Assembly (NCBI GenBank): GCA_903813345.2
Contig: CAIIXF020000002.1
Location: 35,408,609 to 35,472,608, forward strand
DNA length: 64,000 bases
Origin: Owenia fusiformis
Taxonomy: Eukaryota > Annelida > Polychaeta > Sabellida > Oweniidae
Reading direction: 5' to 3'
Position numbers and translations under genes: made by a program. Below are positions 1 through 64,000 of this stretch, one piece after another (the first letter of the stretch is position 1; every line of letters begins with the position of its first letter). The notes below the pieces were generated by a model that was not told the origin of the DNA, did not search any database, and was given only the letters and a program-made list of their open reading frames with translations.

Positions 1-43
1 CCCCAACCACAACCCAACTTGAATAACTTTATTATAGAACAAC

Positions 44-201
44 TTAAGGCATTTTGATGACATCCCTGTTCTCCAAATCTTTTAATATCAATATGGGTTC
101 AACCTTGACCCAAATAGTTCTAAGCTTCAGATATTCTTCATTATGATGTCTTAACTTTGCCACACCTCGGGCCACAGTAGTACTTAAGTTTACGCCTTGA
201 G
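44..201 (-). CDS. possible further or terminal exon of the minus-strand gene (uncertain)
   Basis: An open stretch preceded by an acceptor-like CAG at 202-204. It would join exon D in phase (G|CT) and read AQGVNLSTTVARGVAKL... to a TAA at 44-46. The peptide does not resemble the HxxR region expected after DUF3504. It may be an alternative 3' exon, part of another repeat, or chance. I list it only because phase and splice signal agree. Confidence 0.15.
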
Positions 202-406
202 CTGCAACTCGATAATTGTTGTTGAACAATAAAGTATAACAACACCTTTAAAAATACTTCCCAACATATGCACATTTTTTCAATACATCTATATGTAATA
301 AACTCCTTGCTGTGTTATTTCATTCCATCCATTTGTCCAACACTTAAACATGGTAAATATTGCCACTGTATGCATGTATTTTGTCAGGTATTAGTAGTAA
401 TCCATC

Positions 407-625
407 TAACATGCACTGTAGTTAGTCACTCTCCCAGTCAGTAGTCATCCTTAATGGTAGCCATTGTCTAACATGCACTGTAGTTAGTCACTCTGCCAGT
501 TAGTAGTCATCCTTAATGGTAGCCATTGTCTAACATGCACTGTAGTTAGTCACTCTGCCAGTTAGTAGTCATCTTTCATGGTAGCCATTGTCTTTCGTGC
601 ACTGTAGTTAGTCACTCTGCCAGTC
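407..625. repeat. 62-bp tandem repeat, about 3.5 copies
   Basis: Units start at 407, 469, 531 and 593 (taacatgcactgtagttag...), each 62 bp, the last truncated and diverged. No coding signal. Lies in or downstream of the minus-strand gene. Confidence 0.9.
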
Positions 626-800
626 AGCTCTGTTTCGAGGTTAGCTGAAAATAAACCAGTATGGTCATTAGTATTAAATGAAGGCATTTTTAAATCAGCC
701 TACAAAAACTTTACCAAATCCACCTACCAGTTTTCAATAAAATAGATGATGTCAATGATTATATTTTTTATAGAAATGGCAGCCAAATTAATTTACTGTT

Positions 801-1040
801 AGTCAACTTAATTTGGCGACTGATTTAATTTTGCGAATTTTCGCCATTTGCCAATTCGTGTATTTGCAATTTTTCCGAAATCCCTAAGAAATTTTTCGGC
901 TAGTGTAAATGTGTATGCAAATTATCTATGCCATTTTTATATTTGAACACTACAGAGCAAAATTTTAATAAAAGGTGAATGCTGTTTAGCCTGTTAGTTG
1001 ACCAATTCGCCAAATTAAATCATGCCAAATTAAGTTGACT
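801..1040. mobile_element. small inverted-repeat element (MITE-like), 240 bp
   Basis: Ends are perfect 16-bp inverted repeats: AGTCAACTTAATTTGG at 801-816 and its complement at 1025-1040. A second, looser pair follows inside (ttggcgactgatttaatt and its partner near 1005-1022). No ORF. I see no convincing target-site duplication, so the true ends may differ by a few bases. A related diverged piece may lie near 6880-6935. Confidence 0.6.
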
Positions 1041-1110
1041 CATGAATGGAAAAATGGACAAAAAACTGACAGAAAGCTTCTATATAATTATCAACAAATT
1101 CAATAAATAC

Positions 1111-1551
1111 CTCTTTTAATGGCTGTAGGAAGTATTTTATCAATGGTATTATGCCCCATAGCCTGTGGTAAGAACCATATGATGCTATCTGGCGGGGCCT
1201 TGCGACACGGACTCAAGTAAAATGGTGCCTCGGGATGATTCATGCTTGGAGGACGCTTTTCTGCATATTTCATATATACACTGACGGGATCCTTTGGATC
1301 ATCTGGGTCTCCACTAGTGCTAAATAACATGCTAGCATTGGAGTCCCATGTACTAGAATCTTTGTGTGAGTAGGCTTTATGTTTCCGATGAAATTTCAAG
1401 TATTTTTTATTTGTATCTGGATGTGTATTTAAAGTGATGTCTCCCCATTTAATATCACGATTGTCCTTTCCTGTCCTAACTCCAAAGTGAACAATGTTGT
1501 TCCACCACACTGTTGTGACAAGGCTAGTTGGGTCTGTTATACCAAATACAC
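1111..1551 (-). CDS. Crypton-derived DUF3504 domain, exon D
   Basis: Fourth exon, 441 bp, phase 1 to phase 1. Acceptor ATGATTACAG at 1552-1553; donor AAAAGAG|GTATTT at 1111. The junction with exon C reads ETMFAVG-VFGITDPTSLVTT, continuous with the family. Recognisable DUF3504 landmarks are VWWNNIVHFGVRTGKDNRD, then IKWGDI, then a run ending DPVSVYMKYAEKRPPSMN and APFYLSP. The Arg in HFGVR sits where the first catalytic Arg of the tyrosine recombinase lies. The HxxR box and Tyr nucleophile region would be in a following exon, which I cannot find in the 1.1 kb to the left edge. The first ~47 bases of this exon, with its acceptor, are the seed of the 87-bp array immediately upstream (1551-6595). 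Confidence 0.75.
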
Positions 1552-4500
1552 CTGTAATCATAATGTAAAATATCAGATTACATGTAATACACCACACTGT
1601 TGTTACAAGGCTAGTGGGGTCTGTTATACCAAATACACCTGTTATTAAATGTAAAATATCAGATTACATGTTATACACCAAACTGTTGTGACAAGGCTAG
1701 TTGGGTCTGTTATACCAAATACACCTGTAATCATAATGTAAATATCAGATTACATGTAATACACCACGCTGTTGTGACAAGGCTAGTTGGGTCTGTTATA
1801 CCAAATACACCTGTAATCATAATGTAAATATCAGATTACATGTAATACACCACGCTGTTGTGACAAGGCTAGTGGGGTCTGTTATACCAAATACACCTGT
1901 AATCATAATGTAAATATCAGATTACAGGTAATACACCACACTGTTGTGACAAGGCTAGTGGAGTCTGTTATACCAAATACACCTGTAATAATAATGTAAA
2001 ATATCAGATTACATGTAATACACCACACTGTTGTGAAAAGGCTAGTTGGGTCTGTTATACCAAATACACCTGTAATCATAATGTAAAATATCAGATTACA
2101 TGTAATACACCACACTGTTGTGAAAAGGCTAGTTGGGTCTGTTATACCAAATACACCTGTAATCATAATGTAAATATCAGATTACATGTGATACACCATA
2201 CTGTTGTGACAAGGCTAGTCCGGTCAGTTATACCAAATACACCTGTAATCATAATGTAAAATATCAGATTACATGTAATACACCACACTGTTGTGACAAG
2301 GCTAGTGGGGTCAGTTATACCAAATACACCTGTAATAATAATGTAAAATATCAGATTACATGTAATACACCACACTGTTGTGACAAGGCTAGTGGGGTCA
2401 GTTATACCAAATACACCTGTAATAATAATTTAAAATATCAGATTACATGTAATACACCACACTGTTGTGACAAGGCTAGTGGGGTCAGTTATACCAAATA
2501 CACCTGTAATCATAATGTAAAATATCAGATTACAGGTAATACACCACACTGTTGTGACAAGGCTAGTGGAGTCTGTTATACCAAATACACCTGTAATAAT
2601 AATGTAAAATATCAGATTACATGTAATACACCACACTGTTGTGAAAAGGCTAGTTGGGTCTGTTATACCAAATACACCTGTAATCATAATGTAAAATATC
2701 AGATTACATGTAATACACCACACTGTTGTGAAAAGGCTAGTGGAGTCAGTTATACCAAATACACCTGTAATAATAATGTAAAATATCAGATTACATGTAA
2801 TACACCACACTGTTGTGACAAGGCTAGTTGGGTCTGTTATACCAAATACACCTGTAATCATAATGTAAATATCAGATTACATGTAATACACCACACTGTT
2901 GTGAAAAGGCTAGTTGGGTCTGTTATACCAAATACACCTGTAATCATAATGTAAATATCAGATTACAGGTAATACACCACACTGTTGTGACAAGGCTAGT
3001 GGAGTCTGTTATACCAAATACACCTGTAATCATAATGTAAATATCAGATTACAGGTAATACACCACACTGTTGTGACAAGGCTAGTGGAGTCTGTTATAC
3101 CAAATACACCTGTAATCATAATGTAAATATCAGATTACAGGTAATACACCACACTGTTGTGACAAGGCTAGTGGAGTCTGTTATACCAAATACACCTGTA
3201 ATCATAATGTAAAATATCAGATTACATGTAATACACCACACTGTTGTGACAAGGCTAGTGGGGTCTGTTATACCAAATACACCTGTAATCATAATGTAAA
3301 ATATCAGATTACATGTTATACACCACCCTGTTGTGACAAGGCTAGTGGGGTCTGTTATACCAAATACACCTGTAATCATAATGTAAAATATCAGATTACA
3401 TGTAATACACCACACTGTTGTGACAAGGCTAGTGGGGTCTGTTATACCAAATACACCTGTTATTAAATGTAAAATATCAGATTACATGTTATACACCAAA
3501 CTGTTGTGACAAGGCTAGTGGGGTCTGTTATACCAAATACACCTGTAATCATAATGTAAAATATCAGATTACATGTAATACACCACACTGTTGTGACAAG
3601 GCTAGTGGGGTCTGTTATACCAAATACACCTGTAATTAAATGTAAAATATCAGATTACATGTAATACACCACACTGTTGTGACAAGGCTAGTGGGGTCTG
3701 TTATATCAAATACACCTGTAATCATAATGTAAAATATCAGATTACATGTAATACACCACACTGTTGTGACAAGGCTAGTGGGATATGGTATACCAAATAC
3801 ACCTGTAATTAAATGTAAAATATCAGATTACATGTAATACACCACACTGTTGTGACAAGGCTAGTGGGGTCTGTTATACCAAATACACCTGTAATCATAA
3901 TGTAAAATATCAGATTACATGTAATACACCACACTGTTGTGACAAGGCTAGTGGGGTCTGTTATACCAAATACACCTGTAATCATAATGAAAAATATCAG
4001 ATTACATGTAATACACCACACTGTTGTGACAAGGCTAGTGGGATATGGTATACCAAATACACCTGTAATTAAATGTAAAATATCAGATTACATGTAATAC
4101 ACCACGCTGTTGTGACAAGGCTAGTTGGGTCTGTTATACCAAATACACCTGTAATCATAATATAAAATATCAGATTACATGTAATACACCATACTGTTGT
4201 GACAAGGCTAGTTGGGTCTGTTATACCAAATACACCTGTAATCATAATGTAAAATATCAGATTACATGTTATACACCACACTGTTGTGACAAGGCTAGTG
4301 GGGTCTGTTGTACCAAATACACCTGTAATCATAATGTAAATATCAGATTACATGTAATACACCACACTGTTGTGACAAGGCTAGTGGGGTCAGTTATACC
4401 AAATACACCTGTAATCATAATGTAAATATCAGATTACATGTAATACACCACACTGTTGTGACAAGGCTAGTGGGGTCAGTTATACCAAATACACCTGTAA

Positions 4501-6595
4501 TTAAATGTAAAATATCAGATTACATGTTATACACCACACTGTTGTGACAAGGCTAGTGGGGTCTGTTATACCAAATACACCTGTAATCATAATGTAAATA
4601 TCAGATTACAGGTAATACACCACACTGTTGTGACAAGGCTAGTGGGGTCTGTTGTACCAAATACACCTGTAATCATAATGTAAAATATCAGATTACATGT
4701 AATACACCATACTGTTGTGACAAGGCTAGTGGGGTCTTTTATACCAAATACACCTGTAATTAAATGTAAAATATCAGATTACATGTAATACACCACACTG
4801 TTGTGACAAGGCTAGTGGGGTCTGTTATACCAAATACACCTGTTATCATAATGTAAATATCAGATTACATGTAATGCACCACACTGTTGTGACAAGGCTA
4901 GTTGGGTCTGCTATTCCAAATACACCTGTAATTAAATGTAAAATATCAGATAACATGTTATACACCACACTGTTGTGACAAGGCTAGTGGGGTCTGTTAT
5001 ACCAAATACACCTGTAATTAAATGTAAAATATCAGATTACATGTAATACACCACACTGTTGTGACAAGGCTAGTGGGGTCTGTTATATCAAATACACCTG
5101 TAATCATAATGTAAAATATCAGATTACATGTAATACACCACACTGTTGTGACAGGGCTAGTGGGGTCTGTTATATCAAATACACCTGTAATCATAATGTA
5201 AAATATCAGATCACATGTAATACACCACACTGTTGTGAAAAGGCTAGTGGGGTCTGTTATACCAAATACACCTGTAATCATAATGTAAAATATCAGATCA
5301 CATGTAATACACCACACTGTTGTGAAAAGGCTAGTGGGGTCTGTTATACCAAATACACCTGTAATCATAATGTAAATATCAGATTACATGTAATACACCA
5401 CACTGTTGTGACAAGGCTAGTGGGGTCTGTTATACCAAATACACCAGTAATCATAATGTAAATATCAGATTACATGTTATACACCACACTGTTGTGAAAA
5501 GGCTAGTGGGGTCTGTTATACCAAATACACCTGTAATCATAATGTAAAATATCAGATTACATGTTATACACCAAACTGTTGTGACAAGGCTAGTGGGGTC
5601 TGTTATACCAAATACACCAGTAATCATAATGTAAAATATCAGATTACATGTAATACACTATACTGTTGTGAAAAGGCTAGTGGGGTCTGTTATACCAATA
5701 CACCTGTAATCATAATGTAAAATATCAGATTACATGTAATACACCACACTGTTGTGAAAAGGCTAGTGGGGTCTGTTATACCAAATACACCTGTAATCAT
5801 AATGAAAAATATCAGATTACATGTAATACACCACACTGTTGTGACAAGGCTAGTGGGGTCTGTTATACCAAATACACCTGTAATCATAATGTAAAATATC
5901 AGATTACATGTAATACACCACACTGTTGTGAAAAGGCTAGTGGGGTCTGTTATACCAAATACACCTGTAATCATAATGAAAAATATCAGATTACATGTAA
6001 TACACCACACTGTTGTGACAAGGCTAGTGGGGTCTGTTATACCAATACACCTGTAATCATAATGTAAAATATCAGATTACATATAATACACCACACTGTT
6101 GTGACAAGGCTAGTGGGGTCTGTTGTACCAAATACACCTGTAATCATAATGTAAAATATCAGATCACATGTAATACACCACACTGTTGTGACAAGGCTAG
6201 TGGGGTCTGTTATACCAAATACACCTGTAATCATAATGTAAAATATCAGATTACATGTAATACACCACACTGCTTTGACAAAGCTAGTAGGGTCAGTTAT
6301 ACCAAATACACCTGTAATCATAATGTAAAATATCAGATTACATGTAATGCACCACACTGTTGTGAAAAGGCTAGTGGGGTCAGTTATACCAAATACACCT
6401 GTAATTAAATGTAAATATCAGATTACATGTAATACACCACACTGTTGTGACAAGGCTAGTGGGGTCAGTTATACCAAATACACCTGTAATCATAATGAAA
6501 AATATCAGATCACATGTAATACACCATACTGTTGTGACAAGGCTAGTGGGGTCAATTATACCAATACACCTGTAATCATAATACACCATGCTGCT
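1551..6595 (-). repeat. 87-bp tandem array (about 58 copies) derived from the intron/exon D junction
   Basis: Read on the minus strand, each unit has two parts. About 40 bases are intron-like and end ...ATGATTACAG, a 3' splice-site signal. About 47 bases match the start of exon D (GTGTATTTGGTATAACAGAC...). The period is mostly 87 bp; some units lose one A (86 bp) or carry small indels (for example the tgttattaaatg variant). Units vary at few positions: SLVTT versus SLFTT, TDP versus TDS. Because 87 is a multiple of three, runs of units stay open as a 29-residue repeat, interrupted where 86-bp units shift the frame. The array sits entirely in the intron between exons C and D, directly abutting exon D. 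The right edge ends at about 6595 against a fragment of another dispersed repeat. Confidence 0.95.
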
Positions 6596-6870
6596 GTGAG
6601 TTGACATTTTGAAAATCACCTTACGAGCAGAACTTCTACCCCCATAGGGTATATGTGTACAAAATATGAACAAAATCGGGCAAAAGTATTTGAGCTATTG
6701 CCAGGACAGACGAATGAAAGGACGGACGTCTAGGTTACTGCTTGTATGGACAGACAGATGGATGGATGCGTTCCCTATATCCCTCCAGACTTCATATGAT
6801 GGCATAAAAATGGGGTTACAATCAAAATATGTCCCAGGGATTTTTTATAAATTAATTAAATCTTAACTTG
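6596..6870 (-). mobile_element. truncated copy of dispersed element family M2
   Basis: The sequence matches, in reverse complement, the 5' part of the element starting near 60915. Shared landmarks are tacccccatagggtatatg, a tattttgttcatattttgtac-like block, GGACGGACG simple repeats and ccctatatccctcc. The right terminal inverted repeat has decayed. It abuts the end of the 87-bp array. Confidence 0.6.
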
Positions 6871-7433
6871 GTGGTTTTTATCAATCCGCAAAATCAGCCA
6901 AATTTAAACGACAGTCAAATTAAAGCAACGTACAGTGTAGTAAAACCTGTCGAAGTAGAACACCCTTGCGAACTCTAAAAAGTGTTCCACTTGGGATGCA
7001 TCATGATAAACCATGTCATCTCAAATCTTCTCAGCCCTGAGATGCCATGATATAATGAGCTTGATTTGGCGATCCAGGAGAGCCCAAAATTGAGGATTTT
7101 TGAGATCTTTCATCCCAGCTCATATTTCATCTAATTGGGGTCATAAAACTTGTGTAACTGTGCCTGTTGTTATATCTGCTGTTAAATACAATGCCTATTA
7201 TGTAATGTATTGACATTAAGGTAGATGATTACATGATAACAATCACACTTATTGGCAGTTATAACTCTTCCCATCCTATGTGCTCAGATCACAGAATATG
7301 CCTCATAATATCAGAGCATGTTTCAAGTGAAACAGAAAGATGCTATGAGTATCAGAATGCTTGGGATGTGTTCAACTTATAATAGATTCATTTAATAGTC
7401 AGTCTGTTGGTCTTGAGACTCTGAAGTGTTTAA
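6871..7433. other. intronic sequence without recognised features
   Basis: AT-rich intron between exons C and D on the minus strand. No coding, RNA or clear repeat signal seen. Confidence 0.5.
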
Positions 7434-7516
7434 CTACCAGAGGTCACTCACTGTAGTATAGATAATTTCAAGCTTATCCACTTTTTGAGCTTGACTATAC
7501 ATAAAATTGTACTTAC

Positions 7517-7964
7517 CTACGGCAAACATAGTTTCAATTTCATCTTGAGAGAGTCCCCGACTTGCATTAGGCTTATTGCCCAGTCCTTGAGATCTTAACT
7601 CCTTTTGTTTTGACTTCAATGCTAATCTTGCCTCATGGAATACCTTACTAGTACTAATGGCCTCCTCATAATCTACCGATCTGAGATATCTGCTAAAACT
7701 GGCGAGTAGAGCCCTTAATGAGCCTGGCTGGTATTCCTGGCCATTTTTCTGCCGAATTTGTATAAAAAACGAAGCCAGATGTTGGTTAAGTTCAAATGGT
7801 GGAATTTCTTCCGCTTTGCGCTCTTCGCCTTTTGTTTGAAGGTATTCCTGTAGAATTCTCATATCAAGTTTGGTTTTTTTTCTGTGTAGATGCATTTTCT
7901 TGCTGTTGAATATAATCATCTGGGTTAATGTCCAAGGCATATCTTGGCTTCCATGAGATTATAT
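7517..7964 (-). CDS. Crypton-derived DUF3504-type protein, exon C (core-binding-like helical domain), frameshifted
   Basis: Third exon. Acceptor TTTTTCTAG lies at 7965-7966 and donor GCCGTAG|GTAAGT at 7517. The first ~27 residues (DIISWKPRYALDINPDD...) are in frame with exon B. The conserved helical part (TKLDMRILQEYL...PFELNQHLASFFIQIRQ...YQPGSLRALLASFSRYL...GLSQDEIETMFAVG) is in another frame. The switch falls at a run of eight A on the coding strand (T8 at 7874-7881). With one base fewer, exon length becomes 447 and every exon phase in the gene agrees, so a single-base excess is the simplest reading: sequencing or assembly error, allelic null or recent pseudogenisation. The helical region resembles the SAM-like core-binding half of tyrosine-recombinase-derived proteins that precedes DUF3504 in KIAA1958/ZMYM/QRICH1. 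No upstream stop would otherwise be needed for function. Confidence 0.7.
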
Positions 7965-8114
7965 CTAGAAAAACAAGATTAAATACAAGTTCAGTCACGT
8001 ATAGGGTACTATAGTCTGGAATGTTGTTGAACATCAGAAATACCTGCAATTTCTATGACTGTGCGTCTACAATTCCACAAGTGTAACTACTTGATTTGGT
8101 CACTTTAAACTACC

Positions 8115-8447
8115 CAGGGTTCTCACTAGGCTTTTAGACTCCGGAGATTCTCCGGAGTCTAATGTCTTAAAACACTCTTGCTTCAGAGTCTAATGGCTTT
8201 TCCAAATTTAAGTGTTTTTTTCGGAGTCTTGTCACATTATTTGCAGTAAAACTCTTCAGCAAATACATAAATTAAAACTGAATACAAACAAAGAATAGGA
8301 AGTCGAAAACCTTTTAGATCTTAAGAAGTATGTTAAGAAGTATGTTGAAAAGTATACTAATAGGATATCTCTGATCTCACATGGGGGAGAAGTAGTCCCA
8401 ATACCGCTAAAAATCCGGGGTTTAAAAATTTCCTGGTGAGAACCCTG
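8115..8447. mobile_element. 333-bp inverted-repeat element, CAGGGTTCTCAC family, copy 1
   Basis: Terminal inverted repeats are CAGGGTTCTCACTAGG and, at the right, the complement of CAGGGTTCTCACCAGG (15/16 match). The 5-bp duplication CTACC lies at 8110-8114 and 8448-8452. An internal near-palindrome agactccgga/tccggagtct lies near 8140-8160. No ORF. CAG...CTG ends fit a non-autonomous hAT-like element with a short target duplication; the superfamily is inferred. A second copy is at 30412-30992. It lies in the intron between exons B and C. Confidence 0.8.
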
Positions 8448-8540
8448 CTACCTAAGTGTCAATAGTAATTACCCTTTCCACCACCAGGTGGTTAACTCTG
8501 GTCAGATAGATTGCATACAAACAAAGGTTATCCTTATCTC

Positions 8541-9299
8541 AATGTATCAACATACTAACAGCACTCTGATATATCAACATACTAACAGCACTCTGATATA
8601 TCAACATACTAACAGCACTCTGATATATCAACATACTAACAGCACTCTGATATAATAACATACTAACAGCACTCTGATATATCAACATACTAACAGCACT
8701 CTGATATATCAACATACTAACAGCACTCTGATATATCAACATACTAACAGCACTCTGATATATCAACAAACTAACAGCACTCTGATATATCAACATACTA
8801 ACAGCACTCTGATATATCAACATACTGACAACACTCTGATATATCAACATACTAACAGCACTCTGATATAATAACATACTAACAGCACTCTGATATATCA
8901 ACATACTAACAGCACTCTGATATAATAACATACTAACAGCACTCTGATATATCAACATACTAACAGCACTCTGATAATTCAACATACTAACAGCACTCTG
9001 ATATATCAACATACTAACAGCACTCTGATATATCAACATACTAACAGCACTCTGATATATCAACATACTAACAGCACTCTGATATAATAACATACTAACA
9101 GCACTCTGATATATCAACATACTAACAGCACTGTGATATATCAACATACTAACAGCACTCTGATATATCAACATACTAACAGCACTCTGATATATCAACA
9201 TACTTACAGCACTCTGATATATCAACATACTAACAGCACTCTGATATATCAACATACTAACAGCACTCTGATATATCAATATACTGACAGCACTCTGAT
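8541..9299. repeat. 27-bp tandem array, first segment
   Basis: The unit is atatcaacatactaacagc + actctgat, 27 bp, repeated about 28 times with rare substitutions (for example ataataacat variants). The array continues at 9776-10305 and 11911-12012; two transposon insertions split it. It lies in the intron between exons B and C. The 9-residue open repeats seen on either strand follow from 27 being a multiple of three and are not protein evidence. Confidence 0.95.
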
Positions 9300-9307
9300 A
9301 TATTAAC

Positions 9308-9775
9308 TAGTGTTGTCGCGATTAATCGATACATCGCGATATACATCGCCAAAGCTGGTTCTGGCGATGCATCGATGTCTGAAACAAAACATCGATGTTT
9401 TTAAAAAATTTTAATTTGCTAAAAATCGCCCTTTCTTATCTTATTTTGACGCAAATTGCTTACCTTTTTTCATGTCTTATTTCATTTTCAAATGTTTTCT
9501 GATATTCTTTCTCTTTAAAACTGTTTTAGCTAGTCGAAATGAACCATTAATCTAAAAAAATTACTTTACTTTCATTTCACCGTTATTAAGTTCCCGGATG
9601 TACCAGCGTACTCTTATTAATTTGTTCTGTTCGATATTTTAGTGCATTAGCGTTCGGTATTTCAGTGCACTTTTCTCGAACTTTTTCTCGATGTACATCG
9701 CGATGTGCATCGATGTTTACTACTGAAAATTGCCGATGCATCGATGTACGATTATGGCACATCGCGACAACACTA
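9308..9775. mobile_element. 468-bp hAT-like MITE inserted in the 27-bp satellite
   Basis: Perfect 15-bp terminal inverted repeats TAGTGTTGTCGCGAT / ATCGCGACAACACTA. It is flanked by an 8-bp duplication of satellite sequence: atattaac (9300-9307) and atatcaac (9776-9783), one mismatch. Eight-bp duplications and TAG..CTA ends fit hAT elements. The subterminal regions are dense in ATCGATG/CATCGAT motifs, which could be transposase binding sites. No ORF, so non-autonomous. Confidence 0.85.
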
Positions 9776-10305
9776 ATATCAACATACTAACAGCACTCTG
9801 ATATATCAACATACTAACAGCACTCTGATATATCAACATACTAACAGCACTTTGAAATATCAACATACTAACAGCACTCTGATATATCAACATACTGACA
9901 GCACTCTGATATATCAACATACTAACAGCACTCTGATATATCAACATACTAACAGCACTGTGATATATCAACATACTAACAGCACTCTGATATATCAACA
10001 TACTAACAGCACTCTGATATATCAACATACTAACAGCACTCTGATATATCAACATACTGACAGCACTCTGATATATCAACATACTAACAGCACTCTGATA
10101 TATCAACATACTAACAGCACTCTGATATATCAACATACTAACAGCACTCTGATATATCAACATACTAACAGCACTCTGATATATCAACATACTAACATCA
10201 CTCTGATATATCAACATACTAACAGCACTCTGATATATCAACATACTAACAGCACTCTGATATATCAACATACTAACAGCACTCTGATATAATAACATAC
10301 TAACA
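9776..10305. repeat. 27-bp tandem array, second segment
   Basis: Continuation of the 27-bp satellite, about 19 units, in phase with the first segment once the inserted element is removed. One CACTTTGAAA-type and one ACATCACTC variant occur. Confidence 0.95.
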
Positions 10306-11910
10306 CAGTGCCGTCAGATGGGGGGGGTGCGATGGGTGCGACCGCACCCCCCTTTGTCACTCCCCAAAATAAATTTGAAAAAAAAATTTGAAAAAAATAA
10401 TTTTTTTTGAAAAATATTTTTTTTTGTAATTTTTTTTCATTGACTCATACACTTTGAAAGTACCCAGAAAGCACCAAATAGCATCTTAAAATTGTAAAAT
10501 TTTCTAGGGGCATTGGCCACCCCTCACACCCCCCACAAAACAATGGAAAAGTTCTAAATTTATTTTAGTGTTTTGTCTCAGACACTTTCAAAGTGCCCAG
10601 ACATCATCAAGTAGCTCCTTGATATAGTAAGTGTTTCTGGGGGACTTGCTCCCCCTCTTGCATCTTGCACTTGCATAACCCCCCCTCCCTCTGCCCCCCC
10701 CCCTTGACCCCCTCCCCCCCAAAAAATTGTGATTTTCTCAAATTCTTTAATTGACTCATACACTTTGAAAGTGCCCAGAAAGCACCAAATAGCGTCGTAA
10801 AATTGTAAAATCTTCTAGGGGGAGTGGGCCACCCCTCACATCCCAAACAAAACAATGGAAAAGTTCTGGATTTGTTTTATGTATTGACACTTTTAAATTG
10901 CCCAGACATCATCAAATAGCTCCTTGATAAAGTTAATGATTCTGGAAGACTAACACTTTACTCGCCCTCTGGCATCCCAACTCCACCTACCCCTCTGGCA
11001 GCCCCCCCCCACTAACACCCCCTTTGAAAGTGCCCAGAAAGCACCAAATAGCACCTTAAAATTGTAAAATTTTCTTGGGAAATAGGCACTTTTAGGCACA
11101 GACACTTTTAAAATGCCCAAACTTCATCGAATAGCACCTTGATATTGTAAATGTTGATATGGTGGACAAACACTTGCTCCCCTCTGGCACCCCAGCCCCA
11201 CCTCCCCCTCTGGCACCCCCCCCCCCATTGACAACCCCGAAATTTGATGTGCTTGTTTTTCAATGTTTTTATTGACTAATACACTTTAAAAGTGTCCAGA
11301 AGCACCAAATATCATCTTTAAATTGTAAAATTTTCTAGGAGAGTTAGCCACACCTCAGATCCCCCACAAAACAAAAGAAAATATTCCTTGCTCCCCTACT
11401 GGCCCCCACCTCACTTCACCCTCTCATCCTCTTTGACACCCCCAAAAGAATTTGAAAAAAAATTCACATTTTTCTTATTGACTCATAACGCACAGGCGTA
11501 CCAGATGGTTGCAAATTCGCTCCAAATACAACCAAATTTCAAAATTTCCTGGGGAAGGACCCCAGACCCCCCTGAATGCTCGGTTTTTATTCACTCAACT
11601 CTTATTCCCGTGGTGGTGGCGTACTACTTGGAAACTTACACTTTGAAAGTGCCAAGAAAGCACCAAATAGCATCTCAAAACTGTAAAATTTTCTAGGGGG
11701 AGTGGACCACTCGTCACGACCCCCAAAAAACAATTGGAACGTTTGGAAGTTGCATTTGTTAATTCCAAACCAATATAGAGAGTAACTGAGCCCCCCCCCC
11801 CCATCTGACTTACGCGATTTGATTTACGCGGCAAAAAATTGACAATTTTATATTCTCTTTAGTAAGCTAAAAACCGCACCCCCCTTGGAGAAAAGTGTCT
11901 TACGGGCCTG
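10306..11910. mobile_element. 1.6-kb non-coding element inserted in the 27-bp satellite
   Basis: Left end CAGTGCCGTCAGA, right end (complement) CAGGCCCGTAAGA, 10 of 13 matching. A 5-bp duplication TAACA lies at 10301-10305 and 11911-11915. The interior is a string of diverged ~300-bp repeats (landmarks actttgaaagtgcccagaa, caccaaatagc, ttttctaggggg at about 10450, 10760, 11030, 11285, 11640) separated by poly-C/poly-A tracts. There is no transposase. The satellite resumes exactly at the right boundary, which fixes the ends. Confidence 0.8.
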
Positions 11911-12012
11911 TAACAGCACTCTGATATATCAACATACTAACAGCACTCTGATATATCAACATACTAACAGCACTCTGATATATCAACATACTAATAGCAC
12001 TCTGATATATCC
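11911..12012. repeat. 27-bp tandem array, third segment
   Basis: Last ~3.8 units of the 27-bp satellite, ending 110 bp from the donor of exon B. Confidence 0.95.
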
Positions 12013-12122
12013 TCTTTACCTAAATGATACTACACTGTGGATCTCACAATGACTAACAAAGATTGACAATCACTTTTGAATCAGCATTTTGAACGTACTC
12101 AATACAATGTAATTACACATAC

Positions 12123-12350
12123 CAGTCTTTTTGTCTACTAGGCCTGATTCATCCATTGTGTTGTCAGTGCTATCAAATACATCTTCTTGCATCCAACTGG
12201 TCCCTGCAGCATCTTCATCCCAAATATCTTCCTCATCTTCATCTTGGTCCAACATGACAGGTTCCTGTTTAATATCTATGTTCCTCAACAATTTGACAGG
12301 TGGTTCATCTATGGAATCCGTACCCTTCCTTTTTGGCCCTCTAATCTCAT
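12123..12350 (-). CDS. Crypton-derived DUF3504-type protein, exon B (acidic linker, NLS/SUMO-like motifs)
   Basis: Second exon, 228 bp, phase 1 to phase 1. The acceptor is TTATTTTTAG at 12351 and the donor ACTG|GTATGTG lies at 12123/12122. The peptide opens DEIRGPKRKG, a short basic cluster that could be a nuclear localisation signal. It continues LLRNIDIKQEP, in which IKQE fits the SUMO-acceptor consensus (hydrophobic-K-x-E). It then runs into an acidic stretch (DQDEDEEDIWDEDAAG). Such acidic, SUMO-motif-bearing linkers are common in nuclear chromatin proteins. The junction with exon A keeps the frame open, which supports a real exon. Function of the linker is inferred only. Confidence 0.65.
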
Positions 12351-12723
12351 CTAAAAATAATCACATTATCAACAAAATGTATGAAATCATCAGATATGAG
12401 CAAATGAATTTTGAGGCATCTTGCTTAAATTGGTATGAAATGATTTATTAGTACTAAGTACAATCTCTTCTCATCTTTCAGATCATCTGCAAACTTGGTT
12501 TATAATATTTTCACAAAAGCATGCCTTTTAGAAAGCTGGTTGCAGTTACATAGCAATACATCAATGGGGTTGCCATGTAGATCTTTTAAAAAAAACTTGA
12601 AATCAAATGTGCATCTATGGCTCTCTCATTATGGGTGATTGAGAAATAAAAGTGGTGGGAAATGTCATTTTGAAACATGCAAGAATAATCATTACAAAAG
12701 GTCAATCTAGATTTAGTTATTAC

Positions 12724-13264
12724 CTCCAGTATTGTAATGCTCAGTTGTTTCAACTGCCAATCGTTCTTCATCAGGTTTATCGACATGTAAGGGATGCTGC
12801 ACAGGCAAATCAACATGTGGTGTGTCATGGTGAGATTGTTCTAACTGTTCAAAGTCATCGTTTGAATTAGTTTGTAATGGGTCAATATGTGAAAGTCTAG
12901 TTGATGATGTCATGGCGTGGGAAACATCTGTCATTTTAACACCAACGTGTGACTGGTTTTTAGATGAGCTGGGTTCCAAAGTAAGGGTCTGGTTTTCCCC
13001 AATTTTGTCAATATCACTATCTTTCTGTTCTGGTTGTATACATGGTTCATGAACACATGTGCAGCACGAACATGGATGTGGATCGAGACATCTTGGCTTC
13101 ATGACAGTCTGATGTATTTTGACAACAATATCTTGTTCTTCTCTACCCTGCGAAACACAGATAATTCCATCAACTTCCAAACATTTGGAGAATGGAAGAG
13201 TCTGTGTGCAAAGTTTTAATACTGCATCCTGAAGAATCTTCGATAATGGATTGCTTGTCCCCAT
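12724..13264 (-). CDS. Crypton-derived DUF3504-type protein, exon A (start codon exon)
   Basis: First coding exon of a minus-strand gene. I chose the ATG at 13264 because an in-frame TAG lies three codons upstream and the context is good (A at -3, G at +4). It encodes about 180 residues: a hydrophilic N-terminus, a Cys-rich patch (CSCCTCVHEPC) and a Ser/Asp/His-rich low-complexity tail. I recognise no catalytic domain in this exon. It ends in a consensus donor (GGAG|GTAATA) at 12724, phase 1. That phase joins without a frame break to the next exon at 12350. Family assignment rests on the two downstream exons, which carry the Crypton-type recombinase-like region. Human relatives of this class (KIAA1958, QRICH1, ZMYM2/3/4, KCTD1) are domesticated Crypton recombinases acting in the nucleus; a nuclear role here is inferred. 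Whether this is a conserved host gene or a lineage-specific Crypton copy is open. Confidence 0.65.
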
Positions 13265-14030
13265 GATTGTCTAGTTAAACAATTATAGATGGAGTTATCC
13301 AATATTAAAGTCAGTATTTGTCGGCAGTACAATAACTTATCCAACTGTTGAATGAGTTATCAAACTTCACACTGTCAAACTATCGTGAGTATTCAATTGT
13401 ATGATCACATCAATCTGTCATAATATGATTGAATTTGAATGCTTGCTTGCTTGGTGAACACCCCTGATACATGACAAATCCATTTACACAATGGTCATGT
13501 GGTTATATGTTCCCAACTAGTGCTTATCATCAGTGGCATGACTTAATACTATACACATCCATGCCTTTATCTAAACATTCTTTGCAGAATCCTGAAAATA
13601 TATGTGATATCATAATGAAGGTTTTTAATGAATCTTTTTAAAGGAGCAATTAAGACAAAGGATAAGTCGAAAGTAATAAATACTGCAGACAAAATAGATG
13701 CATGATGCTTACATCACACATGATCGACTGTTGAAACTGAATATTAGAGGTGGATCTGGAAATTGACACGATCAGATTTGTTGAAAATCAAGTGCTGTAT
13801 TTTCTTGCTGCATTTTCTTGTTTATACATGTTCTAAGGCCTGTGGAGGGGGGGGTAATTACTATTTAATGTATAATGGGTACAATGATTATATGTGTCCT
13901 TCATCTTAGATCATTTTCAATGCATCCCCTTGTCAGGATTAATAGTGACTAACCATTTCAGCACACCATTGGAAAGCCATTTTTGTCATATTAAATGTAT
14001 TTTTCCCCAGATTGACATTTAGCAACTGAG
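13265..14030. other. putative promoter-side intergenic region of the minus-strand gene
   Basis: AT-rich DNA upstream of the ATG at 13264. I see no CpG cluster, TATA box in a convincing position or further exon. An untranslated first exon cannot be excluded. Confidence 0.3.
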
Positions 14031-14039
14031 AAATCAAAC

Positions 14040-14320
14040 ATAACACAGACTTGCCAGCCTAAAATGAAAAATTTGCGGGAGATTGTGAAAACTGCAGTTT
14101 TTACAGTAGATTTTGAAAAGAACAGGAGTTTTTACGGTAGATTTGAAATAAAACAGTAGTTTTTACGGAAAATTTTATGGATTATCTCCAGTTTTTTTTC
14201 TTAAAAAGCAGTAAATTTTTTAAAATATGGTAATTTAAAAAAAAATGTAGTTTTAGCAGGAGTTTTTTTTAAAAAAAACAGGAGTTTTAGCAGGAGATTT
14301 TTGAAAAAAACATTACAAAT
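14040..14320. repeat. degenerate short repeats of an ACAGGAGTTTTTA-type motif
   Basis: Six or more imperfect copies of (a)acaggagtttttacggtaga or agcaggagtttt, 30-45 bp apart, in a T/A-rich context. No coding signal. Confidence 0.55.
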
Positions 14321-14647
14321 GATTTATACATTCTCTAGAGTCTATGGTTTTTGATGATCAGTTATAACAATCAACCGGTGGTATCAGGGTCTTGGCTAGG
14401 CAACTTTTTGACCTGGAGACCTCGCCTACGACGAGTTGTTGTTGATTGTTGTTATTCTAGTAGTTTGCTGCATTTAAAACCACAGGACCATAAAGATTTA
14501 AATCTCACCCTCCCCCCAGTCACTGTATAGCTAATATTTGTTCTACCTAATACATAGTGAGTGGGAGGTGAATGAACTTTACTAAGTTTACACAAAGCTA
14601 TCTCCTGAGAGATAAGATGGCTATGTGCAAATATAGTAAACGTAAAG

Positions 14648-16380
14648 GCTAGAGTACCGACAAGACTCTGATGTGGTGGCACGCTAGAGGACCGACAAAT
14701 AAATTGTCGGTACGGGAGATATGCTGTGTTTACACGCTAGAGGACCGACAAATATTGATTTTCGAATTTTCTGGCGCATGCGCAATGCGCGGGGGGATAT
14801 TTCAGATATCATACATATATTTTGGGAACAAGTGCAAAACCCGGGGAGGGCATTAGCCCCGGTTACCCGGGGATTACCAAACCCAGTCAAAAAATGGTAG
14901 CCCGGGAACAGGGAATGGTAGTAAACGTTGAAAACCCAATAAAAAAATGAACAAGTAAGACGTTAGAGAGCTATTAATGCAGAGTAAACGGCTATATATG
15001 ACAGGATATTTCTCCTGAGCCGATCAGGCGTAGAAAGGGGCGTTTGCTACCAATTAGATAGAAGAAAATAGCTAGAATGTTTTTTATTTGAAGCTTATGG
15101 TGTGAGGTTCCATATCCATCCGCCAAAAGGTATGACCCCTATATAGTCCATTTAAAAACCTGTGGTATCGTTCTAAATAACCCATTGTTGGCTTCTAGGG
15201 TACCTAGTATGCCACTATTTGGTATCAAAATAAAGAGGAGTTCAACTTTCATTTGAATTACGAAAATAGCGATGTAGGTCAAAATAGTTCCGAACGTGAG
15301 CATGTTTACTACGCGTTTGCCCGTCATATCAGAATTGAGGAAGTGGTAGCAAACGCGAGTTACAATAAACGTAAGCTGATATCTCAAAAAGTAACCTGAC
15401 TCCCTATAATTTGATGTAGGTCAATCGAACCCCTATATGGACAGGTGCATTTTGATATATAACACTAGAGGAGATAGGGGCATTCTCGGCCACGGGGCAT
15501 TCCCGGACAAACCCTTGGTATCAGGTGAAAATCTGGGACAAAGTTAGAATTTTTACAATATATAGCACCACATTTATAATATGATGTGTCTAATACAAAG
15601 TTTTTATAAAGAAACTATATAAAACAAAGAATTATTGAAGATCGTCCGACAATGCCCCGTGTCTGAGATTACCCCTATGTCCTCTATGGGGTTAAGCATT
15701 TCATAGTTGGTCACGAACGCCATATGTGCAAAGTATTGTTATGAATTTTCGAATTTGGTGTTGGATAACGTTACTCATACCTTATAGCACAATTTTTGAT
15801 GGAAGTTGCATTTGGCTCCCTTAGTTAATGGCCAAGATTCCATCTCGCATGAGAGAGCTACCAAACGCAAAGTAAACAGTGATATATTAAAGAGATATTT
15901 CTCCTGTGCCATGGCGTAGTAAGGGTAGTAAAGGTAGAGAGCGACGGGGGCGAAAGCATCCCCTCCCCTAACTGTATATATCGACCCATTAGATAGAACA
16001 AGAAAAGAGCTTTAAAATGTTTTTAAATTGAAGCTTGTAGGACAATTTTGATGGAAGTTGAATCAATTTTTGTCGAAATAAATTATGGCTCACTACAAGT
16101 TAATGCCTGTACGATTCCATACTTCAAAAGAAGCACTATGCCCCCCCCCCCCCTTCAAAAGAAAATGACCGAGTGTGTTCGAGTCGTGCTCGCTAACCAA
16201 TAGGCTACCAGTGTTGAGGTTATTTTAAAAAGTAAAAGAAGTGGATTTATTTATGAAATTGTCGGCTCTCTAGCAAAAACACGTAGCAGCCACTTGCGTA
16301 CCGACAATTGTCGGTTCTCTATCTGGCACTACTAGGTGACGATAGAGTGCCGACAATTGTCGGTACCCCAGCAAATACCG
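14648..16380. mobile_element. fold-back-like element with CCGACAAT terminal repeats
   Basis: The left end holds three copies of ctagag(g/t)accgacaa (14650, 14690, 14740). The right end holds inverted copies, including two perfect ccgacaattgtcgg palindromes (about 16300 and 16352). Between them are two diverged ~850-bp direct repeats (landmarks gatatttctcctg...c and gaagctt(a/g)tgg at about 15000/15100 and 15890/16030). Also inside is a GCGCATGCGCAATGCGCGG block at 14773. No ORF. Boundaries are approximate. Confidence 0.5.
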
Positions 16381-16411
16381 CTGGACAGTCTCCAGTTGTC
16401 GGTCCTGGAGC

Positions 16412-16992
16412 CACTCCGTATAGTAAACTCAGTTTGGAGCCCACAGTATAAGAAAGACATTGAAGCCATTGAAAACATACAGAGGAGAGCAACTAGACTA
16501 TTACCAAACCTCAGGCAATTAACATACCCCGAAAGACTAGCAACACTTGACATGACAACACTGGCATTTAGGAGGTTACGAGGAGATATGATTGAGCTGT
16601 ACAAGATCCTGAACAATTTCTATGACATCAGCCCCAAGACTATCTTTCCTCAATTGAACCATATAACAAGGCAGCCAACAAGAGGACACACAATGTACCT
16701 GAAACGACAACACTGTAGACTAAACACAAGACAGCATTTCTTTTCCAACAGAGTCATATCACCCTGGAACAAACTGCCTGAATATGTTATTCAAGCAAGA
16801 AGTGTTGACCAGTTCAAGAACAAGTTGGATGACCATTGGTACAACCACCCACTGAAATTAGACTGGGAGCACAAGCCTTAAGGGTACATATGCCAAATAT
16901 GACTTGATGTGTATAACAAATACACACACCTATACAGGCAAAAGGCTACACCAGCCTACAAGCCGGTGCTTATCTTATCTTATCTTATCTTA
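16412..16992 (+). pseudogene. 5'-truncated non-LTR retrotransposon 3' end (RT C-terminal region)
   Basis: The frame from about 16412 to 16881 reads VNSVWSPQYKKDIEAIENIQ, RRATRLLP, LRGDMIELYKIL, NRVISPWNKLP and QFKNKLDDHWYN. This is the C-terminal region typical of Jockey/CR1-type LINE reverse transcriptases. The polymerase core (palm motifs, FADD) is absent because of 5' truncation. The 3' end runs to a CTTAT repeat (cttatcttatcttatctta, 16972-16992), the usual simple-repeat tail of such elements. It inserted beside or into the fold-back element on its left. Confidence 0.75.
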
Positions 16993-17009
16993 AAATGAAC
17001 TCTTGTTCC

Positions 17010-18590
17010 CATGTCTGTTTTAAAATGTTACTGTACTTTTGGAGCTGGCCAAATGCAAATGGCTCTGAACATGTAACGAATTTGAGATGTGGAAATTGTT
17101 CTTCAGCCCGGTTTGAATTATTTTACTACTTTAATTGTTCATTTAGAGGTCGTAAAATACAGAGATCGAGAGAGAAACAACAAAAAAATAAAATTATTGG
17201 ATAATAAATTTACCTACCTTCTAATTTGAAGAGTTTTTGAAGAGTTCATTTCAAAAGGTTTTCCTTGCAATTTTAAAACGAAAATACTTATTTTTCGAGA
17301 TTTCCAATTAAGACTCAGTTTTGATTCAATATTTTATTAATTTCATCATATCAAAAAATCTTTTTATGGGTCTTTTGATCATGTTCAATTTGTCAAAGAA
17401 GATGATCGGTCCCCTGAAATGCGCAGTGAGCGACTGCGCACACGTGAACTTGCGCCATATTGTGAAGTTTCTGCCTTTTTGAAAAATAATCCTGACTTAA
17501 ATTTACAATATCTCATACAGTTCAAACAAAGTTCCCGAAACATTTGCCTTATCGGATTTTATGGACAAGTAAGTATGAAATTCACTGGTTGAGTTAAAAC
17601 TAGAAGGTTAGATTCACGTAATAATGTGACTTCAACTAACCATATGTTTTCAAAATCACTAATTTTTATGATTTCTATTAAATTCACAGTTGTCTATGTC
17701 TATGTCAATAATCTGCAAAAGGCTAATAAGCCCATATAAAGCAGATATATAATTTAACAGTGATAGAATTTGAATAGAATATAACTTAAAACCTTAAGGT
17801 ACAGCTGGAAAGTAACATTTTGGTAAAAAATTGCCATACCTGCACTAGACTGTATCCTTCGTCTGAATAAATATTCAGACTGTAAGTCACCTATTGTAAA
17901 ATGTGGTGTTGAATAAATGTTACAAATAAGTTTGTTAAATGATAAAATGATTACCTTATAAAGTACTTACAATATTATTTTTTCGTATATTGTCCTCTTA
18001 CTGAAGATATTCATAAAATGTACAGACGCTTCTTGTAGCGAAGCCATTGATTAGGTCAAGCCATTTTGGCAATGCCAATTCTCACGATAAACGAGATTTA
18101 GCCAGTGACGTCAGTCTATTTGTAAACAATTAACACGTGGAGCGGACGGAAGCGTGTTGATAAATTCCATTTGTGCGGGAATTTATTAGATCTAGTCATT
18201 TATTATCATTATCCCGATTAATTTTCTTCATTTATAGTAAATAGAGCGGAAATATTCATGAAGAAGGCCAAGGTAATCAAGTGGTCATGTGTTGTCAAAG
18301 TTAAAAAATTTGCATATCTCGTTTGGATCTCGTGAACTCAAACGTCCTTGACATTGATTTCGCGATGTACTTATAAACACATCCTGAACTTTTGGTGAGT
18401 CTGAACATTTCATTATTTTATATCAACTTGTACCCGCCTTATACAAATATTTTTGCTTCTAGTTTAAGATGAACATCTCTTCAACATATTCACCAATTTT
18501 CAAGGTGAACATTCTTGTAATAAACGAGAAATTTATGTGCAAAAAATATCACCGCGATTTCCATAGGAAATATATCAATCATAACAGACC
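17010..18590. other. intergenic sequence, with candidate regulatory motifs
   Basis: No gene seen. A copy of a dispersed tail (ggctaataagcccatat..., 17694-17795) recurs at 30110-30215. A segment at 17796-17840 recurs inverted at 27920-27965. Two motif clusters may be promoter-like: 17419-17465 has two TGCGCA boxes, CACGTG and GCGCCATATTG; 18090-18140 has the full palindrome TGACGTCA (CRE-type) and CACGTG. They could serve an untranslated first exon of ABCE1, which is inference only. Confidence 0.3.
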
Positions 18591-18611
18591 GAATATTATA
18601 TTCGGTCTGTT
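18583..18611. repeat. 29-bp palindrome AACAGACCGAAT...ATTCGGTCTGTT
   Basis: Near-perfect inverted repeat with arms AACAGACCGAATA and a 2-3 base centre. Confidence 0.8.
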
Positions 18612-18639
18612 GGATACATACTAATACCTGCACATTAAC

Positions 18640-18905
18640 AGATAATCAGATAATACCAGGACAAGAGGAAACACAGAAAAACTAGATCACAGATATAGCA
18701 GACTTGATGTGAGAAAAATGTCCTTGGCAACAGAATTGTGAATACCTGGAACAGTCTACCCCAGTCTGCCATTGATGTGGAAAGTATCAACCAGTTCAAG
18801 AATGAAATAGACAGACATCTAGCAAGCCAGATGTACCACTACCATAGCTGATTCTCTAAACCCATGTCCAGTGAGCATTATAACAACTCCCCCCCCCCCA
18901 CCAAT
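18640..18905 (+). pseudogene. LINE 3'-end fragment
   Basis: Interrupted frames read NRIVNTWNSLPQSAIDVESINQFKNEIDRHLAS, which breaks into the same WN.LP / FK..D signature seen at the LINE C-terminus at 16.7 kb. Several frame breaks; a decayed fragment of a different LINE copy. It ends near a poly-C/A tract at 18890. Confidence 0.6.
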
Positions 18906-19234
18906 TAATTAGTAAGACACAACAACACAAAAAGATCTGGATCATATAGGAAACATCCTTCTTCCAGAACTATTGGTATAAATGGTATAAAAAAATGTTA
19001 TTTTCTGGTACAAAATAACTGATAAAGTATGAAGGCATGTATCAATTTCCTTGCTTTTTTCAGGAAAGTATCATTACACTATCTTCTTTTAGAATATCTG
19101 GAAACAGGTCAATGGTAGCTCCTGTGTTGTCTGGAAACTTTGAAAGAAAATTTGGAAAAATAGAAAGTGTGAAATATCAGAATTTCCTGGAGTTCCCATT
19201 GAACGCCTACCAGATATTTTAAAGGCCGCGCCTG

Positions 19235-19345
19235 GAGAGCCTTAAAATTTAAGGCTCTCTAGCCAAAATGCTAAAGAGCCTTAAATTTTAAGGTTCTTTA
19301 GCATTTGGGCTAAAGAGCCTTAAATTTTAAGGCTCTTTGCATTTT
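19235..19345. repeat. tandem hairpins of GAGCCTTAAATTTTAAGGCTC
   Basis: Three consecutive palindromes of the type gagccttaaattttaaggct c, spaced by gctaaa/tttagc inverted spacers. The whole block can fold as nested hairpins. A related block is at 27708-27800 beyond the Gypsy element. Confidence 0.8.
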
Positions 19346-20505
19346 GATAGCCAATTCTGCTAGAGAGCCTAAAGGAATTCCAGGCGACAGAAATGACGAA
19401 ATATTGCTTCTGGGACAAGATCAAACGACTTTGACATATTCTATACCCAACCTATTTTGTAATTTAACAAAAAGAAAATTTTTTTGATCGATAAAATCAC
19501 TGATTATTTAACCGGAAGTGACTTCTCTGAGGTCCGCGAAGATGAAGAAGATAACATATAAAGATTTCAGTCATTTCAACTAACTTTGCCGTCGATTTGA
19601 ATGGTTTTAAATGATCTTCTAATGCTTACTATGACTTCTATTAGTACTGTTTTGACTTCCCCACTTCATAAAAAAACATTATCACTTTTTGCTCGACTCA
19701 TAAATCTACTTCCGGTCTACCGAGAGAAATAAAAGAAACTTTTCAATCCCCAGTCTAAATTCGGCTTTTTAAGGTTCAAACATCGACTTTGAAAAGTAAA
19801 TAAATGTTTGTTTGTTTGATGTTCATGCATATATCGAAAATATATGTCTCTGGTTCACCAGAGAAGGTGTAAGACCAGGCAATCACGTATATAGCCAGAA
19901 AAATGTTATTTTTACCATTTTATCCACTATAAATCGCAACGTCCGTTTAGTAAAGATTTTGATGTATAGACATTTATTGATGGATTGGAGGCTAGGATAA
20001 AAATGTTTTTGTTGTGTTGCATAAGCCGCTATTTTCTCGACAGTTCACCTCTTGTACTGTAAATTTTCTTTGTGCTGTCTGATGTGCTTAAATTCTGAGG
20101 AAGATCTGAGACTAACATATTTTATGTTAGTCTCAGGGAAGATGCAAAAATATCTCGTCACGTGAAAAATTCTAAATTCAGCATTGAAATCTAATGGGCA
20201 ATAGATTTGGAAGTGTATTCTGTGATGTCCCTGCATTCACGATAAACTGCATCAAGATGTGCTGATCTAGAAGAAACAAGATCCTTTTTCATCCCCAGGT
20301 CTTCATCATACTTTTTGCCATCTTAAAATGGGATTCCCTGTATTCTCGTGACTATATAGCAAAGCCGATACAAGTGATTAATTTCATTAAACATTGATGA
20401 TTGAGCGATGGAGCAAGCCCAAGAATTCTAGAAAAAATTGTGTACATAATTTCCGGACATCAGAGAACCGGGCGGAGAACAAACTTCCGGCTTTTTATTC
20501 AAAAT

Positions 20506-20584
20506 AAAAAGTGCTCCATCGAGGAATCGAACCCACGCCGCAGAAGTGGAAAGCAAGCACTCTAACCACTATACCAGAGTGTTA
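20506..20584 (-). tRNA. tRNA-like sequence with intact A and B boxes (pseudogene or SINE head)
   Basis: On the minus strand there is an A box TGGTATAGTGG (20576-20566) and a B box GGTTCGATTCC (20533-20523). Both match the pol III consensus and the spacing is tRNA-like. A T5 terminator follows (A5 at 20506-20510). The cloverleaf does not close: the acceptor halves do not pair, the T stem is weak, and I cannot make a proper anticodon stem. It is therefore more likely a tRNA pseudogene or the head of a tRNA-derived SINE than a working tRNA. The Gypsy element begins about 30 bp upstream of its 5' side. Confidence 0.55.
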
Positions 20585-20614
20585 TTCCATGGTAGGGCTA
20601 ATGCAAATCTATAG

Positions 20615-21425
20615 TGTTACAGTATTATATTCAATTATATTCACATTAAGTTTAGTTTATCAATATGCATATACTGTAACTGATCTTCATTAGAGATCTT
20701 AGGTCAAGTCAAGGTCACAATGACATTATATCTTGTAAACATAACTGAACTGAATGACTCATTAACTCTTGGCCTTCTAGAAAGTACTGGAACTGTAATC
20801 ATTTAATCAAGATTGAATCATGTGACTTAAGATGTCCAATCAGTGTTATTTTCTAGAAATCGTAACTTCTTGAAACATCTGGACTATGCCTTTGCACTAT
20901 ATAATGAGAGAGCTGATTTGGGCTGTCAGCAGAATTTCAAAGTTTATCAAAAGGACATCTTCTTAGCGGAATATTATAGACACCTACTGTGGGAACATTT
21001 ATAACACTACAAATATACAACCTGAGGACTTTATATGGACATATATTATAACACACACTATATACGGATTATCATATACATTCGTGGATTATCATAAACA
21101 TTTGTGGATTATCATCAAACATTTGTGGATTATCATCAAACATTATTGGATACGAACATTATAGGATTACAACAAACATTATTGGATTATTACAAACATT
21201 GGAGAACTATTAACGATTATTGAAACATTTCGTGATCTGGAACATTCCCAAGGATCGTCAACGACATTTTTCGACATCAAGAATAAGCCGTATCGTTGAT
21301 TGGACATCACTTAAGTATTAAACCTCCTTTATATAATTGTTATATTATTTAGTTTTCAAAATATAAATATATTGTTATCATATTTTAATTGCTGTTTTTA
21401 CTTTCTGTTATTTTCGTACGTAACA
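20615..21425 (+). repeat. 5' LTR of the Gypsy element
   Basis: 811 bp, TG...CA ends with TGTTAC/GTAACA inverted termini. A TATATAA at 20898-20904 after gcctttgcac is a likely core promoter. About five 21-23 bp tandem units (ggattatcat(c)aaacatt-type) lie at 21064-21200. No difference from the 3' LTR noticed by eye. Confidence 0.95.
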
Positions 21426-21430
21426 GAAAT

Positions 21431-21448
21431 TGGGGGCTCGTCCGGGAT
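21431..21448 (+). promoter_or_regulatory. primer-binding site, tRNA-Pro type
   Basis: TGGGGGCTCGTCCGGGAT begins five bases after the 5' LTR. It is the 18-base complement of the tRNA-Pro 3' end, the primer site classically known from gammaretroviruses. The five-base gap to the LTR is slightly longer than the usual two. Confidence 0.9.
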
Positions 21449-21537
21449 ACAACTACAACAAGCTAAAATTCAAATATTTCAAAATTAGAAATCCAAAACT
21501 TGTACATTAAAATTGTGAAGACAGCAATTAATCGAAA

Positions 21538-24500
21538 ATGAGTTTTGAGGTTGAGACATTTTTAGAAGCGCCCTCTTTGGAGGAATTTGATGATTTAAAG
21601 AAAACTGAACTTCTGGCAATTGCAAAACATGTTGGCCTGTCAGTCAAAAGTTCATACAAAAAGGATACAATTAAAAACTTTGTACTTCAATATTTGGTCG
21701 CAGAATCACTTCTGTCTGAGCAGCCAGCCCAGCATGTTGAGCAAGTTGATCCTATTAAGCTGAAAGAACTAGAATTGAGAGAGAAAGAGTTAGAAATTCA
21801 AAAAGAAAGAGAAATTAGAGAATTGAGAGAGAAAGAAATAGAAAAAGAAATTAGAGAGAAAGAATTACAAATGCAAAATGAAAGAGAAATAAGAGAACAA
21901 GAAATTGAATTAAAGAGGCTTGAAATAGAAGCTAAATCCAAAACTGATGAACATGCTACTATGCATCAACATTTTGAAAATAGGTTTGACGCTTCAAAAT
22001 TTCTCAAATTTGTACCTAAATTTCAAGAGAAAAATGTTGATAAATACTTTACACATTTTGAAAAGGTTGCTCAGAGCCTAGACTGGCCTAAATCTGCATG
22101 GCCAGTTATGCTCCAGAGTGTATTCATTGGAAAAGCAAGTGAAATATTTGCCTCTCTCTCAGGAGAAGTATGCTCTGATTATGACCTAGTTAAAAATGCA
22201 ATTCTTAAAGCTTATGAACTAGTACCAGAAGCTTACAGACAAAAATTTAGAAATGCCCACAAACAGAGTGACCAAACCCATGTTGAGTTTGCTCGAGAGC
22301 AAGAGCAGCTTTTTGACAGGTGGCTTGTCTCTAAAGATGTATCTGAAGAGTTTAAAAAGCTCAGAGAGCTTATGCTAATAGAACAATTTAAAAACTGTGT
22401 TCAGTATCACATTAGAACTTACTTAGATGAACACAAGGTAGAAACTTTAAGTCAAGCTGCCACCCTGTCTGATGATTATGCTCTTACTCATAAGGGTAGT
22501 TTTATCAAAGGTAATCCTAACTTTAGAGGTTATCAAGGTAACAAACCTTCATATGATACAAAATCAAATCAGTCCTCATCATCTAATACATCAAACAAAG
22601 CAAAAGACCAGTCTCATTCATCACAGAGTTCTAGCTCAAAATCAGATCAATCAAATTCTTCAGGTCCAAAATCAAATGTCACCTGTAATTATTGTAAAAA
22701 GCCTGGTCATCTTATTTCTGAATGCTATAGGATTAAGAATAGAAGAGAGATGTCTGGTTCTGCTCATTCAAATGGTTGTGCTACTGTTCCCATTTCAAGA
22801 AAGCCCATTGTTTGGGATTCATATACTCATACTGAGAAATCTACTCATAGTGATATTATGGAGGATTATAAGCCTTTCATGTCGGAAGGATCTGTGTCAC
22901 TGTCAAGTGATGATACCAATTCAAAGCCAATTAAGATTCTTAGAGACACGGGTGCATCTCAGACCTTGTTGTTAGAAGGTGTCCTTCCTTTATCTGCGGA
23001 GTCATTTACAGGTACCCATATTTTGATGCAAGGCATTGAATTAGGATTTACTAAAGTTCCCCTCCATCGTATTCATATCACATCAGAGTTAGTCAAAGGG
23101 CCAGTTATTGTTGGTGTTAGGCCACAACTTCCTGTTGAAGGAGTCGCATTGCTTTTAGGCAATGATTTAGCTGGGGGTAAGGTATCATTAGACCCCATTG
23201 TTTCTGATCAGCCTTGTTCTATTGAGGATTCTGTCCAAGAGGACTCTGATATATATCCTGCTTGTGCTGTTACTAGGGCTATGGCTAAAAGGTTAGCTGA
23301 TAGCGGGGATTCGTCTGTGGGAGATGACTTTGATAGTGGGTTTTTAAGCTCCTTGTTTGATGATGAATGTCACTCACCACTTGTTAAAGATGGTCCTTAT
23401 CCTATTTTAAAGGCAAATTCTTCATTGAAACAACCTTCTGTTCAAGCCAAGCAGTCATCTATTGAGGCAAATTCTTCATTGAAAAAGCCAATTGCCAGAG
23501 GTGATTCACCTTCTGAGCAGGATCACTATTTTAATGCGGTTGCGCCCGCTCTTGCTAGTCTTGATGAAGTTTCATCTTCTTCTGCTAGTGTTCATGAGGT
23601 TTCATCCCCTCCTTGTTCTGAGGTTTCATCCTCTATTTCTGATAGTGATTCTTTGAAAAATGATCCTCATTCTAAACACATGTTAATTTATGAACAAGAG
23701 CATGATCCATCACTCATTGATCTTCATAAAAGATGTCTTACTATTGATGAAGCTGACAAGGTCCCTGTTTGTTTCTACAAAAAGGATGGCATATTAATGC
23801 GAAAGTGGAGACCTCCTGAAGCTTCCCCTGAAGATGATTGGGCAATTGTGCATCAAATTATTGTCCCAAAATCATATCATAAGGAAATCTTGAGTCTAGC
23901 TCATGATTCGCCTATGGCAGGTCATTTAGGAGTAACTAAAACATACCATAAAATACTCAACCATTTCTATTGGCCCAAATTAAAACAAGATGTCCAAGAG
24001 TATTGTAGGTCTTGTCATACATGTCAAATGGTAGGGAAACCTAACCAGAAAATTCCAACTGCTCCTTTACACCCTATACCTGCATTTGACGAACCATTTA
24101 GTAAGGTTCTCATTGACTGTGTTGGTCCATTACCAAAAACAAAATCTGGTAATCAATATTTACTCACTATTCTTTGTATGGCCACACGGTTTCCAGAAGC
24201 GATTCCACTTAGAAATATCAAAGCCAAAAACATAGTGAAATCACTCATCAAATTTTTCACCTTAGTTGGACTGCCAAAAGATCTCCAGTCTGATCAGGGC
24301 TCAAATTTCATGTCAGGCTTATTCCAACAAGTCATGGATACCTTGGGTATCAAACAGTGTAAGTCAAGTGCCTATCACCCAGAGTCTCAAGGAGCTCTAG
24401 AGCGTTACCATCAGACGCTTAAGACCATGATCAGAGCTTTCTGTTTTGAATATGAGAAAGACTGGGATGAGGGCATACCCTTGCTTCTGTTTGCTACCAG

Positions 24501-26481
24501 AGAGGCTAAGCAAGAATCATTAGGGTTCAGTCCATTTGAGCTAGTATTTGGTCATTCTGTGCGTGGTCCACTTAAATTGCTCAAAGAAAAGTGGCTGTCA
24601 GAAACTGAAAAGTTTAATTTATTGAACTATGTCACTGGGTTTAAAGAGCGCCTATCAAAGGCTTGTGAAATAGCCAAAGAAAATTTGCTAAATAGCCAAG
24701 ATAAAATGAAAACTTGGTATGACAGAAAAGTCAAAGAAAGATCTTTCCAGCCAGGTGACAAAGTTCTTATATTGCTGCCACTTCAGACAAATCCATTACA
24801 GGCAAAATTCTATGGTCCTTATGTAGTGGATTCCAAGGTCAATGACCTCAATTATATTGTCAAAACTCCAGATAGGCGCAAAGAAACACAACTGTGTCAC
24901 ATCAATATGATGAAAAGGTACTTTGAGCCAGACAAAGAGCCTGGCTCAGTTAAACCTGTAGTCACTTTGGCACCTGCCCTTGTAAAAGAAACTGATCTAC
25001 AAGATTCAGATGATATCACTTATACTGATTTAGACTATGAAGATATCAAAGGTTTGTCTAGGTTAAAGAACTCTGAAGTATTATCAAATCTAGATCATAA
25101 ATTGCACCATGTGACAAATGATCAAAAACAGCAAGTCACAGAATTAATTCATGAGTTCACTGATATCTTCTCTGATGTACCGACTAAGACATCTATAGCT
25201 TATCATGATGTTGAAGTCCAAGATGTGACCCCTATTAAGCAACATGCTTATAGAGTTAATCCATCAAAATCTGAAGATTTGAGAGCTGAGGTCAATTATA
25301 TGTTAGAAAATGACATAATTGAAAAAAGCAATAGCCCATGGAGTTCACCTGCTTTCATTGTTCCAAAATCAAACGGTGGACGTAGGCTAGTAGTTAATTA
25401 TATCAAGGTGAATCGAGTAACAAAGACCGATTCTTATCCAATACCACGAATTGACGACTGTATTGACAAAATTGGAACTGCTAAATATGTCAGTAAATTT
25501 GATCTCCTCAAAGGATTCCTAGGGGTTCCATTAACTGAAAGAGCAAAACAGGTATCTGCCTTTGTTACTCCTGATGGTTTGTACCAATTTAAAGTTATGC
25601 CATTTGGTATGAAAAATGCACCTGCCACATTTCAAAGAATGATGAATGGCTTATTAGCAGATCTTGAAAACACTGGTGTCTACATCGATGATGTAATTGT
25701 CTATTCTGACACTTTTGATGAACACATGTGTTTGCTGCGTAAGTTGTTTGAAAGAATCTCTTTAGCCAATTTAACCATCAATTTGGCTAAAAGTGAATTT
25801 TGTAAAGCCACAGTTGAATATCTGGGCCATGTGGTAGGTCAAGGACAGGTCAAACCAGTGAGTGCCAAAGTGGAATCAATTACACAACTCCCAGCTCCTA
25901 CTAACAAGAAAGAATTAATGAGAAGTCTTGGAATGGCTGGCTTTTATAGGAAGTTTTGTCCAAATTTTTCTTCAATTGCTCTTCCATTGACCAATTTACT
26001 TGGGAAAAACATCAAATATATGTGGTCTGAGCAATGTCATACAGCCTTTGATAAAATCAAGGCCATACTAAGTGAAGAACCAGTGCTTGTTGCACCTGAT
26101 TTTAGCAAGCCATTCAAGATTCAAGTAGATGCTTCTGATGTAGGAATGGGAGCTGTCCTATTACAAGAAAGGGATGGTATTGATCATCCAGTGTGTTATT
26201 ATTCAAAGAAATTTGATAAACATCAGAAAAACTACTCCACCATAGAAAAGGAATGTCTAGCATTACTTCTGTCATTACAACATTTTGAAGTATATGTTAG
26301 TGCACCAGTTCATGCAGTTACTGTATTTACTGATCACAATCCGCTGACATTCCTTCATAGAATGAAGAACAAGAATCGTAGATTGTTGAGGTGGAGTCTG
26401 TTATTGTCAGAGTACAATCTTGACATAAGACACATCAAAGGCAAGGATAATTTAATTGCTGACACTCTTTCAAGAGTGTAA
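21538..26481 (+). CDS. Gag-Pol polyprotein, Gypsy element with integrase before RT
   Basis: A single 1647-residue ORF with no frameshift between gag and pol. In order: a helical N-terminus (about 1-55); a long charged coiled coil (about 70-140, REKE-type repeats); a Gag region (about 145-320); a zinc knuckle CNYCKKPGHLISEC (383-396); a protease DTGAS motif (Asp 470); a Ser-rich linker (about 600-720). Integrase follows with its HHCC finger (His 789, His 796, Cys 826, Cys 829), then catalytic Asp 860, Asp 919 and Glu 955 (D-35-E spacing) and a GPY motif (1093-1095). Reverse transcriptase is next, with Asp 1322 and YIDD 1382-1385. RNase H closes the ORF, with Asp 1531, an EKEC motif and FTDHNPL (Asp 1599). 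All catalytic residues I looked for are present. The protein would package RNA, copy it in cytoplasmic particles and integrate the cDNA in the nucleus. No envelope gene follows. Confidence 0.97.
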   Translation: MSFEVETFLEAPSLEEFDDLKKTELLAIAKHVGLSVKSSYKKDTIKNFVLQYLVAESLLSEQPAQHVEQVDPIKLKELELREKELEIQKEREIRELREKEIEKEIREKELQMQNEREIREQEIELKRLEIEAKSKTDEHATMHQHFENRFDASKFLKFVPKFQEKNVDKYFTHFEKVAQSLDWPKSAWPVMLQSVFIGKASEIFASLSGEVCSDYDLVKNAILKAYELVPEAYRQKFRNAHKQSDQTHVEFAREQEQLFDRWLVSKDVSEEFKKLRELMLIEQFKNCVQYHIRTYLDEHKVETLSQAATLSDDYALTHKGSFIKGNPNFRGYQGNKPSYDTKSNQSSSSNTSNKAKDQSHSSQSSSSKSDQSNSSGPKSNVTCNYCKKPGHLISECYRIKNRREMSGSAHSNGCATVPISRKPIVWDSYTHTEKSTHSDIMEDYKPFMSEGSVSLSSDDTNSKPIKILRDTGASQTLLLEGVLPLSAESFTGTHILMQGIELGFTKVPLHRIHITSELVKGPVIVGVRPQLPVEGVALLLGNDLAGGKVSLDPIVSDQPCSIEDSVQEDSDIYPACAVTRAMAKRLADSGDSSVGDDFDSGFLSSLFDDECHSPLVKDGPYPILKANSSLKQPSVQAKQSSIEANSSLKKPIARGDSPSEQDHYFNAVAPALASLDEVSSSSASVHEVSSPPCSEVSSSISDSDSLKNDPHSKHMLIYEQEHDPSLIDLHKRCLTIDEADKVPVCFYKKDGILMRKWRPPEASPEDDWAIVHQIIVPKSYHKEILSLAHDSPMAGHLGVTKTYHKILNHFYWPKLKQDVQEYCRSCHTCQMVGKPNQKIPTAPLHPIPAFDEPFSKVLIDCVGPLPKTKSGNQYLLTILCMATRFPEAIPLRNIKAKNIVKSLIKFFTLVGLPKDLQSDQGSNFMSGLFQQVMDTLGIKQCKSSAYHPESQGALERYHQTLKTMIRAFCFEYEKDWDEGIPLLLFATREAKQESLGFSPFELVFGHSVRGPLKLLKEKWLSETEKFNLLNYVTGFKERLSKACEIAKENLLNSQDKMKTWYDRKVKERSFQPGDKVLILLPLQTNPLQAKFYGPYVVDSKVNDLNYIVKTPDRRKETQLCHINMMKRYFEPDKEPGSVKPVVTLAPALVKETDLQDSDDITYTDLDYEDIKGLSRLKNSEVLSNLDHKLHHVTNDQKQQVTELIHEFTDIFSDVPTKTSIAYHDVEVQDVTPIKQHAYRVNPSKSEDLRAEVNYMLENDIIEKSNSPWSSPAFIVPKSNGGRRLVVNYIKVNRVTKTDSYPIPRIDDCIDKIGTAKYVSKFDLLKGFLGVPLTERAKQVSAFVTPDGLYQFKVMPFGMKNAPATFQRMMNGLLADLENTGVYIDDVIVYSDTFDEHMCLLRKLFERISLANLTINLAKSEFCKATVEYLGHVVGQGQVKPVSAKVESITQLPAPTNKKELMRSLGMAGFYRKFCPNFSSIALPLTNLLGKNIKYMWSEQCHTAFDKIKAILSEEPVLVAPDFSKPFKIQVDASDVGMGAVLLQERDGIDHPVCYYSKKFDKHQKNYSTIEKECLALLLSLQHFEVYVSAPVHAVTVFTDHNPLTFLHRMKNKNRRLLRWSLLLSEYNLDIRHIKGKDNLIADTLSRV

Positions 26482-26756
26482 TGTCTCTATTTTTAAGAGG
26501 CTATTTGATTTATACTGCATTTGCCTAAGGCTTTTTATTGATATAATAAAAAGATTGTACTTAGAGTGTGATTTGATAATATTATTGTAATATGTTTTTT
26601 GGGTTTTACTCAGTCTGTAACTATATAAATATTATTGTATTTGACTATTGTAAACAAATGTTATGTAAGTCTCAACCTCATTTTTAAAAAAATGTAACCC
26701 TCGCTACACCAGATATTATTGTAAAAGTTTTTCATTGTATTCAAAACTTTTCTTTT

Positions 26757-26767
26757 AAGGAGGGAGG
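26757..26767 (+). promoter_or_regulatory. polypurine tract
   Basis: AAGGAGGGAGG directly before the 3' LTR; plus-strand DNA primer site by position. Confidence 0.85.
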
Positions 26768-27578
26768 TGTTACAGTATTATATTCAATTATATTCACATT
26801 AAGTTTAGTTTATCAATATGCATATACTGTAACTGATCTTCATTAGAGATCTTAGGTCAAGTCAAGGTCACAATGACATTATATCTTGTAAACATAACTG
26901 AACTGAATGACTCATTAACTCTTGGCCTTCTAGAAAGTACTGGAACTGTAATCATTTAATCAAGATTGAATCATGTGACTTAAGATGTCCAATCAGTGTT
27001 ATTTTCTAGAAATCGTAACTTCTTGAAACATCTGGACTATGCCTTTGCACTATATAATGAGAGAGCTGATTTGGGCTGTCAGCAGAATTTCAAAGTTTAT
27101 CAAAAGGACATCTTCTTAGCGGAATATTATAGACACCTACTGTGGGAACATTTATAACACTACAAATATACAACCTGAGGACTTTATATGGACATATATT
27201 ATAACACACACTATATACGGATTATCATATACATTCGTGGATTATCATAAACATTTGTGGATTATCATCAAACATTTGTGGATTATCATCAAACATTATT
27301 GGATACGAACATTATAGGATTACAACAAACATTATTGGATTATTACAAACATTGGAGAACTATTAACGATTATTGAAACATTTCGTGATCTGGAACATTC
27401 CCAAGGATCGTCAACGACATTTTTCGACATCAAGAATAAGCCGTATCGTTGATTGGACATCACTTAAGTATTAAACCTCCTTTATATAATTGTTATATTA
27501 TTTAGTTTTCAAAATATAAATATATTGTTATCATATTTTAATTGCTGTTTTTACTTTCTGTTATTTTCGTACGTAACA
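26768..27578 (+). repeat. 3' LTR of the Gypsy element
   Basis: 811 bp, same length and, as far as I can read, same sequence as the 5' LTR. The TATA-type box is at 27051-27057. Followed by the ATAG duplication. Confidence 0.95.
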
Positions 27579-27699
27579 ATAGTGATATACATGTGTGAAA
27601 TTTTTAAGTGGCATTCTAGGTTGAAAAACTTTCGAGAGTGTTATTTTATTGTTTAGATGACGAAAACTTCAATAAAAAACAATATAAACACGGATTATT

Positions 27700-27965
27700 A
27701 ACACAAAGGCTCTCTAGCCAAAACACTATGTTCACAGCTAAATAGCCTTAAATTTTAAGGCTCTTTAGCATTTTGGCTAAAGAGCCTTAAATTTTAAGGT
27801 ACTCCAGACACTTCGTATTTTAAAAGAAGACAATGTAATGATACTTTCCTGAAAAAAGCAAGGAAATTGACACATGGCTTCATACTTTATTTTGTACCAG
27901 AAAATAACATGTCCAGGTATAGCAATTTTTTACCAAAATGTTACTTTCCAGCTGTACCTTAACAT
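27700..27965. repeat. inverted copy of sequences at 17.8 and 19.0-19.3 kb
   Basis: Contains gccttaaattttaaggct palindromes (27708-27800). Next come the reverse complements of ggaaagtatcattacactat-type sequence (19060s) and of ggaaagtaacattttggta (17806-17824). The block is a rearranged inverted version of the left flank of the Gypsy element. Confidence 0.65.
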
Positions 27966-29102
27966 TTAAAAATAGATCTATGGTTTACAACTCATTTTAC
28001 CTGGGGAGACTGTCAGGCTACCGCGTTGACATCACCCCTCTCTACTAGTAGTGCAGGCTTGTTGCTGTGCACTGGGGACCCTTTACATTAAAACATAGAT
28101 CTATATTAAAAACACACCTATTTAATTGCAGTTATTGACATAGGCATAGTATGATGATTTAAAACTACTTAGACTGTCACAGTCTAAGATGTCACCAGGT
28201 AGAGTGTTCCATTTAGCTATTGTCCTAGGGAAATAGCTAAATTTGTATGCATCCGTTCTAGTTGATGGTTGTATGAACTTAGAAGGATGATACAACCTAG
28301 TGTTTGTATTGATCTGTTGGCGGAAGTATGGAGGCACGTCGATGGCTGCTAGGTTCTGCTTTCCTTTGTAGAAAAGGAAAACTCTAGCAGCCTCTCGACG
28401 CTTCTTCAGTGGCTCCCACTGTAGGTCTTGAAGAGCTTTGGTGACGCAGCCTGGTTCCCTTGAGTGACATTTGGTTACAAACCTGGCTGCTCTTCTCTGT
28501 ACCTGTTCCAACATATCAATATCTTTTTGTCGGTATGGATCCCATGCCGAGCTGGCATACTCTAAATTAGGCCGGACTAGTGACTTATACGCCTGAGCCT
28601 TCACTTTTTCAGGGCATTGATGGAGGTTGCACCTGAGAAATCCAAGCACCTTATTGGCTTTGGATACAATAGTTTGAATATGTGTAGTCCAGCGTAAGTT
28701 ATTTGTGATGTCAATTCCTAGGTATGGGATGTGTGTTACCGACTTAAGGTTTTCCCCTAGCATGGTGTAATTGTGCATGATAGGGGATTTACCTTTGTGA
28801 ATATTTAGCACATAGCATTTTGATGGATGGAATTTCATTTGCCATGTTGATGCCCAGGAGACCAGTTTATCAAGATTCTCCTGTAGTGTTAATGCATCTT
28901 GCTTGCTTTCGACTGTCATGAATAAAAGGCTGTCGTCGGCAAAAAGCTTAAGACTGGCTGAGGATGATAGGTTATTGCCCATATCATTAATATAAACAAG
29001 GAAACAGAGTGGTCCAAGAACTGTTCCCTGAGGAACTCCTGATTTTACTGGAGTTTTTGAACTTGATTCACCATCGAGCACTGCCTGTTGTGATCTTCCC
29101 AT
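27966..29102 (-). pseudogene. 5'-truncated LINE, RT C-terminal half (copy A)
   Basis: An open 326-residue frame (29102-28122) begins inside the reverse transcriptase at GRSQQAVLDGESS. It carries SGVPQGTVLGPLCFLVYIND (motif B), FADDSLLF (motif C active site), and the C-terminal signature NLEYASSAWDPYRQKDIDML and AKWNTLP. The first catalytic Asp and the endonuclease domain are missing. This is a 5'-truncated, non-autonomous insertion of a Jockey/CR1-type LINE. About 150 bp of 3' untranslated sequence follows to about 27966. The frame has no stop, so the insertion is young or conserved by chance. Copy B is at 30200-32240. Confidence 0.85.
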
Positions 29103-30100
29103 TTTCTATCACAATTTCCAGAACATGGTGATTTGAGACTTCATACTTTCCAATAATGTCTAGATACACATCCCTTAAGTTTTGTATATTTTACATTTTG
29201 TATACTCTCATCCACTGATGTATAGCCTTCTGAAAATTCACTTCTTTTTACATGGGAAATTCTCACTTCGGCAAATCCAGGTGTTATTTATTTATGGTGA
29301 GGACTGTAGCTACTGAGCTGACAGAAGTCAGCTCTCAAACTTTCAAATGGAATCGATAGAGAAAAATTGTGAGCCCTCTTTAAACGGGGTAACATATTTT
29401 CTATGACTATTCTCATACCAGGAAGTGGAAAATCCAATCATTGCCATAGTTTTGGGTCCATTGCCATACCAAATGTCAAAAAGGTACCCCACGTGAGCTG
29501 AGGATCTTTGTCAAGGTCTGTAGCAGTAGACTGATTCATTAAAGACAAGACTCGATTTGGAGGAAGAAGTTCATCAGTGTACTGGGCTAATATTTTTTAT
29601 GAAAAATATAGAAATATCACCCAAATTAAATTATGGTTATTCAAAAGAGGACATTTAAATCTACAATATGTAAAAATATCAAAATTGTCCAAAGCAGGCG
29701 TAACATGCAGTTAGACTGATGAACTTCATTCTCCAATATGAGACTAGTCTTTTACAAATTAATAGAATCATGGGGAGTAAGAAAATAGAACAAGGGCACT
29801 CAGATCCAATTTCATTCTCAATCCAGTAAACACTTGTGGGATGATGAAAAAAGTAAGTGTAGATGTTGAGATAATTTGTAGATGTCTGAGATACCATGTT
29901 CTTGTTATATCTATTTCATGATAAAAAGTTTTAAACTGCCCTTTCCACCTGGTGAAATTGGGGGAGTCGATTGCTTTGATCTGCTTAAATATGAAAACAA
30001 GTACCCTTTGCATTCGTTTGACTTCACTTCTTAAAAGAGAGCTTCGTCTTCGTCTTCGTCTGTAGTTTAACTAGACTCTGCACGCAGGGTAGAAAACAAG
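29103..30100. other. intergenic sequence, no gene recognised
   Basis: AT-rich. Short open frames on the minus strand near 29.7-30.0 kb lack any family resemblance. A cttcgtcttcgtcttcgtc run lies at 30042-30060. Confidence 0.4.
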
Positions 30101-30411
30101 GCAAGGTCTATGTCCAAGTCAATAATCTGCAAAAGGCTAATAAGCCCATATTAAACAGATATATAATTTAACAGTGATAGAATTTGAATAGAATATAATT
30201 TAAAACCTACACTAAAAATAGATCTATGGTTTACAACTCATTTAAAATTGAAAGGAACCTTCTTGGTTGGCCCATGAAGCCCCCTAGGAAGTCCCTTTAT
30301 GTTGAGATACCCTGGGACGACTGTCAGGCTACCGCGTTATCGCCCCTCTTTACCAGTAGTGCAGGTTTGTTGCTGTGCACTGGGGACCATTTACATTAAA
30401 ACATGGACGTA

Positions 30412-30992
30412 CAGGGTTCTCACCAGGAAATTTTTAGAACCCAGAAAAATTCAACATTCGCGCCATTCCTCCATTCATGTGGAATAAATATTCAAATTCA
30501 AATTTCCGACTAAACACATTCCTAGATGAAGCTACAAGTAGTGGCAGTTTTGTTTTTTAGTTTCCCTCCCTAAGATTTAATTTTTTATTATATAAATCTG
30601 CATGATAAAATGGGAATTGCAAATATTATTGAAGGGAGTATGTTTAATGGAATCAATTACAAGTATTTTTCTCATTAGATGTCTCCCTTCATACCACATG
30701 AAGGAAACAACTTCAAAAATTTTCTTAATAATACGGTGATTTCAATGGAAAATCAATTATTTTAGAAAATTAGAATCTGAATAGTAAGTAAAACACTTTA
30801 TCTTTTGTTTTGACTTTTTGTTTTGAGAAGTTGTAGCTCAAAAGCTAAGGTGAAATAGGATGAAAAGTGGCAAAGAAAAATATTTTAAAAAGAATTTGAT
30901 CCCGGCAGCATTTATTCTTAGCACCAGAGACTGGCACTAACATGATAGAGTCCGGCGGCCCGCCAGACTCTAAAAGCCTAGCGAGATCACTG
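30412..30992. mobile_element. 581-bp inverted-repeat element, CAGGGTTCTCAC family, copy 2
   Basis: Left end CAGGGTTCTCACCAGG; the right end is a decayed complement (CCTAGCGAGATCACTG). A 5-bp duplication ACGTA lies at 30407-30411 and 30993-30997. LINE copy A supplies the uninterrupted sequence around the site. The internal gtccggcggcccgccagac hairpin resembles the tccggagattctccgga hairpin of copy 1 (8115-8447). No ORF. Confidence 0.75.
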
Positions 30993-31260
30993 ACGTATAA
31001 TGAGTTGAGTGCTGTGGGTAAAAATAGATCTATACTGAAAAACACACCTTTTAATTGCAGTTATTGACATTGACATATACGAGTATGTATGATGCTTTAA
31101 ACTATTACTTAGACTGTCACAGTCTTAGGGATGTCACCAGGTAGAGTGTTCCATTTAGCTATTGTCCTAGGGAAATATCTAAATTTGTATGCATCCATTC
31201 TTAACAACACTTTTTTAATCTTGGAATCGAGCAATAGCCAAGAATGACAATGCATGCCAA

Positions 31261-31965
31261 TTTTCTATAAATGCCACTTGTCTGGCATGTATTGTTGCAA
31301 TTTCAGGAATCATAATACATTTTCTATAAATGCAACTTGTCTGGCATGTATTGTTGCAATTTCAGGAATCATAATACATTTTCTCTAAATGCAACTTGTC
31401 TTGCATGTATTGTTGTAATTTCAGGAATCATAATACATTTTCTATAAATGCAACTTGTCTGGCATGTATTGTTGCAATTTTAGGAATCATAATACATTTT
31501 CTATAAATGCCACTTGTCTGGCATGTATTGTTGCAATTTTAGGAATCATAATACATTTTTATAAATGCCACTTGTCTGGCATGTATTGTTGCAATTTCAG
31601 GAAACATAATATATTTTCTATAAATGCAACTTGTCTGGCATGTATTGTTGCAATTTCAGGAATCATAATACATTTTCTATAAATGCCACTTGTCTGGCAT
31701 GTATTGTTGCAATTTCAGGAAACATAATATATTTTCTATAAATGCAACTTGTCTGGCATGTATTGTTGCAATTTCAGGAATCATAATACATTTTCTATAA
31801 ATGCAACTTGTCTGGCATGTATTGTTGCAATTTCAGGAATCATAATACATTTTCTATAAATGCCACTTGTCTGGCATGTATTGTTGCAATTTCAGGAAAC
31901 ATAATATATTTTCTATAAATGCCACTTGTCTGGCACGTATTGTTGCAATTTTAGGAATCATAATT
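31261..31965. repeat. 59-bp tandem array, about 12 copies, inside LINE copy B
   Basis: The unit reads tttctataaatgc(c/a)acttg tctggcatgtattgttgcaa tttcaggaatcataatacat, 59 bp, with few substitutions. With its flanks (31201-31260, 31966-32029) it interrupts the LINE between gcatccattct and ctagttgatgg. It may be the core of a small mobile element. Confidence 0.9.
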
Positions 31966-32383
31966 GTATCATGGCAGAGAGCATACATATATAATAAGCA
32001 GTTGGCCAGTGGCCAGATTCTGACTAGTTGATGGTTGTATAAACTTAGAAGGATGATACAACCTAGTGTTGGTATTGATATGTTGGCTGAAGTATGGAAG
32101 GACCTCAATGGCTGCTAGGTTCTGCTTTCCTTTGTAAAAAAGGAAAACTCTAGCAGCCTATCTACACTCCTTCAGTGTCTCCCACTGTGGGTCTTGACGC
32201 AGCCTAGTTCCCTAGAGTGACATTTGGTTACAAAATGAATTTTCAAACTGCCAAACTTCTTGTCTTGTGATCTTTAACAATCATACAGTTGCATCGTATT
32301 GAGATACTTTATTTATAGACTGCTCATTTGTCTTATAAAGCTCGGTCCAAACATATAAACATGTTTTATATTTATTTTTGTAG

Positions 32384-32509
32384 GATTGTCCAGAGGATAA
32401 GGTAACATGGCAGACAAGTTGACAAGAATAGCAATTGTCAACAATGACAGGTGCAAGCCTAAAAGATGTCGTCAGGAATGTAAGAGGTCATGTCCTGTCG
32501 TCAGGATGG
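32384..32509 (+). CDS. ABCE1: ABCE1 (RLI1), first coding exon
   Basis: ABCE1 is the essential Fe-S ATPase that splits ribosomes after termination and takes part in initiation, in the cytoplasm. The ATG is at 32407. It is preceded by a 23-base 5' leader and an acceptor (TTTTTGTAG at 32375-32383), so at least one untranslated exon lies upstream. The peptide [20 protein letters not shown] continues [15 protein letters not shown] and is nearly identical to the conserved N-terminus. Its cysteines (CxxxxCxxxCxxxCP) bind the first 4Fe-4S cluster. The donor is ATGG|GTAAGT, phase 1. It splices to 58499 to give GKLCIEV, which keeps the frame. Assignment is by recognition of this highly conserved protein. 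Confidence 0.95.
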
Positions 32510-32830
32510 GTAAGTTAACTATTGAACAAACCATCCACTTCTTTCTTACAATCTTACATGTTGAGACAATATGCCTAATGTATAAGCCAAAGTCAAATGA
32601 GATGGTGAAGAAAATAATGTTATTGATTATGATACTGAATTTTGATAGTTTCATCGTAAAACACTTGACTTTGAAGTGATATTTTCTGTGAACAAGGACA
32701 TAAACACAAGCAAATTACGTCGGGCCCCGTTCAAGCTCGTATGAGCCTCGAGAATTATGAGTCATTACGGGCAAAAAGGAGCACAATCCTCGTACGGAGC
32801 TTGTTTTTTAGGCCTGTATGATGCTAGTTA

Positions 32831-33070
32831 TGTCCCCACCACATAGTGTGGGGCCATATTGTCGGCCTAGGCGCGTCCGTCTGTCTGTCTGTCCGTCCGT
32901 CCGTCGTACGTCCGGCAGTTTTCTCCAAAACCGCTACAGATATCACCTTCAAATTTTCAGGGATAACTTCTGAGTGCATACAGATATGGATGAAAAAATT
33001 TCAACTCGATACCTACTTCCTGTCGGCCATTTTGAAGTCAAATGCTAAAATCCTTGTCTGCAAAATTTAA
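32831..33070 (+). mobile_element. Tc1/mariner-like non-autonomous element M1, copy in ABCE1 intron 1 (left end)
   Basis: Starts TGTCCCCACCACATAGTGTG after a TA, then a GTCTGTCTGTCC/GTCCGTCC run and conserved body sequence (accttcaaattttcaggga, ctgtcggccattttgaag). After a 540-bp interruption the body resumes at 33612 (ggcttcacagttgcttt). Short open frames here are repeat sequence, not genes. Confidence 0.8.
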
Positions 33071-33611
33071 GACAAGAAAATGCAGCAAACTCCTCGAGTC
33101 GAGGTCTCCAAGTAAAAAAATGCCAGACCCTCTCATATAGGTATATATACTGATTCAAGAGCGTGGCACTGAACGAACCTATATGCCTATTTGTTATTTG
33201 TTTAGTTGTTGGTTGGGTAACATGTTTTTGACGTCACAAATGATGCGAAGAATCTTTAAACCAATCAGTGAAGTCTTATTAATTGTTTGTTTAGTTGTTG
33301 ATGTGGCAATACGTGTCTGAGGTCACTGGTGATTGCATCATATTCCAGTCACGCCATTTTACGACATTGCATAATTTTAGCTGATTTTGGCTTCATTTCA
33401 CTTTATTTGAAAGACTATTAAAAATATAATAATGAGTCAGTATTTTTTTTTATAAATATTAATACTTGAATTTGAGGTCAAAGTCTGAAAATTTGATCAA
33501 CTGATTGAAATCACATTTTAAAGAGGTGAAGAAGTGAATAATTACAGGAGCAAACCCGATCAATGGTTCGAGGTCTCCTACTTTGCGCTGCCTTCGGCAG
33601 AGGAGACCTCG
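33071..33611. mobile_element. insertion nested in the M1 copy
   Basis: In other M1 copies ttaagaaaaacggcttcac is continuous; here about 540 bp intervene. The insert starts near ctcgagtcgaggtctccaag and ends ggcagaggagacctcg, so cgaggtctcc / ggagacctcg may be its inverted ends. No ORF. Exact ends and duplication unclear. Confidence 0.5.
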
Positions 33612-33699
33612 AAAAAAAAGGCTTCACAGTTGCTTTAAAACTTTAACATCTTGTTCAGCTCACTTCATTCTAGATCTGATTAGGTTTTGGACCTGTTAC

Positions 33700-35080
33700 A
33701 GTTCATCTATTAACGAAAGTGTCACTTTGCCGTCCGCCGTACACTCCTTTGCCGTGCGAGTGCGATACCCTTGTTTTACTTGAGCGGCGCGGTCGCTTCG
33801 CGTGTGTGACTACCTCGCGTTTACCTTGCTTTGCGACAGGACTTAACCCGCGAACCGTTCGTGCTTACATAGCTTAACGCCAGTGTTGCCTTCGCTCAAC
33901 GATTGCATACGCATATTAATTAAACTAAACCTACATTATTTTTCATTTACATATGTAGTAGAGACTATATTAACTCAACTTTCAGACAAGATTCTAGTGT
34001 TGCGTTTTTCTCAGTTTCAATGAATATTTGATTCGTCTAAATAGAATACAATTAAAGTGATTACGGATCATTCCATTTCACATTGGTCCAGTGGCACACA
34101 TGTACAAACATTTGAAGCAGTTGTATACGCTTTTCGGTGATTTAATTTTTCTTTAAAAATTACGTTTATTAATAAGTCGACAGGAATGTTACGCCTATTC
34201 TTCTTACAGTAGTTTCGTGCGCGTGCGTACAGTCCCGGAGTAGTTTTGATGAATTAACCTTTTTGGGAGGTTGGGAATACATTTTAAATACCCGTGCTCT
34301 AGTTGCACTCCGGCCTTCAATACTACATCATACACGGGCGGTCGGCTCTGACGAAACCCAGAGCAATATAGCAACCATGTTGCAGTCTGAATCCACTTTT
34401 CTGGCTCTAAACAAGCCATTTGAGAAACTGCATTAATCGGTCTATAATTCTGCAATTTGTCGTCGGAATTCTTAATAAATAACACCATGGTTTAGCTCGG
34501 AACGATAGCTTCCCGATGGTAAAAAAAATAAATTGAGGGAGGAACAGGGTTCACGTACAAGTTCTCTAAAATACGTGTACATGTAGCTAGCCTCTCTGTT
34601 TCTACGTACACAACATCCTGTAAATGCACAAACTGTACAAAGAACATCCATATTTAATTCATCTTTTTAAAGTACTAAAAATTCCGGATTTCAAATTTGA
34701 ATTAAATCCTATATAACATCCATAGTAAGAACAATGTAAAGTATTTTCCATAAATAAGGGGTTTAAATTTAGTGACATGAAATATGTTGTCATAGATATA
34801 GTTTATTTCTACTCCCGGGCACAAGGGCCGATTACAGCTTGAAATTGTGAAATTGAGACTTCGTCTCGTTCCAATACGGAATTTCTCGAGCAGAATATAT
34901 CCTGTATTGCACTTCAAATCATTGAATAACTTTTAATATTATTTACATCCAAAACGTATCGTTCTTACTCTATTGATTCACAACAAGCAACTCTAGGGAG
35001 TATCACAAATAAAAAAACATTTCCTCGCGTGCATTTAACTTCTACAGTGAGTAATTACATGTACTCCCGTGGGTTCTCAA
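33700..35080. other. intronic sequence, with a CpG-rich patch at 33720-33900
   Basis: No gene seen. The patch (cgagtgcgata..., ggcgcggtcgcttcgcg) is unlike its AT-rich surroundings and could be the end of another element. The rest of this stretch of intron 1 is featureless to me. Confidence 0.35.
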
Positions 35081-35084
35081 AGTT

Positions 35085-36580
35085 TCACTTATTTTAGGCA
35101 ACCCCCCCCCCCCTGGCCAAAAACTCTTTCAAAATCATGCAGTTTTTCATAATTCTGACCATTTTTCGTGTGATTTTGGGTCAAATTTGCAAAATGAAGT
35201 CTTCGAATGAACATTCATTTGTCATGATAACCACCGAGATGCAATGGTCAACTTTTGCTTTTACGTTTAATTATAATCAACGCCTTCCCTAAATTTCTTG
35301 TTAGATCATGAATGCCTGACTTCACCAAGTATTTAAATATATTTTGCGTTTTATCATCTTTCCCAAAAGCTACAATTCATGCATAAGGTACAACTACTAC
35401 TGACTTTGCAAATATCAGAATATGGGGATGTTTCAACGACTTCAATCTAGGGATTTATATAGACGGGACTTCCCCTTTTGATAATGTAATTATATATTTT
35501 TCTGTTTTGTAGGTTCCCGTGGGTAGGATACACACAAGAACAATATACGGCCCATCCTAAAGGGGTACAGACACAACAATGGCGTTCTTCAAGTTATAGC
35601 CGTGGAATTATATAGTTTATGCATCTTGCCTCAAGCGACGTGTTAAGTCTGACGTGATAACCCTAAAAAGGTTTATCCCATATTTGGTTTGAGAAACACA
35701 GTTGCTGAATACAAGTGCAAACTATGAAATAACCATAATATAACAATAGATAATGTTTGGCATGCATTGTGTTTCTGTTTCATTGTTTTAGTTGAAAGTA
35801 TATACAAAGAAGTTAATCACCAGGAGGGATTTCATATGGGGAATATCACATGATATGAATATATCCCGAGGGAACGCAGTGACAGAGGGAAATATTGATA
35901 TCATCCGAGGGATATTCTCAATATCATCCCGACAGGTGAATAACGACCTTATACCATGATCAAGAGCAAAATATATCTAAAATCCTCTTTTGAATGAGAG
36001 AAAATGTTTGAAAAAATTAAAAAAATTGTTTTTGAAAAATGAAATTTTTTAAAATACCCGGGTTGATATCCATATCATCCCTCTAATCCCAATATCATCC
36101 ATATCCTAAATATATGATTTATCACTTGCTATTGAATACTGAAATATTGCTCTGACCATTGTGTAAAAAGAATAACTTATCATAAGCAGATTTCTTTTCA
36201 GGGTGTTCAGCGGCGATGTAGGACTGGTAATAAGCGTCACACACCCCGAACGCACATTTCCTCGGATATTAGATCACATAAGCAGTTATACCTGTTTGCA
36301 TGTTTTACTTTTGATTTGATTTGATTGTTTAAATTAGATAAAGTCTAATTTGAATTCTAATTTAAATTAGATAAAATGCGTTCAAATGTCACCAGTGTCT
36401 GGAGGGTTGAGACTTGATTTAGGAATTAAATTAGAATAAGATTTTTTACTATCTGATTTGTTTCCATCATTGTATAACGTTGATCTCATTGATTTATTTT
36501 CTAAACCATTTTCCGTTTTGTTGCATGAGTTACTATCTTGATTTCTGTTAAAATAGATAATGCGTTGCAACCATTTAAAT
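35085..36580. other. intronic sequence with short repeats
   Basis: A C14-type tract with flanking sequence (ctggccaaaaactctttcaa...) at 35100-35180 resembles that at 40983-41080. A cluster of gatatcatcc/ggatattctcaatatcatcc inverted motifs lies at 35850-36110, and an attagataaa/taaattagat palindromic stretch at 36330-36375. No gene seen. Confidence 0.4.
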
Positions 36581-36609
36581 CCTTTTATATATCCTTTTTA
36601 TATCCTTTT

Positions 36610-37215
36610 TTGCTTGTAACCATATTAATTAATGAGCATATGTTTAGAGGGGCATGCCGTTTTATTTTGCCATCTACATTTTATATTATCAGTCGTATCT
36701 TGATATGTTGAGAATTCTTCAGAGACAACTCCCAGACACTATCATGGACCGACTACTTTCTTTAAAGTATAAGCTGCGGCCTTCTTGCCAAGGGGATTTT
36801 TTATTTGACAACTATGAACTTTGACTGATAAAGGCAGAACCAGATCTTTTAATAGGGGTGACAAATTGCAAGCAAAATGTACAAGTGACAACTAACCGAT
36901 CAATTATTCCTTTCAAATTTTTAAAAATAAACATGACAAGGATCGGAATGGTATAAGCAAAAAATATTCAAAAATTCTTGTTAAGTCTCGGAGTTTGCTT
37001 GCTAAATCTGATTTTCCCCTTAATTAATGAGCATAGGTTTTTATGTTTGTTTCTTTGTTTTTATTTCGTTGACAAGTCACATGCATGATGGGTTTATTTT
37101 ACGCGTTTATTTTGCCATCTACATTTAATATTGTTATCTGTCTTGATAAGTTGGGAATTCTTCAAAGATATCTCCGAGAAACTAACATGGACTGGCTACA
37201 TTATTCATAATCTGC
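36610..37215. repeat. diverged direct repeat, two ~185-bp copies
   Basis: Sequence at 36620-36790 (ttaattaatgagcata...cattttattttgccatctaca-type...gactac) recurs at 37020-37205 with about 80% identity by eye. Confidence 0.6.
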
Positions 37216-37912
37216 TTTTGCCGAGGGGGGGGGGGCTCAGCCCCATCAGAAACTTTTCTTCAAGGGGGTGTGGTTTTACCCCCCCCCTTGGGCCTGATCC
37301 GTTTCTATTACTTGGCAGTCAGAAATTGTTTAGCCACCCCTTCCCTCTATCAAATGAACTATGCATGTAGATTCCTCACATGCATAGAACTATGCTTTAT
37401 GTGCTTTATGTGCATTGCAATAATATCAAAATCAGAATTACGCCTTGTTTTCTAGTAACATTCAACAAAAACAAACGCTCAACTAATTGAGACGTTTGAT
37501 TACTTAATCCAGCGACCATTTCCCGTCATTACATTGCAATGGTATGGTGGCCAGAGGAAATGAGCCTGTATTGATATGTGATTATGGATTAAAGTGAGTT
37601 ACCAGTGAAAAAAACTTAGAAAAAAACTTCCGCGCTTGCGCGGAAAATAATTTTGGGCCCCTAAAACCGAAAAGTGGGCCCAAATTTTGAAAACTTTAGG
37701 CCCATTTTCTTCAAAATTTGGCCTGAAATTAAAAAAATAAGACCTTAGAATGCCTAGTAATGACCAAAAAGGCCCACTTTTTGGTGCCTGAAGGCCTTTT
37801 TTGGCCCAAAATTTTTTGAGCCCAATTTTTCTTTTTTCTGGTCCCAACTTAGGGGGGGGGGGGGCTGGCCCCATGCCCCCCCCCCCCCCCCCCGGATCCG
37901 CCATAGGTTACT
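37216..37912. repeat. homopolymer-rich repeat sequence ending GGATCCGCCATA
   Basis: Poly-G/poly-C tracts at 37222, 37276, 37850 and 37875 flank a diverged gggcccaaa/ttttggccc-rich segment. The Gly/Pro-rich open frames here come from the homopolymers. Probably a dispersed element; ends not resolved. Confidence 0.45.
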
Positions 37913-38559
37913 AAGTAAGTGGAAAAGCAACTTTGAGAATTCTAAATTATTTGATACCATTCGCACAGACATTCAATAGGCTAGTTTTTTTTATTCATTT
38001 CATTCCTATCCAACAGCAATCATCCATGACTTTTGATAAAGAGTGAAATCAACTGTTCAGGCTTCATGATCTTGTGAAACTTCAAGAAGGGAACTTAATT
38101 TACATCTGTTTTACTGGTTCAATTTGAATATTCAACTAAGGTTTTATCTCCATTATAGATCTAGGAACTGTTTGGGATGGGTTTGGGGTCTTATATCTAT
38201 GTCACCACCACAAGTAGAGACATTTGTCTCCAACTTTTTTTGTGAACGATGCTTGGTGGTTGGTGTTCGGCGTTCGGCATCTGCAACAAAATGTTATCAC
38301 ACAGGCAGATCAATAGTACTTTGATTAATGATTATTATGGTTATACTTGTAGTGTCATCTTGTAGTATCATGGGAACCAAGGAAACTTGCATGGTATTGC
38401 TAATCCTAAAAAACTTTTAACCCATATAATAATAAGCCTTTTGATAGCAGTTTGATTTTTCATCGAACATAATTGCAATCAACTCCATGATATTTGGAAA
38501 GAGCAAATATTTTGAAAGCAAGTGTAATCAAGTTTCGAGATTTCCGATAAAGTTCAATC

Positions 38560-38910
38560 AAGCTATCACGAAAAGAAGCAGTAGACCAAAGAAGAAGCGT
38601 CGCTATTATCTAGGTCACTCTGTTCAGTGGTCCGAAAGCAAATCTACAGTACTCGTTTCCGAATTTTGTTGTTCATTGTACAATCTTTTATTGATTAAAA
38701 ACTCGGTATACAGACTATTAAAGCAATGACAAAGAAGAATACTTCCGATGTTGTCATTGTTTTATTTAGCGTGCGGGTGTAAAAACAATAATTAGTAATT
38801 AGTTTGATTTAGAACTTTCGGGTCACGCAAATAGCTACACGAAATGCATAGTGAGAAAATATAAACCAATCAAATTTTGTCCTTTTTGAGTGCTTTTTCA
38901 GTATATATTT
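38560..38910. repeat. segment duplicated in inverted orientation at 45.47-45.84 kb (left part)
   Basis: Sequence from gcagtagaccaaagaagaag to gctttttcagtatatattt is the reverse complement, with modest divergence, of 45500-45840. It continues after the 1.3-kb insert at 40206-40255. It is part of an unclassified dispersed element. Confidence 0.75.
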
Positions 38911-40205
38911 CACGGTGTATAACCCAAACGCTCCTACATGCACGACGGAGCGTTTCATTACTGAAATTTAAACAAAGAAACGCTCCGGAGTAGGAAAACT
39001 GTCTGGCGGGAATGATGAGCCGTCTGACAATTTCCCCAATAATGGGAATAAGAGGTATGAGTTACAAATTTCGAGTATACCATTCGATGGGTGTGATATT
39101 CATGTTATACGTGGCTGGCTGTTGACGTTTGAAGCAATTAGGAAGAGCTGTACGAAGCAGTATAGTTATCAAAATTCAAAAACGTATTTGTCATTCTACC
39201 GGTCAAAACCCCTTTTGTCGATACATGTGATTAGTTGAGCCAAGATTAGAGCACCAACGTATATTTTAGTCAAATTCCAATGCTTTAACGCACCATACAT
39301 TATCGTAATAGTGATTTGATGACCGAAAATCCAGTCTTAAAAATGATGACATTCTCATATTCAAGAAACGCTCCGATCTGGTTAACACAGTGAATTGGAA
39401 ACGGTCCGGTAGTCTAGATCTGTTAAGGAAATATATAGCTTGCCTTTTCTTTTCAGGAAGAGAAAGAAAAGATCTATTATACCCCTTGGCATCAATAGAA
39501 GAAAGATTAATTCACATATAACTTTTCGTTTTTTTCTATAGTTTTATGATTTAGCACATATGTAGGCATGACATCATCTAGTGTATAGGCTTTAATCAGC
39601 TAGTTGCACGTTTAGCACCACCAGGTTCAGATGTTTCAATTTGCCTAAAAAGTACAACACGTTTTTGAGAGATAGATTCGATTCGGAACTCTTCTCTAAT
39701 AATCTGAAAATGATATCAAAACAAAAAGGTAAGAGCGTTTCTAAAATTGTGGTCTAAATCGACGGAGCGTTTCGAGGAAAGCAAGCGATTTCTCGAGAAC
39801 AAGTAATGGATTTGGACTGGGATTTTAGGAAATGAGAATATACGAGTTTGTGATCTACTACTTAAACAGAAAGATTAACGTTTTCATAGAAATACTAGTT
39901 TAATTCGTAATTTGTGGTCAAATCGTCATCTTCAGATTCGTTCGATCTACACTACGGAGCTTTGATCAAGCAAATAACAGTTTACCACCAGAAGTTGAAT
40001 AAATAAGATCTTTGCTCACGGTATTGTTCATCGAATGGTACATAATATTTCACCATGACATATGATATGTAAGAGAAACGAGAGAAACAATACTTACGGT
40101 CATAGTAGAATCTTCATTAGCCGCCATTTTATTTCGCTCCGGAGCGTTTCCGCGTAAATGTAACGCTCCGTCGTGCATGTAGGAGCGTTTGGGTTATACA
40201 CCGTG
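38911..40205. mobile_element. 1295-bp inverted-repeat element with perfect 44-bp termini
   Basis: Termini begin CACGGTGTATAACCCAAACG and match perfectly for 44 bp, then loosely for another 30. The 5-bp duplication TATTT lies at 38906-38910 and 40206-40210. The related segment at 45.5 kb lacks the insert (ttttcagtacatatttgcg in its complement), so the boundaries are confirmed by an empty site. The motif AACGCTCC/GGAGCGTT recurs at least eight times, near both ends and inside (39366, 39738, 39762). No long ORF. I do not recognise the superfamily. Confidence 0.85.
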
Positions 40206-41420
40206 TATTTGCGAACGTTCTGATTCAAAGAGCGAATCGCGAAAGGGAGAATTAACTTCATTTCCCCATTGCATTGTATCCCCAGAAAATTAAACAGGTG
40301 GAGGCATTATACTTTTTTTTATTTCAAATTGATATCATATTGCGCCTTTAATGTAGGCCGAGACCATCGTAACTAATTATCCTCAATTTTCTTATTCTTA
40401 TTATTTAAAATGCAACTGTATTCTAAGATCCATTCCTGCACTTTATTGTGTTCAGTACTATGCAAAGGCGTAACCATGGGGAGGGGTGCGACCCCGATAA
40501 CCAATGAAAATAGAACCATTGGATAGAAGAAAATAGCTTTAAAATGCTCTTTATTGAAAGCGTCTAGCTCAATTTTGAAGGCAGTTGCATCAATTTTTGT
40601 AAAACTCAAAACTAATCTTCGAAAAATTTGTTTTTGCCTTGCTTATGCCAAGATCGCCCCCCCCCCCCTGGGTAACCTGACTGACTGAAGGCTGCCTACG
40701 CCCCTCCAGTGTATTAAAATAACTCACGACTTTTTGCTGGCGGGAAGAGCGTCTGAGGATCAATATGATGCAAGCTTTTCCTATTTTTAATTTGAATATT
40801 GAGAAATTGAATCATTATCTGGTCAGAGAGTGGAATGCATCGTACATGTACATGTACAATGTCCAGTTGGAACTGATAATTTAAATTTTCCCTGATCAAT
40901 TTGAAGCAAGTTAAAAAAGTTTGATCTCCTTCTGAGAACTTGTATATTTTTTGGTCAATTTGAAGAAACTTTGGGAGCGGTTGCCCCCCCCCCCCCCCCC
41001 CCCCCTCCCCGGCCTATATTCCTTTCAAATCATGCATTTTTCACCATTCTGATTACTTTTCGCATGATTGTTTTGCCAAAACTGTCAAAAGTTACTCCCC
41101 TTGGTAATAGCCCTCCACCCTCCTAAATGCATATTTGCAGCCGATGAAGAAAAAATATTATATTTGTTTATCAAACAATTTTTAGAAATCAAAATATCCT
41201 GTTTGTGCCGGAAAGAGATCGCCGTGCTCCAGACAATTAATTAGTATTTGTTTTGTATAGTTACTGATCAAAGATGTCAAATTGTGGGAATCATGAATAA
41301 TGACCGTTCAGACCAGCTTTTAAAATACCAACCACCGAACTCCGAACACAAACAATCGAGCACCGTCCACAAAAAGTCGGAGACTATATATATATAATTC
41401 TAGTGGTGGCATAATAACAC
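40206..41420. other. intronic sequence, including poly-C repeats
   Basis: 40206-40255 finishes the duplicated segment. C10 at 40660 and C22 at 40984-41005, with flanks like those at 35.1 kb, mark copies of a dispersed repeat. No gene seen. Confidence 0.4.
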
Positions 41421-41494
41421 TTTCATCCTCCCATGGGTATACGAGGAGTCTTATATCCAATATCCAGTCTCATAATAATCAGAGGCATATTGAT

Positions 41495-42002
41495 CACTCC
41501 CCCCAGTTTTCTGCAAGTTAAAATGCTCAATTCTGCAAGTGAAATTAGTGAATTCTGCAAGAAGAAAGGGCTAATTCTGCAGAAATTCCGCGGATATTCG
41601 CGGCATTTTTTTATATAATATAAATAACTGTTATTAATTTATGTCTTTGTTTAACTTTCTGACGAGAACCGAAAGAAAAACTAATGGTTTTCGAACCAGT
41701 AAACGGGAAAATATCGTGATAGTCAGGTAGTCAGTCACTACATACATGCTGCCATCTAACGGCAGAAATCAAACGATGGCGTTTAGAATTTTCACTTCGC
41801 ATAATTTGGGTTATTTCTGCAAGGGATTTGACTGAAAACGTGTCAAATTGTTACAGGTAAGACTGACTTTTTAAACTTTTGGAAAATATATGGATTCTGC
41901 GGAAAATTCCGCGGAAATTGACCAAAATAGTTGATTCTGCAATTCCGCGGGCAGAGGCAAATTCCGTCCGCGCTCTGCAAACACGGAATCCTGGGGGCAG
42001 TG
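41495..42002. mobile_element. 508-bp MITE with 6-bp target duplication
   Basis: Ends CACTCCCCCCAG and CTGGGGGCAGTG (11/12 match) are flanked by ATTGAT at 41489-41494 and 42003-42008. The interior has many ttctgcaag, ttctgcgg and ttccgcgg motifs in both orientations. No ORF. Confidence 0.8.
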
Positions 42003-42008
42003 ATTGAT

Positions 42009-44180
42009 AATTTTTCAGTTGACTTAATACGCCTCTGTTATAATCATGGACGTCTATCCCGGTCAGATTATTCCTGGTCAATCATCATGCTACATGCAGG
42101 TATATAAGCCATGCACACAGGTATGAAAAAATAACTGTCACAAGAAATGAAAACAAGAATTTTGGAAAGCAACTATAGGTCAAATATCAAAAATATATTT
42201 TAACAACAAAGCAACACAATAAACCGTTGAAAACGTCATTGATTAAAGAAGCACAGAAAGTAATTAGCTTAACTAAATATCTATAATCGTGCTTTAATAA
42301 TCTATATGTATTTTTGCAAGAGTTTGTCCCCGTCTGCTAAGGTGATAATAGGGTTAAGACACACGTTTCTTAAAAAAGAACGTGGTTCTTTAGATAACTA
42401 TTTCTCCCATTTGAACTGTTTACTTGGTCGATTGAGTATAAAGACATAAGGAAAACAATCCCAGGTGAATATGAGAGTGGAACAGTATCCCCCGGGAACG
42501 AAATAGTACACGCTCGGGTACAAGTTCTTTTAAAAACGTGTAACTTAACCTTCTTATAAAACCAAGCAAAGGAAATGTAAAGCTAGCTTAACATCGTGAA
42601 ATGAACAGCCTTTACTATTTTGGGAATATGAAGACTCTCTCTTTCAAGCAATCTAGTGCATGGCTCTGATAAATCAGAATGCTATCTCTAATAAATTAAA
42701 AATGTATAAACTTAAATAAAGTACGCAAAATGCCTATCTAAAAAATAATTATTCGAAATGAATGTAGAGCTCGTCATCAAAATTGTCATCATCACCGTCA
42801 ACGTACCTGCGCCAACTATTTATGAATACCTGGAAGATACATTAAACCCTTAATTATTAACTTTTAAGTGTTAACAATAAAACAAGAAACTGCATGCATA
42901 AGATGAAGTATAAACACCCGGGTATAAACGCATTGTTGGGCGTCGAGGTAGCATTCGCCAATTCAACTGACGGCTGACAGATTCACCAACCAGGCTAATT
43001 CATGTCCAAATCATTTAAATATGAATAGTAACTGTCACTATTCCTTCATTTATGTTTAAAATGGCTTAAAAACTAGGTTAAACCACCAGCCGGCATCCGG
43101 CAGATGAATTAAACTCCTCATTTAACTCACGAGTAGTACATGCCATTATAAGTAATTGAGTTTACCACTGATAAAAAGTAGGTTAAACCACCAGCCGGCA
43201 ACTGAATTCATGAATGCAACCTTAGTTCTAAATTATATCTGAACTGTTTCTGCTGAATCACATGATGCGTTTTACACCTTTCCTTGAGTGAAGACCCCCG
43301 TCCTTCTTTACGTTGTGCCTTCCTCGCATGTGTCCATGTATAACCCCAAAATTCATATGTCCGTCATGTCTGAAGCATTCCATTCATAGAAAGAACCTGT
43401 AAAAAGAATAATATTTAGCAGATTAGATATCAAACGGTGACTGAGACATCAAATGTTTTAACCATGGACCGGGGTTAAATATTGTAGTTGCTTAAAATTA
43501 TATATGATGGGGCATGCAGGCTCAATTAATGTGGGACAGGTATTTTAAAATCAATAACAAAAAATAGCTGTCACAGTGTCACATTCGCTATATGGGCTCA
43601 CCTTTCGCCACTGAGTGGTTATTTCGGGCATACATTTTTAATTAATTGTTTTAATTGGTGTGACTGGATATATCTTGTTGTTAAACGATTTGTTTTGCCC
43701 ATCGTGTATACATGCTGTGTCCCGCTGTCTGCCCCAGCAAAGTATTCACACGTTGTCGAACGATGAGCACATATGTCATAAGTGTGATAGCTCCATAATA
43801 ATTATGGTTTGTTTTAAACCTTAAAAAAACTCAAACATGTCTAAAATGAAAATATTATGAAAACCAGAAGCCTTGTTTCAGTTGTTTTAAATACTGAACA
43901 TTGTATTAACGTTTAATGCTATTTGTAGTATGACACGGGGGCTTTGGTATATTCAGGGCTGAAATCAAAGTCCCACTGAACAAGAAGGGGATTAGGCTAT
44001 TTCATTATTATGTGGACTTAAACATAATGTTTGAAGTGAAAAAATTCATATTTTCGTATATTTCTGTTTATCTTAAAAGGATATCGAATCATTGCATTAC
44101 ACAAATGCGTTGCTTGCAAACATAAGCGAACCTTTAAATTCGACAGACAGTTAACTGTTATTAATTTGATTTAAATCTGT
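42009..44180. other. intronic sequence without recognised genes
   Basis: AT-rich. A ~40-bp duplication aggttaaaccaccagccggc occurs at 43076 and 43181. Otherwise nothing recognised. Confidence 0.4.
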
Positions 44181-44189
44181 AAAAATGTC

Positions 44190-47100
44190 TTGAGTTATTT
44201 CATAGATTTATTTGTAAAACTGCCTGGGAATTGAATGTCGTGAATAACTCGGTCTCAATACTTTTCCGAAACCAATGCAAACATATAAAATAGTATGTAC
44301 TTGTCAATACAGTGTATCATACAATGCCACTGTATGTGCATGGCAAACTGGTTCCCCTGTAAGTATCCGCCCTGTTCAATTGAGTTATTTCATAGATTTA
44401 CTTGAGAAACTGCCCGGGAACTGAATGTCATGGATTATACTACAAATCTCAATACCTCCCCGAAATCAATGTATCACGCGTCCACCCTGTTCAATTGAGT
44501 TATTTCATAGATTTATTTCTAATTGAAAGCCTATGGTAAAACTGCCATTGGAATTGAATGTCATGAATTTCTACAGTCTCAATACTTTTCCGAAACCAAT
44601 GCAAAAATATATGTTCTTGCCAATACAGTGTATTACACAACGCCACTGTATGTGCATGGCGAACTGGTTCCCCTGTAAGCATCCGCTCTGTTCAATTGAC
44701 TTATTTCATTGATTCATTAGTGAAATTGACCGGGAACTGAAATACTACAAATCTCAATACTTCCCAGAAATCAATGTATCAAGCGTCCGCCCTGTTCAAT
44801 TGAGTTATTTCATGTAGGCATATTTATTTTGTGAAACTGCCAATACAGTAGTGGTGTATCATACAACGTCATTGTATGTACATGGCGAACTGGTTCCCCT
44901 GTAAGCGTCCGCCCTGTTCAATTGAGTTATTTCATAAATTTATTTGTGAAACTGACCGGGAACTGAATGTCATGAACTACTACAAATGATCTCAATGATT
45001 CCCCGAAATCAATGTATCAAGCGTCCGCCCTGTTCAATTGAGTTATTTCATAGATTTATTTCTAATTGAAAGCCTATGGTAAAACTGCCATTGGAATTGA
45101 ATGTCATGAATTTCTACAGTCTTAATACTTTTCCGAAACCAATGCAAAAATATATGTTCTTGTCAATACAGCGTATTACACAACGCCACTGTATGTGCAT
45201 GGCGAACTGGTTCCCCTGTAAGCATCCGCTCTGTTCAATTGAATTATTTCATTGATTCATTAGTGAAATTGACCGGGAACTGAAATACTACAAATCTCAA
45301 TACTTCCCAGAAATCAATATATCAAGCGTCCGCCCTGTTCAATTGAGTTATTTCATGTAGGCATATTTATTTTGTGAAACTGCCAATATAGTAGTGGTGT
45401 ATCATACAACGTCATTGTATGTACATGGCGAACTGGTTCCCCTGTAAGCGTCCGCCCTGTTCAATTCTCCCATTCGCGGTTCGCCCTTTGAATCAGAACG
45501 TTCGCAAATATGTACTGAAAAAGCACTCAAAAAGGACAAAATTTGATAGGTCAATATTTTCCCATTATGCATTTCGCGTAGCTATTTGCGTGACCCGAAA
45601 GTTCTAAATCAAACTAATTACGCAATTTTGTTTTTACTCGCGCAAGCTAAATAAAACAATGTCTCCATCGGAAGTATTCTTTTTGTCATTGCTTTAATAG
45701 TCAGTATACGGAGTTAAATCAATGAAAGATTGTACAATGAACAACAAAATTCGGAAACAAGTACTATAGATTTGCTTTCGAACCACTGAACAGATTGACC
45801 TAGATATATAGCGACGCGTCTTCTTTGGTCTACTGCTCAGTTGTTTGTGGGTTTTCAACGTAACTCTAAAATGTAATTTGAAGATGAATACTTTTATTCA
45901 GTTGTTGCATAGATGTTGCGGTTTGTAGTGCGGTAAGATTGGCATGAAAGTATTGAAAGTTGAATGGAATTGTTTCTTCCAATATGGCGACTAGTCAACT
46001 GATCACGTGACCTTCTCTTCCGGAATATTTTCTCACTTTTCAATCATCGTTTTCACCATGCTATGAATCAATACAATGAAAAAATAGCTGTTATATAAAG
46101 ATTAATAAGAGATCAATTGTTTCTAATATTTTTTTCTGTACTCTCGTACGGGAATATGAACGAATATATCGATTGAAAAATAGGTGTGAAAATCCCCATG
46201 TTAAACCTATGAGGGAAAACAAGGAAGTATAAATTTGTTCCTCCGCGAACTGCATCATGGGAAATATTTTGACCTTATAAGGAAAGATTTCGCGTCTCCT
46301 CTTTTGAAGAGGGAACAACGATTTCGAGAATTGAATTATTTCATTGATTCATTAGTGAAATTGACCGGGAACTGAAATACTACAAATCTCAATACTTCCC
46401 CGAAATCAATGTATCAAGCGTCCGCTCTGTTCAATTGAGTTATTTCATGTAGGCATATTTATTTTGTGAAACTGCCAATACAGTAGTGGTGAATCAAACA
46501 ACGTCATTGTATGTACATGGCGAACTGGTTCCCCTGAGTTCCGCCATGTTCAATTGAGTTATTTCATAGATTTATTTGTGAAACTGCCCGGGAACTGAAT
46601 GTCATGAACTACTACAAATGATCTCAATGATTCCCCGAAATCAATGTATCAAGCGTCCGCCCTGTTCAATTGAGTTATTTCATAGATTTGTTTGTATAAC
46701 TGCTTTGAAATTGAATGTCATTATGTGCATGGCGAACTGGTTCCCCTGTGAGCATCTGCCCTGTTCCATTGAGTTATTTCATAGATTTATTTTGAATGAA
46801 TTACAACAAATCTCAATTCTTTTCTGAAATCAATGCAAACATATAAAATATTATGTACTTGTCAATACAGTGTGTCATACAACGCCACTGTATGTGCATG
46901 GCGAACTGGTTCCCCTGTGAGCATCTGCTCAGTTCTATTGAGATATTTCATAGATTTATTTTGTGAAACTGCTCGGGAACTGAATGTCATGAATTACTTT
47001 TCAATACTTTTCTGAAACCGAATTGAATGTTTATGTCGGTAATTTTGACCAATAGCGCACAATCTTTCAATGTCTATATTTAGATTATAAACACATGAGG

Positions 47101-48690
47101 TAATGCTCATGTTGATTTTACTCCAATCAGCAAGTTAGTATTTGAACCTTTGATAATGGCATTATGGGAAGTCCTACCTCGCTTCACTTTCATCTAGGTA
47201 AATTTAAAACGACCCTCGCAAAATCGATAAACGTTTTATTTGCTAAATATAATCGAAAGTAATTTGATTGAAGTGAACCAATTTAATTTAATATCAGGAA
47301 GTTGATGACTGTTCAGTTCACATATAAACACTTATAGTTAAGATATGCTGTAAAAAAGATATCGAAAAGTAATTATATTTTTGGTGAATGCATTTTATTT
47401 GTAAGGGAGATACCTGGATTTGCAGACTTGTAAACATTTGCTCTAAAGACAATATTAAGACGAACATGTATTTAAGATTCCATCATGATTGATATTCCTG
47501 CGATCTGTACTACTTGATCTTATTATTAATTGAATTTAATTCCCTTTCAATAGTCTGAATTCTATTCGAGCAATTTCTGAAAATAATACTGGTACATATT
47601 CGTTTAACGTCAATCATCTAATCTAGAAGTTGTCCGTGAGCAGTTCTTTCACCGTTTTTTATTAGTTTTGTTTTTCCTGAAATCAGTCTTGGCAATGAAG
47701 CTCAGTACACAAGGCAAGCATGTTGTTTTTCAGTATTAGGAGTATACTTTCCGGAAATCATTGCAAACAAATCATAAAATATTATGTATTTGTCAATAAA
47801 ACATACAACGCCACTGTATGCGCATGGCGAACTGGTTCCCCTATTAGCATCTGCCCTGTTCCATTCAGTATTTTAACTGCCCAGGAGTTGAAAATTCTAA
47901 ATTACTACAAATCTCAATACTTTTCCGAAATCGATGCAAAAAATGTGATATAGTATCCGCTGGACAAAGGTGCGCTGTAAATATTGTAGGCTACTTTACA
48001 GAACTTGTACAATATCATACAACGCTACTGTATGTGCATCCCGGGATGTGCATGGCGAACTGGTTCCCCTGTAAAGCATCCGCCATGTTCTGTTGAGTTC
48101 TTTCAAGTATTTTGTTAAACTACCAAGGAACTGAATGCCATGAATTACTACAAATCTCAATACTTTTTCGAAATCAATATGCAAACATGTAATATATTAT
48201 CTACTGGACAAAGGTGCACTGTAAATATTGTAGCCTACTTTACAGAACTTGTACAATATCATACAACGCTACTGTATGTGCATCCCGGGATATGCATGGC
48301 GAACTGGTTTCCCCTGAAAAGCATCCGCCATGTTCTGTTGAGTTCTTTCAAGTATTTTGTTAAACTACCCGGGATCTGAATGTCATGAATTACTACAAAT
48401 CTCAATACTTTTTCGAAATCAATATGCAAACATGTATAAATATATTATCCACTGGACAAAGGTGCACTGATTGTAGGCTACTTTACAGAACTTGTACAAT
48501 ATCATACAACGCTACTGTATGTGCATCCCGGGTTGTGCATGGCGAACTAGTTCCCCTGTAAAGCATCCGCCATGTTCTATCGAGTTCTGTCAAGTATTTT
48601 ATTAAACTACCCGGGAACATAATGTCATGAATTACTACAAATCTCAATACTTTTTCGAAATCAATGCAAAAGTTAATGACTAATCCATGT
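44190..48690. repeat. satellite-like array, units about 225-320 bp
   Basis: At least twelve copies of a block with catggcgaactggttcccc, tc(a/c)gccctgttcaattgag, ttatttcatagatttattt, gggaactgaatgtcatgaa and tacaaatctcaatacttttc. The block recurs near 44340, 44656, 44881, 45199, 45424, 46518, 46727, 46893, 47823, 48050, 48293 and 48536. Unit length varies by internal deletion. The last four units (47.8-48.7 kb) form a subfamily with a catcccggg insertion. Open frames on both strands (MANWFP..., RTWRMLYRGTSSPC) are by-products. It is interrupted by an insert at 45.47-46.33 kb. Confidence 0.85.
45468..46328. mobile_element. insertion within the satellite; carries the empty site of the 38.9-kb element
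   Basis: The satellite breaks at ...ctgttcaatt and resumes aattgaattatttcattg, suggesting an AATT duplication and ends AATTCTC/GAGAATT. Its first 370 bp are the reverse complement of 38560-38910 plus 40206-40255. The rest is not shared with that copy. No ORF of note. Confidence 0.6.
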
Positions 48691-48892
48691 TTTTGGGGTG
48701 TGTAAATCAAAATTGCTGTATACTATTGTAGCTATGCTCCAAACTTCAAGATCTGATCATTAAATAGGGATTAACGTCAAATCAATTCTAAAAGCAAAAA
48801 TATCCAATGCGTTAAATAATCTTTTCTTTTTTCAGTATTATTTTTGTAAATGTTATTAAAATTAAATTAGATATTGTAGGCCTATATATGCA

Positions 48893-51540
48893 CCTGGTTA
48901 GGGGAAGCTTAGCTACTAGACCTTGTCTGCCAGGCCCCCCGACCCAATCCTCTCACCATAAACACAGATTGCATGACATGTGCGTGTTTAATACAGGTGA
49001 TGTCTCAAGACATTGTCTAAGTCACCACTCCCAAAAATATGATATTAGGGCTGTCTCCAATAGCCATAAGGATAAACCCATAATAAGTGAATAACCTGCG
49101 TACCAAACCTTCGGGCTAGGTCCCATCGCTCAGCTTATGGACAACTACCTTGTATATTTCATTAAAGATCATACACATTTTCGTACAGGAGGGGCTGCAC
49201 CATCTTACCATACTTGGTGTTTCGAACTTTCCTTAGCAGCGTGCCAAACATGTAACAATCTTGCCGACCTGGCAACAAAAAACATACACACCTTACAACA
49301 GTTTGGAGACACACACAAACTCCAATTCGCAAATTAAAACAATACGCATTTACTCATAAACAACCAACCAAATAATACCCCGACTGGAAAACACTTTCCA
49401 AACCAAAATATAAACAATTACTTCATAACAACCAACACGAAACCAACACTTCAAAATATACATTCTAACAAGGGAATCTTCCTATTGTCTTCTTAATCAC
49501 TACTCCCATAACCACACTTAATTCAGGAACACACCTGATACACACATAATTACAGTGACCTAGATACATAATTGGCCACTGATACACATATAACACGTAC
49601 CACTGACAACTAAGAATCAACCTAACTACTAATATGGCTAGGAAACGCAACAACAAACTTTACAAAGCCCAAAAAACAATACATCCTTTCAAACACTCAT
49701 AAAACACACAAAACCAAAGCAGCGAAAACTAAGCTCGTTGTTAACTTGTCGGATTACACACCGTCAGAAGCAGAACACTCTGTTCTCTCTAAGGGACTCA
49801 AGTTTATTCCCACCCCAAACTTAAAAACACTAGAGCGGGAACTCCCGACTGACATTCTAAGTTTTACCAGAAAACTTAGATTAAAATACTCATTTCATAC
49901 AACGAGTAGAACGAAACACCCGTTCTCTACAACGAAACAACAACACAACCAAACCAGACTTAAACAATAAACCAACAACAAACAGACACAATCAACCAAT
50001 AAGCATCACCCTCCCGATACAACACAAATATGGGAAAATCAAAATATTTGAAATACGGACGATTAAACCCTACATTCAAGTTAATATCTCAACAACAAGA
50101 TATACCACGAACATAATACACACACCAACAGGAAGCAAAAACATTAAACAAGCCGCCTGAACCAACAGAAAAACGATTTACCTATCATAGACCTACCCTA
50201 AACACCGCCAAACTCAAACCAACTTAAAGAATCGAAAATACCGCAAAATGCCGAAAACACCAAAACACGTCCAAACACGGAAAAGTTTACAACCCTTCTA
50301 ATAAACACAATATGAACATTACATATACCTGGCCATGAAGCTGACACAATGAACAAAACAACCAAATTAAAATTTCAACAACTAATACGCATACACCCTC
50401 CCGATAAAACACAAACATGAGAAAATCAAAATATTTGAAATACGGGCCATCAAACCCTACATTCAAGTTAATATCTCAACAACGAGATATGCCACGAACA
50501 TAATGCACACACCAACGGAAAGCTAAAACATTACACAAGCCACCTGAACCATCAAAATACAATTTACCTACCATAGACCCATCCTAGTCACCACCAAACT
50601 CAAACCAACTCAACAAATCAAAAATACCGCAAAATGCCGAAAACACCAAAACACGACCAAACACGAAAAAGTCAACAACTCTTCTAATACACACAATATG
50701 AACATAACATATACCTGACCATGAAGCTGAAACAATGAACAAAACAACCAGATCCAATTTCAACATTGAACCGACCATACCCCGATGCAATTAACCAATA
50801 CACATACACCCTCCCGATAAAACACAAATATATGAAAACCAAAATATTTAAAATACGGGCCATTAAACCCTACATTCAAGTTAATATCTTAACAACAAGA
50901 TATGCTAGCAACATATCACATATACCAACGGAAAGCTGAAACAGTAAACTTACCACCTGAACCACCAAAATGTAATTTACCTACCCTCAACCCACCACAG
51001 ACACCGCCAAACGCACACCAACTCAACAAATTGAAAACACCACAAAATGCCACAAAATACAACCAAACACGAACAAGCCAACAACCCTTTAAATACACAC
51101 AATATCAACATATAACATACATGACCATATGGCTTAACCACAAACCAAAGCAAACTAAAATTCATCAATAATCTGACCACGCCTTTATGCAATAAACCAA
51201 TACGCATAAACAACCACCCCCCTCCCGCTAAAAACGAATACGGGAAACCTATTAAAATACAACAGAATGATAGAAATAAAACAGCATTATCATTCACAAT
51301 AAAATAACAATAAATCACATACAACATTCATTCGGCCGCTGAGGAAGAACAATCATGGGATACCCCCATGAGTTCGAAACATCTTGGGCCCTTATAATGA
51401 CCAACATGTAAGGGAGAAGATCCGCTACAGGATCGGGATGTCCGGCCTCTCTCGTGAATGAAGATAGGGAATAACACACCAATGTCATTACCCTAGGATC
51501 TACCAAATATACACTACCCGTCACATGAGTACTGACGGTG
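48893..51540. repeat. large direct repeat, copy 1 (with A/C-skewed tandem repeats)
   Basis: Begins ggttaggggaagcttagcta and runs through the accttgtctgccaggccccc block, caccatcttaccatacttgg (49199-49218) and a long A/C-rich stretch. The stretch has ~400-bp internal repeats marked by ttaatatctcaacaacaaga (about 50084, 50484, 50881). The same order recurs from 51541. No protein family recognised on either strand. Confidence 0.75.
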
Positions 51541-53600
51541 GTTAGGGGAAGCTTAGCTACAAGACCTTGCCTGCCAGGCCCCCCGACTGAGACCTCTCAC
51601 CATAAACACAGATTGCATGACATGTGCGTGTTTAATACAGGTGATGTCTCAAGACATTGTCTAAGTCACCATTTCCAAAAATAAAAAAACTTGATTTCAA
51701 GTTACTATGGCAACCATTTCTCATTCAATGTTTCCGTTATTCTAAATATTGTTAGCTGGATTAATAAACCATTCCATGCTGCACATTCTGTGAAAATTTC
51801 ATAGGAAAATATTGAAAAATAAAGAAATTAGAGAGATATTATGAGAACTTTATGATCAACCCTCGTATGTCACATTGCTCAGCTTATGGACAAATACCAA
51901 GTATATTTCATCTCAAAAACGATCGGACACATTTTGTAGTAGAAGGGCTGTACCATCTTACCACACTTGGTGTTTCGAACATTTCTTTAATTCGTCCCGA
52001 ATATTCAACAATCTTTCTGCCGACCCGGCAATACAAAAATATATACACTTTATAACCTTATGGAGATAAACACTCACTCCAATTCATATTTTAAAAAACA
52101 ACGCATTTACTCACAAACAACCAACCAAACCAGGTTTCCCCAACCGGGAACCCTATTTAGAAACAGCCCATTCTTAAAAAAACAATGGAAGTACATGTAA
52201 AACACAAACATATACAACAGACTATCAAACACATTACCCGTACATCATATAAAACTCATATCAACAAACAAAACAAACAAAACAAATTTTAACAAACAAA
52301 CCGACAAAATCGTGATCTACAATTCACCAAAACGCATACACCATCCCGACAAAACACGTGACACGGGACAATCAACAAATTGAAAACACGGTAAGACAGC
52401 CCCCAGAAACAAGTTAATACCTCAATAACAAGAGATGCTACGACCACAACATATACATCGAAATAAAGCTTAGACATGACACTACACACCCAAGCCGTTG
52501 AAAAACAACTTACATACCAAAAAAAGCCACAAAACAAACACGAAATTTACAAACCAAAATACCACAAAACTCCGATAAAACCAAAATACCGTAACCAATC
52601 GCGAACGAGCTAACAACTTCCCCAAAGCACACACTATCAAAATAAAAAACACCTCACCATAAGGGTAAACAACAAACCAAACAAAAAAATTGACAACAAC
52701 TTGATGCAATTAATCAATACGCATACACGATCCCGACAAAACACAAACACGGGATAATCAAAACATAATGAAATCACGGGAAGACAGCCTCCAAAATCAA
52801 GTTAATATCTCAACAACAAGAGATGCTACTACCATAACACACACACCAAAATGAACCTCAGACATGACACTACACACCCAAACTGTTGCAAAACAACTTA
52901 TCTACCACTTACATATAAAAACGCCACACAAAACAAATAAAACAAGAAATTTACAAACCAAAATACTACAAAACTCCGATAAAACCAAAATACAAACAAT
53001 TGCGAACAAGCTAACAACTCCCCCAACGCACACACTACTGACATAAAAAACACCTAACCATAAAGGGTAAAAAACAAACCAAACAAACAAAACAAATTCG
53101 AACAAACAAACTGACCACAACTTGATGCAATTAATCAATACGCATATACGATCCCGACAAATCACAAACACGGGATAATCAAAACATAATGAAATCACGG
53201 GAAGACAGCCTCCAAAATCAAGTTAATATCTCAACAACAAGAGATGCTATTACCATAACACACACACCAAAATAAACCTCAGACATGACACTACACACCC
53301 AATTCATGGAAAAACAACTTTTCTACCACATACATACCACAAACGCCGCCAAACATACACGAAATTTACAAACCAAAATACTGCAAAACTTCGATAAAAC
53401 CAAAATACAACCCGACACAGGAAAACAGATCCCCTGTCAAGTAAACATATTAACAATAATATATACTACCACCACTACACACTGTCACACAAATCAACAC
53501 TAAGCTCAAACACAAGACTAAACACCCAAACCTTTGACAAACAGGGATCCCACCACAAACTCACACTACACACATCCAAACCAATACCATTTTTATAAAC
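51541..53600. repeat. large direct repeat, copy 2 (A/C-skewed)
   Basis: Starts with the same ggttaggggaagcttagcta block, then caccacttaccac-like and cttggtgtttcgaaca (51955-51980), then A/C-rich sequence. This has its own ~400-bp repeats (agttaatatctcaacaacaa at about 52800 and 53220; a variant at 52420). The plus strand is very poor in G and T across most of 49.3-53.6 kb. Minus-strand open frames rich in Val, Leu, Phe, Cys reflect the GT-rich complement. Confidence 0.75.
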
Positions 53601-53609
53601 GAAAATACC

Positions 53610-54449
53610 GCAAACTCCGATAAAGCAGAAACGCTACTAAAGACAACGAATTTACAACTCTTCCAATTTACATACCATGAACATAAAACATACACCACTA
53701 TATATGAAGACCTCTCGCCAGAAATGACACTTGTAATATGTACTGTAATGCGCCAGGCTAGCTGCGTTAGATACGCTAATAAGAGGCATTTCCAACAATG
53801 ATTACTGGGATTCACATACTGCACCAGACTGTAAATTTCACGTAAATTCATCGCATTGATTAAATTCACTATCCAATAAAAATGTGCATTTATACTGTGC
53901 TGCGGTTAAATGGGAACAGATGATTTAAAAAGAATTTCGAAAAACGCTTTGTTAAATTATTTGTTTCCGTCTAGGGCGACTTATTTAGAGAGTCTTATCA
54001 ATTGTATAATAAAATGTGATGTACATGGAAAGCATACATCTTCATTCATCAGATGTTTATCGGGATGAAGAAAAGAACTGGGAATGAAAGATCGTGTAAT
54101 TGTACGTTGAAAGATAATGGTTTTAAACCTGATTTACCATTTGCCCATCGGGTAAGTAAATGGAATCTCATACACTTACAATGTAACTACGTGAAAATAT
54201 AATGTGGCGTCCGTGGAACGAATGGTGAGCGAAAGCTACGCGAATGAACCAACTCCGTGGTACATACGAAATTACCCCGCGATGAGCTTGAAGCGCACTC
54301 GTGACGCGCCCGCGGTGACCACGAAAAGCGTTCGATTTGACCACGAAATTCGGGCGGCATGACGACGACATGGCATGGTGTAAGGCTAGTAATTAGATGT
54401 ACGGTAGCTCAGTCATGGCAGCCATTTTTAATGTCTTAGGAAAAGTTAG
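53610..54449. other. intronic sequence with a GC-rich patch
   Basis: 54205-54375 is CpG-rich (gcgacgcgcccgcggtgacc-like, repeated ccacgaaa motifs) between the A/C island and M1 repeats. No gene recognised. M1-related sequence starts near 54408. Confidence 0.35.
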
Positions 54450-55497
54450 CGTGCGATCAAGGAGGATTGGCTCCCAGAATCGAAGTCGATATTTTCCAAC
54501 AATGAAAACGCCGAAATGTCGTTATTTTCTGAAATTATAACCGATTATAAATTCAAAATAAACAGTTCAAAATATTCGAACCAATATCTCGATCATTTCT
54601 TGTGAGTTTTGGAATTTTTCGTTGGGAAATAAGACCAAAATTCACGATTCAAATGTTTAAGTGAACAAAATGGCGGTCGTTGGAATTCAAATTTTGTAGC
54701 ACGACATGCCCATATATGGGGCAGAATATCGATGTTGCACTCTGGGAGCCAATCCTCCTTGCGTGCGATAATACTTTGTATCAAATTGAATGGTGTTTTT
54801 GAGTTTTCATACTTTAACTATTTAGTAGCTTTATAAATAATTTCAGGTGTACTTTGTTGTAAAAGCCTTTGTTATTGTTAATGGTGGTTATATGTGATAA
54901 TTTTGTAAAAAGAAATCAGCAAAAACTCATAATCACTTTCTTATTGTCGGCCATTTTGGATTTTTCCGTCCTAAAATCTTGTTTGTAAAGTCTTGTCTAC
55001 GCGTTTTCAGGTGAACCGTTTGGTAGATCAATTTCAGATTTTCAGGGATGTTTCTAAGTATGAAAATCTAGATCTGATTAGTTTTTTGACATTCTGGGTA
55101 AATGTCAAGGCGGCCATTTTGGAATTTCCGTCCTAAAATCTTGTCGGTAAAATCTTGTCTATGCATTTCCAGGTGAACCGTTTGGTAGATCAATTTCAAA
55201 TTTTCAGGGATGATTCTTAGTATGAAAATCTAGATCTGATTAGTTTTTTGGCATTCTGCATAAATGTCAAGGCGGCCATTTTGGTTTTTATGTCTTAAAA
55301 TCTTGTCTGTAAAGTCTTGTCTATGCAATATCCAGTTAAGCGTTTGGTAGATCAATTTCATATTTTCAGGGATGATTCTTAGTATAAAAATCTAGATCTA
55401 ATTAGTTTTTTGACATTCTGGGTAAATGTCAAGTCAGCCATTTTGGATTTTCCGTTCTAAAATCTTGTCAGTAAAGTTATTTTGTTTCTTAGCTTTT
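54408..55497 (+). repeat. truncated M1 element body with 162-bp repeats
   Basis: M1 internal sequence (cagtcatg(g/t)cagccattt, gtgtttttgagttttcatac) followed by about four units of the ~162-bp repeat (aatgtcaaggcggccatttt, cttgtctgtaaagtcttgtc, accgtttggtagatcaattt, gattcttagtatgaaaatct). It is interrupted by the 304-bp MITE and abuts a complete M1 copy. Confidence 0.75.
54458..54761. mobile_element. 304-bp MITE with perfect 21-bp termini and 8-bp duplication
   Basis: Termini start CAAGGAGGATTGGCTCCCAG and match perfectly over 21 bp. Target duplication CGTGCGAT lies at 54450-54457 and 54762-54769. M1 copies elsewhere (55890, 60860, 63330) show the uninterrupted site ttagcgcgcgataatac. The 8-bp duplication fits hAT or P-type transposition. 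No ORF. Confidence 0.9.
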
Positions 55498-55499
55498 TA

Positions 55500-57296
55500 T
55501 GTCCCCACCACATAGTGTGGGGCCATATTGTCGTCCTAGGCGCGTCCGTCCGTCCGTCCGTCTGTCTGTCTGTCTGGTTGTCTGTCTGTCCGTCCGTACG
55601 TCCGGCAGTTTTCTCCAAAACCGCTACAGCTATCACCTTCAAATTTTCAGGAATAACTTGTGAGTGCATACAGATGTGGATGAAAAAAAATTAACTCGAT
55701 AGCTACTTCCTGTCGGCCATTTTGAGGTCAAATGCTAAAATCCTTGTCTGCAAACTTTAAGAAAAACGGCTTTACAGTTGCTTTTAAAACTTTAACATCT
55801 TGTTCAGCTCACTTCATTCTACATCTGATAAGGTTTTGGACCTGTTAGCCCAGTCATGTCAGCCATTTTGAATGTCTGAAGAAAAGTTAGCGCGCGATAA
55901 TACTTTGTATCATATTGAATGGTGTTTTTGAGTTTTCATACTTTAACTATTTAGTAGCTTTATAAATAATTCCAGGTGTACTTTGTTGAAAAAGCCTATG
56001 TTATTGTTAACAGTAGTTATATGTGATAATTTTGTAAAAGGAAATCAGCAAAAACTCGTAATCACTTTTTTATTGTCGGCCATTTTGGTTTTTTCCGTCC
56101 TAAAATCTTGTCTGTAAAGTCTTGTCTACACGTTTTCAGGTGAACCGTTTGGTAGATCAATTTCAAATTTTCAGGGATGAATCTTAGTATGAAAATCTAG
56201 ATCTGATTAGTTTTTTGGCATTTTGGGTAAATGTCAAGGCAGCCATTTTGGATTTTCCGTCCTAAAATCTTGTCTGTAAAGTCTTGTCTACGCATTTCCA
56301 GGTGAACCATTTGGTAGATCAATTTCAAATTTTCAGGGATGATTCTTAGTATGAAAATCTAGATCTGATTAGTTTTTTTGGCGTTCTGGGTAAATGTCAA
56401 GGCAGCCATTTTGGATTTTCCGTCCTAAAATCTTGTCTGTAAAGTCTTGTCTACGCATTTCCAGGTGAACCGTTTGTTAGATCAATTTCAAATTTTCAGG
56501 GATGATTCTTAGTATGAAAACCTAGATCTGATTAGTTTTTTGGCGTTCTGGGTAAATGTCAAGGCAGCCATTTTGGATTTTCCGTCCTAAAATCTTGTCT
56601 GTAAAGTCTTGTCTACGCATTTCTAGGTGAACCGTTTGGTAGATCAATTTCAAATTTTCAGGATGATTCTTAGTATGAAAATCTAGATCTGATTAGTTTT
56701 TTTGGCGTTCTGGGTAAATGTCAAGGCAGCCATTTTGGATTTTCCGTCCTGAAATCTTGTCTGTAAAGTCTTGTCTACGCATTTCCAGGTGAACCGTTTG
56801 TTAGATCAATTTCAAATTTTCAGGGATGATTCTTAGTATGAAAACCTAGATCTGATTAGTTTTTTGGCATTCTGGATAAATGTCAAGGCAGCCATTTTGG
56901 ATTTTCTGTCCTAAAATCTTGTCTGTAAAGTCTTGTCTACGCGTTTTCAGGTGAACCGTTTGGTAGATCAATTTCAAATTTTCAGGGATGATTCTTAGTA
57001 TGAAAATCTAGAACTGATTAGTTTTTTGACATTCTGGGTAAATGTCAAGGCAGCCATTTTGGATTTTCCATCCTAAAATCTTGTCTGTACAGTCTTGTTT
57101 AACTGTTTGACGGATCAATTTCAAATTTTCAGGGGTGGTTCTTAGTATGAAAATCTAGAACTAGCTAATTTTTGGGGATTCTGGGTAAATTTTAAGGTGG
57201 CCATTTTGGACTTTCCTTCCTCAAATTGTGTCAGTAAAGTCTTGTCTACTCATTTTCAGGATAACCATTTCATGGGATCACCCATTGGTGGGGACA
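55500..57296 (+). mobile_element. complete M1 element, Tc1/mariner-like ends, internal 162-bp tandem repeats
   Basis: Termini TGTCCCCACCA / TGGTGGGGACA flanked by TA on both sides (55498-55499; 57297-57298), as expected of Tc1/mariner-type insertion. The left end can form a CCCCAC...GTGGGG hairpin and is followed by GTCC/GTCT repeats. From about 56090 to 57250 the body is eight units of the 162-bp repeat, the last ones diverged. No transposase. Other copies start at 32831, 60475 and 62962. Confidence 0.8.
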
Positions 57297-57477
57297 TATT
57301 GTACACATTTGTGTTCTTGTATACTGTTTATCATGTTGATACAGACATGTGAATATTTTGAAATTATTGAAGAAATATCAATTCATAATTATTAGATATT
57401 ATTGAAATGTCATTTCTCAAGTATGCTGTATTTAATTTCATCGATCAAAAAGTGTTCATCAAAATGAATGAGTAAAT

Positions 57478-57850
57478 ATAAGCCTCGTTACAAGCCTCAT
57501 ACGGGCAAGTACAGTGTTCGAAAATTATGAGCCATTACGGGGCTTGTTACAGGCATCGCACAGGCAAGTATAAGGCTAGAAAATTATGAGCTATTACAGG
57601 CCTCGTAACAGGCACGGTATGAGCAAGTACGGGGTTCGAAAATTATGATTTCTCTCAGGGCTTGTTACGGGTACTGTACATTCAAGTATGAGGGTTGAAA
57701 ATTATGAGCCATTATGGGCCTTGTAATCACAAGCTCTTACGAGGCTCGAAAATTACAAGCAATTATGAGACTTGTAAAGAGGCCCGTACGAAGTTGTACA
57801 GGGCCCGTTGACTCAACGAGCTCCGTATGGGCTTGTACAGGGTTTGATTT
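57478..57850. repeat. degenerate ~65-70-bp repeats of cttgttacaggc...aaaattatgagc
   Basis: Five or six units containing gcaagtac, tcgaaaattatgagc and ttacggg/cttgttacgg, with many internal inverted motifs (cttgta/tacaag). A related unit is at 32720-32820 next to another M1 copy. Confidence 0.65.
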
Positions 57851-58498
57851 AATTTGCCTGTGTATGTAGCAAACATATCAGATTTGTATGATTATACTGA
57901 GATTGTTAATAATGAATTCTAATTCAGATAAATATCTTTGATTATTATTTGACTGTCATATTCCTCACTCTCTGATTGGTACATGGCCAAAACATGGCCA
58001 AAGCGATATTCAATGGTTAATCACATGACTTCCTTTGAATATCAAATGATACTCACCAGTCACAATTTATTCCTGTGTAATTTTATAAAGCCCGGGGAGT
58101 ACATTGTTATGAACAATTAGACATCAGTAGGTTGTTCCATTAATGTGAGTGAGGAATAAAACAGTGACAAATAAAACAAATATTCAATTCTATTTTCAGT
58201 GAATACCTGTGACACTTTCACAAGATGATATTCCACTGGCCCTTTAGTATTCATGAAATATCACTTGTGAAAGATGCACGGGTATTCACCTCAAGAGAAT
58301 TAAATATTTGTCCAATATCTTTCATACGAAGTGATAATTAAAGATTTAAGATGAACAAATGTCAAAATTCCTAGAATTATTTTCAAATAGCCATAAAAAT
58401 CAAGCATGTCCAAGTATGAAAGTCAAATCAGGATACTATCATTTTTGTTTCTAATCAAGTCATTTTCACATTGATTTATTTGATGTATGTTTTTCCAG
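57851..58498. other. end of ABCE1 intron 1
   Basis: AT-rich, no repeats or coding sequence recognised. Ends in ATGTTTTTCCAG at 58498. Confidence 0.5.
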
Positions 58499-58584
58499 GC
58501 AAACTGTGCATTGAGGTTGCTCCTGTATCTAAAATTGCTGCTTTCTCTGAAGAGCTGTGTATAGGATGTGGTATTTGTGTTAAG
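58499..58584 (+). CDS. ABCE1: ABCE1, exon 2
   Basis: Encodes [20 protein letters not shown] then CIGCGICVK. The CxxCxxC set, completed by KCP in the next exon, binds the second 4Fe-4S cluster. Acceptor TTTTCCAG at 58498; donor GTTAAG|GTAGGT at 58584, phase 0. Sequence is close to animal ABCE1 apart from the short APVSKIAAF segment, which varies between phyla. The 519-bp intron that follows contains nothing I recognise. Confidence 0.95.
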
Positions 58585-59103
58585 GTAGGTAGAAAAGGTA
58601 AAAGGCACCCTGCCCCAGGGGTTTCAATAGAATTTCTCACAACAGGCTAAATAAATGAAAACAACAGGCAAGATTAATGGAAATCATATATTTAACATGG
58701 AAAAGTTGAAAAGTCCCTAAAAGTAACAGGAGATTTTGGGAAAACAATCGGTGAAAATCGTCTGTTGCCTGCTGTTAATGAAACCATTGCTGCCATCTCT
58801 TCTCTCACTTCTAACTTTGATAAAGACTTTTCAGTATTGACTTTTATTAAAGCATTCAATTATCATAGAATACTGTCTGTATCACAAATCAGGATTTAAT
58901 CAATGAAATTATTGGCATTTATCTTTTGTCAAACTGTTGTTTACATTTACAAGGAGTGACCTAAATTGACGGGTTGACCCCCCTTTGTAAGCTTTCAGAT
59001 CTGCCACTGCCCGGTCCATATACCTTTTTGATATCAAATCCAAAATACTGAAAATGGGGAAAATCACTGTAATTTTTATTGATGTCTCCTCCTTTTATTT
59101 CAG

Positions 59104-59201
59104 AAATGTCCATTTGAAGCTGTGTCTATCATTAACCTGCCCAGTAATCTGGAAAGCCACACAACACACAGATACTCTGCAAACTCCTTCAAACTACACA
59201 A
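59104..59201 (+). CDS. ABCE1: ABCE1, exon 3
   Basis: Encodes [20 protein letters not shown] then [16 protein letters not shown] supplies the last cysteine of the second cluster, and the INLPSNLE and THRY segments are hallmark ABCE1 sequence. Acceptor TTTATTTCAG at 59103; donor CACAA|GTAATG at 59201, phase 2. The 909-bp intron after it shows no recognised feature. Confidence 0.95.
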
Positions 59202-60110
59202 GTAATGTTTTATTGCCTTGTTATAAAGACTCAACATGATTAATAACATAAGTATGACACAACACTACAAATATTTTAACTCGAAAGTTTCTTAGGACCC
59301 TTATATTGAGATAACTAGGTTTACATCGGGAAAGAAATTTAGTGCTACTTGTAAAATAACATCGTATCCACATAATGGTACTGTCTGATGAACGAAACTG
59401 ACCATTGTATTCCCAGTTTTCTGGATCCTTTTTGAGAGCCGTGTCATCCCCGCCTACCATTTTGAAGTAGGTGTGGGGTTTATCAGTGTGTCAAACTGTG
59501 TGCCTATTCTTAATTCTACTTTTAAAGGGTTTTCAAGTGTGACGCATATCGTTTAGCAAATCGAAGGCTTGTTTCTGGTGTTGCTTACTGTTAAGTATAA
59601 AAGGACTGATCCGGGAATAATACTGGCTCAAGGTCTTGTCAACACCTCTAACTGATATAAAGCATTAGTATATTATAGATTGTCACACATTCATAAAAGA
59701 GAGATTTTTAGTTTGACAAATCAATTTCACATTCATTGGTGACGTTTCAGGATCTCCTTTGTCACAGGCTGGTATCGAAAAATTTGTCCGCTGTGATGGA
59801 GCCTGCTATTTTGCATAGAAACACTAAGAAACCCACACAATTTATTTTTCACTCATATGTTTCGCTATACCAATGAAGATTTCTTACTCCAATGGGTATA
59901 TCATTTGCGGGTAACTTTAACTTTTGTTTGAAGTCCAACAACGCTAAGAGTAAAAGCTATTGAAAACCGTGCCTGGGTATCATACTCCAAAATGTACCAT
60001 TTCTTTTATTTCTTTTTAATGGTACAATATAGTGATACGATAATATTTGCCATATTGTTTGAATATGGGAAGCTTATCGGAACCCTTCAACCATTATCTC
60101 TATTTTCTAG

Positions 60111-60228
60111 ACTTCCCACCCCCAGACCACATGCAGTTCTAGGGCTTGTTGGAACAAATGGTATCGGGAAATCAACAGCTCTTAAAGTACTAGCTGGAAA
60201 ACAGAAACCAAATTTAGGAAAATATGCG
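60111..60228 (+). CDS. ABCE1: ABCE1, exon 4 (Walker A of the first ATPase domain)
   Basis: Encodes [20 protein letters not shown] then [19 protein letters not shown]. The Walker A motif GTNGIGKST that binds ATP in nucleotide-binding domain 1 is intact. Just before it the usual PRPGEVLGLVG reads [11 protein letters not shown], so Gly-Glu is replaced by His-Ala. The adjacent Val is preserved. Acceptor TTTTCTAG at 60110; donor TATGCG|GTAAGC at 60228, phase 0. Later exons (Walker B, second ATPase domain) are beyond the right edge. Confidence 0.93.
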
Positions 60229-60360
60229 GTAAGCTTTTTCCCTATTGAGCATTTATCATCACTATTCAGAACAAATTATTGATATTAATCAAGATTTTAA
60301 TACCAAATATATCTGCTTTTGCATAATCCTGATTTCAAACCACTATGTTATACTACACAA

Positions 60361-60492
60361 TTATTATGTCCCCAACACTTACTATGTCCCCACCACTTAT
60401 TATGTCCCCACCACTTATTATGTCCCCACCACTTATTATGTCCCTACCACTTATTATGTCCCCACCACTTATTATGTCCCCACCACTTAGTG
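60361..60492 (+). repeat. 18-bp tandem repeat made from the M1 end
   Basis: Seven units of ttattatgtccccaccac (18 bp), with early variants cccaacact and tccctaccac, directly precede a full M1 left end. The unit equals the first 13 bases of M1 plus 5 flanking bases. Confidence 0.9.
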
Positions 60493-62961
60493 TGGGGCCA
60501 TATTGTCGGCCTAGGCGCGTCCGTCCGTCCGTCTGGTTGTCTGTGTCTGTCTGTCCGTCCGTCCGTCCATACGTCCGGTAGTTTACTCCAAAACCGCTGC
60601 AGATATCACCTTCAAATTTTCAGGGACAACTTATGAGTGCATACAGATGTGGACAAAAGATTTTTAGCTCGATACCTACTTCCTGTCGGCCATTTTGAAG
60701 TCAAATGCTAAAATCCTTGTCTGCAAACTTTAAGAAAAACGGCTTCACGGTTGCTTTTAAAACTTACTCAGCTTACTTCATTCTACATCTGATTAGGTTT
60801 TGGACCTGTTAGCTCAGTCATGTCAGCCATTTTTAATGTCTTAAGAAAAGTTAGTGCGCGATAATACTTTGTTTCATATTGAACGGTGTTTTTGAGTTTT
60901 CATACTGTAATTATTATCCCATCGAACGAAGTTCGGAGGGATATAGGGAACTCCTCCGTCCGTCCATACGTACGTCCGTCCGTCCGTCCGGGCAATAACT
61001 CAAATACCGTTGGCCCGATTTTGTTCATATTTTGTACACATATACCCTATGGGGGGAGAAGTTCTGCTAAAAAGCCGATTTTCAAAATGGCCGCTCATTT
61101 AAAAATGGCGGCCATTTTAGTGCCGATTTTACAGTAATTTAGGTGCAATATGTAAAACTGTGATAGCATTATGTTTTAAATGTAAAAAAATTATATAGGA
61201 CATTGATAAAGCTAGAAATTTAGAAATTAAAAAAGCACATGGCAGCCATCTTGAAAAATGGTGGCCTTTACTCGTTATTTTACGATTTTTGCTGTAACTC
61301 AATAAGTATTGGAGCGATTTTGTTCATATTTGGTATGTGAATACTATAAGCATGGCTCACTGTCTAATGACACTTTTGGTTAGAGGAGGCCATTTTGAAA
61401 ATTTGCCGCCATTTTGAAAAATGGTCGCCATTTTAACGTATTTTACTATAACTCGAAAAGTAGTGGAGCGATTTTGTTCATATTTGGTATGTGAATAATA
61501 TAAGCATGGCACACTGTCTAATGACACTTTTGGTAGAAGGCGGCCATTTTGAAAAATGGCCACCATTTTAAAGTATTTTACTGTAACTCGAAAAGTAGTG
61601 GAGCAATTTTGTTCATATTTGCCATGTGAATACTATAAAAAAAGCATATTACTTTTTCTGATGACAAAAAATGGAATTTGAAAAATGGTCGCCATTTAAA
61701 CGTATTTTACTCGGCCTTTACTCGTTATTTTATGATTTTTGCTGTAACTTGAAAAGTAGTGGAGCGATTTTGTTCATATTTGGTATTCGAATACTATTAG
61801 CATGGCACACTGTCTTATGACACTTTTGGTAGAAGGCGGCCATTTTGAAAAATGGCCTCCATTTTAAAGAATTTTACTATAACTCGAAAACTAGTGGAGC
61901 GATTTTGTTCATATTTGGCATGTGAATACTATAAAAAAGCATATTACTTCTTCTGATGGAAGCTTTCTTATGTGTGTTATTTTATGATATTTGCTATATA
62001 TTTCGTTTGTATAAAATGCCAGCTATTTCTGTTCGATGGGATTCGCTACGCTTTGGCGTTGCCGTTGTTCTGGTTTAGTAGCTTTATAAATAATTTCAGG
62101 TGTACTTTGTTGTAAAAGCCTATGTTATAGTTAACAATGGTTATATGTGACAATTTTGTAAAAGGAAATCAGCAAAATCATAATCACTTTTTTATTGTCG
62201 GACATTTTGGATTTTTCCGTCCTAAAATCTTGTATGTAAAATCGTTTGGTAGATTAATTTCAAATTTTCAGGGATGATTCTTAGTATGAAAATCTAGATC
62301 TGATTAGTTTTTTGGCATTCTGGGTAAATGTCAAGGCAGCCATTTTGGATTTTCCGTCTTAAAATCTTGTCTGTAAAGTCTTGTCTACGCATTTTCAGGT
62401 GAATCGTTTGGTAGATCAATTTCAAACTTTCAGGGATGATTCCTTGTATTAAGATCTAGAACTGATTAGTTTTTTGGCATTCTGGATAAATGTCAGGGCA
62501 GCCATTTTGGATTTTCCGTCCTAAAATCTTGTCTGTAAAGTCTTGTCTACGCGTTTTCAGGTGAATCGTTTGGTAGATCAATTTCAAATTTTCAGGGATG
62601 ATTCTTAGTATGAAAATCTAGATCTGATTAGTTTTTTGGCATTCTGGGTAAATGTCAAGGCAGCCATTTTGGATTTTCCGTCTTAAAATCTTGTCTGTAA
62701 AGTCTTGTCTACGCGTTTTCAGGTGAATCATTTGGTAGATCAATTTCAAATTTTCAGGGATGATTCCTTGTATTAAGATCAAGAACTGATTAGTTTTTTG
62801 GCATTCTGGATAAATGTCAGGGCAGCCATTTTGGATTTTCCGTCCTAAAATCTTGTCTGTAAAGTCTTGTCTACGCGTTTTCAGGTGAACCGTTTGGTAG
62901 ATCAATTTCAAATTTTGAGGGATGATTCTTAGTATGAAAATCTAGAACTGATTAGTTTTTA
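60475..62961 (+). mobile_element. M1 copy interrupted by an M2 element
   Basis: M1 left end TGTCCCCACCACTTAGTGTG at 60475, body to about 60912, then the nested M2 element. The M1 body resumes at tttagtagctttataaat (62073) with about five 162-bp repeat units, until another M1 left end cuts in at 62962. Confidence 0.7.
60913..62072 (+). mobile_element. M2 element nested in M1, with internal tandem repeats
   Basis: Inverted ends ATCCCATCGAAC (60916) and GTTCGATGGGAT (ends 62042), plus about 30 bp of right flank not found in M1. A GTCC/TACG simple-repeat run is at 60956-60990. Four or five ~150-180-bp units follow (ctcgaaaagtagtggagcga, gttcatatttggtatgtgaa, cacactgtctaatgacactt) with gcggccattttgaaaaatgg hairpins. 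No ORF of interest. The truncated copy at 6596-6870 is the same family. Confidence 0.7.
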
Positions 62962-64000
62962 TGTCCCCACCACATAGTGTGGGGCCATATTGTCGGCCTA
63001 GGCGCGTCCGTCTGTCTGTCCGTCCGTCCGTCCATACGTCCGGGAGTTTTCTCCAAAACCGCTACAGATATCACCTTCAAATTTTCAGGAATAACTTATG
63101 AGTGCATACAGATGTGGATGAAAAAATTTTAACTCGATACCTACTTCCTGTCGGCCATTTTGAAGTCAAATGCTAAAATCCTTGTCTGCAAACTTTAAGA
63201 AAAACGGCTTCACAGTTGCTTTTAAAACTTTAACATCTCGTTCAGCTCACTTCATTCTACATCTGATTAGGTTTTGGACCTGTTAGCTCAGTCATGTCAG
63301 CCATTTTGAATGTCTTAAGAAAAGTTAGCGCACGATAATACTTTGTATCATATTGAATGGTGTTTTTGAGTTTTCATACTTTAACTATTTAGTAGCTTTA
63401 TAAATAATTTCAGATGTACTTTGTTGTAAAAGCCTATGTTATTGTTAACAGTAGTTATATGTGATAATTTTGTAAGAGGAAATCAGCAAAAACACATAAT
63501 CACTTTTTTATTGTCGGCCATTTTGGATTTTTCCGTCCTAAAATCTTGTCTGTGAAGTCTTGTCTACGTGTTTTCAGGTGAACCATTTGGTGGATCAATT
63601 TCAAATTTTCAGGGATGATTCTTAGTATAAAAATCTAGATCTGATATGTTTTTTGGCATTCTGGGTAAATGTCAAGGCAGCCATTTTGGATTTTCCATCC
63701 TAAAATCTTGTCTGTAAAGTCTTGTCTAAGCGTTTTCAGGTGAACCGTTTGGTAGATCAATTTCAAATTTTCAGAGATGATTCTTAGTATGAAAATGTAG
63801 AACTGATTAGTTTTTTGGCATTCTGGGCAAATGTCAAGGCAGCCATTTTGGATTTTCTGTCCTAAAATCTTGTCTGTAAAGTCTTGTCTATGTATTTCCA
63901 GGTGAACCGTTCTGTAGATCAATTTCAATTTTTTAGGGATGATTCTTAGTATGTAAATCTAGATCTGATTAGTTTTTTGGCATTCTGGATAAATGTCAAG
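62962..64000 (+). mobile_element. M1 copy running off the right edge
   Basis: Starts TGTCCCCACCACATAGTGTG after a TA at 62960-62961, inside a 162-bp repeat unit of the previous copy (gattagtttttt is split). The body matches other M1 copies and includes 162-bp units from about 63500 onward. Confidence 0.8.

Follow-up and report, generated by a model that had tools for sequence, protein, structure and literature searches.

The 64-kb stretch of DNA analyzed here (hereafter the window; the GC content of the sequence examined was 36.2%) contains an array in which one intron/exon junction is repeated in tandem ahead of the exon to which it belongs, and this raises the question of how the array arose and whether it affects the splicing and product of its host gene. 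The explanation that we consider quite likely is that of a mirage-type minisatellite, seeded within the gene at the boundary between an intron and exon D of a KIAA1958-like DUF3504 gene and normally removed as part of the intron. Mirages are minisatellite-like tandem duplications of an intron/exon boundary, which the available part of one report describes for the lancelet globin genes BflGb6 and BflGb9 and for Adh3, with further loci also being cited (PMC3087553).

Anatomy of the junction array

The junction array lies on the minus strand at 1503-6596. TRF identified a repeat with a period of 87 at 1503-6582 (58.7 copies, 95% matches, score 9082), which is far beyond chance, and cutting the sequence at the acceptor yielded 59 junctions, namely, 58 array copies and the true one at 1551. 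The original prediction of approximately 58 tandem copies of an intron/exon junction agrees with the copy number obtained by TRF and with the 58 units upstream of 1551, and its coordinates were correct to within a few bases. The distal end of the array is at approximately 6596, and similarity to a dispersed repeat starts at 6597.

Each array unit is composed of approximately 40 bp of the 3' end of the intron and the 5' 47 bp of exon D, such that the tandem units cross the intron/exon boundary, and the host gene's own intron/exon junction is located at the end of the array (exon D, 1551-1111, DUF3504). The array was expected to adjoin exon D, and it does, but the relationship is closer than that of two abutting elements because the final, exon-side copy is exon D itself, i.e., its first 47 bp (1551-1505). 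The proposed unit length of 87 bp applies to 31 of the junction spacings, whereas 26 are 86 bp and one is 85 bp. Similarly, ATGATTACAG, which had been assigned to each unit, is present, but TAATTACAG, TAATAACAG, ATTATTACAG, and ATGATAACAG occur too.

The pairwise identity of the 58 units averages 94.7%, with a minimum of 86%. Exchange of several units at a time is evident from exact duplications of 222, 210, 194, and 175 bp inside the array, which lie at offsets of approximately 7, 1, 16, and 2 units. As plain counts, departures from the consensus are 6, 4, 3, and 5 in the four distal units and 1 and 6 in exon-side units 1 and 2, the mean being 2.6; the distal values are of the kind that an edge excluded from homogenization might give.

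The host gene and the origin of the array

Regarding the host gene, which is encoded on the minus strand, exon D (1111-1551, 441 bp) forms an open frame followed by GTATTT and matches DUF3504 (Pfam PF12012, E=5.2e-20) from its first residue, with 72.6 bits against a gathering cut-off of 29.7. Upstream of the array, exon C (7517-7964) contains a QRICH1-like region (E=2.5e-5, below the Pfam cut-off) and is followed by the donor GTAAGT; when it is phased from its acceptor at 7964, a stop comes immediately after a run of eight A residues (7881-7874), beyond which the QRICH1-like sequence has to be read in a different frame. Exon E (562-644) encodes the 'NYSARKT' part of DUF3504, enters a second, smaller array (405-624, period 62, 3.5 copies) that starts inside it, and contains a stop at 564-562. 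This second array repeats part of exon E, breaks the frame, and carries stops. A probable exon B (12123-12350, with its 3' end placed by eye) is open in a phase that fits exon C and has AG and GT flanks, and a probable first coding exon A (12724-13264) is open from an ATG and ends at a donor-like GGAG/GTAATA; exon B showed no Pfam match above the cut-off, and exon A no Pfam match. All four of these other exons are also on the minus strand.

The protein search returned a sole match, P0001, an Exaiptasia protein of 443 residues that bears the name KIAA1958, and the name as used here comes from that match alone. Exons C, D, and E, when joined, align to this protein with 120 of 296 residues identical. 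Among solved structures, only QRICH1 was matched, and weakly. According to the accessible part of PMC3212892, DUF3504 is derived from a Crypton tyrosine recombinase, and KIAA1958 is one of the genes that carry it.

This copy of the gene may be decaying, or the break at the A8 run may be an assembly error. If the gene is in decay, its splicing no longer matters, and the array is neutral debris; the frame break in exon C, the entry of exon E into an array with a stop, and the lack of any further DUF3504 stretch on the minus strand of 1-1200 are consistent with this, whereas the 441 bp of exon D contain no stop, exons A and B also form open frames, and the missing part of the domain could lie beyond the window. 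We regard decay as possible, but rather doubtful, and it is compatible with, not exclusive of, a mirage-type origin.

For that origin, the exon half of the unit is informative. It is DUF3504 coding sequence, and its 15 residues lie within the alignment to the Exaiptasia protein, with 5 of 15 identical. Since the exon half aligns to the protein of a distant animal, the exon gave rise to the repeat rather than the reverse, which supports, but does not prove, the proposal that the intron/exon D boundary of this gene was the seed. The best explanation, the observed part of which consists of the unit anatomy, the coding origin of the exon half, the multi-unit internal duplications, and the loss of frame, is that a tandem duplication took in the last 40 bp or so of the intron together with the first 47 bp of exon D, and that 58 copies may then have built up through unequal exchange or slippage, the gene-side end of the array being the true exon. 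No selected function would be required for the array.

A different source would be a genome-wide or transposon-borne satellite that had captured exon D sequence, in which case the gene was hit by the satellite rather than giving rise to it. A dispersed repeat (6597-6811), 75% identical to 61097-60910, starts directly at the distal end of the junction array, and arrays are abundant in the region (47 TRF rows), both of which fit a satellite. Nevertheless, no copy of the unit was found elsewhere within the 64 kb, and the intronic portion of the unit runs directly into the true junction. A 20-base core of the unit was also missing from viral_contigs and genome_contigs, which is weak evidence since these collections do not include animal genomes as such. 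A satellite origin is, thus, improbable in our judgment.

Several other repeats are present in the window. A 27-bp array (8545-10305 and 11911-12011) is apparently interrupted by 1.6 kb of internally repeated, C-rich segments (10306-11910), and a 162-bp unit is found in several separate arrays in the right-hand part (54948-57260 and 62240-64000). An open frame of 1649 residues (21532-26478) between two copies of a short repeat array (21066-21200 and 27219-27353) resembles an LTR retrotransposon. A database search with a reverse-transcriptase open frame on the minus strand (28125-29105) yielded 1019 relatives (E<=0.001), of which the best share 50-57% identity with it, and the relatives named among the best 120 of these 1019 are from a coral, two bivalves, and a metagenome-assembled bacterium. 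A plus-strand gene, which we take to be ABCE1, has exons at 32407, 58504, and 60112, the first of which is separated from the next one observed by more than 26 kb. The start-codon region in the first exon of this neighboring gene (32405-32421) shares 16 of 17 bases, inverted, with 31333-31349 in the 59-bp unit of another array (31260-31964), probably by chance (E=0.09), and comparisons of the 27-bp and 59-bp units with the exons of the window revealed no convincing match.

Under random rotation of 25 arrays, hand-picked and merged from the TRF rows, relative to 8 exons with some approximate ends, 1.27 arrays ending in exons were expected and 2 were observed (P=0.36), i.e., there was no excess over chance. 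Because the region is so repeat-rich, arrays straddling an exon edge need no special cause, and our default reading is an ordinary minisatellite, the seed of which happened to straddle such an edge.

Splice signals, reading frame, and expected effect on splicing

The putative true 3' splice site of exon D (1551-1574, minus strand) has a branch-point-like CTGAT approximately 22 nt upstream of the junction and an AG at 1553-1552. Splice signals are retained in many, but not all, of the upstream copies: the AG at 56 of the 58 sites, units 47 and 45 having lost it by carrying ATGATTACTG, and CTGAT at 57. Over 26 nt (-23 to +3), 22 of the 58 are identical to the true site. The predicted presence of dozens of acceptor-like sites ahead of the true one was, thus, confirmed.

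The consequences for the protein differ from those envisaged. Distal acceptors or exonized runs were predicted to add 29-residue repeats, on the grounds that 87 is divisible by three and that the unit carries no stop in the exon frame; units of 86 bp were expected to act as frame switches. The frame switches are real (26 spacings of 86 bp), and 27 of the 58 spacings are not multiples of three; the absence of stops is confined to runs of 87-bp units and does not extend over the whole array. When each of the 58 sites was read in the phase set by exon C, only the nearest (1638-1661, minus strand) remained open into exon D, adding 29 residues, and the other 57, 55 of which have an AG, reached a stop after 4-140 residues. 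In this allele, the repeat-adding effect is, therefore, limited to one unit. Transcripts with premature stops are expected targets of nonsense-mediated decay, and this fate would await those spliced at the farther acceptors.

Coding constraint on the exon half is not visible. Variable columns amount to 21 of 47 in the exon half versus 12 of 40 in the intron half, and in the exon half they show no bias by codon position (6/15, 8/16, and 6/16 for positions 1, 2, and 3). Raw departures are most frequent at codon position 3 (35:25:16 for positions 3, 1, and 2), which speaks against the preferred explanation, although shared variants are counted repeatedly in these numbers. The translated array run had no match at E<=1 among 6367 candidate predicted proteins. 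Structured RNA in the unit was also considered and rejected, as three units folded no better than shuffled sequences (z 0.42, 1.62, and -0.30).

The array is probably removed as intron without effect. Of all the acceptors, the true one alone is directly followed by a complete exon D and its donor, which suggests that the array is normally spliced out. That its sites remain unused is suggested by the lack of a full exon with a donor behind each decoy and by published parallels, since Adh3 data and globin RT-PCR, as given in the available text of PMC3087553, suggest that regular splicing is undisturbed by the repeats. Slight use of the acceptor at 1638 may leak through, extending the protein in frame, and use of any acceptor beyond it would lead to a premature stop. 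On the other side, the acceptor signals are as well kept as a splicing role would also predict, which may be explained by the youth of the copies given their identity; the same text allows that mirage copies could serve as cryptic sites (PMC3087553), and a gene model placed an unconfirmed exon within the repeats of lancelet PGBD5, as stated in the part available of PMC3902484.

If the array did take part in splicing, it might compete for the spliceosome, with the stop-bearing mRNAs being destroyed and gene output being tuned by the length of the array. As many as 55 sites that have an AG and lead to a stop and the 22 exact matches to the true site would suit such a role; however, the mirages were reported without a disturbance of splicing in the accessible text of their description, no pattern of constraint is visible, and the gene copy itself may be damaged, which makes this role very unlikely. 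We give hardly any credence to the extended version, in which an extreme-copy mirage, possibly outside lancelets, uses its 55 AG-bearing, stop-leading decoys to make the output of a domesticated-transposon gene depend on array length, a setting that would be heritable and quick to mutate.

Comparison with lancelet mirages and other systems

In the literature searched, no recognized case outside lancelets was present among the matches listed, most subscription papers being outside its scope. The lancelet Adh3 mirage was reportedly first described by Canestro and colleagues. The supposition that a satellite seeded by a splice junction of its host gene had not been described does not stand, because the lancelet mirages, in the available parts of both reports, are the same kind of structure (PMC3087553, PMC3902484). 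The array is a large example of this known kind, and copy number is its standout feature. In BflGb6, units of 150-160 bp occur in 6 and 3 copies, whereas 58 copies of 85-87 bp are present here; with lancelet copy numbers of up to 7 in the accessible text of these reports, the present array is approximately eight times larger. The hosts also differ, being globin and Adh3 genes in lancelets and a DUF3504 gene in the present case. In lancelet mirages, splice signals are kept in many copies and edge copies escape homogenization (PMC3087553, available text), and the internal block duplications in the one haplotype analyzed here are consistent with the variation in copy number between haplotypes that would be expected of a mirage.

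A further parallel is PGBD5 of lancelets, which is also transposon-derived and carries such repeats at two exons, splice sites included (a 60-bp unit in 2 or 7 copies and a 108-bp unit in 3 or 6, depending on the assembly); the part available of that report also cites Adh and troponin C (PMC3902484). Arrays likewise occur at two exons here, D and E, the spanning of a junction being known for the exon D array, although PGBD5 belongs to a different gene family. For lancelet VCBP genes, the accessible text mentions tandem repeats, but no boundary arrays (PMC2632668). If the present host is not a lancelet, mirages would extend to another animal group.

The copying of splice signals inside a gene also recalls intron gain by tandem genomic duplication, as in potato RdRp (PMC4974935, in part) and in the model of Rogers as cited in the available text of PMC3087553; unlike in these cases, an existing intron was lengthened here, with no new intron shown. 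The array represents a natural experiment in splice-site choice, in which 56 AG-bearing, near-identical acceptors precede the true one in a single intron. Identical 3' splice sites also compete in one intron in duplicated-splice-site constructs of globin pre-mRNA, which contain two or a few engineered copies versus the 58 natural ones of the present locus.
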